From Sphaerolaimus hirsutus (taxonomy: Eukaryota > Nematoda > Chromadorea > Monhysterida > Sphaerolaimidae), in the NCBI GenBank assembly GCA_964036195.1, contig OZ038453.1, positions 14,359,206 to 14,423,205 on the forward strand: a stretch of 64,000 nt of DNA. Direction: 5' to 3'. Positions 1 through 64,000 of the stretch are shown one piece after another. Numbering within the stretch: the first letter of the stretch is position 1; each line of letters starts with the position of its first letter. The position numbers and the translations under genes are program-made. The notes below the pieces were generated by a model that was given only the letters and a program-made list of their open reading frames with translations, was not told the DNA's origin and ran no database searches.

Positions 1-60
1 TATCTACGTTCTGCGTTCTGCAATACATAAACACACATCGGAAAAGCCGGAAAGTTGGAA

Positions 61-3000
61 ATGTGTTCCACTCAAGTGCAAAAAGTGGACATTTACGTTC
101 CGGTGCCTTTCGACGATTATGCCAGCAGTTCAGGTGTGATTTTTTGTAATTTGTGGTTTTTATGTACTCATGGCTAGGGTTGGCCGATGTTTTTTTTAAA
201 CGTTTTTTTATTTAAAAAAACATCGACCGAAATTTTTAGTACTAAGCACTAGGTATTTTGCAAAATTTTTGCACGCAAGCGCGCAATTTCACACACAAAT
301 TGACATTGGTGGTTGTTTTCATTGGTTTTGTGGCATTTTTAGTATCAAAGTATCCATTTATATATGCTACCATGGGTTAATAAGCCGTCATATGTCGGTG
401 TGTATATAATATTGAGGTAATGTGCTTCCATTCCATGTACCTCCACAGTGTGTAACTTCACTCCCAAAGTAACAAACTTCTTTTATAACATTGTGTCATC
501 ACTATTCCGTGCCAAACTTTACCTGAAGTCACGAACATTAAGGCAATATACGAACGTAGGCAAGTGCCCCCCCTAGGAGACCCCTGATGTTAAGACAATA
601 TTTTTCATGCTTTCAAGATTGACCGATTTTGCCCCAATTTTATCTAATTCAATCCCTGATTATTTAACCCACTTCTCCCACGTCAATCCCAATCCCACGT
701 CACTTACAAGTTCACAATATTTTAACTACAATTTCGCACAACTCAGCAACACCCACTGAAAAAAACCTAGAGTTGGTAAAAGTACTGAACTTTTTGAAAG
801 TAAACGTAAACTTAAAGTATTTATTGTTTACTCACCACCGAGTACAGAAACGTCAAAAAAATTTACTTTTAGTCATGAGTAGGGTTGGGACGATATATCG
901 TATCGAATATCGAATATCGGATATCGACTATTTTTTCATATTGAATATCGAATATCGATATCGAAAATTTTGAAAAAATATCGAATATCGATATCGAATA
1001 TCGACCATTTTTTCGATATTTTCGATATTCTATACTCCCTGGGCCTGACTTCAAATAAGCCAGGAATGGCACTATTAGAAGGCAATTTCATAAGCAATTT
1101 TAACAAATTTTGCGCGCAAGCGCGCACTTTGTTCTCACATGACAGGTATTTTTGTCACTTGCGGCAGCATCAAATTTTGTGCAAATGCTCTCTCAGATGT
1201 TCACATAAGAGTATATGTATGTTTAATAGCTACTTACACCATGGAACCATCAATGGCACCATGGCATGGCAGCTATAAATGGGGCTGGCACCTTTTCCTT
1301 ACCACATCTGTCACATTTATAAATCATTTTCTCATTTTGATCATTGTGTGCCATTTAAATTTGTATCATCTACTTTTCAGTAGAGATAATCAGTTGGGTT
1401 TGTGATCAGATGGAAATGCAATATGCCAAATGAGATATGCCCTGCTATACCATAAGCAAAATATCGAAATATCGAAAATATCGAAATATCGATATCGAAT
1501 ATCGAGCATTTTTTAATATCGAATATCGATATCGAGGGTCCATATCGTATCGATATCGAATATCGAGTTTCAGAAAAAAATATCGAATATCGAATATCGA
1601 TATCGAAAAGTCATATCGTCCCAACCCTAGTCATGAGTAAATTACTTTTGTCCCTGGAAAACGTAAAAGTTGGTATTGTTCAGATATTTTGCCCCAATTT
1701 TCCGGAAGCCAAAGCAAAAGCCTACCTGAAGTACGTTTTCTGTACTCGCATACTTTCAAACTACGCGAATAGCTGAGTACCGGTACTCGGGAGGAAAAGT
1801 AAACGTCACTCTAGTATACGATTTTGTCGAGTAAACGTAAATACGTTTTAACAACAATAAAAAAACTTCATTGACAAATTGACATCAAAAATAACCTTTT
1901 TTAACACAGACTGCGACACGAACTCCACTTGCGGCCGGCTGGCGACTTTAGCAATAAACCACGACAAACAATTTGATCCAGTCACATTTGACGTTTTGAA
2001 GGTGGACTTTGATCAACTCGCTGGACAGATCACTTTGCTGGATTCTGATGTTTTTAGGAGGATTGAACCTGAGGTAAATATTTGGGGGGTTGCCAAAATT
2101 CTTCAAATTTGGGGGTGGGGTGTGACTTTTTGTGGTCATGCTCAGTAGTATTTACACCGTCGAAATTTGGGAAACCCATAAATCTGTTTTTAACACTTTT
2201 GAGTTTGCCAGAATGAGTGATTTTTGATCGCCGACAACAGTAGTTGACAGACTCCTCATTATGGTAACTCAAATGTGCTCAAAACTTATTTACAAGTTTC
2301 CCAAATTCCGGTGGTGGGCGCAGTGTCTTTGTGTTGGGTTGACCTATTCTATAGGTCGTTATTATCGAAAATTGACGTTGTCTCATTTTTGGTGGGGAAG
2401 TGTCGATATCGAAAATTTTGCGACCGAAATTTGTCATGTCGACATCGATTGAACGATATATCGAAATTGATCAAAAAAATTGAGTGATAAAAGTGAAAAC
2501 TGATTTCGTAATAACCCTGGATGCTTAGACTGACATGAAGGTAAAATAGCAATGCATTTTTAGCGCAGAAAAAATTTACCAGGCTATTTGAGTATTTCAA
2601 GGGATCGATAGTTGATACGAAAACCAGTCATTTCTCGTCATATATTTACACATTCTCAAATCCTGCCTTTAAATTCTCAAAATTTAAAAATACCGCCCCC
2701 CCCCCCATTTTGCAGGAACTCAATTCATGTGGTTGGACAAAAAGAAATAAACGTGCCCTGGCGCCAAATGTTGTCGCCATGACAAGAAGATTTAACCATG
2801 TTTGTTTATGGTGTCAGAGGGAGATTTTGGCCCGGCCAAATCCTGGCGTCAGGTGAATTTTTGGGGATTTTGGAAAATCTGTTGTTTTTTTCAGTGCCCC
2901 GCTTCTTTTGTTATGCTCGGTGGACGTCACACTAAGTATGGAATCCTACCATAACCTAACTGAATAATGAACAAAAATTATACAGTTTTTCATCATAATA

Positions 3001-6000
3001 TTCCGTTTTTACCATGGAATAATAAATTGCGAAATTTATCACAAGATTTTATTCATCAAATTATGGTAGGATTCTGCACATACTTTGTGCGGTCCGCCGA
3101 GTATATTCTTTAGATCATCAAATTAGGTGAGAAAAACAACCATTGATAGCGTATTTTGAATAGTGGATTGTTTAGTATCCATAGTCTCAATTTTCTCACT
3201 GACTGGAATACATCACCGTGTGGGGTAGACATTGTTCATTTATTTACAGCTAATTTATCATCAACACACACGCGAAGCTGGCAATAGCACAGCCCCTGCA
3301 AATAACCTATACTTTTCTCTAAATACTGTAAAGTATCTACCTTTACTCGAAATATCGGTGCCGTCTGGCATCGATCAATTTGCACCCCGCTTTCTTTGAA
3401 ACATGGAAGTTGCGGGTTTCGATAGCGTGAAAAGGATCTCAATTTTGAAAATTTTTGTTAAAAGTTTTTACGAACAATTTTCGTTGGCGGTTTTTACCGG
3501 GTTATTGAAGTGTTATTTCTGAGATGGGGGACTTTTCGAGCAGTTATTACGTCAAAGTGCCTACTGTACTCTTTCATATGGAATTTGATCGTTGAACACA
3601 TAACACAGCAAGTAACCCAATTTACGAATACACTAATTCGTGGGCTGCGAAATGCACAAGCCCCTCAAATAATAAAAAATACTTTACATTACATTAAGTA
3701 CTGTAAGTATATACATTTACTCGAAAAGTACGCAATTTTATCCCCAAAATGCTCGATTGCGATGGTTCGTTGAAACGTGAACATTGCGGGTTTCACCTTT
3801 GAACGATTTTGTTCGCGTTTTGCGGCGGGGGGTTGTGTCTTTATTTACTTGAAAATTTGAATTCACGTCAGTTAACTGGAGTCAAATTTTACCACAGAAT
3901 CGAGTGGGGTAGACTCGGATTGGGGTACCCCACAGTGTGGGGTAGACATTTTCCGTGGATTTTACTCGGACCCCGGAATACTCAGGTTCTAACTTGGTTT
4001 TTAAGTGGAATTTCTGAAATGAGCGACTTTTCGAGTGGTCATTAACGTCAAAGTGACACTTATTTATGTACCCTGCACCTATCATACTTAAATACGGAAT
4101 TTTATCATTTTCGTACAGTAACCTAGCAGGTAATACATAACATTCATTCGTGGGCTGTGCAATGCACAGGCCCCTCAAATAAAATAAAAATACTTTACAT
4201 TACGTTAGGTACTGTAAGTATTTACTTTTACTCGAAAGTACGTATGACGATCCTCCAAAATGCGCTACTGCCTTGTTTCGTTTGAAACGTGAACATCACG
4301 GGTTTCACTTTCGAATGATTTTGTTCGCGTTTTGCGGCGGGGGTTGTGTCTGTATTTACTTGACAATTGAGTTCGCGTCAGTTAATTCGAATGTCAACTC
4401 GTAAATTTTACAACGTTGACTTATTAAAGTTTCAAATTCCACACGTTTCGACGTTGTCATTACCACTCATTTCCAGGGCCGCCGTTATCAGTCAATTCAT
4501 CAAAGTGGCCAGAAAGTTGGTGGAATTGAGAAATTTGCATTCCGCTTTCGCAGTGATTTCCGGTCTCCGGTCCTTACCCGTGCATCGGCTGAGTCAAAGT
4601 TGGACGGTGTGTTTTGTGTGTTTTTTTTGCACTTTTGTCACTTTAAAGTGCCATTTTGATGGGCGGATGTCGGGAAAAATTTATTTTGAGGGAGATATGA
4701 AATAAGTGAGTCGATCTGAATTTTTTTCGTGTGCGGCACAATTAAGTGATGCGTTGTTTATATTGCTTTCTGAACGTTAGAAGCTGTTTTTCACGCCTTC
4801 GAAAGTGCAGATCAAAAAAGCTTGTGAATTGATTACATTTGGCATTCATCTTCCGTCCTACATAATTGAATTTAAAACCTGGTTTCCTACTAATAAGGTT
4901 ACTGACCTTCGTTTTATGGTATACTCGGCGGACCGCATAGTATGTTCAGAATCCTACCATAGTAATTTGATGAATAAAATTTTGTAATTAATTTTTCCAC
5001 AGTAAAAACAAAATATTATGATGAAAAACTATATAATTTTTGGTTCATTATTCAGATGGGTTATGGTAGGTTCACATACTAACTGTGTGACACATCCGCC
5101 CAGTATACCATATGGTTAGAAAATCTGTCTTTATAAAATAACTTTCAATTTCATCGCAGGCGGTGCCGGCGGCTCAAAAAGCCGCCTTCGAGAAAATCGC
5201 CAAAATTTTCAGCGAAGAACGAAATTGGGAACGATTGAGGCGTAGCACAGATACCCTTAAAAGACCGTGTGTGCCATATTTGGGTCTGTATTTGACGGAT
5301 TTGGTTAGTGATTTTTGTTTGTTCAGTGGAGTTAAATGTTCAGTGGAGTAAAGAACCCCACCGGTCGTTCAACTAGTTTTTAGGGTTAAATTTCCAACAT
5401 CAGTTTCTACTGATGCAATTTTGAAGTGCTTCATATCTCAACATCTTCTTGAATTTGTTTGTTACGCTTACTGGTTATAACGTCAGCTGAAACCAGGCGC
5501 CAAAATGAAAATTCAAAGATGTAGTTTTGATGGGTCAAAAAAATCCGTAACTCCAAAAATAGTAGCATTTTGGAGCTTCAATTTGACGTAGGTCCAAAAC
5601 TGTAATCATTTCATTTCTAGACAACAAGTGAAGTACGCTATTCGTCTCAATTCACATTGTACTTTTCCCTAAAAAACATGAGTAAACCTAAGACAAACTT
5701 ATCCACTACCCTTTATTTAAAATCAACCCAAACTTCTACCCGTACAGGTCTACATAGACCTAGCTCACCCCAGACAAGCTGGTTTACTAGATGGAGGGCA
5801 GAGGGCCGCTCTAATGAACAATCTACTCAGAGTGCTGGCGGATATGCAGCATTTGCCTTATGGTTGGTGCGGTTTTGGGATTGTTTGATTTTGGAATAGG
5901 GATGGAAAGAGCGGTTTTTCAATGGCCCTGTTTTTTAAAGAACGTTTTTTTGCTTTTTTTAAATGTCCAGGTATATCCTAACGGGCGTGGGTCGGTGCCC

Positions 6001-9000
6001 AAGTAAAACCGGTGCCCAAGTACGCCCGGTGCCCAAGTATAAAGACCGTTGCCCAAGTACGCCCGGTGCCCAAGTATAAAGACCGTTGCCCAAGTACGCC
6101 CGGTGCCCAAGTAAAGTGCCTATACTTGTGCACTTTACTTGTGCACCGGGTGGCTGTTTACTTGGGCAACACGTGGGCAACACTTGTGCATTACATAAAT
6201 ATGAACTTCAGCGCACAGGCATATTTTAGTTACATTTGTGGATTTTTTTTGTAGCATTTTGTTGTGTGTATACTCGGCGGATCATAATTTGATGAATAAA
6301 ATCTTGTAATTAATTTCGTAATTAATTATTCCATAGCAAAAACGAAATATTATGATGAAAAATTGTCAATTTTGATTCATTATTCAGATGTGTTATGGTA
6401 GGTTTCCATACTACGTGTAATGTCCGCCGAGTATACCTAATTCATGACATACAAATGACGCTCCACACACAGCGATTTTTAAAGTAAGTTTCGGGGTATG
6501 TTGTATGAGAATAGCAATGCTGGGCGGGTATGTGATCTGCACCGCTACCATGCGCTATCGCCCCCCTATCGCTCCCATACTTGTGCACCGGGCAGGGAGC
6601 TTGCACCTGCCCGGTGCCCAAGTAAAGAGCCGCCCGGTGCCCATGGACGGACACTTTACTTGGGCACCGGGCGTACTTGGGCACCGGAAATTATACTTGG
6701 GCACCGGGCGTACTTGGGCACCGGTTTTACTAGCGCACCGGCTCAGCGCCATCCTAACTTACCCATTTCACACCCAAGACACACTGCACTTCACAGCAGT
6801 GCACCTTGATGGACATTATTTGTCACCTTTTTGCCCATTTTAACCATTAAAATCCCCATTGAAAAAAAAACAACATTTTGGGTTGAAAAAGCGCTGGCCA
6901 TCCATAGTTTTGAATGTGGTTTTGTGTTAGGACTGACCTTTCAAAGGACTTTTTGTTTATTTTAGATTTTGATATTGAATTAGGAAATAAATAATAGATA
7001 CTATTTGTCTTCGCAGAGGGCATTCAGCCGATCGAGTGTGTTCAGTCATATCTGGAGTCGATCGATTACATAGATGAACTGCAAAAGTTCATTGAAGACG
7101 ACCTTTACAAGTTTGTGTACATGTTTGATTTTTTAATACGACAAACCAAAACAACCTGAACTATCTCAAAAATGCAAAAAATAACAGAAAATCGCTGGAA
7201 CTCGAACCGCAACCGGAGTGCGCGCCGCGAATTATGCAAACCTCGATCCAAAATGAGGAAAAATTGGATTTGGAAAGAAGGGACTCGTTGCCGGCAAAAT
7301 TGAATCAGGAAAGTGAACGAGGAAGGGAGAAACAAAGAAAATCTATTGATACTAATAAAACATTGGCCGGGGTTGCAACAACTGGTGGCAGATTAAATTG
7401 GTTCGTTTCTTAAGTTTTTACTCCATTTTTCACCAATAGCCGTTTTTTGTTTGGTTTTAGTCATTATCATTATTATTGTTGTCACGGTGAACCCTTTTGT
7501 GGTTTGATATTTGACAATGTTAGACAATGCTTTTGCACAGCTGAATCTGCATGTGCAAATGTATTCTTCACCGCCTTAAATACACAGTGTGTGCGCGATT
7601 GTCAGCCCCCCCCTAGGAGACCCCTGTCGACAACACCCCAACCCACCCCCATCACCCCCACAGTGCCTCCCTGGTCTCCAAAAAACAAGTGGACCCCACA
7701 ACGAAACCTCCCCCGCCGGTGGCCAACGCGAACCAGATGGCCGCGTTGAACACGAGCGCGGGCCCGTCCAGCTTGAAGAACAGCTTGGCTGGATTTGTGA
7801 GGGGCCACAGGAAGGCGCACAGTTTGGGGGGTGATGCCCAGTTTAAGTGGGTTGGGGGGGGGGGGTCGGAAGGTTTTTTTGTGGGTTGATTTTGTGAATG
7901 TAGGGCGACTGGTTTTGCGGTGCTGTGTGTAGGGTGGTAGAATTGGGCTAGGCCTCCTACGCACATATGCCCGGTACGCACATACGCTCGGCACGCACAA
8001 AATGAAAACCCGGTACGCACAAAGGCCCGGTACGCACATAACTGGTGCTATGTGGATTTTTTTGCAGTTTTCAAGTTTTGGATTGTTTTGAGTTTGTAGA
8101 ATTTACGTATTGTACCACAAAATGGGCACATTTACGACGCCGTTTACCGCAATTTCACAATATGGTGACTGGCAATACAATGTTTCTCGTATTTTCGGTG
8201 CTTTTTGTCATCACTTGGATTGAGATTCAACTGGAATATTTTCATCACACCATCAAATTTATTTAGTTGATGTGTGTGGATTTCAAATCAAGGCCAAACG
8301 TTTTAGTTGAAACATGAAAAAGCCATCAGAACCAAATTTACACCCACACATCCCTTTAAACCACCAGATTCATTCTGGGCGCGGACGGCGGCAGCACGCC
8401 GGACAGGAGGCGCTCGTCCAAGCACAACACACTTGGCCAGGTGCCAACTTGCGTCAGTGCGGCTCAACACGCGGCGGGCCAGCAAAATAGATTCTTGTTA
8501 GACGACTCGTTGATGGATAATAATGATAGTAGTGTGTTTGTGAAGGGTTGGTTTTTTGGTAGGTTTTTGGAGGTTTGCCAAGAATACTTATTGTGGGTGT
8601 CACGTGAACAATCTGTTTCCGAAAAAAATGTAACGTAAGAATTTCTTTTTTCATTATTTTCTACGGTGTTCGATAAATGTTATCCTACATTTTGCCGATA
8701 TGTGAACTGGGGTTTCAGTTACCGTTGTATCTGTGTATTTGATTAAAGATACTCGTAAATCTCCATGCAAAACAGTGGAAAAATTCTACACAGCCAATTT
8801 TTAACCACTTGAAAAATGGAACCCACTTTTTGGATCCTTACGGAAATCCCACCTCACTGCATTCCATTTTGCACATGAAGATTAGTGTATAAACACATCC
8901 AAACAACCCCCTTCCAACCCCAATCCAACCCCCCCCCCAATCTCAGACGCGAGTGTCGCTAACCCCCGATCTACAAACGCGTCTATCCCCTCAGCGTGCT

Positions 9001-12000
9001 GCAGTCAATCACAATCCACCGGGGAAGGAAATAGTAGACAACAAGAGGAGGAGATCGATTTCACTGATGCGGCCGTGTCGCCGCACAGATGCAGCACTAT
9101 GCCCGTGTGTTTTTTTTTCTTTGTTTGTTTGTTTGTTTGTTTTTGGGGGTGGGGGTTGATTGGGGGGGGTACCTGGGATGTGAGTGGCGAGATGTGATAC
9201 CTGAAATGTGTCTCTGGGGATGGTAGATGGAAAAATGGGGGGGGGGCTGGTCGAGAGTAGTGTATGCATAATCCAAGTGCCAAGTTTGTCGATTTTTACC
9301 AGCTGTTGATAGTTGCCAATTAGAAAACCAGGCATATATTTTAATCACGAAATGAGTAAACTAGACTAAACTAAATTGAACCATGAATATTTCTCATAAA
9401 ATTGACTAAAATGATTTGAAAATGAGTCAAAAACCGAGCAAAAAAAAAAAACGAAACAAAAAGAACAAATTATCGAAAAATTTACCACACGCAGATGACA
9501 TCAAACTGCAGTTTTACGTCGCCGCATATGCAGCGAGCGGCGGGCGGAAAATCAACTAGCATGTGTACGGGAATTTCCGCGACAGATGTACTTTTTGAGT
9601 CGGCCGTTCAAAGGAAGGCTGTATTGAGAGGTGGCGTTAGGTAAGTCGCAATTGGTAATTGGGAAGTTTGCGATTAACTTGTACTTTTTTTAATTAGGCA
9701 ATTTCACGTGAGGGGGCTGGTGCTCAGTGAACCAGGTGCTATTTCCGCACATTGAGAAGTGAGAAGTAAAATGGCAAATGCGAAGTGAATTGAGAAGCAA
9801 ATTGGCAAGAGCTAAGTTAAATGGCTAGTAAATTGGCAAAAGCGAAGGAAAAAATAAAAATAAAAAGTAATTTCCCGTCGCTTTTGCCAATTTCCTTCTC
9901 AATTCACTTCTCATTTCACTTCGCATTTGCCATTTTACTTCTCACTTCTCAATTTGCCTAACTGGCCCCAGGGGTTTTGTGAATTTGGACTCCACCAGGG
10001 TTCATAGATATATTGATATGGTAAATCGCTCCTCCAGCGGGTTTTTCGAGGTTAAGTAGTAAAAAGGGTGAAACATCGCTGAAAATAGGTCATAAATCAC
10101 CCAAAAAAATGGTGAAAAATCGCTAAAAATGAAAATTAGCGATTTTGAGCAAAGAGTCAGGTAACCTTCGTCAAAAATGGCTGCCGATAAATAGATAGCT
10201 GGTCGATTTTCTTTCTTTACGGTGGTGATTCGTGGGATAATAGCTAGGGTTCAAACGATATGACTTTTCGATATCGATATTCGATTTTCGATATTTTTTT
10301 CTGAAACTCGATATTCGATATCGATACGATTAGGGATGGCAAGCGCTTTTTTTTAAGCGCTTTTTTTTAAAAAAACGCCGCTTTTTTTAAAAAAAAAGCG
10401 CAAGGGTCCCAGCGCTTTTTTTTAAAAAAAAGCGCTGGCAAAAATTTTAGTACTCATGCACTAGGTATTTTGCAAAAAAATTTGCGCGCAAGCGCATAAT
10501 TTCACATGCAAATTGCCATTGGTGGTTGTTTTCATTGGTTTTGTAGCATTTTAGTGGCATTGCTTCTATTCCTGCATGGTATCATGTAATAATAAGTTGA
10601 GGAGACATGTCAGTGTAGTAAATAATATCCAGCCAATGTGCTTCCACTTTTCTACAGTGTGAAACATCACTGTCATGTATTAGCCATATTTTATAGCCAA
10701 ATTTAAACAGTGGCGTAGCCAGGATTTTTGAGCGGGGGGGGCGGATTGTTTACGGAGCCCGGCGAACGGGGGGGCGGCGCCCCCCCCCCCCTAAAATTTG
10801 ACCCCTGTAGTAGGGAACTTGCGCCATGGCGCTGGCGCCATTCGTAAGCGCCACGTCATGGTGTTGGCGCCATTCGTAGGCGCCGCGCCATGGCGCCATT
10901 GGCGCCACAGACCGCTGTAAATGTATGTATTTTACACATACGTAACAGCGACGGCGCATGCCTATTCCGCACATCGGCCTATTCCGCATTTTGGCTCATC
11001 CCGCACATTTAGCTGCCCATTCCGCATTTTGGCCTATCCCGCATCTTGCCGGTGTAATGTGCGAGATAGGCAGTGTGCGTGATGGGTTTGTGTGCGGGAT
11101 AGGCCAAAATGCGGGATGGGCAGCTAAATGTGCGGGATGATGCAAAATGCAGAATAGGCCGATGTGCGGAATAGTACACCGTCACAGCGACATGGACAGA
11201 ATTGAGTGCATTTTCACCCAGCTTGAGCCGATCGCGACCTGTGATATAAAAATGCCTGTAATGTGATGCACAAATGCGCGCTTGCGCGCAAAATTTTTGA
11301 AAATTGACCCCAAAATCGTTGCACGAGAACACATTTCCGTACATTTTTATGTCTCACCCCGGAAGGGGGGGGGGCGGCCGCCCCCCCCGCCCCCCCCCCC
11401 TGGCTACGCCACTGAATTTAAACACTATTCCATGCCTAACTTCACTTGCAGTCAAGAAACATTCAAAAACAGCGATATACATAATTAGTCAACATAAAAT
11501 TGGATTTTTTTGGCAGAAATCAGCACTTTTAATGCCATCAGATGATTACATAGAGATTCTATGGTTATATATCATCACAAGTACTGCTACTTGTCTGATA
11601 TACCTGTATATATTGACTCAGGACCATATTTGGGAGCTTTTTAGGTAACGTCTTGACAATTTTTGAAAAAAAGCGAAAAAAGCGCGTTTTTTTAAAAAAA
11701 AGCGCTTTTTTAAAAAAAAAAGCGGGGCCGTTAAAAAAAAGCGCTTTTTTTCCATCCCTAGATACGATATGGAACCTCGATATCGATATTCGATATTAAA
11801 AAATGGTCGATATTCGATATTTCGATATTTTCGATAGTTGATATTGCGATTTGCTTTTGGTATAGCAAGGCATATTTCAAGTGACATATTGTATTTTCAT
11901 GTGGTTGCACGCATGGTTAATCATCTCTTTAATAAAATGTGAATGGTACAAGTGATTTTACAAGGTTTACATCACACAAAAGTAGAACATGTAGAAAAAA

Positions 12001-13384
12001 ACATGATGAATCAATGTGTATCAGACAAATAACAATTGGTAGATATTACAGTTCATACTGATAAACTGATTGCTAAGGGCATGTTGCAAAAAAATAGAAT
12101 ATCAGCATTTTCTGGCTTCAAATTTAGCATTCCAACAAAAATGACATTATAAGTACTGTAGTTTTACTCATCTAATACAATTCTCAGATCAGATCAAGCA
12201 CATCAGATCAATCATAAATATCTCAAAATGAAAATGATAACTTTTTTTAGAGACACAATTTAGGTTCGATATATCGAAAAAATGGTCGATATTCGATATC
12301 GATATTCGATATTTTTTCAAAATTTTCGATATCGATATTCGATATTCAATATTTTTTCAAAATTTTCGATATCGATATTCGATATTAAAAAATGGTCGAT
12401 ATCCGATATTCGATATTCGACACGATATATCGTTTGAACCCTAATAATAGCCAGAAAAATTGACTCGGGATAGATAAATAGTTTGAGCGTTTGGGGTGGG
12501 GTGGTTACCCCCAAACCCCCACACTGAACCCCTACCACCCGCCCAATCGGAAACCCCCTCAATTCACCCCGTTTCCCAGACCCACCATGCGCCACTGGTC
12601 GCGCTATTGGATGTCGGTCTATTCTGACGGGTCGCTGTACCTCTACCCGGCTAGATTTTCCGCCAATGTCCAAAGTGGTTTCAAGGTTTTCGGCAAGGAA
12701 ATGTGGCGCCGCAGAAACGCCTACAGGGTGGTTCATTTGAAAGCGCACTCTTTAGATGGGTGGATGGCTATTTGTTGCGCTGAAGGGAAGAGACCCGATT
12801 TGTTTATGGTGCAGAAACCGGATTCGGGTTTGTTTTGGATCGGATTTTTTTTGGGATTGTGGGATTTTTAAAAAATCTGTGTGTGCGCCGGTCCAATCTT
12901 GAGATGAAAACTGGAATTCTTATTGCAGAGGTCTCCAATGGGGGGGTGCAGGTTAATCAGCCACCCATGGGGGGGTGCAGGTTAATCAGCCACCCAAGGG
13001 CGGAGCCAGGGGGACAGCCGCATAAATTTCATCACCATTTTGGCTCAAAAAGCGTAGATTGTATAATGTTTTTTCTGGGTTTTCCGCATTTACCGGCTTT
13101 GTACACTTCGTATGCAAAATCGAATTTGCACAATCACAACTGTATGATGATTGTTCCCTGCATATCGGCGTGCCCATTAAACAAATAACCAGGCATGTTT
13201 CACCACACCATCACACATTGGTACATAACTCTCACGCTTACCGTAACCCTTGTAATTTGCAGGTTATGTCTACAAAATCCGCGCCGGCACCCAAGCGAAT
13301 GCTTTGTTGTGGGTCGAGGCGATACAACGTGCCGCGGCGCTGTTAAAGCCAAAAGTCCCGGAGAATCTCATCTCGTTGGATTGA
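61..13384 (+). CDS. RALGPS: RALGPS-type Ral guanine-nucleotide exchange factor (RasGEF + PH), 14 exons
   Basis: Predicted exons: 61-133, 1910-2073, 2716-2852, 4477-4606, 5160-5303, 5748-5862, 7017-7110, 7188-7400, 7664-7846, 8368-8546, 8995-9104, 9495-9640, 12580-12827, 13263-13384. All junctions are GT-AG and all phases agree; the total is 2058 nt, 685 residues plus stop. The family activates Ral GTPases at membranes. The RasGEF domain fills exons 2-7, with seen motifs TFDVLKVDFDQLAGQITLLD, RRFNHV, VISGLRSLPVHRL, PCVPYLGLYLTDL and LMNNLLRVLAD. A central low-complexity linker holds a proline run (KPPPPV), a candidate SH3 ligand as in vertebrate RALGPS, and GHRKAHSLG. A PH domain fills exons 12-14 (RHWSRYWMSVYSDG, then YKIRAGTQANALLWVEA). 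The end NLISLD resembles the family C-terminus. The start is the first ATG after an in-frame TAA at 28-30; an upstream exon outside the window cannot be excluded. The length is somewhat above vertebrate RALGPS (about 560-580 residues), mostly in the linker. Confidence 0.93.
572..595. mobile_element. solo end of a CAGGGGTCTCC-type element
   Basis: CCCCCTAGGAGACCCCTG matches the right tip of the element at 56570-57072. A second solo tip is at 7608-7627. No partner end is nearby. Confidence 0.4.
880..1629. mobile_element. hAT-like element with TCGATATCG arms
   Basis: The TIR TAGGGTTGGGACGATAT is exact at both ends, flanked by the exact 8-bp duplication GTCATGAG (872-879 and 1630-1637). Both arms are dense in TCGATATCGAA words. 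The core has no coding potential. It lies in RALGPS intron 1, inside an older AAACGTAAA-rich element spanning roughly 765-1853. Non-autonomous. Confidence 0.9.
2914..3103. mobile_element. TA-flanked MITE, TACTCGGCGGAC family
   Basis: Ends TGCTCGGTGGACGTCACAC and GGTCCGCCGAGTA are inverted, flanked by TA. The subterminal word ATCCTACCATAAC and the internal TAATATTCCGTTTTT are shared with six other copies in the window. RALGPS intron 3. Confidence 0.75.
3280..4390 (+). repeat. direct duplication of a unit of about 510 bp in RALGPS intron 3
   Basis: Sequence around 3500-3870 recurs at about 4005-4390. Shared stretches include GACTTTTCGAG, GGGCTG(C/T)G(A/C)AATGCACA, CCCCTCAAATAA, TACTGTAAGTAT and TTTTGTTCGCGTTTTGCGGC. 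A third, more decayed copy is visible from about 3280. Copy order is direct. The last copy ends about 90 bp before exon 4. Confidence 0.65.
4922..5105. mobile_element. TA-flanked MITE, TACTCGGCGGAC family
   Basis: TIR TACTCGGCGGAC and its degenerate inverse TCCGCCCAGTA, flanked by TA at both sides. Internal inverted words include CTACCATA and TATTATGATGAAAAA. It ends 54 bp before RALGPS exon 5. Confidence 0.75.
5983..6750. mobile_element. hAT-like element with GGTGCCCAAGTA arms
   Basis: Flanked by the exact 8-bp duplication ATCCTAAC (5975-5982 and 6751-6758). The left arm is an array of CGGTGCCCAAGTACGCC words and the right arm is the same array inverted. A younger TA-flanked MITE (6271-6433) sits in the middle. 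RALGPS intron 6. Confidence 0.85.
6271..6433. mobile_element. TA-flanked MITE nested in the 5983-6750 element
   Basis: TACTCGGCGGA at the left and TCCGCCGAGTA at the right, both flanked by TA, with the family words GATGAATAAAATC and GTTATGGTAGG inside. Confidence 0.8.
7948..8050. repeat. TACGCACATA-CCCGG array
   Basis: A run of GGTACGCACATA-type words separated by CCCGG, ending ACTGGTGCTATGTGG. The same words recur at 32650-32745, 34378-34580, 46690-46850 and 47260-47425, often as palindromes. The inverted TIR CCTCCTACGCACATA is visible at 7950 and 34555. No clear duplication was found. Confidence 0.55.
9115..9250. repeat. low-complexity TTTG and G-run tract in RALGPS intron 11
   Basis: (TTTG)n followed by GGGGGTGGGGG, TGGGGGGGG and GGGGGGGG runs. 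The protein frames across it are shadows of the repeat. Confidence 0.6.
9730..9966. mobile_element. palindromic element with GAAGTGAGAAGTAAAATGGC words
   Basis: The left arm (CACATTGAGAAGTGAGAAG, AAATGGCAAATGCGAAGTGA) is matched by its inverse ending CTTCTCACTTCTCAATTTG. Tips resemble CAGGTGCTATTTCCGC and CTGGGGCCAGTTAGGC, as in related elements at 43563-44328 and 57726-58010. The duplication is not clear. Confidence 0.6.
10708..11414. mobile_element. hAT MITE with CAGTGGCGTAGCCAGG ends (nest level 3)
   Basis: TIR CAGTGGCGTAGCCAGG at both ends, flanked by the exact duplication AATTTAAA (10700-10707 and 11415-11422). G- and C-runs follow the tips. This TIR type is widespread among animal hAT MITEs (established knowledge). 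The related element at 45431-45948 has GGACGTATCCAGG. Confidence 0.92.
10953..11183. mobile_element. palindromic insert with CTATTCCGCA words (nest level 4)
   Basis: A hairpin of CCTATTCCGCACATCGGCC and CATTTTGGC words with its inverse, bounded by ACAGCGAC at 10945-10952 and 11184-11191. The tips are imperfect, so the exact edge could shift by a few bases. Confidence 0.75.
12935..13005 (+). repeat. short tandem duplication in RALGPS intron 13
   Basis: GGGGGGTGCAGGTTAATCAG followed by CCACCCA occurs twice back to back. Immediately after it, GGGCGGAGCCAGGGGG resembles a lone GGCGTAGCCAGG-type hAT tip. Confidence 0.6.
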
Positions 13385-13618
13385 TTGAAATGTGGCATTT
13401 TTAAGTGTTTTGAGTGACTTTTTTGCAACGATTTTTTTTGTTGTCGCGGAAGTTCGTACCGTTTTTGTATAGAGATGTTGCGAAAAAACGTTCAGAACTT
13501 TTGCCACAACCACAGTTCAACAATGCACCTTGTCAATTTAATTACTATTTACGCTAAAACATCTTCCGCACTTAAAACTTCTATTGGCTTTGAAAAAATA
13601 TTTAAAAATATTAGTCTG

Positions 13619-13624
13619 AATAAA
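13619..13624 (+). terminator. candidate polyadenylation signal of the RALGPS gene
   Basis: AATAAA lies 235 bp after the stop codon, followed by GT-rich sequence (TTGTGTGTTCTC). It is placed as expected for the 3' end of the upstream gene; there is no transcript support. Confidence 0.5.
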
Positions 13625-13699
13625 GAAAACATATTATTGTGTGTTCTCAACATATTTTTTTATCCATCAAAATATGGTACTATTCCATTCAAGCATAAA

Positions 13700-14690
13700 T
13701 CCCCTGAATAAGTGCTGATAGATGGGAAAATCTGCGGAAATTTAGATGTGCACATCTAAATCTTACTATTTTTCTGTGTTTTGTCGATAATACTCAATTT
13801 TATGACATCATCTCATGCTTGTTGTAAGCTAGTTTTCTTTGTAAATGCGTTTGATGGTTGCATTAAAATCGAAGTGTTGTGTGTTTTATTTATTGTCCGC
13901 TCTCACTGTATGACAGTTTATACGATATTGACCTATTCGATGCCATTTTGTTTTAAATATGTTTTTATTTTTTATACGCACAAACAAATTCACGCACTTG
14001 CCTTTTTGCATTTTCTTCTCGACGCTTAATGCTATTTAAAAAGTCAGTTTGTTTTTTAAAAAGGTAGTATTTATCCGTTTAGTTAAATTAGTTGTCTCAA
14101 TGTTTTTTTGCCATGCTTCAAAAGCATCAATTCAGCTTAGGCAGTCGTTTCATTATAAAGACTTTCATTGCAGCTTTTTGGTTGAAGCCAGTCTTGCACC
14201 ACTGATATTGAAAGTTCAAATGTTAATTTATGCTATTTTTCGTAAATTATAATGCTGCTAATATACACCAATCAATAGGTGCTTTGTTCGTTTTTTCAAA
14301 AATAAAGCTTGATTTTGTGGTGGACTATGAATTTTGGGATAAAATCTTTGTGAAAGAAACGGCGCAAGAAAGTAAATACCTAGGTAGGAATCTGTATACT
14401 ATCTGTATACTGCCCACCCCAGCAAAAGTGACGCTTTCAAGTGGCTTGGGTGACTATTTTGGCATTTGATGTCTGCCGTCATGCGAGCCTGCGCATCATC
14501 ATTGCGTCGATGCGCTCACATCACAAATAACTCGGTCCCCCAAAGTGTACATTTACTTGTGGCCGTCACTTTCAATTTAGGCTGGCGGCACAACCCTTTG
14601 CGTCTTTGTGTGGACTGCACAAAATCACCCAGCAGATAATCCGGTATTTATGCATGCAACATTTCTGTATGCACACGTTTTTCACATAAT
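13700..14690. other. intergenic stretch without recognised feature
   Basis: AT-rich sequence between the RALGPS 3' end and the palindromic element at 14695. Short open frames exist on the plus strand, but none shows family resemblance, splice context or codon bias. Confidence 0.5.
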
Positions 14691-14694
14691 ATTA

Positions 14695-15606
14695 GGTTGT
14701 AAACTAAATAACCTTAATTTTTTGCGATTTCACATTCATGCGTCCCATTCTGTTGTAAATTGGCGGATATTAATAACATTCTAGTATGTTGGGGTTTGGG
14801 GTTGGGGCTATGACGAAAAAAATTTGTTTCCTCGAATAATCCCCCAGTCCCGAGATAAGGGGGGTCTTTGAAAAGGTGTTCATTTTGAATAGTTGATCAG
14901 GATGTTGGACGGATATTTGAAGCTCCATACATCAGCCATTTCTGGGCCGATTTGGGTCGATCAACGTTTAAAATGATCAGTAAAACTCGCGGATTTCATT
15001 TTTGTGATCGGATTAGTGATGCAAGTTAAGCAAATCTTCTCCCATCGAAGTGCGTCAAGGATATGGATATGGAGAAGTTGCATTCCTGCCGCTTAATGTG
15101 GTTACCTATTTCTATAGTTAGGAGGCTAAAGTTCAAAGCGCTATAACGTTTTATTGGTAAGAGATATTGAGCAAAAAAATTTTGCGTCAGATGGATTCTC
15201 TTTATCTAAAGTTTATGATAGCATGGTCAGAAACACAAATTTCTGGTGTTGAAAAACCGGGTCAAATCAGCATACAAAATTCAAACATCAATAATCCGAC
15301 CACAAAAATGGAATCTGTGGGTTTTACCGATCATTTTAAGAGTTGATCGATTCAAATCGGCCAAGAAATGGTCGATTTATGGAGCTTCAAAGTCAACGTC
15401 CCGATCGGCTATTCAAAATGACCACTTTTTTATAGACCCACCTTATCTCGGGACTGGGGGATTATTCGAGCAAACAAAAAGATTTCGTGATACCCCTAAC
15501 TCCAAACCCCAACATACTCGAACAGCATTAATATCCGTTAATGTACAACAGAATGGGACGCATGAATGTGAAATCGCAAAAAATTAAGGTTATTTAGTTT
15601 ACAACC
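14695..15606. mobile_element. 912-bp near-palindromic TA-flanked element
   Basis: The tip GGTTGTAAACTAAATAACC is exact at both ends, flanked by TA (14693-14694 and 15607-15608). The two arms stay alignable for about 330 bp each, including TCGAATAATCCCCCAGTCCC and CCGAGATAAGG, so the whole element can fold into one hairpin. TA duplication fits a Tc1/mariner-like MITE. Confidence 0.85.
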
Positions 15607-15623
15607 TAATACATAAACACAAA

Positions 15624-15837
15624 GGCGCACCGCACACTGAAAATTGGCCAAAAACGTTTTTTTTATTTACGCCCTGACGGATTTCTAGTCGGTTCGGACG
15701 TTTTATTTCCGAGAAGACTGAAAAACTACTGAAATTTGGGTCGGTTCGGACGATTTTGAATTCCACCCCTCGTCTTGATTCCGACCTTGCAAAAAACGTC
15801 CGAACCGCCGTTGCCATTTTTCAGTGTGCGGTGCGCC
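15624..15837. mobile_element. palindromic element with GGCGCACCGCACACTGAAAA ends
   Basis: The 20-base tip is exact in inverse at 15818-15837. Inner arms share TCGGTTCGGACG and CCAAAAACGT words. No target duplication was recognised. Confidence 0.7.
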
Positions 15838-16298
15838 ATTTGCGGAAGTGTTAACAATGATCGCAGCACACTCCCCACATTTTATCTGATCAGCTGTCAA
15901 TTATCGGATGGATTGAAATATTGTGAAAATTGAGTTAAGTACGGAATGCTCGGAATTGAGCAAAGTGTAAAATGTCATGCAAAGTGACAAAAGTCATGTA
16001 AGATGTAAGATGTCACGCAGTATCAAAGTCACAATATAGCGTGAAGGCTGTCGCAATGAGGCAAATACAAACAAGGAATGAGGCAACGACAAAGCCCTTT
16101 GATTTGTGCCGTCTCGACCCCTAACTACAGACGTCAAAGTTCACATTCATAAACCATTCCAAGCTAACTTACGGTGGGGCACGCAAAACAAAAGGTTCCC
16201 AAGCCAAGCCTGTGGCGTCTGTTTTGCCAGGGTGGGCAAGTATACATAACGGGGCAACATAGTTTTGTTTGTGTTTTGAGGTTTTTAGTAAAAAGCTA

Positions 16299-16496
16299 TA
16301 GTGATGTAAAAGCGTCATGGCGCTATTTTTGCTCGGCGCCAGGAACAAAATGCCTGGCGTTGGTGCGAGCGCCAAAGCAAAAAGCTCCCTATCGCTTCTG
16401 GCGTTTGGCGCCATTTTGCTCTGGCGCCATTGGCGCTTGGCGTTGGGGTTGAAAAAGCGCTATGGCGCCAAATTCCTGGCGCTTTTTGCATCACTA
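16299..16496. mobile_element. TAGTGATGTAAAA MITE with GGCGCCA words
   Basis: Ends TAGTGATGTAAAAGCG and CGCTTTTTGCATCACTA are inverse of each other. The core is a run of GGCGCCA and TGGCGCT words. Similar elements are at 24248-24341, about 30770-31177, about 40152-40325, about 52618-52697 and about 59890-60165. It ends 86 bp before the NEK9 start codon, so it may lie in the promoter or 5' UTR. Confidence 0.7.
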
Positions 16497-16582
16497 AAGC
16501 AAACGTTTCCATGGCAATACATTGATGCAAATGTCGACTGGGCGGGAAAATCGACCTAGCAAATCGACAACCCATCCAGAAA

Positions 16583-19500
16583 ATGACCGAAAATTCACAA
16601 AATCCATCACCGAATTTCGGTTGCGGCGATTTCAACGATGAAAATGTGGTCGAATATCAGCGGGTGCGAACTCTGGGAAGCGGCGCTTTTGGCAGTGCGG
16701 TTTTGTATAGAAAAGTGCAGGTGCGTAAAATTGATTTGGTCGAGCGCCGAGACTTTGTGCTAGCGCCGGTTTTACGAGCGCTCTGGCGGGGGTTTGGTGC
16801 AACGTTGACTGGTGCCACTCTCAAACCCTGTAAAATGTGAAATGTCCTGCAAATAGCCGAGCGTCATGTAAAATGGCAAACTGGGAGTACACCCTGGTGG
16901 CACTTCCGCACTGTGTGAAGTAAAATGTCATCGCATGTAAAAGATGTCAAGTGCCATGGGCCATGGCCAGGGTTGGCAAAATCTCAGAAAAAAATAAAAT
17001 GGAATATTCAAGAATAAAATAAAATAAAATAAAATGGAAAATATACGAATAAAAATAAAAATTGTATAAAAATTCGAATTTTTGTAAAATTGTATAAAAA
17101 TTCGTATTTTTGTAAAATTGTACAAAAATTCATATTTTTTTGTAAAATTTTATACCTACCAGAGTTTCTACCTGTTTATTCATGGATCTGGGAGCAGTCC
17201 CAAGTGTAAAGTGTCCAATGTCATGTAAAATGTCATGCAAAGTGTCAATTGTCATGACACATGTAAGGTCAAGTGTAAATTGTCATGACATGTAAAAAAT
17301 AAAGTATCAATTGTCAAGTAAATTGTGTCCAAATCTTATGTTTTATATCTAAATCTTATGTTTTGTATCCAAATTATGTTGTTGTTGTATTCAAATCTTA
17401 TGTGAACATTTGGATACAAAAACATAAGGTTTGGATACAAAACATACTATGGATACAAAAACACAAGATTTGGATACACAATTTACACTTTGCATGACAT
17501 TTGTCATGACAATTGCCACTTTGCTTGAAATTTGACATGTCACTTGACATTTTGCATGAGAATTGACACTTTACTTTATATTTGTCAAGACAATTGACAA
17601 ATTGCATTACATTTTACAAATGTGCCCAGCACACTCCACTAGTCCTTCTACTGAAAATGCAAATCATTCTTATCAATTATTGTAACGTTACACTTGCAGC
17701 TAGCTAACAATACATACTGCATGCAACTTTTGAAAAGTAAGGGAAAAATTTGTCACAGGTTTTTCATGTATAGGTCTAATTATAACATTTTTTTGGCCTT
17801 GCATGCATGATTCTGATTTTTTGTAAAATTTTTGTACAATTTTTGTAAAAATTTTGTAAAATGTGTCATTTTATTTTATTAATGACTTTTGGGAATAAAA
17901 TAAAATAAAATACAATGAAACAAGAATAAAATAAAAATAAAATAAAATTTTTATACAATTGTTATACAATTTTACTAAAATGAATTTTTATAAAACCAAC
18001 CCTGGCCATGGCATGTCAAAACAAAAGATTTTGTTACTGAAATTTTGACACTGCATGTCAATTGACAAATTTGACACTTGGTGGAAAGATTCCAGTGTCA
18101 CTGGTTGGAAAAGTGGCAAGTGTGACAGTAACACAAATCCAATTTCATCATCACTTCACATTTGTCACTTTTCCACTGCGGAATTAGCAGGTCCATTCAA
18201 TTGCAACGTTACAACTTCTACCTTGTCACAAATTTTTTTGAATTGTTTTTAATTGTTTCGTTAAAACTCTTTTCTTCGTTAAATCGCTTATACACGCAGA
18301 CAAATCAGCTTGTAGTTTGGAAGGAAGTTTCTGTTGTCAGCCTCAAAGGTTCAAATAGATTGAAGGAAATTGAGAATGAGATTGAACTACTGTCGATGCT
18401 GCACCATATCAATGTCGTTGCATATTTCCAACATTTTCTAGATGATGATAATGTATATATTGAGATGGAATACGCTGATAGTTAGATTTTTTCAAATTTT
18501 ATGGAAAATATTTTGATAAAAATATTCTCAATTTTTATCAATTTTCAGACGGGTCACTCTACCATTTGATTTCTAATTGCAATGGAAAATTAATGAGTGA
18601 ATCCAAAATATTGTGGTATTCAGTCCAGATTCTCAGTGCCCTGGAATACATTCATGATAGGAATATACTCCACAGGTTGGAATTTCTATTGGTGTACTAG
18701 GCGGACATGACACATACGTATTTCCTCGAAATACCCCCGCCCCCTCAAAATGGGCACTATGAATTTGTGGTCCGGGAAATGAATGCAAAACAGACGTTCA
18801 AAACACTTACTGTGTTGCATTAGAACATTGTTTATATTATCTACATCCTTGCATAAGGCTGTAAAAACTTATAACTGGTGGTTATTGTTGCATTTTTCAC
18901 GTTTTTCTCTCAAAATTCTCACTCTGAAAAAATAAACCCTCGGGGGGTAATTCGAGGAAATACGGTAGTATGGAAACCTACCAAAACCCATCTGAATGAT
19001 GAATCAAACATCATAGTACACATTTCACTCGTACTATGGAATAATTAATTTCAAAAATTATCACAAGATTTTATTCATTAGATTATGGTAGGATTATACA
19101 CATACTTTGCGCTCCGCTGAGTATTCATTTATAATTTGGAAAGGACTTGGGTACATTTTCCGTCACAAAACTCAGGGATATAAAGACACTAAACATTTTT
19201 ATGACAAAATCTGACCTATGCAAATTGGGTGACTTTGGTATGAGCAAATTGTTGGAAAATTCGCAGCTGCAAGCAAATACAGTTAGTGCCTTTGTTGAGT
19301 ATGATAAACTAAAAGCTTTCGACATTTGTGAGCACTATATTGTAAATATTTACTCAAATAATTCCCTGGAATTTTTTTGTCAGACTTTTCAGGATGGGGG
19401 GGGGGGTATTTTTCCCCACTAATCTAACAGGGGGGTCATTATTCAGGGGGGAATTATTCAAAAGGGGGAAATCAGTTGAGTAAATATAGTATTTTGGTAA

Positions 19501-22500
19501 CATTTTTCAAAGCATGAATAAATACATGCCAGGTTGTTGGTACTCCATATTATATGAGCCCAGAAATGATCAAGGGAGAAAAGTGGGTTATGTTCAAGTA
19601 AAGTCGGCGGACTTTGCACCCTACAAAATCGGAGAGTTAGAATTCGCTCGTGAATAGAGCGAACAAAGAAACTTGTGTCCCACGCGGACGCTAGAAATTG
19701 AAAAAGAAAATCATATTAAAAGAAAAATGGACGTTTCGCTGCATCCGTGCGTGCCACGTCCTAGTTATCTACATTTTCAACGTTGCTCGTAAAGAATTTG
19801 ACTGTTCAAACTACCGTTTTACCGTTAAAACTACCGTTTTCGTTTTTATTTTATTTTTCATTCGTTGGCTCCGTTCCAACAGAAGAGAACTTGGCAGCCG
19901 GCCAAAATTTCGAAATCCGCTATTAATATGAATAAAATAGGCTCACAATAGCTATATAACTATGTATATAAACAAAAATAGCGATTATGAGGGTGGAAAT
20001 TGGCAAAGCGAAGCAAATTTTAACGATTTTTAGCTAACTTTCAGTTTTAACTCTCATTTGTATAACTGGTAACTGGGATAAGGGCCAAGTTTTCATACGT
20101 GACCCGATCTATTCCAATGGTTAAAATATTGCGTCACAATACCTAATGCCGTCATGCACTCTCCACTGGAGAGACTGACGCAAATGTTTGTAGGGCGATA
20201 CGTCTGCCGACTTTATCTGTGTATTGTAATAATATTTATGTTTTTGGAAGCATCTAAATATAAACATTACCACATTCATAATTTAGTTACAATGACAAAT
20301 CTGACATGTGGGCATTTGGCTGTGTGTTGCATGAAATGTGCACCCTGGAGAAAACGTTCATGGCGTCTGTCAGTTGGGTTCATTTCTAAATTTTCAAGTT
20401 CAATTTCGTGTCTTAAAGTTGCATATGTATCTTTTTTCTGCAGAACACGCTCAAATTGGCCTCAATGATTATGAGATGTGATGTAAAGGCAATTGATGAA
20501 TCCTACTCTGAATGCTTGATGACAATTATCTACAATTGTTTGAAAATGGCAGGGTTTTTTGCTATCTACAATCCAAAAAAAACAATAATAACATACAAAC
20601 TACCATTAAAAATGCAGCGCTCAAATGAGAGGTCTTCTGCTGCAGAAATTCTAGCAGATCCTCTATTTACACAGCTGAAAGAGTGAGTAAACACCAAAGT
20701 TGTTAAAAGGTACGTACGTTTACTCGAAAAATACGCGTACGCGAGTACGCGGTAAATACGTTTACATATACTTTTAAAAAAAGTAACGTACTCACCTGTA
20801 CGCGTACGTTTTTGAAGCATACGCGTAAAGAAAACGTGTGAAGTCAATATGGGACATATTTATAAGGTGACTACACTGCAATGTACTCTATTTCCTCGAA
20901 ATACCCCTCGAAATTGTTTCATAGTGTTAATTTTGAGGGGTGGGGTTAAACAAGGGTATTTCGAGGGGGGTTTATTACTTCGCCAGAATGTTTTGGAACT
21001 ATCAGTGCTAATTCGTTGTTTGTCATGTACGCTGAGGTAGAAAATATTCACCATGTACAAGAGTATACCTACCTAGGTATGTATTTATAGAGTTACCTAT
21101 GTAAGTATGTAGGTATTTATGAAAATATAGATGGTATATAAACCCTGTTCTAACGCGACTCCGTCATTGTTTAACGTGTGTTCTGCATTTCACAGAACAC
21201 AAACTGAAGGTTTTGTTATATACGTTCTTTTTACACTCAATTTGGGGGGGGGGTTCGACGGGGGTCTATTAGGTAATTTGTAGTGGCCATTTTGAGTGGG
21301 GTCCTTCGAAAACGTACTCAGTTCTACATATTCTATGAAGAAAAGTGCTCGCTTTTGCAATTTACTGGGAATAAATTTTGTACTCGCATTTACGCGTACG
21401 TACGAGTAAAAGAAAAGTATTTTACGTTTTCTATACTTTTTGATGAGTAAAATAAAAATACTTTACGTTTACATATACTTTTTTTAAAAGTTCAGTAATT
21501 CTAACATCTCTGGTAAACACATCCTACCAAGTCAACCTCATTTTACACTTCCACAGTCAAATCACTTAAGCAAAAACCATTATCAGGCAGCACTTGGCAC
21601 TGTGCCAGAACAGTACACTGTCAGCTGGGGCTATCGCTGACATCAGGAGACACACCAGCACAGCGAGCACTGATACAGTATCCACAAGTGTCACTTCACT
21701 CAGTGCCAGTGTGCATAGTGCTGACACGCAGGTGGGGAATGCTTCTCGGGAGAATTAAGACTTTTTTTATCTACTTAGTTTTGAGGAGTATTGTATTTAT
21801 TTTTATTGCCAAATTCCTTTGCAGGTGTTCACCTTTGGATGTGGGAGGCCTGGAATGCAAAAGTTATTGCATGACAGCTTACCAAAATGTTGCATACGCG
21901 TGGCACTGGGTGCACATCACGCAGCTTTTATCACAGCTGAGATGCAATTATATACATGCAATGTGTGCACAAGGATATTTTTAAAAAATGTTGAAAGTAT
22001 GAATAAAATATGTACATCTAAAATGACGTGATAATTAACAGATGCACTGTGAGCCAGCAATCAACATGAAATCATTTGGTCAACTTGGTTTTGGAATTGT
22101 ATCAGCACTGTGCAAAATGCCTACACTTGTTGGGGCCTTTGCAAAGCACAGGATTACTCAAGTTGCATGTGGTTTTGAATTTACCATTTGCATGGATGGT
22201 AAAAATATTTGTAACTTACATGTTCAATACTTTCAGGTATTTTGAATTTATCAGTCTTTTGTCAATTTTATTGCCATCCCCCACAGAATGTGGCAGTGTC
22301 TTCACATTTGGCTCCAATCACTGTGGCACACTTGGTATTGGGCAAGATGCTGCCATGACAGCAGTACCAATTGAAGTGGAGTTCTTCAAGTTAATAGATT
22401 TTTGACAATTTTCATGCTGTGCTTGAACCAACAGCAATGAAATATGTCCTCAAATTTCAAGGGAGCACCCAGCAAAGCTTCTATCAGCTGGTGATTATCA

Positions 22501-24167
22501 CTGTATTGTTTTAACCCAGGACAATAAAGTTTTCTCCTGGGGTGCTGGTGAATATGGTAGGTTAGGTACTGGCAATGAAGATAATCAGTGTACACCAGCA
22601 AATCTGGCAGTTTCTGGACTAGCAGCTGCACAAATCAAGTCCATTGTTGCTGACAGTGATACAACTGCATTTGTGTTGGATTCTGGCAGGGTTGGTGCAG
22701 TGTTCAGACATCTATTACATTTTAATGACTTCAAGTCTGATTTGTCACAAGACTTATTTGTGCATTTCTTTATTTGCAGTGTCTACAATGTTATGAAAAC
22801 TTATTTCCTATATTTCCATCGTATCCTACACTAGCAGTGTCAGAGCAAAGCCCTTTGAAAAATGTGGTAAACACTTTTACAAAACTACACAAAAATCCAA
22901 TCTATCATTCACCCAGGTATTATCATGTGGCAGTAATGAGCACAACAAACTGGCGCTGGACACCAGTGTGACTGGTATGAACTTTAGTGAATCACAATCC
23001 AAACAGCTGTATGATATTCCATTCACTGCCAAGCCAGTAATTGTGAAGGCACTGGCCCATCTGCACATTGCAAATTTGGCCTTAGGACCAAACCATGGTG
23101 CTGCTATTGATAGTCAGTTTCTGGCATCAAAAATATTTATCTGAGTTTCAATTCACCAACAAATCCATGCATGACTTGCAACAAAATACAGTCCAAGGCC
23201 ATGTGTATACATGGGGACAGAACAACAATGGGCAGTTGGGTCACACTGGTGGTCAGCAGCCAAGAAGGGTCAAATATGCACTCACTGGGAAGGTGGCTGC
23301 CATGATTTCATGTGGTAGGGATTATATTGTGGCTGCTACAGAAGGTGAGACAGTGGACTCAATATTCACATCTGGGGCACAGTGCCAGACAGAGACAAAA
23401 AATTGCTTTTTACATCAATTGAATGAAGACCCAGCCAAAATATGTTTGTCATCAGCCACAAGACACACACCTTTTCATACCCAAACAGACTCCAGTGCCT
23501 ACATCTGGGGCCAAAGTTGCACATCACACACATTTGATCAAAGCACCGGCAAGAAAATCTGGCATCAACCTCAGAAACTGCCCAACTTTCCTCTGACCTC
23601 CAAAATGACCACAATCTGTGCAATGAAGTCATATGGCTGGCAAAATGTATTCATAGTACGTCCATTGGAGCAGAGTGAGACAAAATATTACCAAGTGTCT
23701 TATGGTAGTACCAATGTGTCAGCAATGCTGAAAGGCAGCTCAGCAGAGAATTCTGGTACATCTGCTGATGGTATAGTTGCTGGCAGCAGAAACTATCAAG
23801 GTAAACATTTTTAATGAAGGCTTTGCTTCAAACAAAAAAGGTACAGATAGAAAAAAAAACCCTGAATACACAGGTGAGCAAAACTACCATGAAGCTGCAA
23901 CTATTGAATGCCAAAATGCTGACCTATCAAGCCGAGTACCAGATTGGTTGCAGAGGGAAATTGATCAGGCAGCCACTGGTGAAAGTGGGCAAAGGTTGAT
24001 TGAACAATCGTCAAAGACAGATTCAAGTGATCAGACAAATGAAAGTGCCAGTGAGATTGACAGACTGAGGGCAGAAAATGAGAAGGTGAGCAAATGCATT
24101 TAAGATAAAAATTTAAGATATTTTGCAGGCTAGAAAGGAATTTTCACTTGTCCACATTTTCTCATAA
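16583..24167 (+). CDS. NEK9: NEK9-type NIMA-related kinase with RCC1 repeats, 17 exons
   Basis: Predicted exons: 16583-16720, 18300-18480, 18549-18675, 19176-19281, 19533-19582, 20287-20368, 20444-20548, 20618-20682, 21587-21731, 21825-21962, 22042-22198, 22287-22389, 22462-22690, 22917-23112, 23192-23800, 23841-24085, 24129-24167. This sums to 2715 nt, 904 residues plus stop, with every phase consistent. In the family this Ser/Thr kinase acts in mitotic spindle and centrosome control. Seen kinase motifs, in order: glycine loop [18 protein letters not shown] (catalytic Lys), [46 protein letters not shown], then [15 protein letters not shown]1-like blades follow ([77 protein letters not shown]). 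The tail has [11 protein letters not shown] and a short coiled coil, [12 protein letters not shown], as in NEK9 rather than the shorter NEK8. Intron 7 (20549-20617) uses a GC donor. The short last exon is the weakest call. Confidence 0.9.
16968..18004. mobile_element. hAT-like element with AATAAAAT arms
   Basis: TIR CAGGGTTGG, inverse CCAACCCTG, flanked by the exact duplication GCCATGGC (16960-16967 and 18005-18012). The arms are AATAAAATAAAAT plus TTGTAAAATTGTATAAAAATT words. A second palindrome of AAATGTCATGCAAAGTGTCA words (about 17185-17640) is nested in the middle. NEK9 intron 1. Confidence 0.88.
18695..19123. mobile_element. TACTCGGCGGAC-family MITE interrupted by a CCGTATTT element
   Basis: Left tip TACTAGGCGGACATGACAC and right tip CTCCGCTGAGTA with internal family words. 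At 18717-18965 a CCGTATTTCCTCG element is inserted with TA on both sides (18715-18716 and 18966-18967). NEK9 intron 3. Confidence 0.75.
19583..20286. other. NEK9 intron 5 without recognised feature
   Basis: No TIR, array or coding similarity is recognised in these 700 bp. A palindrome-like TTCGCTCGTGAATAGAGCGAA lies at about 19643. Confidence 0.4.
20695..21512. mobile_element. hAT-like element with AAACGTAAA and TACGCG arms, next to a splice donor
   Basis: Ends CAAAGTTGTTA and TCTAACATCTCTG (family tip CAGAGTTGTTA), flanked by the exact duplication GTAAACAC (20687-20694 and 21513-21520). The left duplication starts four bases into intron 8 of NEK9. A decayed CGAAATACCCC element is nested inside at about 20887-21310. 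Confidence 0.85.
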
Positions 24168-24247
24168 AAAGTATCCAATCAACACATCGTTTTAAAAAAT
24201 TAACCATCATCATGATACTTTTTTGACAATCAAGTACAATAATTAGG

Positions 24248-24341
24248 TAGTGATGTAAAAACGCCATGACATTTGTGGCACCATTGACGCTGGTGCCCAG
24301 AAAGCGCCAAATGTCCAAGTTTTGGCGCATTTACATCACTA
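24248..24341. mobile_element. TAGTGATGTAAAA MITE
   Basis: 94 bp with tips TAGTGATGTAAAAACGCC and GGCGCATTTACATCACTA. It sits between the convergent NEK9 and CUB genes and could fall within the NEK9 3' UTR. Confidence 0.7.
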
Positions 24342-24507
24342 AGATTGATATCTGAAAAAATGTGTGGCACAGGAATCTGAAATTATGTGTAATTCACTTT
24401 TCACATTTCTATTGGAATATTAATTTCCCATGCAGTTGAAGGGGCTCCTGCTCACGAAACAATAGGATTGAATCGAAACAAAAAATGTGAAGAAACAGGA
24501 TGATAAT

Positions 24508-24540
24508 TTTATTTACCACACCTCAATGATTGCATTTATT
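24508..24540 (-). terminator. candidate polyadenylation signals of the CUB gene
   Basis: Two AATAAA hexamers on the minus strand (TTTATT at 24508-24513 and 24535-24540) lie 110-145 bp downstream of the CUB gene stop codon at 24651-24653. Confidence 0.5.
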
Positions 24541-24582
24541 TGTATAATATCACACACTGAACCACGTCGAAATAGATAGTCT

Positions 24583-24588
24583 AATAAA
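24583..24588 (+). terminator. candidate polyadenylation signal of the NEK9 gene
   Basis: AATAAA sits about 415 bp after the predicted NEK9 stop and only about 60 bp before the stop codon of the convergent CUB gene. The two 3' UTRs would overlap if this site is used. Confidence 0.35.
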
Positions 24589-24650
24589 CGAATGCCAGTC
24601 CAGAAAAATGACCCAAAAAAAATCATGTCAAAAAATTAATGTTATACAAT

Positions 24651-25628
24651 TCACCCGCCACCTAGCAGTATTTTTTGTCTGTCCGCCCATTCTTTATGGC
24701 CATGTTGAATTGCCCTCGCTTTGATATGAAACACCGATCTCCGATGTTGCGAGGGAATGTTCTCAACAGTTTTCGGCGTAAATTGCACAATCATTGATTT
24801 TCCAGCCACTGGCGCTGGCAGCAATGATTCCACCATTCGGGCATCCGAAGTCTGCAAAATAAATAAATATTTAGTAGATACATGTACTTTGAAATGCGTA
24901 ATTTCGAACTCAGCCAAATGATTTTGCACGAGATTATGAAATGCGGGCTGAGTGAGTTACCCTACCAAACCGACCACTGGTGCTGATTCCACACCCTGTA
25001 CAATATCATTGAAAATGTCAAATTCGCCTTTAATTATAACTTGACATTTGTCACTTTACATGCGGTTTTGTCATCACCCTACGCTGGTGATCTGACAAGG
25101 GGGGGGGGATTTGGAAGCCAACCTGACATACATCCATGCGACTCTCCGCACCCTGTTCTCCCTCAACGAAAACACTCAATACATCCTTATTTTCACAGTC
25201 GAAAATGTCCACAAAATTTGAGTCCGTGTACGAAATGCGATCGAGATTGACTCGTACTACTTCAATTTTTACACGCGCGTCATTTGTGGGCGGAGTTATG
25301 CGCCAGGTACAGGTAACGTTTTCTTGAACTCTTCTAGCCAACGCTTTATCGCCTATATTTTCCGGGTAAAGTATGTTTGCATGAAGGGGCCGTTCTGGGG
25401 CAGTCCCCAACCTGTAAAATTCCCTGTAAATGTCAAATGTCATGCAAAGTGTCAAAAGTCATGTAAAATTCCCGGTAAAATGGCAAACGCACGCTTGCCG
25501 TTTTACAGGGCATTTTACATGTCTTTTGACACTTTTCATGACATTTGACACTTTACAAGGCATTTTACAGGGTCTCGGACTGGCACCTGGGTGGAAGTTT
25601 GAATGCAGTCTGATCGAGCCACCGCAGC
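24651..25628 (-). CDS. C-terminal CUB domain of the minus-strand gene, three exons
   Basis: Exon 25587-25628 reads CGGSIRLHSNFHP (CUB start). Exon 25123-25352 continues with DKALARRVQENVTCTWRI, VKIEVVRVNLDRISY and NFVDIFDCENKDVLSVFVEG. Exon 24651-24851 ends the domain (KSMIVQFTPKTVENIP, SVFHIKARAI) and the protein. The Cys spacing (27 residues from first to second) is canonical, and phases agree across both introns. No membrane anchor follows, so the C-terminus looks soluble. Confidence 0.85.
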
Positions 25629-28600
25629 CTGTATCACAAAAATGGAAGTGTAGTTGGAAAGAAATTGATCAAATACCCTGTCATGTGACAACTAAAGTTT
25701 TATGCCCATAAAAATTGTTTCTCATTCAAGTGTAATTATATTTGAAAATTGAATCTACTGACTGCGAAATTTTGCACAAAATTCTACCATTACCAATCAG
25801 CAATTGACCAAAAATTTTTATATCTTTCAGCATTTTACATTGGTGCCACTGTCTGATTATTTCACACACAGTGTACAGCAGATTATTTATCCATCAAATT
25901 ATGGTAAGAGGTACATGAGGCCTGAGCATGGTTGGTTTTAGTAAAATTCGTTTTACTAAAATTGTATTTTATTTTTATTCAAATTGTATTTTATTTTAAT
26001 TTTATTCATGTTTCAGTTTATTTTATTTTATTTTATTCTGAAATGTCATTAATAAAATAAAATGAAACCATTTTACAAAAATTTTACAAATATTTTACAT
26101 AATTTTTACAAAAAATCGGAAATCTTGGATGCAAGGACATAAAACAATGTGCATGCTGGAAGCATGCAGATGAATACAAAAAAAATATGTAATTTTTTGA
26201 CACGAGGTGAGGTAGGCATTTTGTATTTTGACCCTCAGGAGGTCCTGGATATATGCATCTAATTGCTCCTCCCAAGGGAAGATACCTAAAATTTGGTTGA
26301 TTTTTTTGGGTGGGGGGACGTTTCAAGGTATGGAACGAAGAAAATCGGAAACAAATCTCATAAATTAGTGATCTTTAAGGTGAAAATATTTTTTAAAATG
26401 TGAAAATTTGCAATTTTGAGCAACGATATGTTTCAATCACAACAATGAATTTTATTCATATTTCATTTTATTTTATTATATTTTATTCTGAAATGTCATT
26501 AATAAAAAAAAATGAAACCAGCAGAGAGAAGCATGCAGATGAATACAAACAAATAATTATATACTTTTGTGTGACACAGGTTGTGACATAGGTACCTTGA
26601 ATTTTGACCCTCTCAGGGGCCGGATAGATATGTAGTAAATTGCTTCTCCCGAGGGAAAGAAAGCTAAAAGTTTGTTATTTTTCGGGGGGGGGGGCTTGCG
26701 GGGTTCAATATATAGGCTTTTTCAAGGTATGGAACAAAGAAAATGGGGAAAAATCACATAAAATAGTGATTTTTTAAGGTGAAAATATATTAAAAGTTGT
26801 GAAAATTTGCAATTTTGAGCAAAAATATTTTTCATTCACAACAATGAAAGCAAGAACAAGGCACCAGGCAACAACAAGGCAACAAGTACTGCAAATGGGC
26901 AGCTAGAAACTTAAGCAACAGGATAGAAAACTTGGTATAGAAATTTTACAGACACTTGAGTTTTTGTAAACTTTTAGTAAAATTGTACAAAAATACGAAT
27001 TTGAGGTAAAATTGTATTTTTATTTTATTAATTTTCCATTTTATTTTATTCTTCAATTTTCTATTTTATTTTAATTTAGTTTTCCTGCGATTTTGCCAAC
27101 CCTGAGCATGAGGTACACTCGCCAACCAGTAGATGTATCTACACTAGGTAATGGACTTCTATCATAATCCTACCTGGGATTGATTCAAGTATATCTGGAA
27201 CCGGGCTTTCTTTTTCTAGCTCAGCTGAAAGGCGATACGCACACTAGTTGAAAACGACACCAAATGTCAACTGGTTCCGATCCCAATTCAAAGATCGCTG
27301 ATGAGTAATACACCACCATGCAGAATGGTTGAGACTGCCCACACATACAGGAAGTGTCTACTAGGATTGGGAACTGGACCCAACTTGACCCGACCCGGAC
27401 CCAATGCCCGCACATTTTTTGAGCTGAAACCCGATATTTACCTGAACCCAGCTCAACTACCCGAAGCCAAACCCGATATAGAAACCCCAACACGAAACAT
27501 ACTTTCCGAGTGGCCTTCAGCGGGCTTCCTTTGCAGCGTGTAGGTCACCGTATAAGCGTATTTCAATGCCAAATTATTTATCTTTGTCGGAAGGTCACCT
27601 TCACCCGTAACCGCCGCTTTCAAGTAATCGAAAGTTCGCACGTTTTCGATGAGCGATTGAATCGGGATATTCACATAATTACTGCCATCGAATCGGACTT
27701 TCCGAGAAAATGCGGTATACACCAGAAATATATGCCGGTTTAAGTCGCACGCGAGTGGATCAGAAATGTCTATCCTTCTCAGGCTTTCTATCTGGATGCG
27801 AAAATGGGGCGTAGTGTTTTTTTGCAACTGTAATTCCTCGAAATTCAGGCTTGAGCGAGTTTAAGAAAAAAACAACCCTCCCCCCTCGAAATACCCCACA
27901 CCCGAAATGAGCGTATAGAGAATGTCATTGGCAAAAACTGCAGTTTGTGATCTGTGTAATGCAGAATTCATGTGAAAAATAGTGGCATCTACCTTTTTAT
28001 ATTTAAAGGTTTTATATAAACACCTTCCCGGTCAGGTCCGGCACCCTATTTTTGATTTCACTCCGGGTGCCCTAACTCCCGCTGCGGGCGGAGTAGAAAG
28101 CTGAAAATGGGGGGGGGGGTATATACTTGCAACCCCCCTCTACGCTGCATCAATGGGGTAGGCCACGGCGACCCGCTACAGGGTGGGTCGCCGTATACGC
28201 AAAGTTTTTTTTGGCTTTTTGAGTGTCCCGCACAGGTCCGGCACCCACTTTATTTTGCGACACTTCGGATGCCGTACCTCCAGCTGTGGGGGTGATAAAG
28301 AGCTGCAATTTGAGAGGAGTATAGACAACACCCTCCCCTACTATACCCCCTCAGGGCGGCCTCCGGTGACTCACTAAATTCCCGGCCGCCGTGGCTCAAT
28401 TTCAGTTCATTGAAAAAATAAACTGTCCCATTGGGTCCGTCACTGGTTTCTGGTTCAAAAATGAACACAGTAGTGTAGAAAATGCGCGATTAATGTGAAA
28501 TAAAGCGATTAAAGATGCAATTGGATACACGTATCCAAATTGCAAAATGTACCATGCATATCCAAGACTAATTTTATTTTAAAAGTTGAAAAATCGCTCG

Positions 28601-31600
28601 CTTAGCAGGGTCTCTTTTCGAGCGATTTCATTTCATTGAAAAAATCGACTGTCCCATTGACATGACATTAGAGAACATGACCACCCAATAGATGGACGAC
28701 AAACAATTCATTTTTTGGAACTTTTTTATTAGACACTTGAAGAGCTGGTTTATGATATTTTAAAGGGAAGGGTTTGATGATTAAAGTTATGTAAAGAACC
28801 ATACCTCTAAAATGCCTGCATTGCAAAATTTACTTGGGGGGAATATTATGACACCATAATGACATCATTTCAGGAACAAAAATTTACAAAATTTACACTT
28901 TGAAATTCCCCCCAAGTAAATTTTGCAATGCAGGCGTTTCAGAGGTGTGGTTCTTTACATAACTTTAATCATCAACCCCTTCACTTTAAAGTATCGTAAA
29001 CCAGCTTTTCAAGTGTCTAATAAAAAAGTTCCAAAAAGTGAAATATTTGTCATCCATCTATTGGGTGGTCATGTTTTTTTAGAGAGTAAAAGAATATTTT
29101 AGAAATTTTTCACATGAATCTCACATTTTTGAATAGTGTATAGTAGGGGAGGGGTGTTGGTAACTAGGGTTCAAATGATATGACTTTTCGATATCGATAT
29201 TCGATATTCGATATTTTTTCAAAATTTTCGATATCGATATTCGATATTCGATATTTTTTTCTGAAACTCGATATTCGATATCGATACGATATGGAACCTC
29301 GATATCGATATTCGATATTCGATATTGAAAAATGGTCGATATTCGATATTCGATATTTCGATATTTTCGATATTCGATATTGCAATATGCTTTTGGTATA
29401 GCAAGGCATATTTCAAGTGGCATATTGTATTTTCATGTGGTTGCACACATGTTTAATCATCTCTTTACTGAAATGTGAATGGTACAAGTGATTTTAACAA
29501 GCTTTACATCACTCAATGGTAGAAAATAGAAGAAAAACATGATGAATCAAAGTGTATCAGACAAATAACAATTGGTAGATATTACAGTTCATCCTTATAA
29601 CCTAATTGCTTAAGGACATGTTGCAAAAAAAAGTATATCAGCATTTTCTGGCTTCAAATTTAGCACTCTAACAACAATGACATTATAAATACTGTACTTT
29701 TACTCATCAAATACAATACTATAAGCACATCAGATCAACCATAAACATCTCAAAATGAAAATGAAAATATATCGAAAAAATGGTCGATATTCGATATTTT
29801 TTCAAAATTTTCGATATTGATATTCGATATTCGATATTTTTTCAAAATTTTCGATATCGATATTCGATATTCGATATTAAAAAATGGTCGATATCCGATA
29901 TTCAATATTCGATACGATATATCGTTTGAACCCTATTGGTAACACATCCCCAAAATTTTAGATTTTTAGCCCTCCCACAGCTAAAAAATCAGTGGGTGCC
30001 GGACCTGTGAGGGACACCAGAAAAGCTATAAAAAAAATTTGTACTTATGGCGACCCACCCTCTAAAGGGGTCGCCGCGACCCCCCAAATTCATGCGAAGT
30101 AGAGGGGAGTTCCGTCTATATTTCCCCCAAGTTTCAGCTTCTGGCGCACCATAGAACTGGAGATAGGATGTCACAAGTGTCATCAAAAATAGGGTGCCGG
30201 ACGTGACCGGGAAGGTGTTTATTTACCTACCTAGAGGCTTATACCATCTAGGTAGGTACCGTATTTCCTCGAAATACCCCCGGGGGGTTTATTGTTTCAG
30301 AGTGAGAATTTTGAGGGGGGGGTAAACGAGGGGGGGGGGGGGTATTTCGAGGGGGGGTTTATTATTTCGCCAGAAATTTTTTGAAAACCAAGTACTAAAT
30401 TGTCGTCTGAAACGTACGCAGACGTCGAAAATGCAACAAAAATCGCCATTTATAAGAGTCTATATTCGTATAAGTGTGTAGACGTATAATCACTGTTCTC
30501 ACATAACAGAAGAATTGAATTGAAAAAAATAACAGAGTCATCGTTTTTAACGTGTGTTTTGCATTACCCAGATGACAAACCGCAGCCTTTGTTATTTACG
30601 TTCTCTATACACTAAATTTGGGGGGGGGGGGTATTTCGAGGGGGGGGGGGTTTAAAAGTTCATAGTGTCCATTTTGAGGGGGGGTATTTCGAGGGGGGGG
30701 GTATTTCGAGGGGGGGGTATTTCGAGGAAATACGGTATATAAAATTTACCTAAATAAGTCAATAGTGGGGTTGGAAAAGCGCCATGGCGCTGGCGCCTTG
30801 CGCAAACGCCAACGGAAAAAACGCTATGGCGCTTTTGAAACTTGGCGCCATTTTGCTGTGGCACCATTGGCGCTTGGTGCCGCACCCATGATAAGCGCTT
30901 GGAGCTTTTGTTTGTCTAAGAACGTTCTTATGTCCAAATATATCCTATTTGTATCTTATTACCTGTTTTGGCCCAAAACTTTTGGGTACGGAAATGCCTA
31001 TTATTTACTATGATCATTACAAAAATTTCTGACGAAATAATAAACCCCCCTCGAATAAGCCCCCCTCGAATTAACCCACCCTCAAATTTTGCTGGCGAAA
31101 TAATAAACCCCCACGGGGGTATTTCGCTGTAATACAATATTGGCGCTTGCGCCAAAGCCCTTGCGCTTTTTACATTACTTATCTCAAGGATCTACCGTAT
31201 TTCCTCGAAATACCCCCGGGGGGTTTATTGTTTCAGAGTGAGAATTTTGAGGGGGGGTTAAACGAGGGGGGGGGGTATTTCGAGGGGGGGTTTTATTATT
31301 TCGCCAGAAATTTTTTGAAAACCAAGTACTAAATTGTCGTCTGAAACGTACGCAGACGTCGAAAATGCAACAAAAATCGCCATTTATAAGACTCTAAAGA
31401 CTTGTATAAGTGTGTAGACGTATAATCATTGTTCTCACATAACAGAGTCATCGTTTTTAACGTGTGTTTTGCATTACCCAGATGACAAACCGCAGCCTTT
31501 GTCATTTACGTTCTCTATACACTAAATTTGGGGGGGGGGTATTTCGAGGGGGGGGTTTATAAGTTCATAGTGTCCATTTTGAGGGGGGGGGGGGGTATTT

Positions 31601-34600
31601 CGAGGGGGGGGGGGTATTTCGAGGAAATACGGTAAATTATCACTTGATGGATTTGTCTATAGGAGGCATATTGGTTCAAACGTACCGTATATCCTTGAAT
31701 AAAACGTCCCCCTTGAATAACTCCCCCCCCCTGTCGGCCAGGTGAGAAAAAATAACTCCTCCCCTCGAATGACCCCCCTCTTAAATAACTCCCCTCTCTG
31801 GGTATTTGGTATGTGCACCCACAATGTGTATTTGAATGATTCAGATGCTGATGAACACAAATTTGAGCATGAATGCCTTGTTTTGGTTGTTGTTACACTG
31901 TTTAATACCTGGATTACATGGGCTGATGCAATGCATTCATACAACAAATAAAGTGAAAGTTCTGAGGAAAAAATAACTCCTCCCCTTAAATAACATCCCC
32001 CCTTGAATAAGTCCTCCCTCCAAAACCTATGATGAAATAATAACTGCCCTGGGGTCTTATTTGAGGTTATACGGTATTTACTTTTACTTGATAAATATGT
32101 ATACTCAAGTACGGAGTGAATACATATACCTTTCCTCTGAAAAAAAGTACCAGTACCCGCTTTTATGTATACTAATTGACATATACTATACTGTACTCAA
32201 GTACAGAAAACGTATTTAAGATAGTGTTTTGTATTTAGAGACTTTTTAGGCATACAATGATACAAAAAGCTTGAAAACCATATCAATGGCATACAATGAT
32301 ACAAAAAGCTTGAAAACAGGCCAAAAATAAAGGAAAATTGGTTGAATATTGGTATATAAGCACATGTATAGACAACAATTGCTGATAATAGGCAAGAAGT
32401 TTCTAAAATTGGTGATTTTGCAAGAAAATTGGACCGAAATTGCTAGAGAATACTAACTTTTACATTTTCCAGGGGGGTAATTACATTTACTCATGAGTAA
32501 AAGTAAACATATTTACTTTACGTTTTCTGTACTCGGGTCATGAGTAAAAAAAAACTTTATGTTTACATATATTTTAAAGTTCAGTACTTTAAACAACTCT
32601 GCTAGGAGGAACATAAATCTGCACACTAAATGAACATAAAAATTATGAGGGTGCACTTCTATGCACATACGCCCGGCCCGCACATAATGAAACCCGGCCC
32701 GCACAAAAGCCCGTTCCGCACATAACTGGTGCTATGTGAGTGCCGCCCCATATGCGATCCAGGCGAAAACCCATGTTGACCTTATCCCGGTCAACTGAAA
32801 AAATTTTATTCAAACATTCACCATGCTTTAACGCTGGCATCTAGCCAAAGGTGAGGCCATGTAAACTGAACCCCAAACATTTCTCTTTCTGGACATATAG
32901 TGGGCACCACTGAAATCCCCTGTGCGGCATGTAAATGGCACACACATTTTTTTTATACGATGTGGGAGTTATCACCTTATTCCAGTCATCGACTCTTATT
33001 ATGATTTTCTGTCTTTCAGGGGCACAAATCATCCCAAAAGACAGAATGAAGGCCTGGCATGGTGCCAAATGCAATTTGTAAGGCATATTTTAAGTAAAAA
33101 TAGGATTTGGATGCATTTACGCATCCCAAGTGTTCATGGTCAGTTTACAGCTGAATTCCATTGATTTTTTTTGTAAACTGAGCTGACAATATATCCTACA
33201 TATTTTCGACCCTAGGCGAGACATTTTCACACAGATATAGTCCTGCACAGGTGCATTTTGTTTGACATGGCATCAATTTATGAAAATGTCATCTAAAATG
33301 TCTTGTCACTTGACTTCTCGGTCAACTGAAAAAAATCAAGTCAAGTGACAAGACATTCCTATTTTACAGCACATTTTCAATTGAGGGAATCTTTATCATT
33401 TTGTCAGAAAAATCAAAATTTTGTAGGGGGTATTTCGAGGGGTGGGCTTATTTGAGGGGGGGGGGGTTGTTCATCAGAAAAATCGAAATTTTGTAGCTTT
33501 TCGCATAAACCGATTATGGTAGTGGCGGCCAAATACAAAGGACTAAGCATTGTTCTCTTTTATTACCACTGTTCTCTGGGCTTTGTGTTTGGCGCAGCCA
33601 GTGTCATGTGCAGGCTCATGCAGAGTTGCGAAAGTGTATTCACACTTACCCAAAATACCCGGGTAAATGGGTATTTATATTTACACTTACACTTACACTT
33701 TTATAAAATACCCGTACACTTTTTTTACACTTTCCCAGTCAAATTACCCAGGTAATAAAAGTGTAAAAAGAATTTCACAAGTGTAAAACTATTAAAAAAA
33801 ATTGAATGAGAATGGGTGTCAAAAAATAACTGCAGGTGTGCAATAGCTCACTGAAAATAGCAAAATGAATATAAATTGTGTTGAAATATGAGTGTGTTGT
33901 AAAAAATTCTCTTGCATATTATTGTATTTAGCTGTAACATTTTCTGGGGGTTGGGGATCAATAGATAGGTGAGACTCATGATCGATAGCAGACCAACCTA
34001 TGGGATAGATAGAAAGCTGGGGCATTTGGGGGGGGGCAACCCCCAATCCACCTACTAGACCCCTAGTGTTGAACAGTGTGTATTTGTTGTGTTATTGTGT
34101 GATGTATGTGTTTGATGAGAATAATGTGAAAAATGAATTTAAATAATCAGTAAATTCATCTAAAAGTGAAAGGAAGGGTGTCGTCCGATTCTCAACAGCA
34201 AGAGCACTCACTTAAAAAAGTTTTTACACATTTTTACACTTTCCCAGGTATTTTAAAAATACCTTACGCTTACAGTATCCATACTCAAAATTTGCAAAGT
34301 GTATTTATGCTTACACTTACACTTTCCAAAAATACCCGTATTTTAACAACTCTGGGCTCATGTACACACAGCCCTCCCCCCCCCCCACCGGCCCGGCGCG
34401 CACATATGCCTGGCGCGCACATACGACTGGCGTGCACATATGACCGGCACGCACATACGACCGGCATGCACATGGGGCAGCACGCACATAGAACCAGTTA
34501 TGTGCGGACCGGGCTTTTGTGCGGGCCGGGTTTCATTATGTTGGCCGGGCCTATGTGCGTAGGAGGCCTGCCCCAAAATTACTCACCCATATGCAATTGA

Positions 34601-37600
34601 ACTCGAAGTTGACAAGGGCGTGACTATAATCGCTAAAGGTTATATCCAGTGCCATCCTACCAATACCAGGTTCTGAAATTTTTTTAAAAAGTTTTTAACA
34701 AGCTTTTCACATAAATAATTCTAATTTTTTCAAACCATGGGGTACATATAGGTTCACAGTACAATTTCTGAACTCTGGCGAATTCACCAATGGCGGACCA
34801 AGAAAGTAGCCGCCATTTTCTGACACTATCTCTGTTCTGTTGCATTCTGTAAATTAAACAACTTCATTGGTGAAAATACAATATTTAAACAACTTGTTTT
34901 TACAAACAACGTGCCGTTATAAATTTGATATTCAACATCAAATCTATACAGTCCATCAGAGTTCATATCCACTTCGTTCCCAATCACGGCAGCGATTGCT
35001 ACACCCACTTCATCAATTTCTGATATCCATTCTATTGGATCGGGATTAGCACCGCATAAGCGTCTGAGATGGGGTGGTGTTTGAAAAATAAATTTTGCCA
35101 AAACGAAATAGACTGGGGGCCAGATTTAATTCTCTCTACAGATTTGTGTAGGGTAGGGCGTACACCCAATAAATTTTCAACATTCAGCCAGGTCGACGCA
35201 CATGCACTGAGAGCAAGGCGGTTTGGAAAACACACGAAAGTATGCCTTAAGGTCACCGATATTGCAATATGACGGATTTTACTTAGATTTTGGCCTGGAA
35301 ATCACAATTTCGTCATTTCTTGGCCATCGGCCAACTCTTTCTTTTTTTCGATTTTGTCAGGTGCATTACATGCAAAAGTCGTGATTTTGTATCGTCAGAT
35401 GCGCACCTCTTAGTTTTCACTGCCCTACAGATGATACATGAGGGCGGGTAAAATAAAGGATTGCATGCACGAGCAAACAAAATCGCAAGTAATGCGCTTG
35501 ACAAAATCAAAAAAGAAAGAGTTGGCCAACCACCAAAAATGACAGAATCGTGATTTCTGGGCCAAAATCTAAGTAAAATACGTCATATTGCAATATCGGC
35601 GACCTTAAGGCATACTTTCGTGTATTTTACGAACTGCCTTGCTCTCAGTGCATGTGCGTCGATATCGGGTGTACGCCCTACCCTACAAATCTGTAAGGAT
35701 AATTAAATCTGACCCTAGGCGTAAATTTGAGACTAAAAATTCGACGATGAGAACTCACTGATTTCGCAACTTTTCTCTGTTCATAAATGTGCCGAGCGTA
35801 TAGATGAATAGCTGCAGGAAAAATCTTTTTATTTTTTCATGATCCGCAGATTAACGAAGTATTCAATATAAAAAGCCACCTCAATAAAGGACGTATCCTC
35901 ACAATAAACCATACCATCGGGTAGCCTAGGCCAATTTATAGCCGATAATCTGACCCAGACCCTTTTGTTGGCGGTGTAATTAAATGGTAGCTCTCGGCTG
36001 AAATCTGCGTTGAGAAAATCGGATGAAATGAAAATGTAAATTTTGGAAATTTTCGTGAGTCTTCAAAGGTCTCAATTGGCGCACCCTGTATTTCTTGCCA
36101 TTTTAACATTGAGCTACCACAAGAAATATATCAAGTCTGTACCGTATTTTCTCGAATAGCACCTATTAAACGCCATTAATATAATTAATAGCGCCATTAA
36201 ACACAAATGTTGTGTGAAATAAATTGAAAGAACTGTGTTTGAAAATTTTTACAAAAAAATAATTGCCCTCTTCGAATAGTTCCCCCCTAAAAAAAGTCTG
36301 ATGAAAAAATAATTCCCCGGGGAACTATTCGAGAAAATACGGTAAATATACCATGGTAATGTTGGTTCACTCCGCAGTTTTTGTCATTTACATCCTGTTT
36401 ACACTCAATTTGGGGAGAGTATTTGAAGGGGGTCTATTAATTCATAAAGGTCATTTTGAGGGGGTATTTCGAGGGGGTATTTCAAGGAAATACGGTACAC
36501 ATACATAATTTATTATAAATATCATTCATACACACATCCATCGCGGAATTCTATGAAAAATTCTGATGGAAAAAAATAACTCCAGGCATTGAATTTCCCA
36601 GTCAACAAAATCTCACAAAAAATAACTTCCAGATCCAGATGACTTATTCGACAATTTACGGTATCCCAAAAACCACTGTACGCACAACTATGATCTGGAA
36701 CAAATCGATAGACGGCTCTTCTGCGGTCGTCTGTAGCCACGATACTGGTAGTTTTCTTCTCATCCCCAACTACAAAAGTCGTCCAATCTACGGGGCTGCG
36801 TATGCAAGGCAAGTTTATTCGGTTTATTCACCCACGACTAGTCCCACACCATGCATAAATGTCATGTCAAGTGCCCAGTGATTTTTCATTTATTTTTACT
36901 TGGCTGGCATTGTTAATTTCACAGGATAGGCGCTGGCAACTAACGATGGCAAACCTTCTGGAAAAAAGTATTGAAAATTTTAAGTGTTTATCCTAAAATG
37001 ACTTTTTGAATTTTTTCTGAAATTGGTTTTCGAATTTAGTTTTCGAATTTTTTTCAAATACTTTTCGAATTTTTGAATCTTTTTGGACACTTTTCAAAAA
37101 AATTTCCCACAAAATTATCGCATTTTCGAATCCACGCAGATTTGTTCTGCACCTTTGGATGGATTCTTGCAAAATTTACGTTTTTGTTATATGAAATATA
37201 CATTTTCATCCAAAAATGCTGAAAATATTCGAAAGCACTTTTTGAATTTATGAATTTTTGAATTTTCGAATTTTTTAGAAAATAAATAGATTTTTATGCA
37301 TTTTTTTACCTCATGCTCAAAAATTCGAAAAGTCAAAAACTTACTTGGGAGGAATTTCAAAGTGTAAATTTTGTAAAAATTTTTTCCTGCAATGATGTCA
37401 TTATGGTGTCATAAATGTCCCTCCAAGTAAATTTTGCAATGCAGGCGTTTTAGAGGTATGGTTCTTTACATAACTTTAATCATCAAACCCTTCCCTTAAA
37501 GTATCGTAAACCAGCTCTTCAAGTGTCTGATAAAAAAGTTCGAAAAAGTGAATTTGTCATCTATTGGGAATCGTGTTTTTTTGAGAATAAAAGAATATTT

Positions 37601-40600
37601 TAGAAATTTTTCATAATTATCTCACATTACTGAATAGTGTATAGTAGGGGAGGGGTGTTGGTAACACATCCCCAAAATTTTAGATTTATACCCCTCCCAC
37701 AGCTCAGAAATCAGCGGGTGCCAGACCTGTGCGGGGCACCAGAAAAGCCAATAAATTTTTTGCACTTATGGCGACACACCCATTAAGGGGTCGCCACGAC
37801 CCCCCCCCCAATTCATGCGAAGTAGAGGGGGGTTGCGCCAATATCTCCCCCAAGTTTCAGCTTCTGGCGCGCTCTAGAACTGGAGATAGGACATCACAAG
37901 TGAAATCAAAAATAGGGTGCCGGACGTGACCCGGAAGGTGTTTAGAAGGGTCCAATAGAATGGCACCTCCAATACAACGGCAGGTTTTGGCCCTTTTTTA
38001 CACCCACGAAAAGAATAGAAAGGCAGCCAATAGAACAGCACTTAATCCGATAGAACGGCAGGCAGAAATTATGTTGTAAGAGTGGCAAAACACAAAAATA
38101 TTTAAAAAAATTGGTGGTGAGATCATCCATCGTGTTCAGAACTATGATTCTGGTGGCTTTCACATTTGGTTTAGTTTGAATTCATGCTCTGATATTTAAA
38201 TGTCACTCATATCTCACTAAAATACGATGTTCAAATAAAGATTATGTGAAAAAGTTTGATGAAAAAATAGAAGAACGGCAATCTCCAATAGAACGGCACC
38301 TACAACAGAACGGCAGGTAAAAAAGTTGACGAAAAAATAGAACGGCGCCGTTCTATTAGAAGAAATACGGTACGCTGGCACATAGCCAAATGCGTGAAAA
38401 AATTTACCGTTGAATCGCGCTGTACTGCAGCATGACACCAGTGGCTTCATTCAAATTGCTGCCAATCTCACTGTGAAAGAGTACAGATATCGTTCCTTGA
38501 CTCGATTGGACGGTGGTGTATGGTAAGTGTGCACCGCATATGGAGCTGCCCAATTTCGGGTGGAAACGAGTGTGTCCATCGAACACCTGTCGCAGTGGTG
38601 GGGGGTATTTTCGGATTCCATCCTCAAGCGACTAACCGCAGTATACTCGCGGACATCACACTTAGTATGGAAACCTACCGTAACCCATCTGAATAATCAA
38701 CCGAAATAATACAGTTTTTCATCGTAATATTCCGTTTTTACTATGGAAAAATTAATTCACTACGAAATTTATCACAAGACTTTATTCATAAAATTATGGT
38801 AGGATTCTGCACGTACTTTGCGGTCCGACGAGCATGCTAACTAAAACTTGTTGATTAGGGCGGTCAGAATTCGAACATGGGAAGAACGCTTTCACGTTTA
38901 TCATACCGTAAATTCTATATTTATACGACTGTCGCATTATCGTTTTCAGCACACTTTTAGAGGTAACATCAACATTAACATAAATCGCATAAACGCATTA
39001 TCGCATTAACAAGGAAGAGTCGCATTTTATATTGCTACAAATCAGCGTCCACATAACTCAAGTGTGAGGATGACATTGTAAAAGGTTTTTCAAGGTGTAG
39101 AAGGAAGAAAAGGACGAAAAATCGCTAAAAGTTGGTGAGAAATATGTATAAAAGGAATAAAAATAGTTGAAAATAGGCAGTTAAATACATGAATTAGGTA
39201 TTGATTTTAGAGGTTGGGGGTCGCATTATTGGAGTGGGTCGCATTATTGGAGGGGGTCGCATTATTGGAGGGGGTCGCATTATACCTGCACAACGTGCCC
39301 AAAGGGGTCGCACTATTGGAGGGGTCGCTTTATTGGATGGGGGTCGCAATAATAGAGGATTTACGGTAGTTTTACTAAAAAGTCACCTGCACAAAGTCGA
39401 CACATCGGCCATTTGGGTGCCTGCCATCCCACAAATCAACTCTGGTAAAGTTCAACAGCACCCTGCCACCTGGGATGGGACCAGTTTTAGGGAAGTCTCG
39501 CGTAATGCGCCCTACACGCCTGACCAATCACGGCGTATACCGTATTTCCTCGAAACCCCCCCCCCCCCTTGAATAAACCCCCCTCGAAATACCCCCGTCT
39601 GGTCAAAGTTACATCACGTAAACAAGGTACATGATGTATTTAGCGATGTAAATCTGCACCGCAGCTACTCATAGACTAGTATATGTGTACCTATCAACGT
39701 TGATATGTATGAAAATATCATGTGAGGTCACCTTTATCACTGTTTTGGGTACGTCAAAGCCCATTCTTTACTACCACCCTTTACGAAAATTTCTGGCGAA
39801 AAAATACCCCCCCCCCCTCCCTCGAAATACCCCCCTCAAAATTTCCACTCTGAAAAAAAAACCCTGGGGGTATTTTGAGACATACGGTAAATAAAACGAT
39901 CTTGAGGCACATTTTCATTCCATAATTGAGTGACTACTCAAATTATTTTCGATTTTGTATTGTCGCGAACGCAAGAATTTTTTCCTTGAATAACCAACGG
40001 GAGTTTTTTTTCAGAATGGTAATTTTGATTTCAATGAGGGGGTTTAGGGTTTTTTTATGCCAGAAATATTTGAACTCCCAGTCCAAGTACTAATTTGCTG
40101 TTTGTGACGTACGCAGACGCAGAAAAATGCAACAATAAAATTCGATGTATATGTAGTGAAGGAAAGCCGCCATGGCGCCGGCGCCCTTAAATGGCTTCAA
40201 AGGGTGCCAGCGCCATGGCGCCCTTTACTGTGACGCCTAGCGCCATTTTTTCACTTGGCGCCATTTTCGCGCCGGGCGCCATTGTTTTGGACGGCGCCGG
40301 AAATGGCGCCAGGATGCGGGATGAACGGTTATATTTTTCCATATTTTGATTATCAAATTGTGGTTGTAATTGAAAAACCAAATTTTTTAACTTTCATTAA
40401 TTTAAATTCTAATTTGAATTAAATGAAATCATGTTTGTGTGTGTTTAAATGAAGTGTTTGTTAATTTGCATTTTAAACAATTTCAGTTTTCACATGAAGT
40501 CACAGTGAAAACTGGTGTGTGTAGGCACATCGTGATATTGCAGGGGTTGGACACGCTGTCACGCAACTGCCCTCTTTACATGGAGCCAATTTGATATTTA

Positions 40601-43600
40601 GCTATAAAAAATAAAGTTCAAAAACGGGCCCCAGGAGCAGCCATATGCTGCCCCTGACACTGAGCAAGCCAAGTCTGGCCCCATGTGCTCCATTAAAGGC
40701 TTGGGATAGTGGATTGTACACTTTTCCAAACCTGTTTTTCTGGAAAAAAATTCACTTTAATCAGCAACGCCATCATTGTGTGGGGCTTCTGGGGGTTTTG
40801 AGGGGGTAGAAAAGTTGCACATACTTCGAATCTATGTACCTATGTTAAAAAAACTTTTTGGTCTCACAAGTCCAGATAAAATTGTATAAAAAATTTCAAT
40901 TTCATCAGGAACAAAAACTTGTCTGGAATTCTCATTTATATTTTCCAGCAAAAAATGTGAAAAAAGTTTTTCTGCAGCAAGGGTGGCTTGAGGGGGTGCT
41001 CCCTAGAGTATATATAGTAAATATTTGGGGGCACTCTCACACAAGGTGAACGCCTAATGTGGGATTTGTAGAATACAATTAAGTGGTTTTCTCATTAAAA
41101 TTTTCTGTCAGTCTATGTAGATGTATGTACCGTATTTCCTCGAAATACCCCCCCCTCGAAATACCCCCCCCCTCGAAATACCCCCCCTCAAAATGGACAC
41201 TATGAACTTATAAACCCCCCCTCGAAATACCCCCCCCCCAAATTCAGTGTATAGAGAACGTAAATGACAAAGGCTGCGGTTTGTCATCTGGGTAATGCAA
41301 AACACACGTTAAAAACGATGACTCTGTTATGTGAGAACAGTGATTATACATCTACACTAGGGTGTCAAAAAATTTTTTTTACGGAAAACGGAAAACGGAA
41401 AGGTAAAATTTTTTCACTTTACGGAAAACGGAAAACGGAAAGGTAAAAAAAAAATTTCTGCCGGAAAACGGAAAACGGAAAGGTAAAAAAATTTCACTCA
41501 GTGGAAAACGGAAAACGGAAAGGTAAAAAAAATTGTCGGCCGGAAAACGGAAAACGGAAAAATGAAATGCCGGAAAACGGAAAACGGAAAGCAAAATTTT
41601 CACGGAAACAGAAAAAAATAAAGTGAAATTAGCACGGTAATAGACAAATTTGCAGAAGGAAAACCTGCATGCAGGTTTGCTTGTTTGGCTTTGATTGTGG
41701 TAGCTGTACATTCTGCAACTATGGATCATGCCTGTAACTTCACTTGTAGTTCAAGCTTAACTGAACCAACAAAAAATCATTAAAAAGTAGCCATAGTGGC
41801 CATAGGAAAGGAAACACTACAACAATTTCACAGTCTAGAAGCAGTGGGAATCACTGATGACCCCTATGCAATTGATGACAACATTGCAGAGGAGATGATA
41901 ATAAATAGCATAAAATTCAACGACAACAACAAACAAAACTATATTGACTGGCTGTATAAAGAGAGTATCAGTGACCTGCCCACAGGAAAAGCAGAAGCCT
42001 TGGTGCGGTTTAAATCACTGATAAGAAGATCCAAACTTATTCAAACAACACGGGAAAGTTTTGGACGACCAATTAGAAAAGGGAATAATTGAGATCTGTG
42101 ACAACCGTTCATTACCTGCCACACCAGCCAGTAATCACGCCGGGCAAATTGACATCATGCAGAATCGTGTACGACGGGTCGGCAGGTAAGCCAAGTTTCA
42201 ACGAGTGCCTTTTTAGAGGACCAATTACCACGCCATTAGCACTGGGCCTACTCCTGAGGTTCAGGGCAGGCAATCTAGCATTAATTGTCGATATTGAAAA
42301 GGCATTTTTGCAAATAGGATTGCATGACCAAGCTAGAGACTACACAAAATTTTTCTGGCTGAAAGATGCCTCAAAACCAGTAACTGAAAATAACTTAATA
42401 GTACTTCATTTTAAACATGTACTGTTTGGACTTGTCTGCAGCCCAGCAATTTTGGGAGCAGTCATAAAATACCATTTAAATGTGACAATAAACAACATGA
42501 ATGAATATGAAGAAAATGAAGGGGAACGAAACCAGTTGGCAATGATAATAAACAACATTTATCTTGATAACTTCATCATGAGTGTCACGAATGAAGTTGA
42601 AGCTTTAGAACTATATTACAAAGTCAAAGCTTTATTTAACCAATGTTCTATGAACATGAGGGAATGGCTATCAAACTCCAGATCAGTCATGAATGAAATA
42701 GCAGAAAACAACAGGAGTCCAAAGGTGAATAAAATTGTCGCAGTAATGGGCATGAAATAAAATCACCAAACGGACATGCTGGCAATATCAACACCAAAAT
42801 TGCAAATTGACAGCATCACAACACCAACCAGACAAAACTTGAATAAATTATTGGCGTCAGCATATGACCCAATTGGGTTCACAGCACCTGTTTCACTGAC
42901 CCTGAAATCCCAGTTGTGAATGCTGCTCCAAGAGACAAAAACAACACAATGGGATGAGCCAATTGAAGATAAATACAGATTGGTAAAACAATGGAAAAAT
43001 GCCAGAAAACTGAAAATCAAGCCAGAAAATGGAAAAATGACCTGGTAAAACGGAAACGGAAAGGTAAAAATTTTTCAGCCGGAAAACGGAAAAATGGGCC
43101 GGAAAAACGGAAACGGAAAGGTAAAAAAATTTCAGCTGCCGGAAAACGGAAAACGGAAAGGTAAAATTTTTTCGGCTGCCGGAAAACGGAAAACGGAAAG
43201 GTAAAATTTTTTCGGCTGCCGGAAAACGGAAAACGGAAAGGTAAAAAATTTTCCTGCGGAAAGGCGGAAACGGAAAACGGAAACGGAAATTTGACACCCT
43301 AATCTACACACTTATACAAGTGCTTAGAGTCTTATAACTGGCGATTTTTGTTGCATTTTCGACGTCTGCGTACGTTTCAGACAACAATTTAGTACTTGGT
43401 TTTCAAAAAATTTCTGGCGAAATAATAAACCCCCCCCCCTCGAAATACCCCCCCCCTCGTTTAACCCCCCCTCAAAATTCTCACTCTGAAACAATAAACC
43501 CCCCGGGGGTATTTCGAGGAAATACGGTAGATAATATTCACCCTGTTCTAATGTATACTCATCAGGTGCCGGTTCCGCAAGTGGACAAGTTAAGAGTTAA

Positions 43601-46600
43601 AAGTTAAGAGTTGAGTAAAAAGACAAATGGCGAGTTAAGAGTAAAGTTAAAGTTTAAGAGAAAAGTTAAAGTTTAAGAGAAAAGTTAAAATTTAAGAGAA
43701 AAGTTAAAAGTTGAGTGAAAGGTTAAGAGTTGAGTTAAAGGTTAAAAGTTGAGTTAAGAGTTAAAAGTTGAGTTAAGAGTTGAGTTAAGAGTTAAGAGAC
43801 AAGTGGAAAATGAAGGTAAAAAATATAAAAATATAAAAATATGAAATTGGTATCGATACGGCTGTTCGCTGGCATGGTGCCAATGTTGTATGCACGTCAT
43901 TTGAAAATAACGTATCCAAAAAAATTATCGCTAAAAAAAGAAAAAATCGCCGAACGTTGTTTCGAAATGGCTGTGCGGGGACAAAATATGATTGAAGATC
44001 AGCGTATCCTGCTTCTGCAACGAATGACCCATTTGTCTTTTAAATCAACTTTTAACTCATCTTTTAACCTTTAACTCAACTCTTAACATTTAACTCAACT
44101 TTTGACTCAACTTTTAACCTTTAACTCAACTCTTAACTTTTAACTCAACTTTTGACTCAACTTTTAACCTTTAACTCAACTCTTAACTTTTAACTCAACT
44201 TTTGACTCAACTTTTAACCTTTAACTCAACTCTTAACTTTTAACTCAACTTTTGACTCAACTTTTAACCTTTAACTCAACTCTTAACTTTTAACTCTTAA
44301 CTTGTCTACTTGCGGAACTGGCCCCTGATATCACACTTAGTATGAAAATCTACCATAACCCATATGAATAATGAACCAAAAATTTAACATTTTTGCATCA
44401 TAATATTTCATTACAGTTTTTACTAAGGAATAAATAATTATGAAATTTATCACAAGATTTTATTTATTTTATTGTGGTTGGTTTCCTTCCTAGTTTATAC
44501 TGGAGGACTTTATGCCGTACATTTTTCCTGAGGAAACACTCCATCGGTGTGATACGTCATTTTTTTAGCCGCTGTCCAACTCGTTCGGTGTGAAAAACAA
44601 AAGCGAAAATCTGCGTAAAATATGCTGTCCGCCGAGTATAACAGTCATTGTTTTTAACGTGTGTTCTGCATTTCCCGGATCACAAAGCGCATCTTTTGTC
44701 AAAACGTTCTCTTTACATTCAATTGGGAGGAGGGGTGTTTCGAGGGGGGGTTATTTATTCATGGTGGCTATTTTGAGGGGGGTATAACGAGGAGAGACGG
44801 TATTTGCTTTCACTGCCCTACGTTGAAACCCAGAGGGCAGTGAAAATAAAAACATGCACGATAGCAGTGATTTGTGAGGCGTGTAGGGCGCATTATGGGA
44901 AGAACTCAATCTACCTGGGTCGGCGGTATAAAACTGCCAGAAACACTCTTCCGGTGACTTGTACGCGGTGCCGTTTTCATTCGGTGGTGTGATCAAAATA
45001 GATTTTGGCGTTCCCGTCACTTCCAGTGCGTCGCCGCAACCCGCTTCCACTGCGTATATTTACGATCGTTTTTTTTTGGCAAAATGGGGGCGGATTACCG
45101 TATTTGCTTGAAAAGTTCCCCTTTGAATAATCTCCCCTGTAAGATGAGTGAGGAAATAATAATCCCCCCTCGAATAATCCCCCCTTTAAAAATTTGATTA
45201 ATTAATTTTAACAAAAATGGCACGTTATTGTGTTTATAAGGCATATTTCGTGAAATGAGTTAATGGAAACATGCTTGAAAATTTTAACGAAATAATAATT
45301 CCCCTGCTTGAATAATTCCCCCCTCGAATAGTTCCCCCTCAAAAATGTCTCACGAAATAATAATCCCCCAGGGGGATTATTCAAGCAAATACGGTATATT
45401 GGTAAAGGATTTGAGGGGTACTATTACATCCAAGGACGTATCCAGGGGGGGGGGGCGGGGGGGCTGTAGCCCCCCCCCCTTCCCGGGGTGAGACCTAAAA
45501 CGTCCCGGAAAATGCCACTTTTCCTATATATTTTTCGATGTTTCTCAAAAATTTTGCGCGCAAGCGCGCAATTTCTTCCCCATGGGTTGTATTTTCAGCG
45601 GATCGGCCCCTGGCAACCAATATCCTTTGAAATGAACAGATGTTTTGTAAATTTCGCTTTATATGTATGCATATGTACTTTACATACATATAAAGTGGAC
45701 AGATTTTTTTGTAAATTTCGCTTTATATTTATGTATGCATACGTACTTTACATACATATAAAGTGGTTCCTGGCGCTGGCGCCAACGCCAATAGCGCCAT
45801 GGCATGGCGCCTTTGTATGGCGCTAGCGCCAAAACGTCTTTCAGACCCTATATAGGGAAAATATTAGGGGGGGCTGAGCCCCCCCCCCGTTCGCCGACCC
45901 CCGTAAACAAGCAGCCCCCCCCGCTCAAAAATCCTGGATACGTCCCCGATTACATCGTATCGAGGTTATCACCCCCCCCGTTTCATGTTACCCTACAGTT
46001 GAATAATTCCCCATCTCAAGCGATTTTTGCTCGCATGAAGCTATGGCTGATCATGAGTGCACATCTAGAAGTAAAAAGTAACCGCTAAAATGCTCGAATT
46101 ACGGGAAAAACTCGTCCTGGAAGTAAATACTCACCGATTTTCCTGGAAACATACATGAACCACTGCTTATCAATGTTTTGATCAGCCACACTAGTTTCCA
46201 TTACCACAGTAAGCGCATTCCCCTGTGAATAAAACATATGATTTTCCTGGTCTCCTTTAAAATAGCACGTTTTCCCGATCAATTTTCCACCAGTGACGTT
46301 TTCGTTTGCCAGTGACGATTCTGGAATAAAGCCTTCATAAATTGTGTGGGAGAATTTTGCACAGTCTGACACTGTAGTTGGTCCATCGAGGCTGGAAATA
46401 TGGGGGGGGGGGGTTGTGACTAACATTCAGAAATTACCCACAATAAATATTTCTAAAAATCACAAATATATGTGATTTATATTTATATATTTATATTTTT
46501 TCAAATTCAGAGTGATACCTATATATATATATACATGTATATATACTTGAAAAAAAAATATTTATAGTGTTATATAGAGATATGGCGCAGGCTTGCTTGG

Positions 46601-49600
46601 CATCTAACCTGCTTGGCATCTAAACCCGTTGCGGGGGTCCCACGGGGGGGGCTGCTCAGCTAGCTATCTATCCCGAGGCTACTATCCCCTGAGGGGAAGG
46701 CCTAATATGCACATCTGCCCGTTACGCACATCTGCCCGGTACGCACATGGCTGATGCTCTGTGCGTACTGGGCAGATGTGCGTAACAGGCAGATGTGCAT
46801 ACCGGGCAGATGTGCGTAACGGACAGGGGATTTTCACACACCTGTGTTTGCCGCCCACATGTTTGTTTGTTGCAGTCCCTCCCCCCAGGTTAAGGTAAAA
46901 ATATATAATAAGATGTGAAAATTTGCAATTTTGAGCAACAATATTTTTCAATCACACAAATGAAAGCAACAACAAGGTACAAGTTCAGCAAATTGTAAGC
47001 TAGAATTGTAAGCAACAGGATAGAAAACTTTTTATAGAATTTTACACTCGAGTTTTTGTAAAATTTGAATAAAATTGTTTAAAAATTCAACTTTTTGTAC
47101 AATTTTACTAAAATTTTACTAAAATTTTAATTTTAGTAAAATTGTATTTTTATTTTATTAATTTTCCATTTTATTTTATTCTTCAATTTTCCATTTTATT
47201 TTTATATCTATTTTATTTTTTACTGAGATTTTGCCAACCCTGGTTGTGAGGTATCTGACGCTCGGTTCACACATCTACCCGGTAGGCACATCTGCCTGAT
47301 ATGTACATCTGCCCGGTACGCACAGAGCATCAGCCATGTGCGTACCGGGCAGATGTGCGTACCGGGCACAACTTTGGGCATAACGGGCAAATGTGCATAA
47401 TGGGCAGACGTTCGTATTAGTGCACGCTTTCCCCTGATACCCCCACAAAATGCTCAACTATCCAGGTATCTATGTGGAGCAAACTTTGACCAATTTTTAC
47501 CAAAAATCGCTAAATTTTGCTTCATTTTGTAAATTTTGCCATTAATATTATATATATTTAAGCCCCAGCGAGCCCCCCAAAATAATTTTCAGCTGTATAT
47601 CCGTCAGTAGGAGGGATTTGCTATCTAAGCAGCCCCCGCGAGGGTCAAAACCTTCGAAACCCCTGATCTGTTGTCTACATGACAAACGGTTTGTATGCCA
47701 ACAGGCACAGACCCTTAGTGATATAGGTATTTATATTTTCACTGAGAAAATCACTCATACTACCTAGATATAGCCTGTTGACATATAAACCGTTTGGCAT
47801 GCATAAATAGCAAATCCGTCCTACGGAGGGATAGACAGCTGAAAATTATTTTGGGGGGCTCGCTGGGGCTAAAATATACATGATATGTATATCAAAATTA
47901 ACAAAATGAAGCAAAATTTAGCGATTTTTGGTAAAAATTGGTCAAAGTTTGCTCCACATAGATACCTGGATAGTTGAGCGATTTGTGAAGGTATCAGGGT
48001 ATAGTAGCCTCGGGACAGATAGCTAGCTGAGCAGCCCCCCCCCCGTGGGACCCCCGCAACGGGTCTAGATGCCAAGCAAGCCTGCGCCTATATACCTATT
48101 GCAATTCGTGACAACAGATGTACTGAATATGCGTTAGGTTTTTCTCAAGAAAATCTCTCTGCTCATATAGAGCATTATTGATTGAAAACCGTTTTTCTGA
48201 GCACATGAATAATATGAATTTCTAAAAGTTTGTCAGCTCAAACTGTTGTTCCAATGAAAAAATGCTACAGAAAGCGGAGGGTAGTTCCTACCATAATTTA
48301 ATGAAAAAAACCTTGTCATAAATTTCGTAATTCTTCAATTTTTTTGCACATATTCTTTTCTTAGTATATGCAAAGATCGAGCTGAATGCATTTTTTTCTG
48401 GCGAAAAGTCTTCCAAGTATTTACACTAACACTATCGTGCAGAATAGTTGGGAGTTTCCACCATAGAGAAGGGGTGGGGGACCACGCTGGGGGTCCACCG
48501 CACATTTTGTTGTTTCCCATTTTGTTTTACCTTGCCCAATTTCGACGCCATTCGACATCATGTACCATTTACAGTCTCAACTATTCTGCACAGGTGTGTA
48601 GCAGTGTACCAAAAAAGAAAATGAACTGACGCTATAGCCAGCCTAAATTTGTGCCCGCCGACCGTCCCATTGGGGTTGGAAGTAGCGAAGAAATTGTACA
48701 CACATCGTAGATTTTTGGTGTGTTTCAATGGAAAATGGGGGGTAGATGGGTACACATCTTCTCTTTCCAATGTGATATTGCCACCACATTCTGTGGGGAT
48801 TCAATTTGTTAGAGTTGGAATTAAAGAATATGAGCGAGCTGCACCCTCAAACTACCGTATTTTCTCGAAATACCCTTCAATTACCGAGCGTGTGCCTGTC
48901 GACATGTAAACTCGGCGGACATGTATTTCTACTCGGCGGACATGTAGAACCGGTCGACATGTAGCGGGCCCCTACATGTCCGTCGAGCAGGCTACATGTT
49001 GGCTAGAGCTACATGCCGGTTCCAGTTAACATTACCAACGCTGGTCGGCATTTTCATTTTTGGATACATTGTGTTGTTTGTATTGTTCGTGCAAAAAGTC
49101 ACAAAACTTGAAATGTAAAGAGCCCCAAAAATGTCAACAAGCATTGGTTACACTGTGAAAACAATGGGCGGGAGCGGCAAACACAAAGCGCGGGGGGCTA
49201 TTGTTATGTGTGGTTCCTATTGTTGTTTGCGCTTTGTAGTTGCCGCCTGTAGTCGCGCTAATCCCCCTGTACTATGTAAATACTTCTACTCGGCGGACAT
49301 GTAGGGCCCCGCTACATGTCGGCTGGTACTAGGGTGTCAAAAATTTTTTTTTACGGAAACCGGAAAACGGAAAGGTAAATTTTTTTCACTTTACGAAAAA
49401 CGGAAAACGGAAAGGTAAAAAAAAAATTTCTGCCGGAAAACGGAAAACGGAAAGGTAAAAAAATTTCACTCAGCGGAAAACGGAAAACGGAAAGGTAAAA
49501 AAAATTGTCGGCCGGAAAACGGAAAAATGAAATGCCGGAAAACGGAAACGGAAAGCAAAATTTTCACGGAAACGGAAAAAAATAAAGTGAAATTAGCACG

Positions 49601-52464
49601 GTAATAGACAAATTTGCAGAAGGAAAACCTGCATGCAGATTTGCCTGTTTGGCTTTGATTGTGGTAGCTGTACATTCTGCAACTATGGATCATGCCTGTA
49701 ACTTCACTTGTAGTTCAAGCTTAACTGAACCAACAAAAAATCATCAAAAAGTAGCCATAGTGGCCATAGGAAAGGAAACACTACGACAATTTCACAGTCT
49801 AGAAGCAGTGGGAATCACTGATGACCCCTATGCAATTGATGACAACATTGCAGAGGATATGATAATGAATAGCATAAAATTCAATAAAATTCATAAAATT
49901 AGAGGACCAATTACAACACCATTAGCACTGGGCCTACTCCTGAGGTTCAGGGCAGGCAATCTAGCATTAATTGCCGATATTGAAAAGGCATTTTTGCAAA
50001 TAGGATTGCATGACCAAGCTAGAGACTACACACAATTTTTCTGGCTGAAAGATGCCTCAAAACCAGTAACTGAAAATAACTTAATAGTACTTTGTTTTAA
50101 ACACATACTGTTTGGACTTGTCTGCAGCCCAGCAATTTTGGGAGCAGTCATAAAATACCATATAAATGTGACAATAAACAACATGAATGAATATGAAGAA
50201 AATGAAGGGGAACAAAACCAGTTGGCGATGATAATAAACAACATTTACGTCGATAACTTCATCATGAGTGTCACGAATGAAGTTGAAGCTTTAGAACTAT
50301 ATTACAAAGTCAAAGCTTTATTTAACCAATGTTCTATGAACATGAGGGAATGGCTGTCAAACTCCAGATCAGTCATGAAGGAAATAGCAGAAAACGACAG
50401 GAGTCCAAAGGTGAATAATCTTGTCACAGTAATGGGCATGAAATAAAATCACCAAACGAACATGCTGGCAATATCAACACCAAAATTGCAAATTGACAGC
50501 ATCACAACACCAACCAGATGAAACTTGAATAAATTATTGGTGTCAGCATATGACCCAATTGGGTTCACAGCACCTGTTTCACTGACCCTGAAATCCCAGT
50601 TGTCAATGCTGCTTCAAGAGACAAAAACAACACAATGGGATGAGCCAATTGAAGATAAATACAGATTGGAAAAACAATGGAAAAATGCCAGAAAACTGAA
50701 AATCGAGCCAGAAAATGGAAAAATGGCCTGGTAAAAAGGAAACGAAAAGGTAAAAAGTTTTCAGCCGGAAAACGGAAAAATGGGCCGAAAAAACGGAAAC
50801 GTAAAAAATTTTCAGCTGCCGGAAAACGGAAAACGGAAAGGTAAAAATTTTTCGGCTGCCGGAAAACGGAAAACGGAAAGGTAAAATTTTTTCGGCTGCC
50901 GGAAAACGGAAAACGGAAAGGTAAAAAATTTTCCTGCAGAAAGGCGGAAACGGAAAACGGAAACGGAAATTTGACACCCTAGCTGGTACTACATGTCCGC
51001 AGAGTAGAAATACATGTCGGCCGAGTCTAGATGTCGACCAGGCTTACATGTCTAGCGAGCCTATGTCGCTTGTGCATGCATTTCCTAAGTAACTGGGCAC
51101 GCTTTTTCCATCGCCAGTCTGATTCATTCCGTCAAGATTACCATATTCTGTCCAATTCAAAGGTGTTTGCAATCTTTGAACTTGTGCCGCTACTGTGAAA
51201 AGTGTCTCCCCAACTATACTCACCGAACATTTCCACCGATGCACTCAAACCGGCGGAATACATAAGCGGCCGTGTATTCCGAAAGTTCTCGGGTACCCGG
51301 TAGCGAATTTCCAACGGTGCGGGAAAAACTCGGACAACCTGCAGTGGAAAAATATTGTCATAGTTTTTGCTTTCTGCGTCGAGATTTTACAGTTTCGACG
51401 TCTTTTGAAGCATATCTATTCATTTTGTATGGAAACTATGTGCTTAATCCAGTGCACCATGGTGTTCATATTAGCTGGCGGATTCGTGGTGTTCTGCATG
51501 CTACGGTACTAGCCACTTCTAGTAACATTCCTTATAACTTGACGAACTTGGAACTGGAATCTGCCCCATAATCGCAACATAATTAGATACCCAGCTGGTG
51601 TATCCCCAATCCACCGTCAAAAGTCTGGATTATGAACTTACATCTTCCATGCTATAGCAAAAAATAGCATGCACTTTGCCACTATCCGCGTCGGCCAACT
51701 GCAAATGCGGCCAGGCGTCCGGACATCTACGGTTGAATTTTCCGACTGGAATTCGACGCGCTGTTAAGTTGGGATGCAAGTTAATCGATGGGGACTGATT
51801 CAAACGTAATGAACATCGAAAATATTCGAGGCGTCCACTTGTGAAAGTTGATAAATTTAAAATTTCGAAAATTGAGTGACCTTGAGTATTTGCTTGAATA
51901 ATTCCCCTCTTGATTAATTCTACATTGTTAGACAGTAAGGAAAAAATAATTCCCCCTTCGAATAACCCCCCCCCCCTTATGGCAAATGATTCATGAAGAA
52001 TATTTCGTGGAATGAGTTAAAGAAAAATGGCTGAAAATTCTCCCGAAATAATAATTCCTCCCCTTGAATAATTCTGCCTTGAATAGTACCCCCTCAAAAA
52101 AGAAATGCACAACATAAATATTTACTGGCTGCTGGCAAAAATATTTCAAGGTCGAATTCAATTTTCTATATCCCTGTAATTCACCAGGTTTGAATAATCC
52201 CAAAGCTAAATTTACACCAGCAGAGGTGTATACGTGAAAAAATACCAAAAATATCATACCAACCATCGTAAGGATTCAATTCAGGCAACCTCAAATCCTT
52301 CACTGTAAAGATAATATGGGCTCTGTCCAAATTGCGAGAATTCGGCGCAAAAACCCGCCAAGTACAGTTGGCAAGTTTGTGAGGGTAACCCGGTGTGACA
52401 AAGTGACGCACTTTTCGATCAAAGTTGATCCCCGTCGATGACAATTGTATGTCCCGTCCACATT
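24651..52464 (-). CDS. cubilin-like multi-CUB protein, C-terminal part
   Basis: A minus-strand gene built from repeated CUB domains, the roughly 110-residue beta-sandwich of cubilin, tolloid and related extracellular proteins. In-phase exons from 5' to 3' of the gene: 52260-52464, 51642-51837, 51224-51338, 51094-51192, 48610-48790, 46135-46391, 44915-45049, 39387-39511, 38408-38586, 36674-36795, 35903-36004, 35759-35811. The next clear exons are 34904-35063, 34587-34672, probably about 32900-33053, 28375-28442, 27503-27827, 25587-25628, 25123-25352 and the last, 24651-24851, with stop TGA at 24651-24653. At least six CUBs are visible. No EGF, protease or transmembrane segment was seen, so cubilin itself is only the nearest known architecture and an endocytic-receptor role is inference. 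The entry phase of exon 52464 shows that more exons lie upstream. The join 35759 to 34904 does not keep phase, and the region 27.8-34.5 kb is incompletely resolved. Introns hold most of the window's transposons. Confidence 0.85.
25395..25591. mobile_element. palindromic element with AAATGTCATGCAAAGTG words at an exon edge
   Basis: The arms CTGTAAATGTCAAATG and TCATGCAAAGTGTCAAAAGT recur inverted to 25565. The right tip, read on the minus strand, is CAGGTGCCAGTCC. The GT of this tip is the predicted splice donor of CUB exon 25587-25628. Related elements are at about 9730, 43563 and 55011. Confidence 0.6.
25927..27104. mobile_element. AATAAAAT-arm hAT-like element, degenerate
   Basis: Ends GGTTGGTTTTAGTAAAAT and TTTTGCCAACCCTG. 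The words TTTTATTTTATTTTATTCTG and AAATGTCATTAATAAAATAA occur in both arms. CTGAGCAT occurs at both edges. An internal stretch of about 250 bp is duplicated (about 26100-26400 and 26520-26830). Its right part resembles 46890-47245. Confidence 0.65.
27503..27827 (-). CDS. CUB-like exon (second half of a domain)
   Basis: A 325-nt exon after acceptor ATTACAG, ending at donor GTATGT. The frame reads FRIQIESLRRIDISD, HIFLVYTAFSRKVRF and ALKYAYTVTYTLQ, alternating hydrophobic strands as in CUB domains. Its exit phase (one base) fits the next exon at 25628. The matching first half was not found upstream. Confidence 0.6.
28375..28442 (-). CDS. short CUB-like exon inside a foldback element
   Basis: After an acceptor CCAG, the frame reads DGPNGTVYFFNELKLSHGG, a central CUB strand, and ends at donor GTGAGT. 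It does not keep phase with the next exon at 27827. A degenerate copy lies at about 28607-28660. Both sit between the arms of the inverted-repeat element 28017-30221, so it may be a captured or decayed exon rather than a used one. Confidence 0.4.
29165..29935. mobile_element. hAT-like element with TCGATATCG arms
   Basis: TIR TAGGGTTCAAA at both ends, exact duplication TTGGTAAC (29157-29164 and 29936-29943). The core of about 380 bp is clearly related to 11840-12250 of the copy at 10245, for example GTATCAGACAAATAACAATT. Confidence 0.92.
30259..30735. mobile_element. CCGTATTTCCTCG element, TA-flanked
   Basis: CCGTATTTCCTCGAAATACC and its inverse, with TA on both sides. G-run arms, with the core GAAACGTACGCAGACGTCGA. 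Almost identical to 31195-31632, pointing to recent movement. Confidence 0.85.
30770..31177. mobile_element. GGCGCCA-type MITE with a nested CCGTATTT-type fragment
   Basis: The left tip GGTTGGAAAAGCGCCATGGCG and right tip GCGCTTTTTACATTACTT recall the TAGTGATGTAAAA family. Between them, 31020-31135 holds AATAAACCCCCCTCGAATAA words of the CCGTATTT group. Confidence 0.5.
31195..31632. mobile_element. CCGTATTTCCTCG element, TA-flanked
   Basis: Same family and nearly the same sequence as 30259-30735, with a short internal deletion (loss of AGAATTGAATTG). TA at 31193-31194 and 31633-31634. Confidence 0.85.
31685..32074. mobile_element. CCGTATATCCTTGAATAA element, TA-flanked
   Basis: Left tip CCGTATATCCTTGAATAAAA, right tip GAGGTTATACGG, TA on both sides. 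The arms carry AATAACTCCCCC words, a subfamily distinct from the CGAAATACCCC one. Confidence 0.75.
32075..32610. mobile_element. AAACGTAAA-arm element, left end unclear
   Basis: The words GTAAACATATTTACTTTACG and ATACTCAAGTAC match the AAACGTAAA family, and the right end TTTAAACAACTCTG is the family tip. The left tip was not found. Confidence 0.4.
32900..34672 (-). CDS. probable CUB exons, partly resolved
   Basis: Exon 34587-34672 (acceptor TTTCAG, donor GTGAGT) reads MALDITFSDYSHALVNFE and then CIW, a plausible CUB C-x-W region. About 1.5 kb further along, 33053 down to about 32900 reads APERQKIIIRVDDW and KKNVCAIYM, a central CUB strand; its acceptor after CATGCCAG keeps phase with the first exon. 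The array-bearing element 33621-34354 and the repeat array 34378-34580 lie between. The lower end of the second exon is not certain. Confidence 0.45.
33621..34354. mobile_element. hAT-like element with TTTACACTTACAC arms
   Basis: TIR CAGAGTTG and inverse CAACTCTG, exact duplication GGCTCATG (33613-33620 and 34355-34362). The arms are TTACACTTACACTT and AAATACCCG words. An inserted GGGGGTTGGGG... CCTACTAGACCCCTAG segment lies at about 33940-34068. Confidence 0.87.
34378..34580. repeat. GCGCGCACATATG array, palindromic
   Basis: Seven CGGC(G/A)(C/T)GCACATA-type words followed by their inverse, with the tip GTGCGTAGGAGGCCTGCCCC. Same family as 7948-8050. CUB gene intron. Confidence 0.55.
34904..36795 (-). 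CDS. CUB domain encoded by four exons, one junction out of phase
   Basis: Exon 36674-36795 (TTSIVATDDRRRAVYRF, HSCAY), exon 35903-36004 (FNYTANKRVWVRLSAINW), exon 35759-35811 (HLYARHIYEQRKVAKS, donor GTGAGT) and exon 34904-35063 (LCGANPDPIEWISE, GVAIAAVIG, YRFDVEYQIY) cover a CUB. The first three join in phase. The third ends in phase 0, while the fourth needs two incoming bases for its CUB frame. The long inverted-repeat element at 35121-35711 lies in that intron. The first Cys of the domain looks lost. A missed exon, an assembly indel or decay would explain the mismatch. Confidence 0.7.
35121..35711. mobile_element. long-inverted-repeat element with CAGATTTAATT ends
   Basis: The tip CAGATTTAATT is matched at both ends. 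The arms run about 290 bp each with long exact blocks, such as GTAGGGTAGGGCGTACACCC, CACATGCACTGAGAGCAAGG and GAAAGTATGCCTTAAGGTC. No target duplication was recognised. It lies in the CUB intron whose flanking exons are out of phase. Confidence 0.75.
36142..36342. mobile_element. CCGTATTTTCTCGAATAG element, TA-flanked
   Basis: CCGTATTTTCTCGAATAG and its inverse with TA on each side, and internal GGAACTATTCGAG words. A lone right half of the CGAAATACCCC subfamily follows at about 36360-36494. Confidence 0.75.
36941..37330. mobile_element. TTTCGAA-arm element, truncated
   Basis: The left tip TAACGATGGCAAACC matches the intact element at 54225. The arms are TTTTCGAATTTTT words. The right tip is missing; the half foldback element 37360-37944 begins there. 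Confidence 0.6.
37360..37944. mobile_element. right half of the TAAACACCTTCCCGG foldback
   Basis: Collinear with about 28880-29155 plus 29944-30221, without the nested TCGATATCG element, and ending CCGGAAGGTGTTTA. It gives an empty-site view for the insertion at 29165. Confidence 0.7.
37945..38370. mobile_element. AATAGAACGGCAC-type element
   Basis: The words AATAGAACGGCAC and CCAATAGAACGGC occur at both ends in opposite orientation. The right end GAAGAAATACGG is followed by TA, linking it to the CCGTATTT group. The left tip is eroded. Confidence 0.5.
38408..45049 (-). CDS. CUB domain encoded by three exons
   Basis: Exon 44915-45049 holds CGDALEV, SILITPPNENG and ECFWQFY. Exon 39387-39511 holds GGRVLLNFTRVDLWDG and CVDFVQ. 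Exon 38408-38586 holds VFDGHTRFHPKLGSSICG, GTISVLFHSEIGSN and GVMLQYSAIQR. Joined, they give a textbook CUB with all four Cys positions and consistent phases. The 5.4-kb intron 39512-44914 contains the element that carries the BEL/Pao fragment. Confidence 0.88.
38644..38833. mobile_element. TACTCGGCGGAC-family MITE
   Basis: Left tip TACTCGCGGACATCACAC, right tip GGTCCGACGAGCA, and the family core GTTTTTCATCGTAATATTCC. Confidence 0.7.
38906..39366. mobile_element. CCGTAAATTC element with GTCGCATTATTGG words
   Basis: Tips CCGTAAATTC and GATTTACGG with TA outside. The right arm repeats GGGGGTCGCATTATTGGA five times. It ends 20 bp before CUB exon 39387-39511. Confidence 0.7.
39540..39887. mobile_element. 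CCGTATTTCCTCG element, TA-flanked
   Basis: CCGTATTTCCTCGAAACCCC at the left, GAGACATACGG at the right, TA on both sides. It starts 29 bp upstream (in gene orientation) of the CUB exon at 39387-39511. Confidence 0.7.
40152..40325. mobile_element. GGCGCCA-type palindromic MITE
   Basis: GCCGCCATGGCGCC at the left and GGAAATGGCGCCAGGATGCGGG at the right, with an internal run of GGCGCC and TGGCGCC words. Tips are degenerate. Confidence 0.45.
40330..41110. other. CUB gene intron without recognised feature
   Basis: AT-rich sequence with no TIR, array or family-like open frame. It lies between the GGCGCC element and the CCGTATTT element. Confidence 0.4.
41358..43301. mobile_element. hAT-like element with CGGAAAACGG arms carrying a BEL/Pao fragment (copy 1)
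   Basis: TIR TAGGGTGTCAAA and exact inverse, flanked by the exact duplication ATCTACAC (41350-41357 and 43302-43309). Each arm has about six CGGAAAACGGAAAGGTAAAA units, inverted between arms. The cargo, about 41640-43050, is not a transposase but part of a BEL/Pao pol gene. The TIR fits the hAT pattern YARNG. 1944 bp. Confidence 0.92.
41796..43048 (+). pseudogene. captured BEL/Pao reverse-transcriptase fragment (copy 1)
   Basis: Two plus-strand frames (41796-42092 and 42089-42760) and a third after a stop (to about 43048) cover the protease-RT linker and RT of a BEL/Pao retrotransposon. Seen motifs: AIGKETLQQFHSLEAVGI, SCRIVYDGSAG, LRFRAGNLALIVDIEKAF, FGLVCSPAILGAVIKYHL, the YLDN box and MREWLSNS. 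After the stop, YDPIGFTAPVSLTLK and WDEPIEDKY belong to the region following the RT. A frame change near 42070 and stops break it. No LTRs, gag, RNase H or integrase are present. Confidence 0.88.
43556..44638. mobile_element. TACTCGGCGGAC-family MITE interrupted by a TTAAGAGTTAAAAG foldback
   Basis: Outer tips TACTC and GTCCGCCGAGTA with TA outside. The inner element at about 43563-44328 has tips CAGGTGCCGGTTCCGCAAGT and inverse ACTTGCGGAACTGGCCCCTG, a left arm of GTTAAGAGTTAAAAG words and a right arm of TTAACTCAACTC words. Confidence 0.7.
44101..44290 (+). repeat. 50-bp tandem repeat
   Basis: A unit of 50 bp starting TTTGACTCAACTTTTAACC repeats almost perfectly three to four times inside the right arm of the foldback at 43563-44328. 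Confidence 0.75.
45098..45394. mobile_element. CCGTATTTGCTTGAATAATCCCC element, TA-flanked
   Basis: CCGTATTTGCTTGAA and inverse TTCAAGCAAATACGG, TA on each side. The arms carry TCGAATAATCCCCCC words. Same subfamily as 63501-63877. It lies 49 bp from the CUB exon at 44915-45049. Confidence 0.8.
45431..45948. mobile_element. hAT MITE with GGACGTATCCAGG ends
   Basis: Ends CAAGGACGTATCCAGG and CCTGGATACGTCCCCG, exact duplication ATTACATC (45423-45430 and 45949-45956). The core has a direct repeat, AATTTCGCTTTATAT and ACTTTACATACATATAAAGT, and GGCGCTGGCGCCA words. Confidence 0.88.
46135..48790 (-). CDS. CUB domain encoded by two exons
   Basis: Exon 48610-48790 begins ECGGNITLEREDVYPSTP and continues to NLRCVYNFF and HKFRLAIASVHF, a clean CUB start. 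Exon 46135-46391 supplies the second half (DCAKFSHTIYEGF, GKTCYFKG, ALTVVMETSVAD, WFMYVSRKI). The intron between them (46392-48609) is largely the foldback element at 46584-48093. Confidence 0.82.
46584..48093. mobile_element. 1.5-kb foldback with GGCGCAGGCTTGCTTGG ends
   Basis: The left arm GGCGCAGGCTTGCTTGGCATC, GTTGCGGGGGTCCCACGG and GCTCAGCTAGCTATCT is inverted at 48004-48093. Two inner hairpins follow: ATGTGCGTACCGGGCAGATG arrays (46690-46850, 47260-47425) and a pair of arms at about 47455-47660 and 47800-47985. TAT occurs on both flanks. It fills most of a CUB intron. Confidence 0.75.
49330..50981. mobile_element. hAT-like element with CGGAAAACGG arms carrying a BEL/Pao fragment (copy 2)
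   Basis: TIR TAGGGTGTCAAA and inverse, flanked by the exact duplication GCTGGTAC (49322-49329 and 50982-50989). Arms and cargo are collinear with copy 1 at high identity, but about 290 bp (41921-42214 of copy 1) are replaced by a 16-bp filler. 1652 bp. Confidence 0.92.
49649..50734 (+). pseudogene. captured BEL/Pao reverse-transcriptase fragment (copy 2, internally deleted)
   Basis: One open frame of 265 codons (49649-50446), then after a stop a second frame (50525-50734) with YDPIGFTAPVSLTLK. It shares AIGKETLRQFHSLEAVGI, LRFRAGNLALIADIEKAF, the YVDN box and MREWLSNS with copy 1. A change relative to copy 1 (CAA for TAA at about 49744) leaves the N-terminal part open. The deletion removes RT segments around SCRIVYDGSAG, so enzymatic activity is not expected. 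Confidence 0.86.
51094..52464 (-). CDS. CUB domain encoded by four exons (5'-most resolved in the window)
   Basis: Exon 52260-52464 carries the canonical CUB start: CGRDIQL, TPGYPHKLANCTWRVFAP, then a hydrophobic strand IIFTVKDLRL. Exon 51642-51837 follows in phase (GRLEYFRCSLRL, RRCPDAWPHLQLAD), then 51224-51338 (PLEIRYRVPENF, GLSASVEMF, the last CUB strand) and 51094-51192 (LNWTEYGNLDG), an inter-domain linker. The donor of 51642-51837 is a strong GAT|GTAAGT. All four junctions keep phase, and the exit phase fits the exon at 48790. Confidence 0.82.
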
Positions 52465-53015
52465 CTGGAATGGGTGGGGGGTTAATTTAAGAGTCAGGCG
52501 TCGAAGATTTTACGTTTTTGTCCGCGCATCATTTTGTGTCCTTTTATGGTGTAAGCATGATATCCCAGTGGTCGAAGATCAATGTTTCGTGCGACTTTTC
52601 TGTGAAGTGAAGTGGACTGGCGCCAACACCATAATAAAAACGTGCCATCGCGGTTTTGGCGCTTGGCGCCACTTTTCGGTATCTTTGGAGCCATTAAAGT
52701 AGCCCTTCCGTCGAAGTGTCGGCTTAGTGCAGTCTTTTTTCATCTCCAGACGTGAATGGAAAAGAATCACCAGCCCCCATCTTTTTGTCGCGATTTTCTC
52801 TTATTTTTGTGATGACCATTCATATTCAGATTTCATACACCCAAACACAACGCACCAGAAAAAAAACATTTTAGACGCGATGGTATTTTGATTTATTGTA
52901 ATTGCCGTTGTCTATCGTGTTCTGTCGCACAAAGTGAAAAAGACTAGTCGGTAATTTTAAGAACTGCGCCATACATGCGTTTTCTGACGTTCGCATTTGA
53001 GGATACATGAAGTAG
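52465..53015. other. intron-like stretch upstream of the first resolved CUB exon
   Basis: Contains a GGCGCCA-type palindrome at about 52618-52697 (tips degenerate). No convincing further CUB exon was found; the minus-strand frame at 52579-52770 has no family resemblance. Confidence 0.35.
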
Positions 53016-53018
53016 ATA

Positions 53019-53796
53019 CCGTAAATCCTCGAATAAGTCCCCTCTTGTGAGCGTGAGGAAAAATAACTCCTCCTCCAATAACTCCCCCCACTGTGATGGG
53101 TAGGAAACATTTCACATTTACAAAAACATTTTACCATATTTCCTCGAATTACCCCCCGGGGGGTTTATTTTTCAGAGTGGAAATTTTGAGGAGGGGGGTT
53201 TATTATTTCGCGAGAAATTTTTTGAAATCCCAGTAGTAAATCGTTGTTTGTAACGTACACAGACGTCGAAAAATGCGAAAAAACCGCCATTTATAATACT
53301 ATATAGACTTATATAACTACGAAGACGGTATAAACCCTGTTCTAACATAACACAGTCATTGTTTTTCACGTGTGTTCTGCGTTTCCAGGAGCTTTTGTCA
53401 TCTACGTTCTCTATACACTGAAATTGGGGGCGGGGGTATTTCAAGGGGGGGGGTTATAAATTCAAAGTGTCCATTTTGAGGGAGTATTTCGAGAGGGGGG
53501 TATTTCGAGGGGGGTATTTCGAGGTAATACAGTATGTATTTTTTATGTAAATATATGTATTATTATTTTGCAGCTAGAGTTCACTCACATTGATTTCACT
53601 GCATGAATTATGAACAAATGATTTATGTTGCCAAATTTACCACATTTGTGCAGTAAATTAATTACACATTTTACTAAAAATTCTGATGAAAATATAACCC
53701 CCCCCCCCTCGAATAACTCCCACCCTCGAATAAGTCCCTCCTCAAAAAATACTGATGGAAAAATAACTCCCCGGGGACTTAATCGAGGATTTACGG
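53019..53796. mobile_element. nested CCGTAAATCCTCGAATAAG and CCGTATTT-type elements
   Basis: Outer tips CCGTAAATCCTCGAATAAG and GAGGATTTACGG, with TA at the right. An inner CGAAATACCCC-type element spans about 53134-53532 (left tip CCATATTTCCTCG). A further AATAATACC-type left end starts at about 53804 and closes near 53909 (TTCACGGTA). Confidence 0.65.
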
Positions 53797-53999
53797 TAAT
53801 ATACAGTATTTGCTTGAATAATACCACCCCCCCAAATAGTTCTGCCCTGTAAGGATTGAAGAGGACTGACGAAAAAAATCCTCCTAGAATAATTCCCCCT
53901 TTCACGGTATACAATCAATGTGTTGTGTTCGATTTGAACAAAAACGGCATTTTATTGTGTTAATCAAGCATATTTTGCGGAATGAGTGGATAGGCGTTA

Positions 54000-54200
54000 A
54001 GTGGCGCGCTTCTACGCTCTTCCATCAGCATCAACACTTCCCGATGCTGGCACCTCCAAAGTATGGAATGAAGCGTGATTCACGCAATATAAGATGCGTG
54101 AAGTGTCTTCACACAAATTTTCGTGAAGCGTTGCGAAGCGCTAGTGTGGAGGATTAAGCGTTGGGAAGCGTCAGCGTGAAGGTACTTCACGCCGCTGCAC
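54000..54200. repeat. GAAGCGT-word cluster
   Basis: GAAGCGT, GAAGCGTTG and CGTGAAG words recur eight or more times, partly inverted (ACGCTCTTCC, CTTCACGCC). It looks like another small word-array element; the edges are not certain. Confidence 0.4.
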
Positions 54201-54224
54201 CGTACAACCTTTTTTGCTGTGGAC

Positions 54225-55453
54225 TAACGATGGCAAACCCTCCAAAAAAAAGTATTTAAATTTTTGAGTGTTTTTTCCAAAATGAATTTTCGAATTTTCG
54301 AATTTTTCCTGAAATTAATTTTCGAATTTCGAATTTAATTTTCGAATTTTCGAATTTTCGAATCTTTTTTGGCAATTTTCGAATTTTTTTGGCCATTTTT
54401 CGAATTTTTTCAAATAATTTTCAAATTTTTTTGGAAAAATATTGAATCTGAAGCTTTAAACAAAGAATTTGGACTGTTTTGGAAGTGGCTATACTCGGCA
54501 GACATGCTAATCTACAAATAGATATGATTTATATCTTTGGCTGGCAGACAGCCAACTGAAAACTTGTGAACTGATTCACCACTGCACTCCATTTCATCCT
54601 GACTCCGAACCAGTTCAGTCAGCCGTAAGTTCACTGTGGACTGCGGTTATGACATGATGGAGTGTTACCACCAGAAAAATGTAGGGTGTAATTTTGCCCG
54701 AGTATAGCACACTGGGCATACTCAGTGCATACAGTGCTAACTGCACGAAATATGGGTACTTCTCAAACCAATACTCAAAACCACTCTTATACTCCAGCGA
54801 CATTACACCTACAATGAAATCCACCATAACCCATCTGAATAAAAGAACAAACAAAAAAATGTTCATCATATTTATCAAAGCAATTTGATTAATATGATGA
54901 AAATTTTTTATGTTTGTTCTTTTATTCAGATGGGATATGGTAGGTGACATTATAAAGTGTAATGTCGCTGGAGTTTACCTTTGATCAAATCTCTTCTACT
55001 TATAAATATGTGCAGTTCCTATGTGCAATCCCAGACACCTGAAAATGCTCTGTGAAATGTCAAATGTTATGCAAAGTGTCTAAAGTCATGGAAATGCTGT
55101 GGAAAATGGCAAATATGTTTGCCATTGTTCCAGGGCATTTTCATAACTTTTGACACTTTGCATGACATTTCACATTTTACAGGGTAGTTTACATTTCAAC
55201 GTTTTTGGACCTTTTTTCTGTTTTGTTTCGCTTTTTCATAAGCACCGCGTATCAATTTTCGTTGTATTTAGTACGTTGAACTTAAGGTGCCTTGAATTGC
55301 CTGAAAAATTCGAAAAGTATTTTCGAATTTTCGAATTTTTTGAAAAATAAATCGATTTTTAAGTGTTTTTTCTAGGGGTGAAATAAAAATTCGAAAATTC
55401 CGGAAAAATTCGAAAATGTTTTCGAATTTTCGAATCTTTTTTTGCCATCGTTA
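54225..55453. mobile_element. hAT-like element with TTTCGAA arms
   Basis: TIR TAACGATGGCAAA and inverse TTTGCCATCGTTA, exact duplication CTGTGGAC (54217-54224 and 55454-55461). The arms are TTTTCGAATTTTCGAATTTT words. Two elements are nested in it: a TACTCGGCGGAC-type MITE (54492-54975) and an AAATGTCATGCAAAGTG palindrome (about 55011-55195). Confidence 0.87.
54492..54975. mobile_element. TACTCGGCGGAC-family MITE nested in 54225-55453
   Basis: Left tip TACTCGGCAGACATG, right tip ATGTCGCTGGAGT. The internal inverted pair CATAACCCATCTGAATAAAA and TTTTATTCAGATGGGATATG makes a strong hairpin around 54820-54940. Confidence 0.65.
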
Positions 55454-55845
55454 CTGTGGACACATCATAAATACACCCAATTTCTGCTGTGTTCCAACTC
55501 TTTTGAAGTTTTCGAATTTTTATTTCAGTCCTAGAGCAATTCAAATTCGAAAAAGATTATGCAGTCGCGATTATCAGCTTTTTCAAGTAAAACACGTAAA
55601 TTTTACCCAAAGTGTCGTCTGAAACTCCAAATGGGTTAAAAAGAATTCCACCCCATTTAAACCAAAGTCACAAAAAATGGGCCCTTGAAAACCTGATGGC
55701 TATTTGTGCCGTCAACAAGTCATTAACATAAATATTTCATTTTTACTGCGGCTGTGTAAGGTTGGCCACAGCGGACGCGACGGCAAAATAGACAAAAAAA
55801 ATAAGAAACCATCGTTGATAAGGCTATTTCGAGATTTCACAACTA

Positions 55846-57270
55846 CCGTATTTCCTCGAAATACCCCAGCGGGTTTATTTTTTCGGAGTGAGAATTTTGA
55901 AGGGGGTTAAACAAGGGGGGTATATCGAGATTTTTTATTTGAGATTTCGAGATTTGGTATTTTTAACTGCCAGTACTAATGTGCTGTTTTCTGACTTATG
56001 CAGACGTAGAAAAATGCAACAATAAGCACCATGTAAATATAAGAGTATATAGTCTTACCGTACATCCTCGAATAAGTCCCCCGGGGAGTTATTTTTTCGT
56101 CAGAAGTTTTTGAGGGGGAGTTATTCGAGAGGGGGAGTTATTCGAGGGGGAGTTATTTTTTCGTCAGAATTTTCAGTAAAATGTATGATTAATTTACTGC
56201 ACAAATGGGGTAATATTGGTAACATAAATCATTTGTAGGAATACAAAATTCGCAATTCAAGCAGTGAAATCAATATTTGTGAACTCTAGCTGCAAAGTAA
56301 TACATATATTTACAAATTAAATACATAAAAGTTTTTTGTAAATGTGACATTCGAGGGGGGGAGTTTATTTTTCCTCGTGCTCACAAGAGGGGGACTTATT
56401 CGAGAGGGGGGGTTATCTGAGAGGGGGGACTTATTCGAGGAAATACGGTACATGAGTACGTAGACGGTATAAACCCTGTTCTCACACAACACAGTCATTG
56501 TTTTTAACGTGTGTTCTGCGTTGCCCGGACAACAAACCGCACCTTTTGTCATTTACACTCAATTACGGACAGGGGTCTCCTAGGGGGGGGGGCTGCCCCC
56601 CCAAATCGGCCAGCTATCTATCTATCCCGGAGGTCGCTCAGCTATCTATCTATCTCGTGGCAAAATTTTTGGCTACTACCCCCAAAGACCCCCCCCCCCC
56701 AAATCGCTCAGCTAGACAGACAGATATCTGGAGTCGTTTTTGAGAAATTTTGCCCCAATTTTCGCTCAAAATCACAAATTTTCGCACCTTTTAATAGTTT
56801 TTCACCTTCAAAATCGTGCTTTCCGGCTATATACATGGTTATATACCAATTTTTAGCCATTTTATACCTACTTTTGGCTACTTTTAACTGATTATTAGCG
56901 ATTTTTTCCCCTTTCTGCCTTTTTAACCTTGAAAAAGCATATATATTGTGCCCCCGCCAGCTCCCCCCCAAAGCCCCACCCCCCCAGAAAAAATTTCAGC
57001 TATCTATCCCTCCGGAGGAGCGATTTGCTATCTATCCAGCCCCCGCGAGGGCCAAAATCCTGGAGACCCCTGATTTCGGGGGCGGGGGGTATTTCCAGGG
57101 GGGTTCGAGGGGGAAGGGGGTCAAGGAGGGGGGTTTCGGAGGGGGGTTCAAGGGGGGTGGGTTCGAGGGGGGGGGGGGTATTTCGAGATCTGAAACTCAA
57201 AATCTCTGAAAAAGACACAGTATTTCCTCGAAATAACCCCCGGGGGGGGTGGTCAGAGTGCAAATAGAGC
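55846..57270. mobile_element. compound of CCGTATTT-group elements and a CAGGGGTCTCC foldback
   Basis: Starts at CCGTATTTCCTCGAAATACC after TA. A CCGTACATCCTCGAATAAGT subfamily element is nested at about 56061-56447. A CAGGGGTCTCC foldback is nested at 56570-57072. G-rich CGAAATACC arms continue to about 57270. The right outer tip is not clear. Confidence 0.55.
56570..57072. mobile_element. CAGGGGTCTCC foldback element
   Basis: Tips CAGGGGTCTCC and GGAGACCCCTG, with near-match flanks ATTACGGA and ATTTCGGG. The arms carry CAGCTATCTATC words. Solo tips of the same kind are at 572-595 and 7608-7627. Confidence 0.65.
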
Positions 57271-57386
57271 GTACATCGAGAGAGGGGGTATTTCGAGGGG
57301 GTTATTAGTTCGCCTGAATTTTTTGAACTCGCAGTATTTTTGGTCCTTGTCACATAGAAAAATGCAACAATAACCAACATGTACAA

Positions 57387-58216
57387 CAGAATTGTACAAA
57401 TACTGGTATTTTTAGAAAACGTAAACGTAAATGTAAATACCTTTTTCAACTCAAAAGTATAAATACTAAAACGTAAGGTATTTTTAAAATACTGGGGAAA
57501 ACATAAAATAAAACGTAAACGTAAAAATTATATTAAGTGCTTCCGCAATCAGAGACTACAAAAAACGCAATGTTTTTTTTTACAACATGTTGGATGTTCA
57601 TATGATCTCCATCGACATTTTCTGCTTACCTGTATTTTATATATATATTTAGAATGATGGGATCGGGATATTGAATTGGGATTGGAGTTGACATTTTGCG
57701 TCGTTGTCAACTAGTGGGTGTAGGGCCATAAGGTGCTAATTCCGTCACAGGAGAACTAAAAAAAATTTATGAGTGAGAAGTAATGGCAGGTTGAAAGGCA
57801 AGTAAAAATTGAAAGAAAAGTAAATTTGAACGTGAAATGGCAAGTACAAAGACTAATGGCCAGTCATGAAAAAACACTCAAAATGACTTTCTATTTGCAT
57901 TTCAGTTCTCCCTCACAAAAATAATTTCCTTCAACTTTTTACTTTTCACTTACAAATTGGTGTTTGAGTTCTCCAATTGCAAGATTAGAACTTCTCAACA
58001 TTAGAACATGTTGAACTAATCATAATACACTACATTTGTCAAACAATACGGTTCCGTGTAGCATATTTTTACGCTTTCTCTGGTACCCGGGTAATTGTGC
58101 CAGGAAAACGTAACAAAGCGTAATGGTATTTTTGGAAAGCGTAAATGTAAACGTAAGTATAAATACCCGAATAACAGGGTATTTCGGGTAACCGTAAATA
58201 CGTTTTCGCAACTCTG
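57387..58216. mobile_element. AAACGTAAA-arm hAT-like element
   Basis: Ends CAGAATTGTAC and TTCGCAACTCTG, flanked by ATGTACAA and ATGTAGAA (7 of 8 match). The arms are AAACGTAAACGTAAATG words. Another palindrome (57726-58010, TGCTAATTCCGTC tip) is nested inside. Confidence 0.75.
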
Positions 58217-58332
58217 ATGTAGAAGAGTCTATCAACTTTTTTAAGTACATATGTAGATGGTATAAGCCCTGTCCTTTTTGAAAGTAAATACGTGAGTAAA
58301 GAAAACGTGTTTTAAGGGGACATTTAAACGTA

Positions 58333-58749
58333 CCGTATTACCTTGAATTATCCCCCCCTTGAATTAACCCCCCCTCGAATTAACCCCCCTCAAAATGGGC
58401 TGGGGAAATAATAAACCCCCCCTCGAAATACCCCCCCCCTTCGGAATGATGTACGTCATGTACATAATAAATACGTCATGTATGCAATGTACATGATGTA
58501 TATTGCTGTTAATTTGTATTGCAGCTACACATAGACTAGTTTGTGTAGCTAATCTACGTTTTTATGTCCAAATATACCCTGTTTGGACACATTTATTACC
58601 TGTTTTGGGTATGCAAATGCCTACTATTTACTACGATCCTTACGAAAATTTCTGACGAAATAATAAACCCCCCCTCGAATTACCCCCCCCCCCTCAAATT
58701 TTGCTGGCGAAATAATAAACCCCCATGGGGGTATTTCGAGGTAATACGG
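58333..58749. mobile_element. CCGTATTACCTTGAATTATCCCC element, TA-flanked
   Basis: CCGTATTACCTTGAATTA and inverse GAGGTAATACGG, TA on both sides. The arms carry CGAATTAACCCCCC words. Confidence 0.78.
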
Positions 58750-59885
58750 TATTCATTTGAAGAGAAAATGTAATTTTGATAGACGGAAAGTGACAAACAT
58801 GGGGACATTTTTGTGAGAAATACTTATCAGTTGAAAAAACACATCTTTGATGTATTTATCCCAGCCTGGGATTCCCAGGGTTACAATTGAAAAAAGCTTA
58901 CTTTAGCGTTTGCTGTGATAAAAATACTCACTTACATTTTCCTAGAAAAACAGTATTTTACCCACCTTTTACTGAGTGTAAAAGCAAAAAAAAATTACGT
59001 TTTCTGTATTCAGTCATTAGTAAAAAAAATACTTAAAATCTACTTTAAAATGAAAATTCAGTACTTTTAACAACTCTGGTCAGATAGCCTAAACTTGGTG
59101 GCTGTGTAGTGGCAAAAATCACATTCACACTCCATTCATGTGTTTACTCCCCCTTGAACTCTCAAATTTTTCGTGGGCAGTGATCGATTAGGTAGATGCG
59201 ATCAATTTTTGTGTAAAGATTTGTAAAAACACTCAACTCAATATGAAGGATGATCAAATACCATATTTACGATAAAAGTGAAACATTACACTGTGCATAC
59301 CCGCCATGCCTATGGTGAAAAAGGATAGAACCAGTTTAGAGACGTCTGCAAGTTTCAACTTTTTATGGAAAGACATCACTAATCCTAGTGATGGCAAGAA
59401 GGATCAAAGTACGTTCAGTGTTTTCGTATAAATATATTTACACAGCACACTCACAATTGTGTGTACTGTGGACGTGGTGTTGAGAGGTGTTTTCCCGATT
59501 TTGTGCATGATTTACTTTTGCAATCGCGGAGACGCAGAAAATTCTAGTTTTTTTCTCTCAAAGAATCAAACAAAATTTGAACAAAACGCCAAAAAAAAGT
59601 TACATATGATTATTGGCTGAATCACTGGATTCAAGTGTCCATTACAAATATTTTTTTGACATTTTCTTAAAATTGAATCAATTTTTTAAATGTTAGTTGA
59701 CACCCACTGACACTTTTTAAAAGTGAACTGGCGCTGTGCAGTGGCCAATTTTTCCAGTATTTTCACATCACTACACTGTCTGTCTGGACTGGATGTAAGG
59801 TATCAGCATAGGTAACGTGAAAGAACATTTGAACGTTGTTTACACCCAATACAGTGTATAGCGATAGAGTGCGAAATGAGTACTA
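58750..59885. other. non-coding stretch, one decayed AAACGTAAA-type end
   Basis: The words TACGTTTTCTGTATTCAGTCAT and TTTTAACAACTCTG near 59000-59080 are the right arm and tip of the AAACGTAAA family. The remainder shows no feature I recognise. Confidence 0.4.
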
Positions 59886-59889
59886 AGTG

Positions 59890-60165
59890 GTGATGGAAAT
59901 GCGCCAGTAAAAATGTACTTTTAAAAAAAGAACCACGCTTTTTTTAAAAGTACTATGGCACCATTGACGCCATACATAATTGGCGACTTTTGGCGCCAAT
60001 GTTTTTGGCACCACCTTTTTTGAGTGGGCGCTGCGCCTAGCGCATATGATCATGCACCAAGGGCGCTCTGTATAAAGATGGCTCACTCAAGCCACCGAGA
60101 GAACCATAGAAAGGGCAGTTCAGCGCCAATGGCGTGACGCCATTTGGCGCCCACAAATGGCGCCA
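59890..60165. mobile_element. GGCGCCA-type MITE
   Basis: Left tip GTGATGGAAATGCGCCAGT, right part GGCGTGACGCCATTTGGCGCC, and inner AAAAGTAC hairpin words. Same group as 16299-16496, with degenerate tips. Confidence 0.5.
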
Positions 60166-60320
60166 GTCCGTCAATACTACTCTGGGGGTGACAGGGTAGT
60201 CACGGAAATGTCATTTAACATCTATCCAGTTCTTCCACTACTGAACAGCAAATTTTTTGCTTATTAATTCACCATATTCTGACAATAACCAAAGTCTAAC
60301 AATCATTAGTGAATTTCTAT

Positions 60321-61243
60321 CAATGATGGCAAAAACACACATATTAAATACGGAAACTCATTGAGTTTCTGTGTTTTTGTTTAACACAGAAACACGGAAA
60401 CTCAAGAATTTTGAAAAACACAGAAACTCAAATGAGTTTTTTTTTGGAGAACACGGAAACATGGAAACACAGAAAATACAGAAATGTTTTTTGAGTTTTT
60501 TTATCCAAGCAATTGAAGGCACATGATTTGAACTGAACAATGTGTGTAGGTGCACACATAAGGACTAAGGTATGCATGTATGTATAGTATGTAAATATGT
60601 ACATAGTATCCAAGTTTAACGATGAAATAAGTATCCGAAAAATAATGGTGTCCGCATTTCCTGGTGGTGTCGACAATATTAGGGACTGTGATCAAAGTGC
60701 TGAGGAGTGTCCACCAGGGTCTGCTAGCTCACACAATTGAGCTGAGGGCTCCTCACCTCCCAAGCTGTCAAAGGTATTTATTATTATTATTTGACAATGG
60801 GATTCAGGGCCCTACCCTTTTGCAGAGTTTCGCCCTTCCCAGGTTACAAATCAATTCCTAGCTGAAAGTGTCAGCCGCATGTATCGAGTAGTCAAATATT
60901 TGATATTTCCGAAGTCTATCTGTCATGATATTAGTCAGGTATTAGTCACCCATTTGGAACTACCTCCAGTGAACTTATGAAAATTTTCCAATACATGACA
61001 AAACGTATGCAAAACCAATATTTGATAAGAAAACCACTGTTTCAACAGTAAAATGCTGTAAAATGCAACTTTTTATAAAACAACTTGAGTTTTTACAAAA
61101 AAACTCAAGTTTTTTCAAAAAACACAGAAATAAAACACAGAAACTCTATTTTTTTTTGTGAAAAAACTCAAAACACAGAAATTCATTTTTGAAAAACTCA
61201 AAATACAGAAAGTGTTTTTATTTTGAGAACTCACCCATCGTTG
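60321..61243. mobile_element. hAT-like element with AACACAGAAACTCA arms
   Basis: Ends CAATGATGG and CCATCGTTG, flanked by ATTTCTAT and ATTGCTAT (7 of 8). The arms repeat AACACAGAAACTCA and CACGGAAACTCA words. A non-repeated core at about 60560-60960 contains an open plus-strand frame (60664-60861) of unknown origin. Confidence 0.72.
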
Positions 61244-61259
61244 ATTGCTATGGCACTAG

Positions 61260-62700
61260 TGATACAAACCAGGACTAATGTTGCCAGTGAAAAATTGTCA
61301 CACACTTTAATTTTTGTCACATATGTGTAGAAAACAATCATTTTTTTCTTCTTCCTTCTAGTCTAATATAAGAGTTAGTCTAGTAATTTCAATCATACTT
61401 TCTCACTGAGCATTAAAAGGATTATGTTAGTATATACTGTATATCCTCAAATAAGACCCCATTTGAATAACAACCCTCTCTTGAATAACTTCCCCTCAAA
61501 AACTTTGACAAAAAATTAGCTCCAGCCACTTGAATAACTCCACCCTCTGGGTGAAAAAGATGCTGCAAAATTTACAAAAATGATTGATGAAAATACAAAA
61601 GAATGTAAATGTATGTGCTGACCGTGGTGGTTTCTTATAGCGGAGAATACAGAGATTTGATTTTTAAGTATTTCTTGCATATTTATCCATAATTATTTAT
61701 CATGTTACTTAGATCATTTCATAGAAAATATTTAATATACAACATATTTCATAAATTATTTTGAAGGTTTATTGAGAATATTTAGGTTGAAAGGTCGATT
61801 ATGTTATGTTATGTTTATGAAGACAAAATTAGGCTCATTTGATACACCATTATTTTCTGGTCAATAAAATATATATATATTTACATAGTTTACTTGAAGT
61901 TTGAGAAAGTTTACCATTTGCCATTATTAACCTCTGTTCAGAAGTATCATTAAGGTACAGCCCAGCGCGCAACATATTTAGTTAAATTTGTCCCCTGTTC
62001 ACATAAAGTATTTTGCATATTTTATATGTAGAATTTGACACTGAACACAATTATGATATCCATTAAGTCCAATTAATTCATCTCATTATTTTGTTACCTT
62101 GTTATTTGATTACCATTATTTGATTACATTAAATTACCCTCAATTGAATCCTAAATTTCACAATTATCAATTCTATGTTACAGGAAGTGATTATTTGAGT
62201 TTCCTACACATCTACTTCGCTCATATTATGTAGGATCATTTACACTACTATTTGTAGTTTTCATTACTACCAAATTAGTTTCCAATTTGCATCAATGCCC
62301 ACTTTTGACAAATTGAATAGATAAGCAGAAAGCGCTAGTTTGCCGATTTCTTCACCCCACAAGATTTATGGCTTCCTCCATCCCAATTTGTACTTGGTAT
62401 TTACGTACCGTATATGTAGGAATGTGTGTGCACTATGCAAGCCAACTGTCTTGGTAAAATGTACTGCATTTTGTTCATTATAATTGTAAGATTACTGTCA
62501 ATTGTATATTGATACAATTTTCCATGTTTCTACAACTTTTGGACTTTTTACTTCACTCTTTACTTCTGATATTCTGACACTTTGAAATAACTAGATAGAA
62601 TTATCCCCACATTGGATACTGGCAATAGAAACTTTAAGTAGAAAAGCTTGCCTGAGTCAACTTCTGTATTAAAATTGTGCTGTTTCTAATCGACAGTAAA
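61260..62700. other. AT-rich stretch without recognised gene
   Basis: A single eroded CTGTATATCCTCAAATAAGACC end lies at about 61437. A (TGTTA)n-like tract lies near 61802 and a (TA)n tract near 61870. No exon was recognised; it may be an intron. Confidence 0.4.
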
Positions 62701-62704
62701 GTAC

Positions 62705-62869
62705 CTGAAACAACTTTGAAACCCCTCTTTTCACAATCCACAAACTTATAAAATTGGCTGTCGGCAAGTGAATGTTTTGGCTCCAACAAAATCCAACCAC
62801 TACAAAGACCGTCGCTCATTACGTTCTTGCAGTTGCCTGAATTGGTGGCAGAGGTTGCTGAATTTGGTG
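62705..62869 (-). CDS. Cys-rich extracellular-type exon, possibly chitin-binding-like
   Basis: A 165-nt open stretch on the minus strand with an acceptor-like GAAG preceded by pyrimidines and a donor TTTCAG|GTACTT. It reads NCKNVMSDGLCSGWILLEP and SQFYKFVDCEKRGFKVV. The FYKFVDCEKRGF part recalls peritrophin-A chitin-binding domains, and the Cys spacing could also fit a CUB start. Relation to the CUB gene is unknown. A weaker coding-like stretch (EIEYLPAPTIDG) lies at about 63045-63115. Confidence 0.35.
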
Positions 62870-63500
62870 CTTCATCACAATGTATGGCAGCAACAGTAGA
62901 TAAATGGCATGTACACAGTGTAAGATAAATTCAAAGAATTGATAAAATTCAAAATCTAGTTTTGGAAAAATTCTAAATTTGGACAAGTAATTATAAAAAT
63001 ATGCTTGAGTATTTGGCATGTTGACTGATAAACAGTTAACATTTCTCCAGATGTTTTGCCATCAATAGTTGGGGCTGGAAGGTATTCAATTTCACTTGCA
63101 ATTGCACAGGCATAAAGATGCCATAGTCCTAACTCTCAGTATTCGATGTCAACACATCACTTTTAAGGAACAATGGAACCCTAAAAATTGTTGGGTGAAT
63201 GTTTATTGAGTACCAACCAAGCGATTCACCAATAAGCATATGATAATTTGTTGTTTTCACTAAATTGCATAATTCAGAAACCATATGTCAACAGTGACAT
63301 CAGTAGTGTAAGAACGCGATGGATGTTCAATGAACTCTGTTTACCATTTTAGCCTTAAACTCTCAGAAACCATACAGCGAAAATCAAATAAAGGTAAATT
63401 TCTGCAGGTCATTTAGTTGCTGTCCTAACAAATGTAACAGAAACATAAATGTCAATTTATTCACATCTATGTGGAAAAGTTTGTGGTATACGGACAATTA

Positions 63501-63877
63501 CCGTATTTGCTTGAATAATCCCCCCGGGGAATTATTATTTCGTCAGACATTTTTGAGGGGGGAACTATTCGAGGGGGAATTATTCCAGGGGGGGGGGAAT
63601 TATTATTTCGTCACAATTTTCAAGCATGTTTCTATCAACTCATTTCACGAAATATGCTTCATAAACATAATAACGTGTCATTTTTGTTAAAATTAGGTAC
63701 AACAAATTAATCAAATCTTTAAAGGGGGGATTATTCAAGGGGGAATTATTATTTCCTCACTCGTCTTACAGGGGGGGGATTATTCGAGGGGAAATTATTA
63801 TTTCCTCACTCGTCTTACAGGGGGGGTTATTCGAGGGGGGAATTATTCATGGGGGGAAACTATTCAAGCAAATACGG
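63501..63877. mobile_element. CCGTATTTGCTTGAATAATCCCC element, TA-flanked
   Basis: CCGTATTTGCTTGAA and inverse TTCAAGCAAATACGG with TA on both sides. The arms carry GGGGGAATTATT words, with an internal duplicated block TTATTATTTCCTCACTCGTC. Same subfamily as 45098-45394. Confidence 0.8.
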
Positions 63878-64000
63878 TAATTGGTATGAAGCGTGTTTGG
63901 TTGCCAAATGTGTCAGAATTACATGAATGATAACGCTTTGCATTTGCTACTGCACCATAAAAAAGTACCTCGCGCAAATACACACGAGTGACGTTTCGCT

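Follow-up and report, generated by a model that had tools for sequence, protein, structure and literature searches.

Copies 1 and 2, two elements 8 kb apart in the DNA analysed, are most probably members of a very large non-autonomous hAT family in which a fragment of BEL/Pao retrotransposon pol was captured in a single event and then spread with the element. Taken jointly, this reading of membership, single capture and spread is given a probability of about 0.87. The window, i.e. the whole stretch of 64,000 nucleotides that was analysed, corresponds to contig C4:14359206-14423205 of a 348.5-Mb genome in 762 contigs.

The window copies and their family

The sequence-only reading had described two hAT-like elements with a common TIR and the same cargo, each with its own exact 8-bp duplication, and these were recovered at exactly 41358-43301 and 49330-50981, flanked by ATCTACAC and GCTGGTAC, respectively. 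Both start with TAGGGTGTCAAA and finish with TTTGACACCCTA, the 12-bp inverted TIRs. The features are listed below in window coordinates.

41358..43301, plus strand (word arrays read on plus), copy 1, probable non-autonomous hAT with BEL/Pao cargo (TIRs, exact TSD)
41350..41357, no strand, copy 1 left TSD ATCTACAC (exact repeat, empty-site comparison)
43302..43309, no strand, copy 1 right TSD ATCTACAC (exact repeat, empty-site comparison)
41358..41369, plus strand, copy 1 left TIR TAGGGTGTCAAA (sequence match)
43290..43301, minus strand, copy 1 right TIR, reverse complement (sequence match)
41382..41590, plus strand, copy 1 left subterminal array of 40-bp units with AAACGG (10 per terminal 200 bp)
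43047..43289, plus strand, copy 1 right subterminal array, in the same orientation as the left (AAACGG, 11 per terminal 200 bp)
41600..41791, plus strand, copy 1 native hAT sequence on the left side of the cargo (common to cargo-free L019, L011 and L026)
41792..42967, plus strand, copy 1 predicted captured BEL/Pao pol fragment, RT into the start of Peptidase_A17 (junctions, homology)
42968..43046, plus strand, copy 1 predicted native sequence right of the cargo (junction alignment)
49330..50981, plus strand, copy 2, the same element, cargo with an internal deletion (TIRs, exact TSD)
49322..49329, no strand, copy 2 left TSD GCTGGTAC (exact repeat)
50982..50989, no strand, copy 2 right TSD GCTGGTAC (exact repeat)
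49756..50653, plus strand, copy 2 predicted captured BEL/Pao pol fragment (junctions, homology)
41130..43530, no strand, CCGTATTT host element split by copy 1 (paralogues without the insert at 31190-31637 and 30257-30741)

The two copies could be aligned end to end, with two main blocks of 96.5% and 96.1% identity, the cargo of copy 2 being approximately 0.3 kb shorter inside than that of copy 1. Their flanks beyond the TSDs were different. When the flanks of copy 1 were joined in silico they aligned across the joint to the two uninterrupted paralogues in the window, in which the target octamer is present once, there as GTCTACAC; the empty site claimed for copy 1 within a CCGTATTT element was thus borne out. 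A private 26-base insertion is present nearby in one of these paralogues. Elements of the CCGTATTT type and look-alikes composed of G/C-run words are found at window positions 30257-31637, 41130-43530, 53132-53553, 58331-58751 and 63495-63879.

The word CGGAAAACGGAAA was found (at most one mismatch, whole window) 38 times in the forward and 0 times in the reverse orientation, all within the arms of copies 1 and 2. The arms are therefore direct arrays, inversion is limited to the last dozen bases, and inverted arms were ruled out. Word arrays at both ends had been correctly recognised from the letters, with the correction that the arrays are direct and that only the terminal bases are inverted.

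The 12-base TIR has 4,230 forward and 4,201 reversed matches (8,431 in total) in the 348-Mb genome, compared with 16 + 15 = 31 for the reversed TIR word used as a control, and its abundance is consequently not due to chance. Elements were sampled from one 5-Mb stretch of contig C1 in addition to the window: among the matches listed (first 100 TIR places) there were 38 facing TIR pairs less than 3 kb apart, of which 35 were retrieved. An exact 8-bp TSD flanked 27 of these C1 elements, four had one mismatch (L015b, L021, L033, L039) and four had none (L009, L027, L036, L040). Seven extra stretches at unpaired TIRs added one exact TSD (L047) and one with a single mismatch (L043). BEL cargo, at least partial, was present in 14 of the 35 C1 elements, which is the outcome, on C1, of the genome-wide count of TIR, cargo and distinct duplications proposed by the sequence-only reading. 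The suggestion that the element moved as a unit after the capture held, as 13 of these 14 have an exact TSD of their own and the fourteenth, L039, has one mismatch; all four TSD-less C1 elements are also without cargo.

The 21 pol-free C1 elements include 15 of 173-664 bp, and the eight of these that were inspected were composed mainly of word arrays. The longer ones (L011, L019, L021, L026, L027 and L033) are 0.96-2.6 kb. L026 has a third type of interior at 480-1190, approximately 700 bp with a 139-aa frame antisense to the words, for which no Pfam or PDB match was found, and cargo-free L011 contains, at 434-1874, a nested insert that has inverted ends and TA on either side.

Source, capture and decay of the pol fragment

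As judged from its homology, the cargo is an internal piece, approximately 1.18 kb, of BEL/Pao pol. The RVT_1 profile scored just below the gathering threshold in both copies (E 3e-6, 27.6 bits vs 29.6), and Peptidase_A17 (PF05380, the Pao peptidase) scored above its cut-off of 22.3 in copy 2 (50522-50731, 30.0 bits), with a match that partly extends beyond the right junction. In copy 1, where a private stop interrupts the equivalent piece, the score was 17.6 bits and thus below 22.3. The cargo RT has 45.5% and 46.2% amino acid identity over approximately 220 residues with two resident BEL elements (E 2e-68 and 2e-60, respectively), and these are therefore relatives rather than the parent. LTRs and integrase are absent from the cargo, and the 14 aligned copies (see below) end in native hAT sequence; since only a fragment is present, the element is not itself a BEL. 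The earlier description of the cargo as BEL/Pao pol without LTRs thus agrees with both the peptidase match of copy 2 and the 45-46% identity to resident BEL.

The parental BEL was not found in the 2 of 2,290 PF05380 candidates that were inspected (150 were scored) and may well be in the assembly. BEL/Pao open frames of up to approximately 2,950 codons were numerous among the 150 scored (e.g. C2:29601277 and C3:8301270), and many copies in the host consequently seem to have been active recently. BEL/Pao elements are not known from outside the animals. No Rfam match was found in the sequence searched, and a PDB search with the RT piece gave four matches (E 0.6-0.9) with no reverse transcriptase among them. 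The 20-base arm word had 0 exact matches in IMG/VR, and of 19 pattern matches to the cargo protein in GTDB 0 were confirmed.

The junctions were compared by aligning L019, L011 and L026 with all known pol copies except L016 and L039, i.e. with 14 of 16. All 14 aligned copies share the pol junctions, the left one after GTAGC and the right one before GATAAATACAG, L017 having a 9-bp gap at the left junction, and beyond the junctions there is only native hAT sequence. At the cargo site, the cargo-free elements have different sequence, 200 bp in L019 and 190 bp in L011. This cargo-free interior was matched by L053, an element with a hAT domain, at 70% identity over 292 columns extending across the left breakpoint (E 2e-34); right of the cargo site the match was weaker (E 1e-4). 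Because L053 is collinear across the left breakpoint, the 190-200 bp interior is interpreted as native and the cargo-free form as the older one.

An exact 23-mer at the right junction had 849 matches in the genome and its control 0. Of the 14 C1 elements with pol, 13 are on the list of matches, and this detection ratio suggests that the true number of junctions is a little over 900. The common junctions and the 849 matches together argue for one capture followed by massive spread; several captures of the BEL piece were rejected, as far as the 14 aligned copies show. At the left junction, 8 extra bases recur in the native right flank, which was equalled in 826 of 20,000 shuffles and might weakly indicate templated filler repair. 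The Peptidase_A17 match (residues 6-57 of the piece) crosses the right junction, and the right breakpoint could therefore lie some bases further to the right.

The same junctions could also have arisen if a whole BEL element had integrated into a cargo-free hAT and its LTRs, most of gag-pol and approximately 200 bp of native sequence had been deleted before the spread. LTR retrotransposons do enter hATs, as described for maize Ds in the available part of that report (PMC3260210), and a nested insertion of another kind is present in L011. We consider this course unlikely, as it requires deletions at both ends before the amplification, and the sequence beyond the junctions of the 14 aligned copies is only that of the hAT.

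The 16 pol copies differ by 3.7% on average and by 1.6% outside CpG-type contexts. Judged by these values, their spread appears fairly recent and the change mostly located at decaying CpG. All 14 copies that extend over this position have a stop after MGMK (2 of the 16 do not reach it), and the pol of the founder was therefore probably already broken. Over 180 compared codons, 12 of 15 copies were free of stops when gaps were ignored, and the other three had 1, 1 and 2. In this stretch, 4 of the 15 copies have indels, with a total of 4 inserted or 9-18 deleted bases, and one further copy has 10. The ratio N/S in the 15 copies was 2.21, compared with a neutral expectation of 2.68, and 2.4% of the differences made stops, compared with 3.2% expected, both from pairwise counts that are not independent.

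The many stop-free copies, the N/S slightly below neutral and the deficit of stop-making differences would agree with a pol piece that is kept by selection and yields RNA or protein for the element or the host. As both deficits are slight and come from dependent pairs, as some copies have indels and as the stop is common to the 14 covering copies, such a role is very unlikely. Selection on the RT frame was accordingly set aside in view of the shared stop and the near-neutral N/S, the small deficits remaining. The cargo is read as a probable passenger without function, with near-neutral drift and deficits that lean slightly to constraint.

Terminal structures and hAT identity

A genome profile search with PF05699 (hAT dimerisation region) gave 28 matches, of which 11 had TIR-like ends (at most 2 mismatches) and several array words in the same 3-kb locus. 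L049 and L054 scored 65.3 and 48.5 bits, respectively (cut-off 21.4). Among the ten elements with the domain and both ends, eight were flanked by an exact 8-bp TSD, L053 by one with a single mismatch and L067 by none; they measure 1.08-1.95 kb, and no open frame listed for them exceeds 137 codons. The domain is located in sister elements with the same ends and is absent from the window copies. The hAT features found are 8-bp TSDs, short TIRs and a piece of dimerisation-domain transposase, the last in the sisters. The TIR length of hATs is given as 10-25 bp in the part of PMC3942097 available. Since the hAT-domain sisters have the same ends and are collinear with the cargo-free sisters, the element is regarded as a real hAT, and the assignment made from the letters holds.

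The sequence-only reading had proposed a search for an autonomous hAT with the same TIR and for the parental BEL/Pao element, and both were sought without success. A full-length autonomous hAT was not found in the 28 PF05699 loci with 1.5-kb flanks, where an intron-split domain could escape, and three stretches measuring 4.2-6.2 kb, close to further matches of the hAT domain, had no exact TIR.

The consensus of 38 exact TSDs is GTnnnnAC, position 2 being T in 46 of 76 when both strands are counted. The target-site motif of the Ac group of hATs has T at position 2 and A at position 7, and is matched by these TSDs.

The terminal 200 bp of copy 1 contain 10 and 11 AAACGG, respectively, compared with means of 2.3 and 1.7 and maxima of 6 and 5 in 500 shuffles of the ends. 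At least three AAACGG (either strand) were present at each end of 42 of 47 elements, the 200-bp stretches overlapping in elements shorter than 400 bp; L009, L034, L037, L047 and L067 had fewer than three at an end. In the text available from PMC3260210, AAACGG is the hexamer bound by the maize Ac transposase, and the Hermes transposase likewise binds short subterminal repeats (PMC10368747, in part). The likeness to maize Ac is exact at the level of the hexamer and could, in A-rich arrays, be due to convergence. The TIRs and the AAACGG arrays may be the parts recognised for movement, the arrays as putative binding sites. Through the AAACGG arrays it could be tested directly whether plant Ac and an animal-like hAT share a subterminal signal.

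Elements lacking pol have the same arms, which are thus part of the hAT element and do not belong to the cargo. That arms and TIRs belong to a BEL/Pao element, the whole being a retrotransposon derivative, might be supposed from the location of pol between the arms, but is ruled out by the cargo-free and hAT-domain sisters, 21 of the 35 C1 elements having the same TIRs without pol and the same ends flanking hAT transposase pieces, with 8-bp TSDs that fit a hAT. One segmental duplication or gene conversion instead of two transpositions would suit window copies that are close together and ~96% identical, but is ruled out by their differing flanks and exact TSDs, and the empty site of copy 1 and the junction matches throughout the genome are also against it. 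Thus none of the three outcomes that had been named as telling against the sequence-only reading, i.e. array arms in a full-length BEL, other copies without the duplications or one segmental duplication holding both window copies, was borne out.

Proposed history and comparison with known systems

The most probable history, with the confidence stated at the outset, is that of a hAT deletion derivative which captured BEL/Pao pol once and was spread by cut-and-paste. An internal deletion would have removed the transposase gene from an autonomous hAT, its last piece persisting in the sisters. In one derivative, approximately 200 bp of native interior would have been replaced in a single event by approximately 1.18 kb of BEL/Pao pol, most simply as filler in the repair of a break inside the element. 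The founder, whose pol was presumably already interrupted by the shared stop, would then have spread by cut-and-paste, with transposase supplied in trans, and would have reached approximately 850 or more places.

Capture by hATs has been published (PMC8277862, PMC3260210), and the family is therefore less novel than was judged when a hAT-like element with BEL/Pao RT on array arms was called unfamiliar. In the available sections of Tan et al. (2021), hAT is the commonest animal Pack-TIR superfamily (208/370), multicopy cases amount to 4/370 in reference genomes in addition to the fly Ssk-FB4 family, and a frog hAT example has three copies (PMC8277862). Distinct TSDs are there taken as proof of transposition after capture, and repetitive TIR regions and template switching are invoked. 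The Pack-hATs of these sections resemble the present family in being DNA transposons with TIRs and TSDs that carry captured DNA between the TIRs; they differ in that the parent of the cargo was identified, whereas the present cargo is retrotransposon pol whose parent was not found and which has 849 junction matches (PMC8277862).

The maize Ac/Ds elements Ds2, Ds1 and Ds-l4, as far as described in the excerpted report, share with the present family the non-autonomous state, the 8-bp TSD, the short TIRs, the filler and AAACGG hexamers within the terminal 200 bp (PMC3260210). The filler of maize Ds, sometimes pieces of genes, occurs along with inserted LTR elements. Unlike these, the present family is in an animal-like genome and has arrays in one orientation, the TIR TAGGGTGTCAAA and far more copies of one filler (PMC3260210). 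Plant Pack-TYPE elements are DNA transposons that are likewise non-autonomous and shuffle sequence captured from elsewhere but, in the part of PMC8903248 available, they are described for plants and coding DNA. The cargo is similar to BEL/Pao (Belpaoviridae) in its RT, at approximately 46% amino acid identity, and in Peptidase_A17; unlike BEL/Pao, it is an internal 1.18-kb piece without LTRs or integrase, has an interrupted frame and was apparently moved by a DNA transposon. Ono et al. (2015) reported, in the portion available, that pieces of retrotransposons are taken up at breaks in mouse zygotes (PMC4516963), which is comparable in that such pieces enter at double-strand breaks; those breaks were experimental, whereas in the present case the break, if any, would have been inside a hAT and its product was spread.

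A described hAT that multiplies BEL/Pao sequence was not found in the literature searched. Capture by a hAT is, on the extracts cited, a known but rare kind of event, of which the present case is unusually large, and what is new here is the copy number and the retrotransposon cargo; the surviving cargo-free form is a further difference. This cargo-free form, the shared junctions and descendants in their hundreds make it possible to trace capture, amplification and decay in one genome. Repeat annotation can be misled by a class II element that multiplies class I sequence: hundreds of matches resembling BEL/Pao in this genome are copies of the hAT.

Another interior was observed in L021:101-2696 (G000:C1:2164494-2167089), an element of 2,596 bp with the same TIRs, a TSD with one mismatch and a Ty3/gypsy-like RT piece that is split by a nested element with the 8-bp repeat ATCACAAT. 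A 52-residue part of this piece matched RVT_1 (E 0.0011) at 19.1 bits, below the threshold of 29.6, and a 26-residue part had no match. The best PDB match was 4ol8 (reverse transcriptase/RNase H, E 0.26), which we take to be Ty3. The right junction of L021 had one exact match in the genome. As one copy, and thin evidence, L021 hints at repeated retrotransposon pick-up. It is conceivable, though improbable, that the hAT lineage repeatedly gains RT sequence, with breaks patched by cDNA of germ-line retrotransposons and the product then multiplied; if so, the DNA transposon would be an archive of retrotransposon pieces, which it multiplies.

The window also contains many further families of short-word arrays. 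Inverted arms of AAGTTAAGAGTTGA words with a short core, 80% complementary, are located at 43561-44329, and a 17-bp word, GCACATCTGCCCGGTAC, occurs in inverted and direct arrays at 46706-47407. Pieces of an RCC1-repeat gene are found at 22427-23814, the best PDB relatives of the second piece being the RCC1 domains of HERC2.
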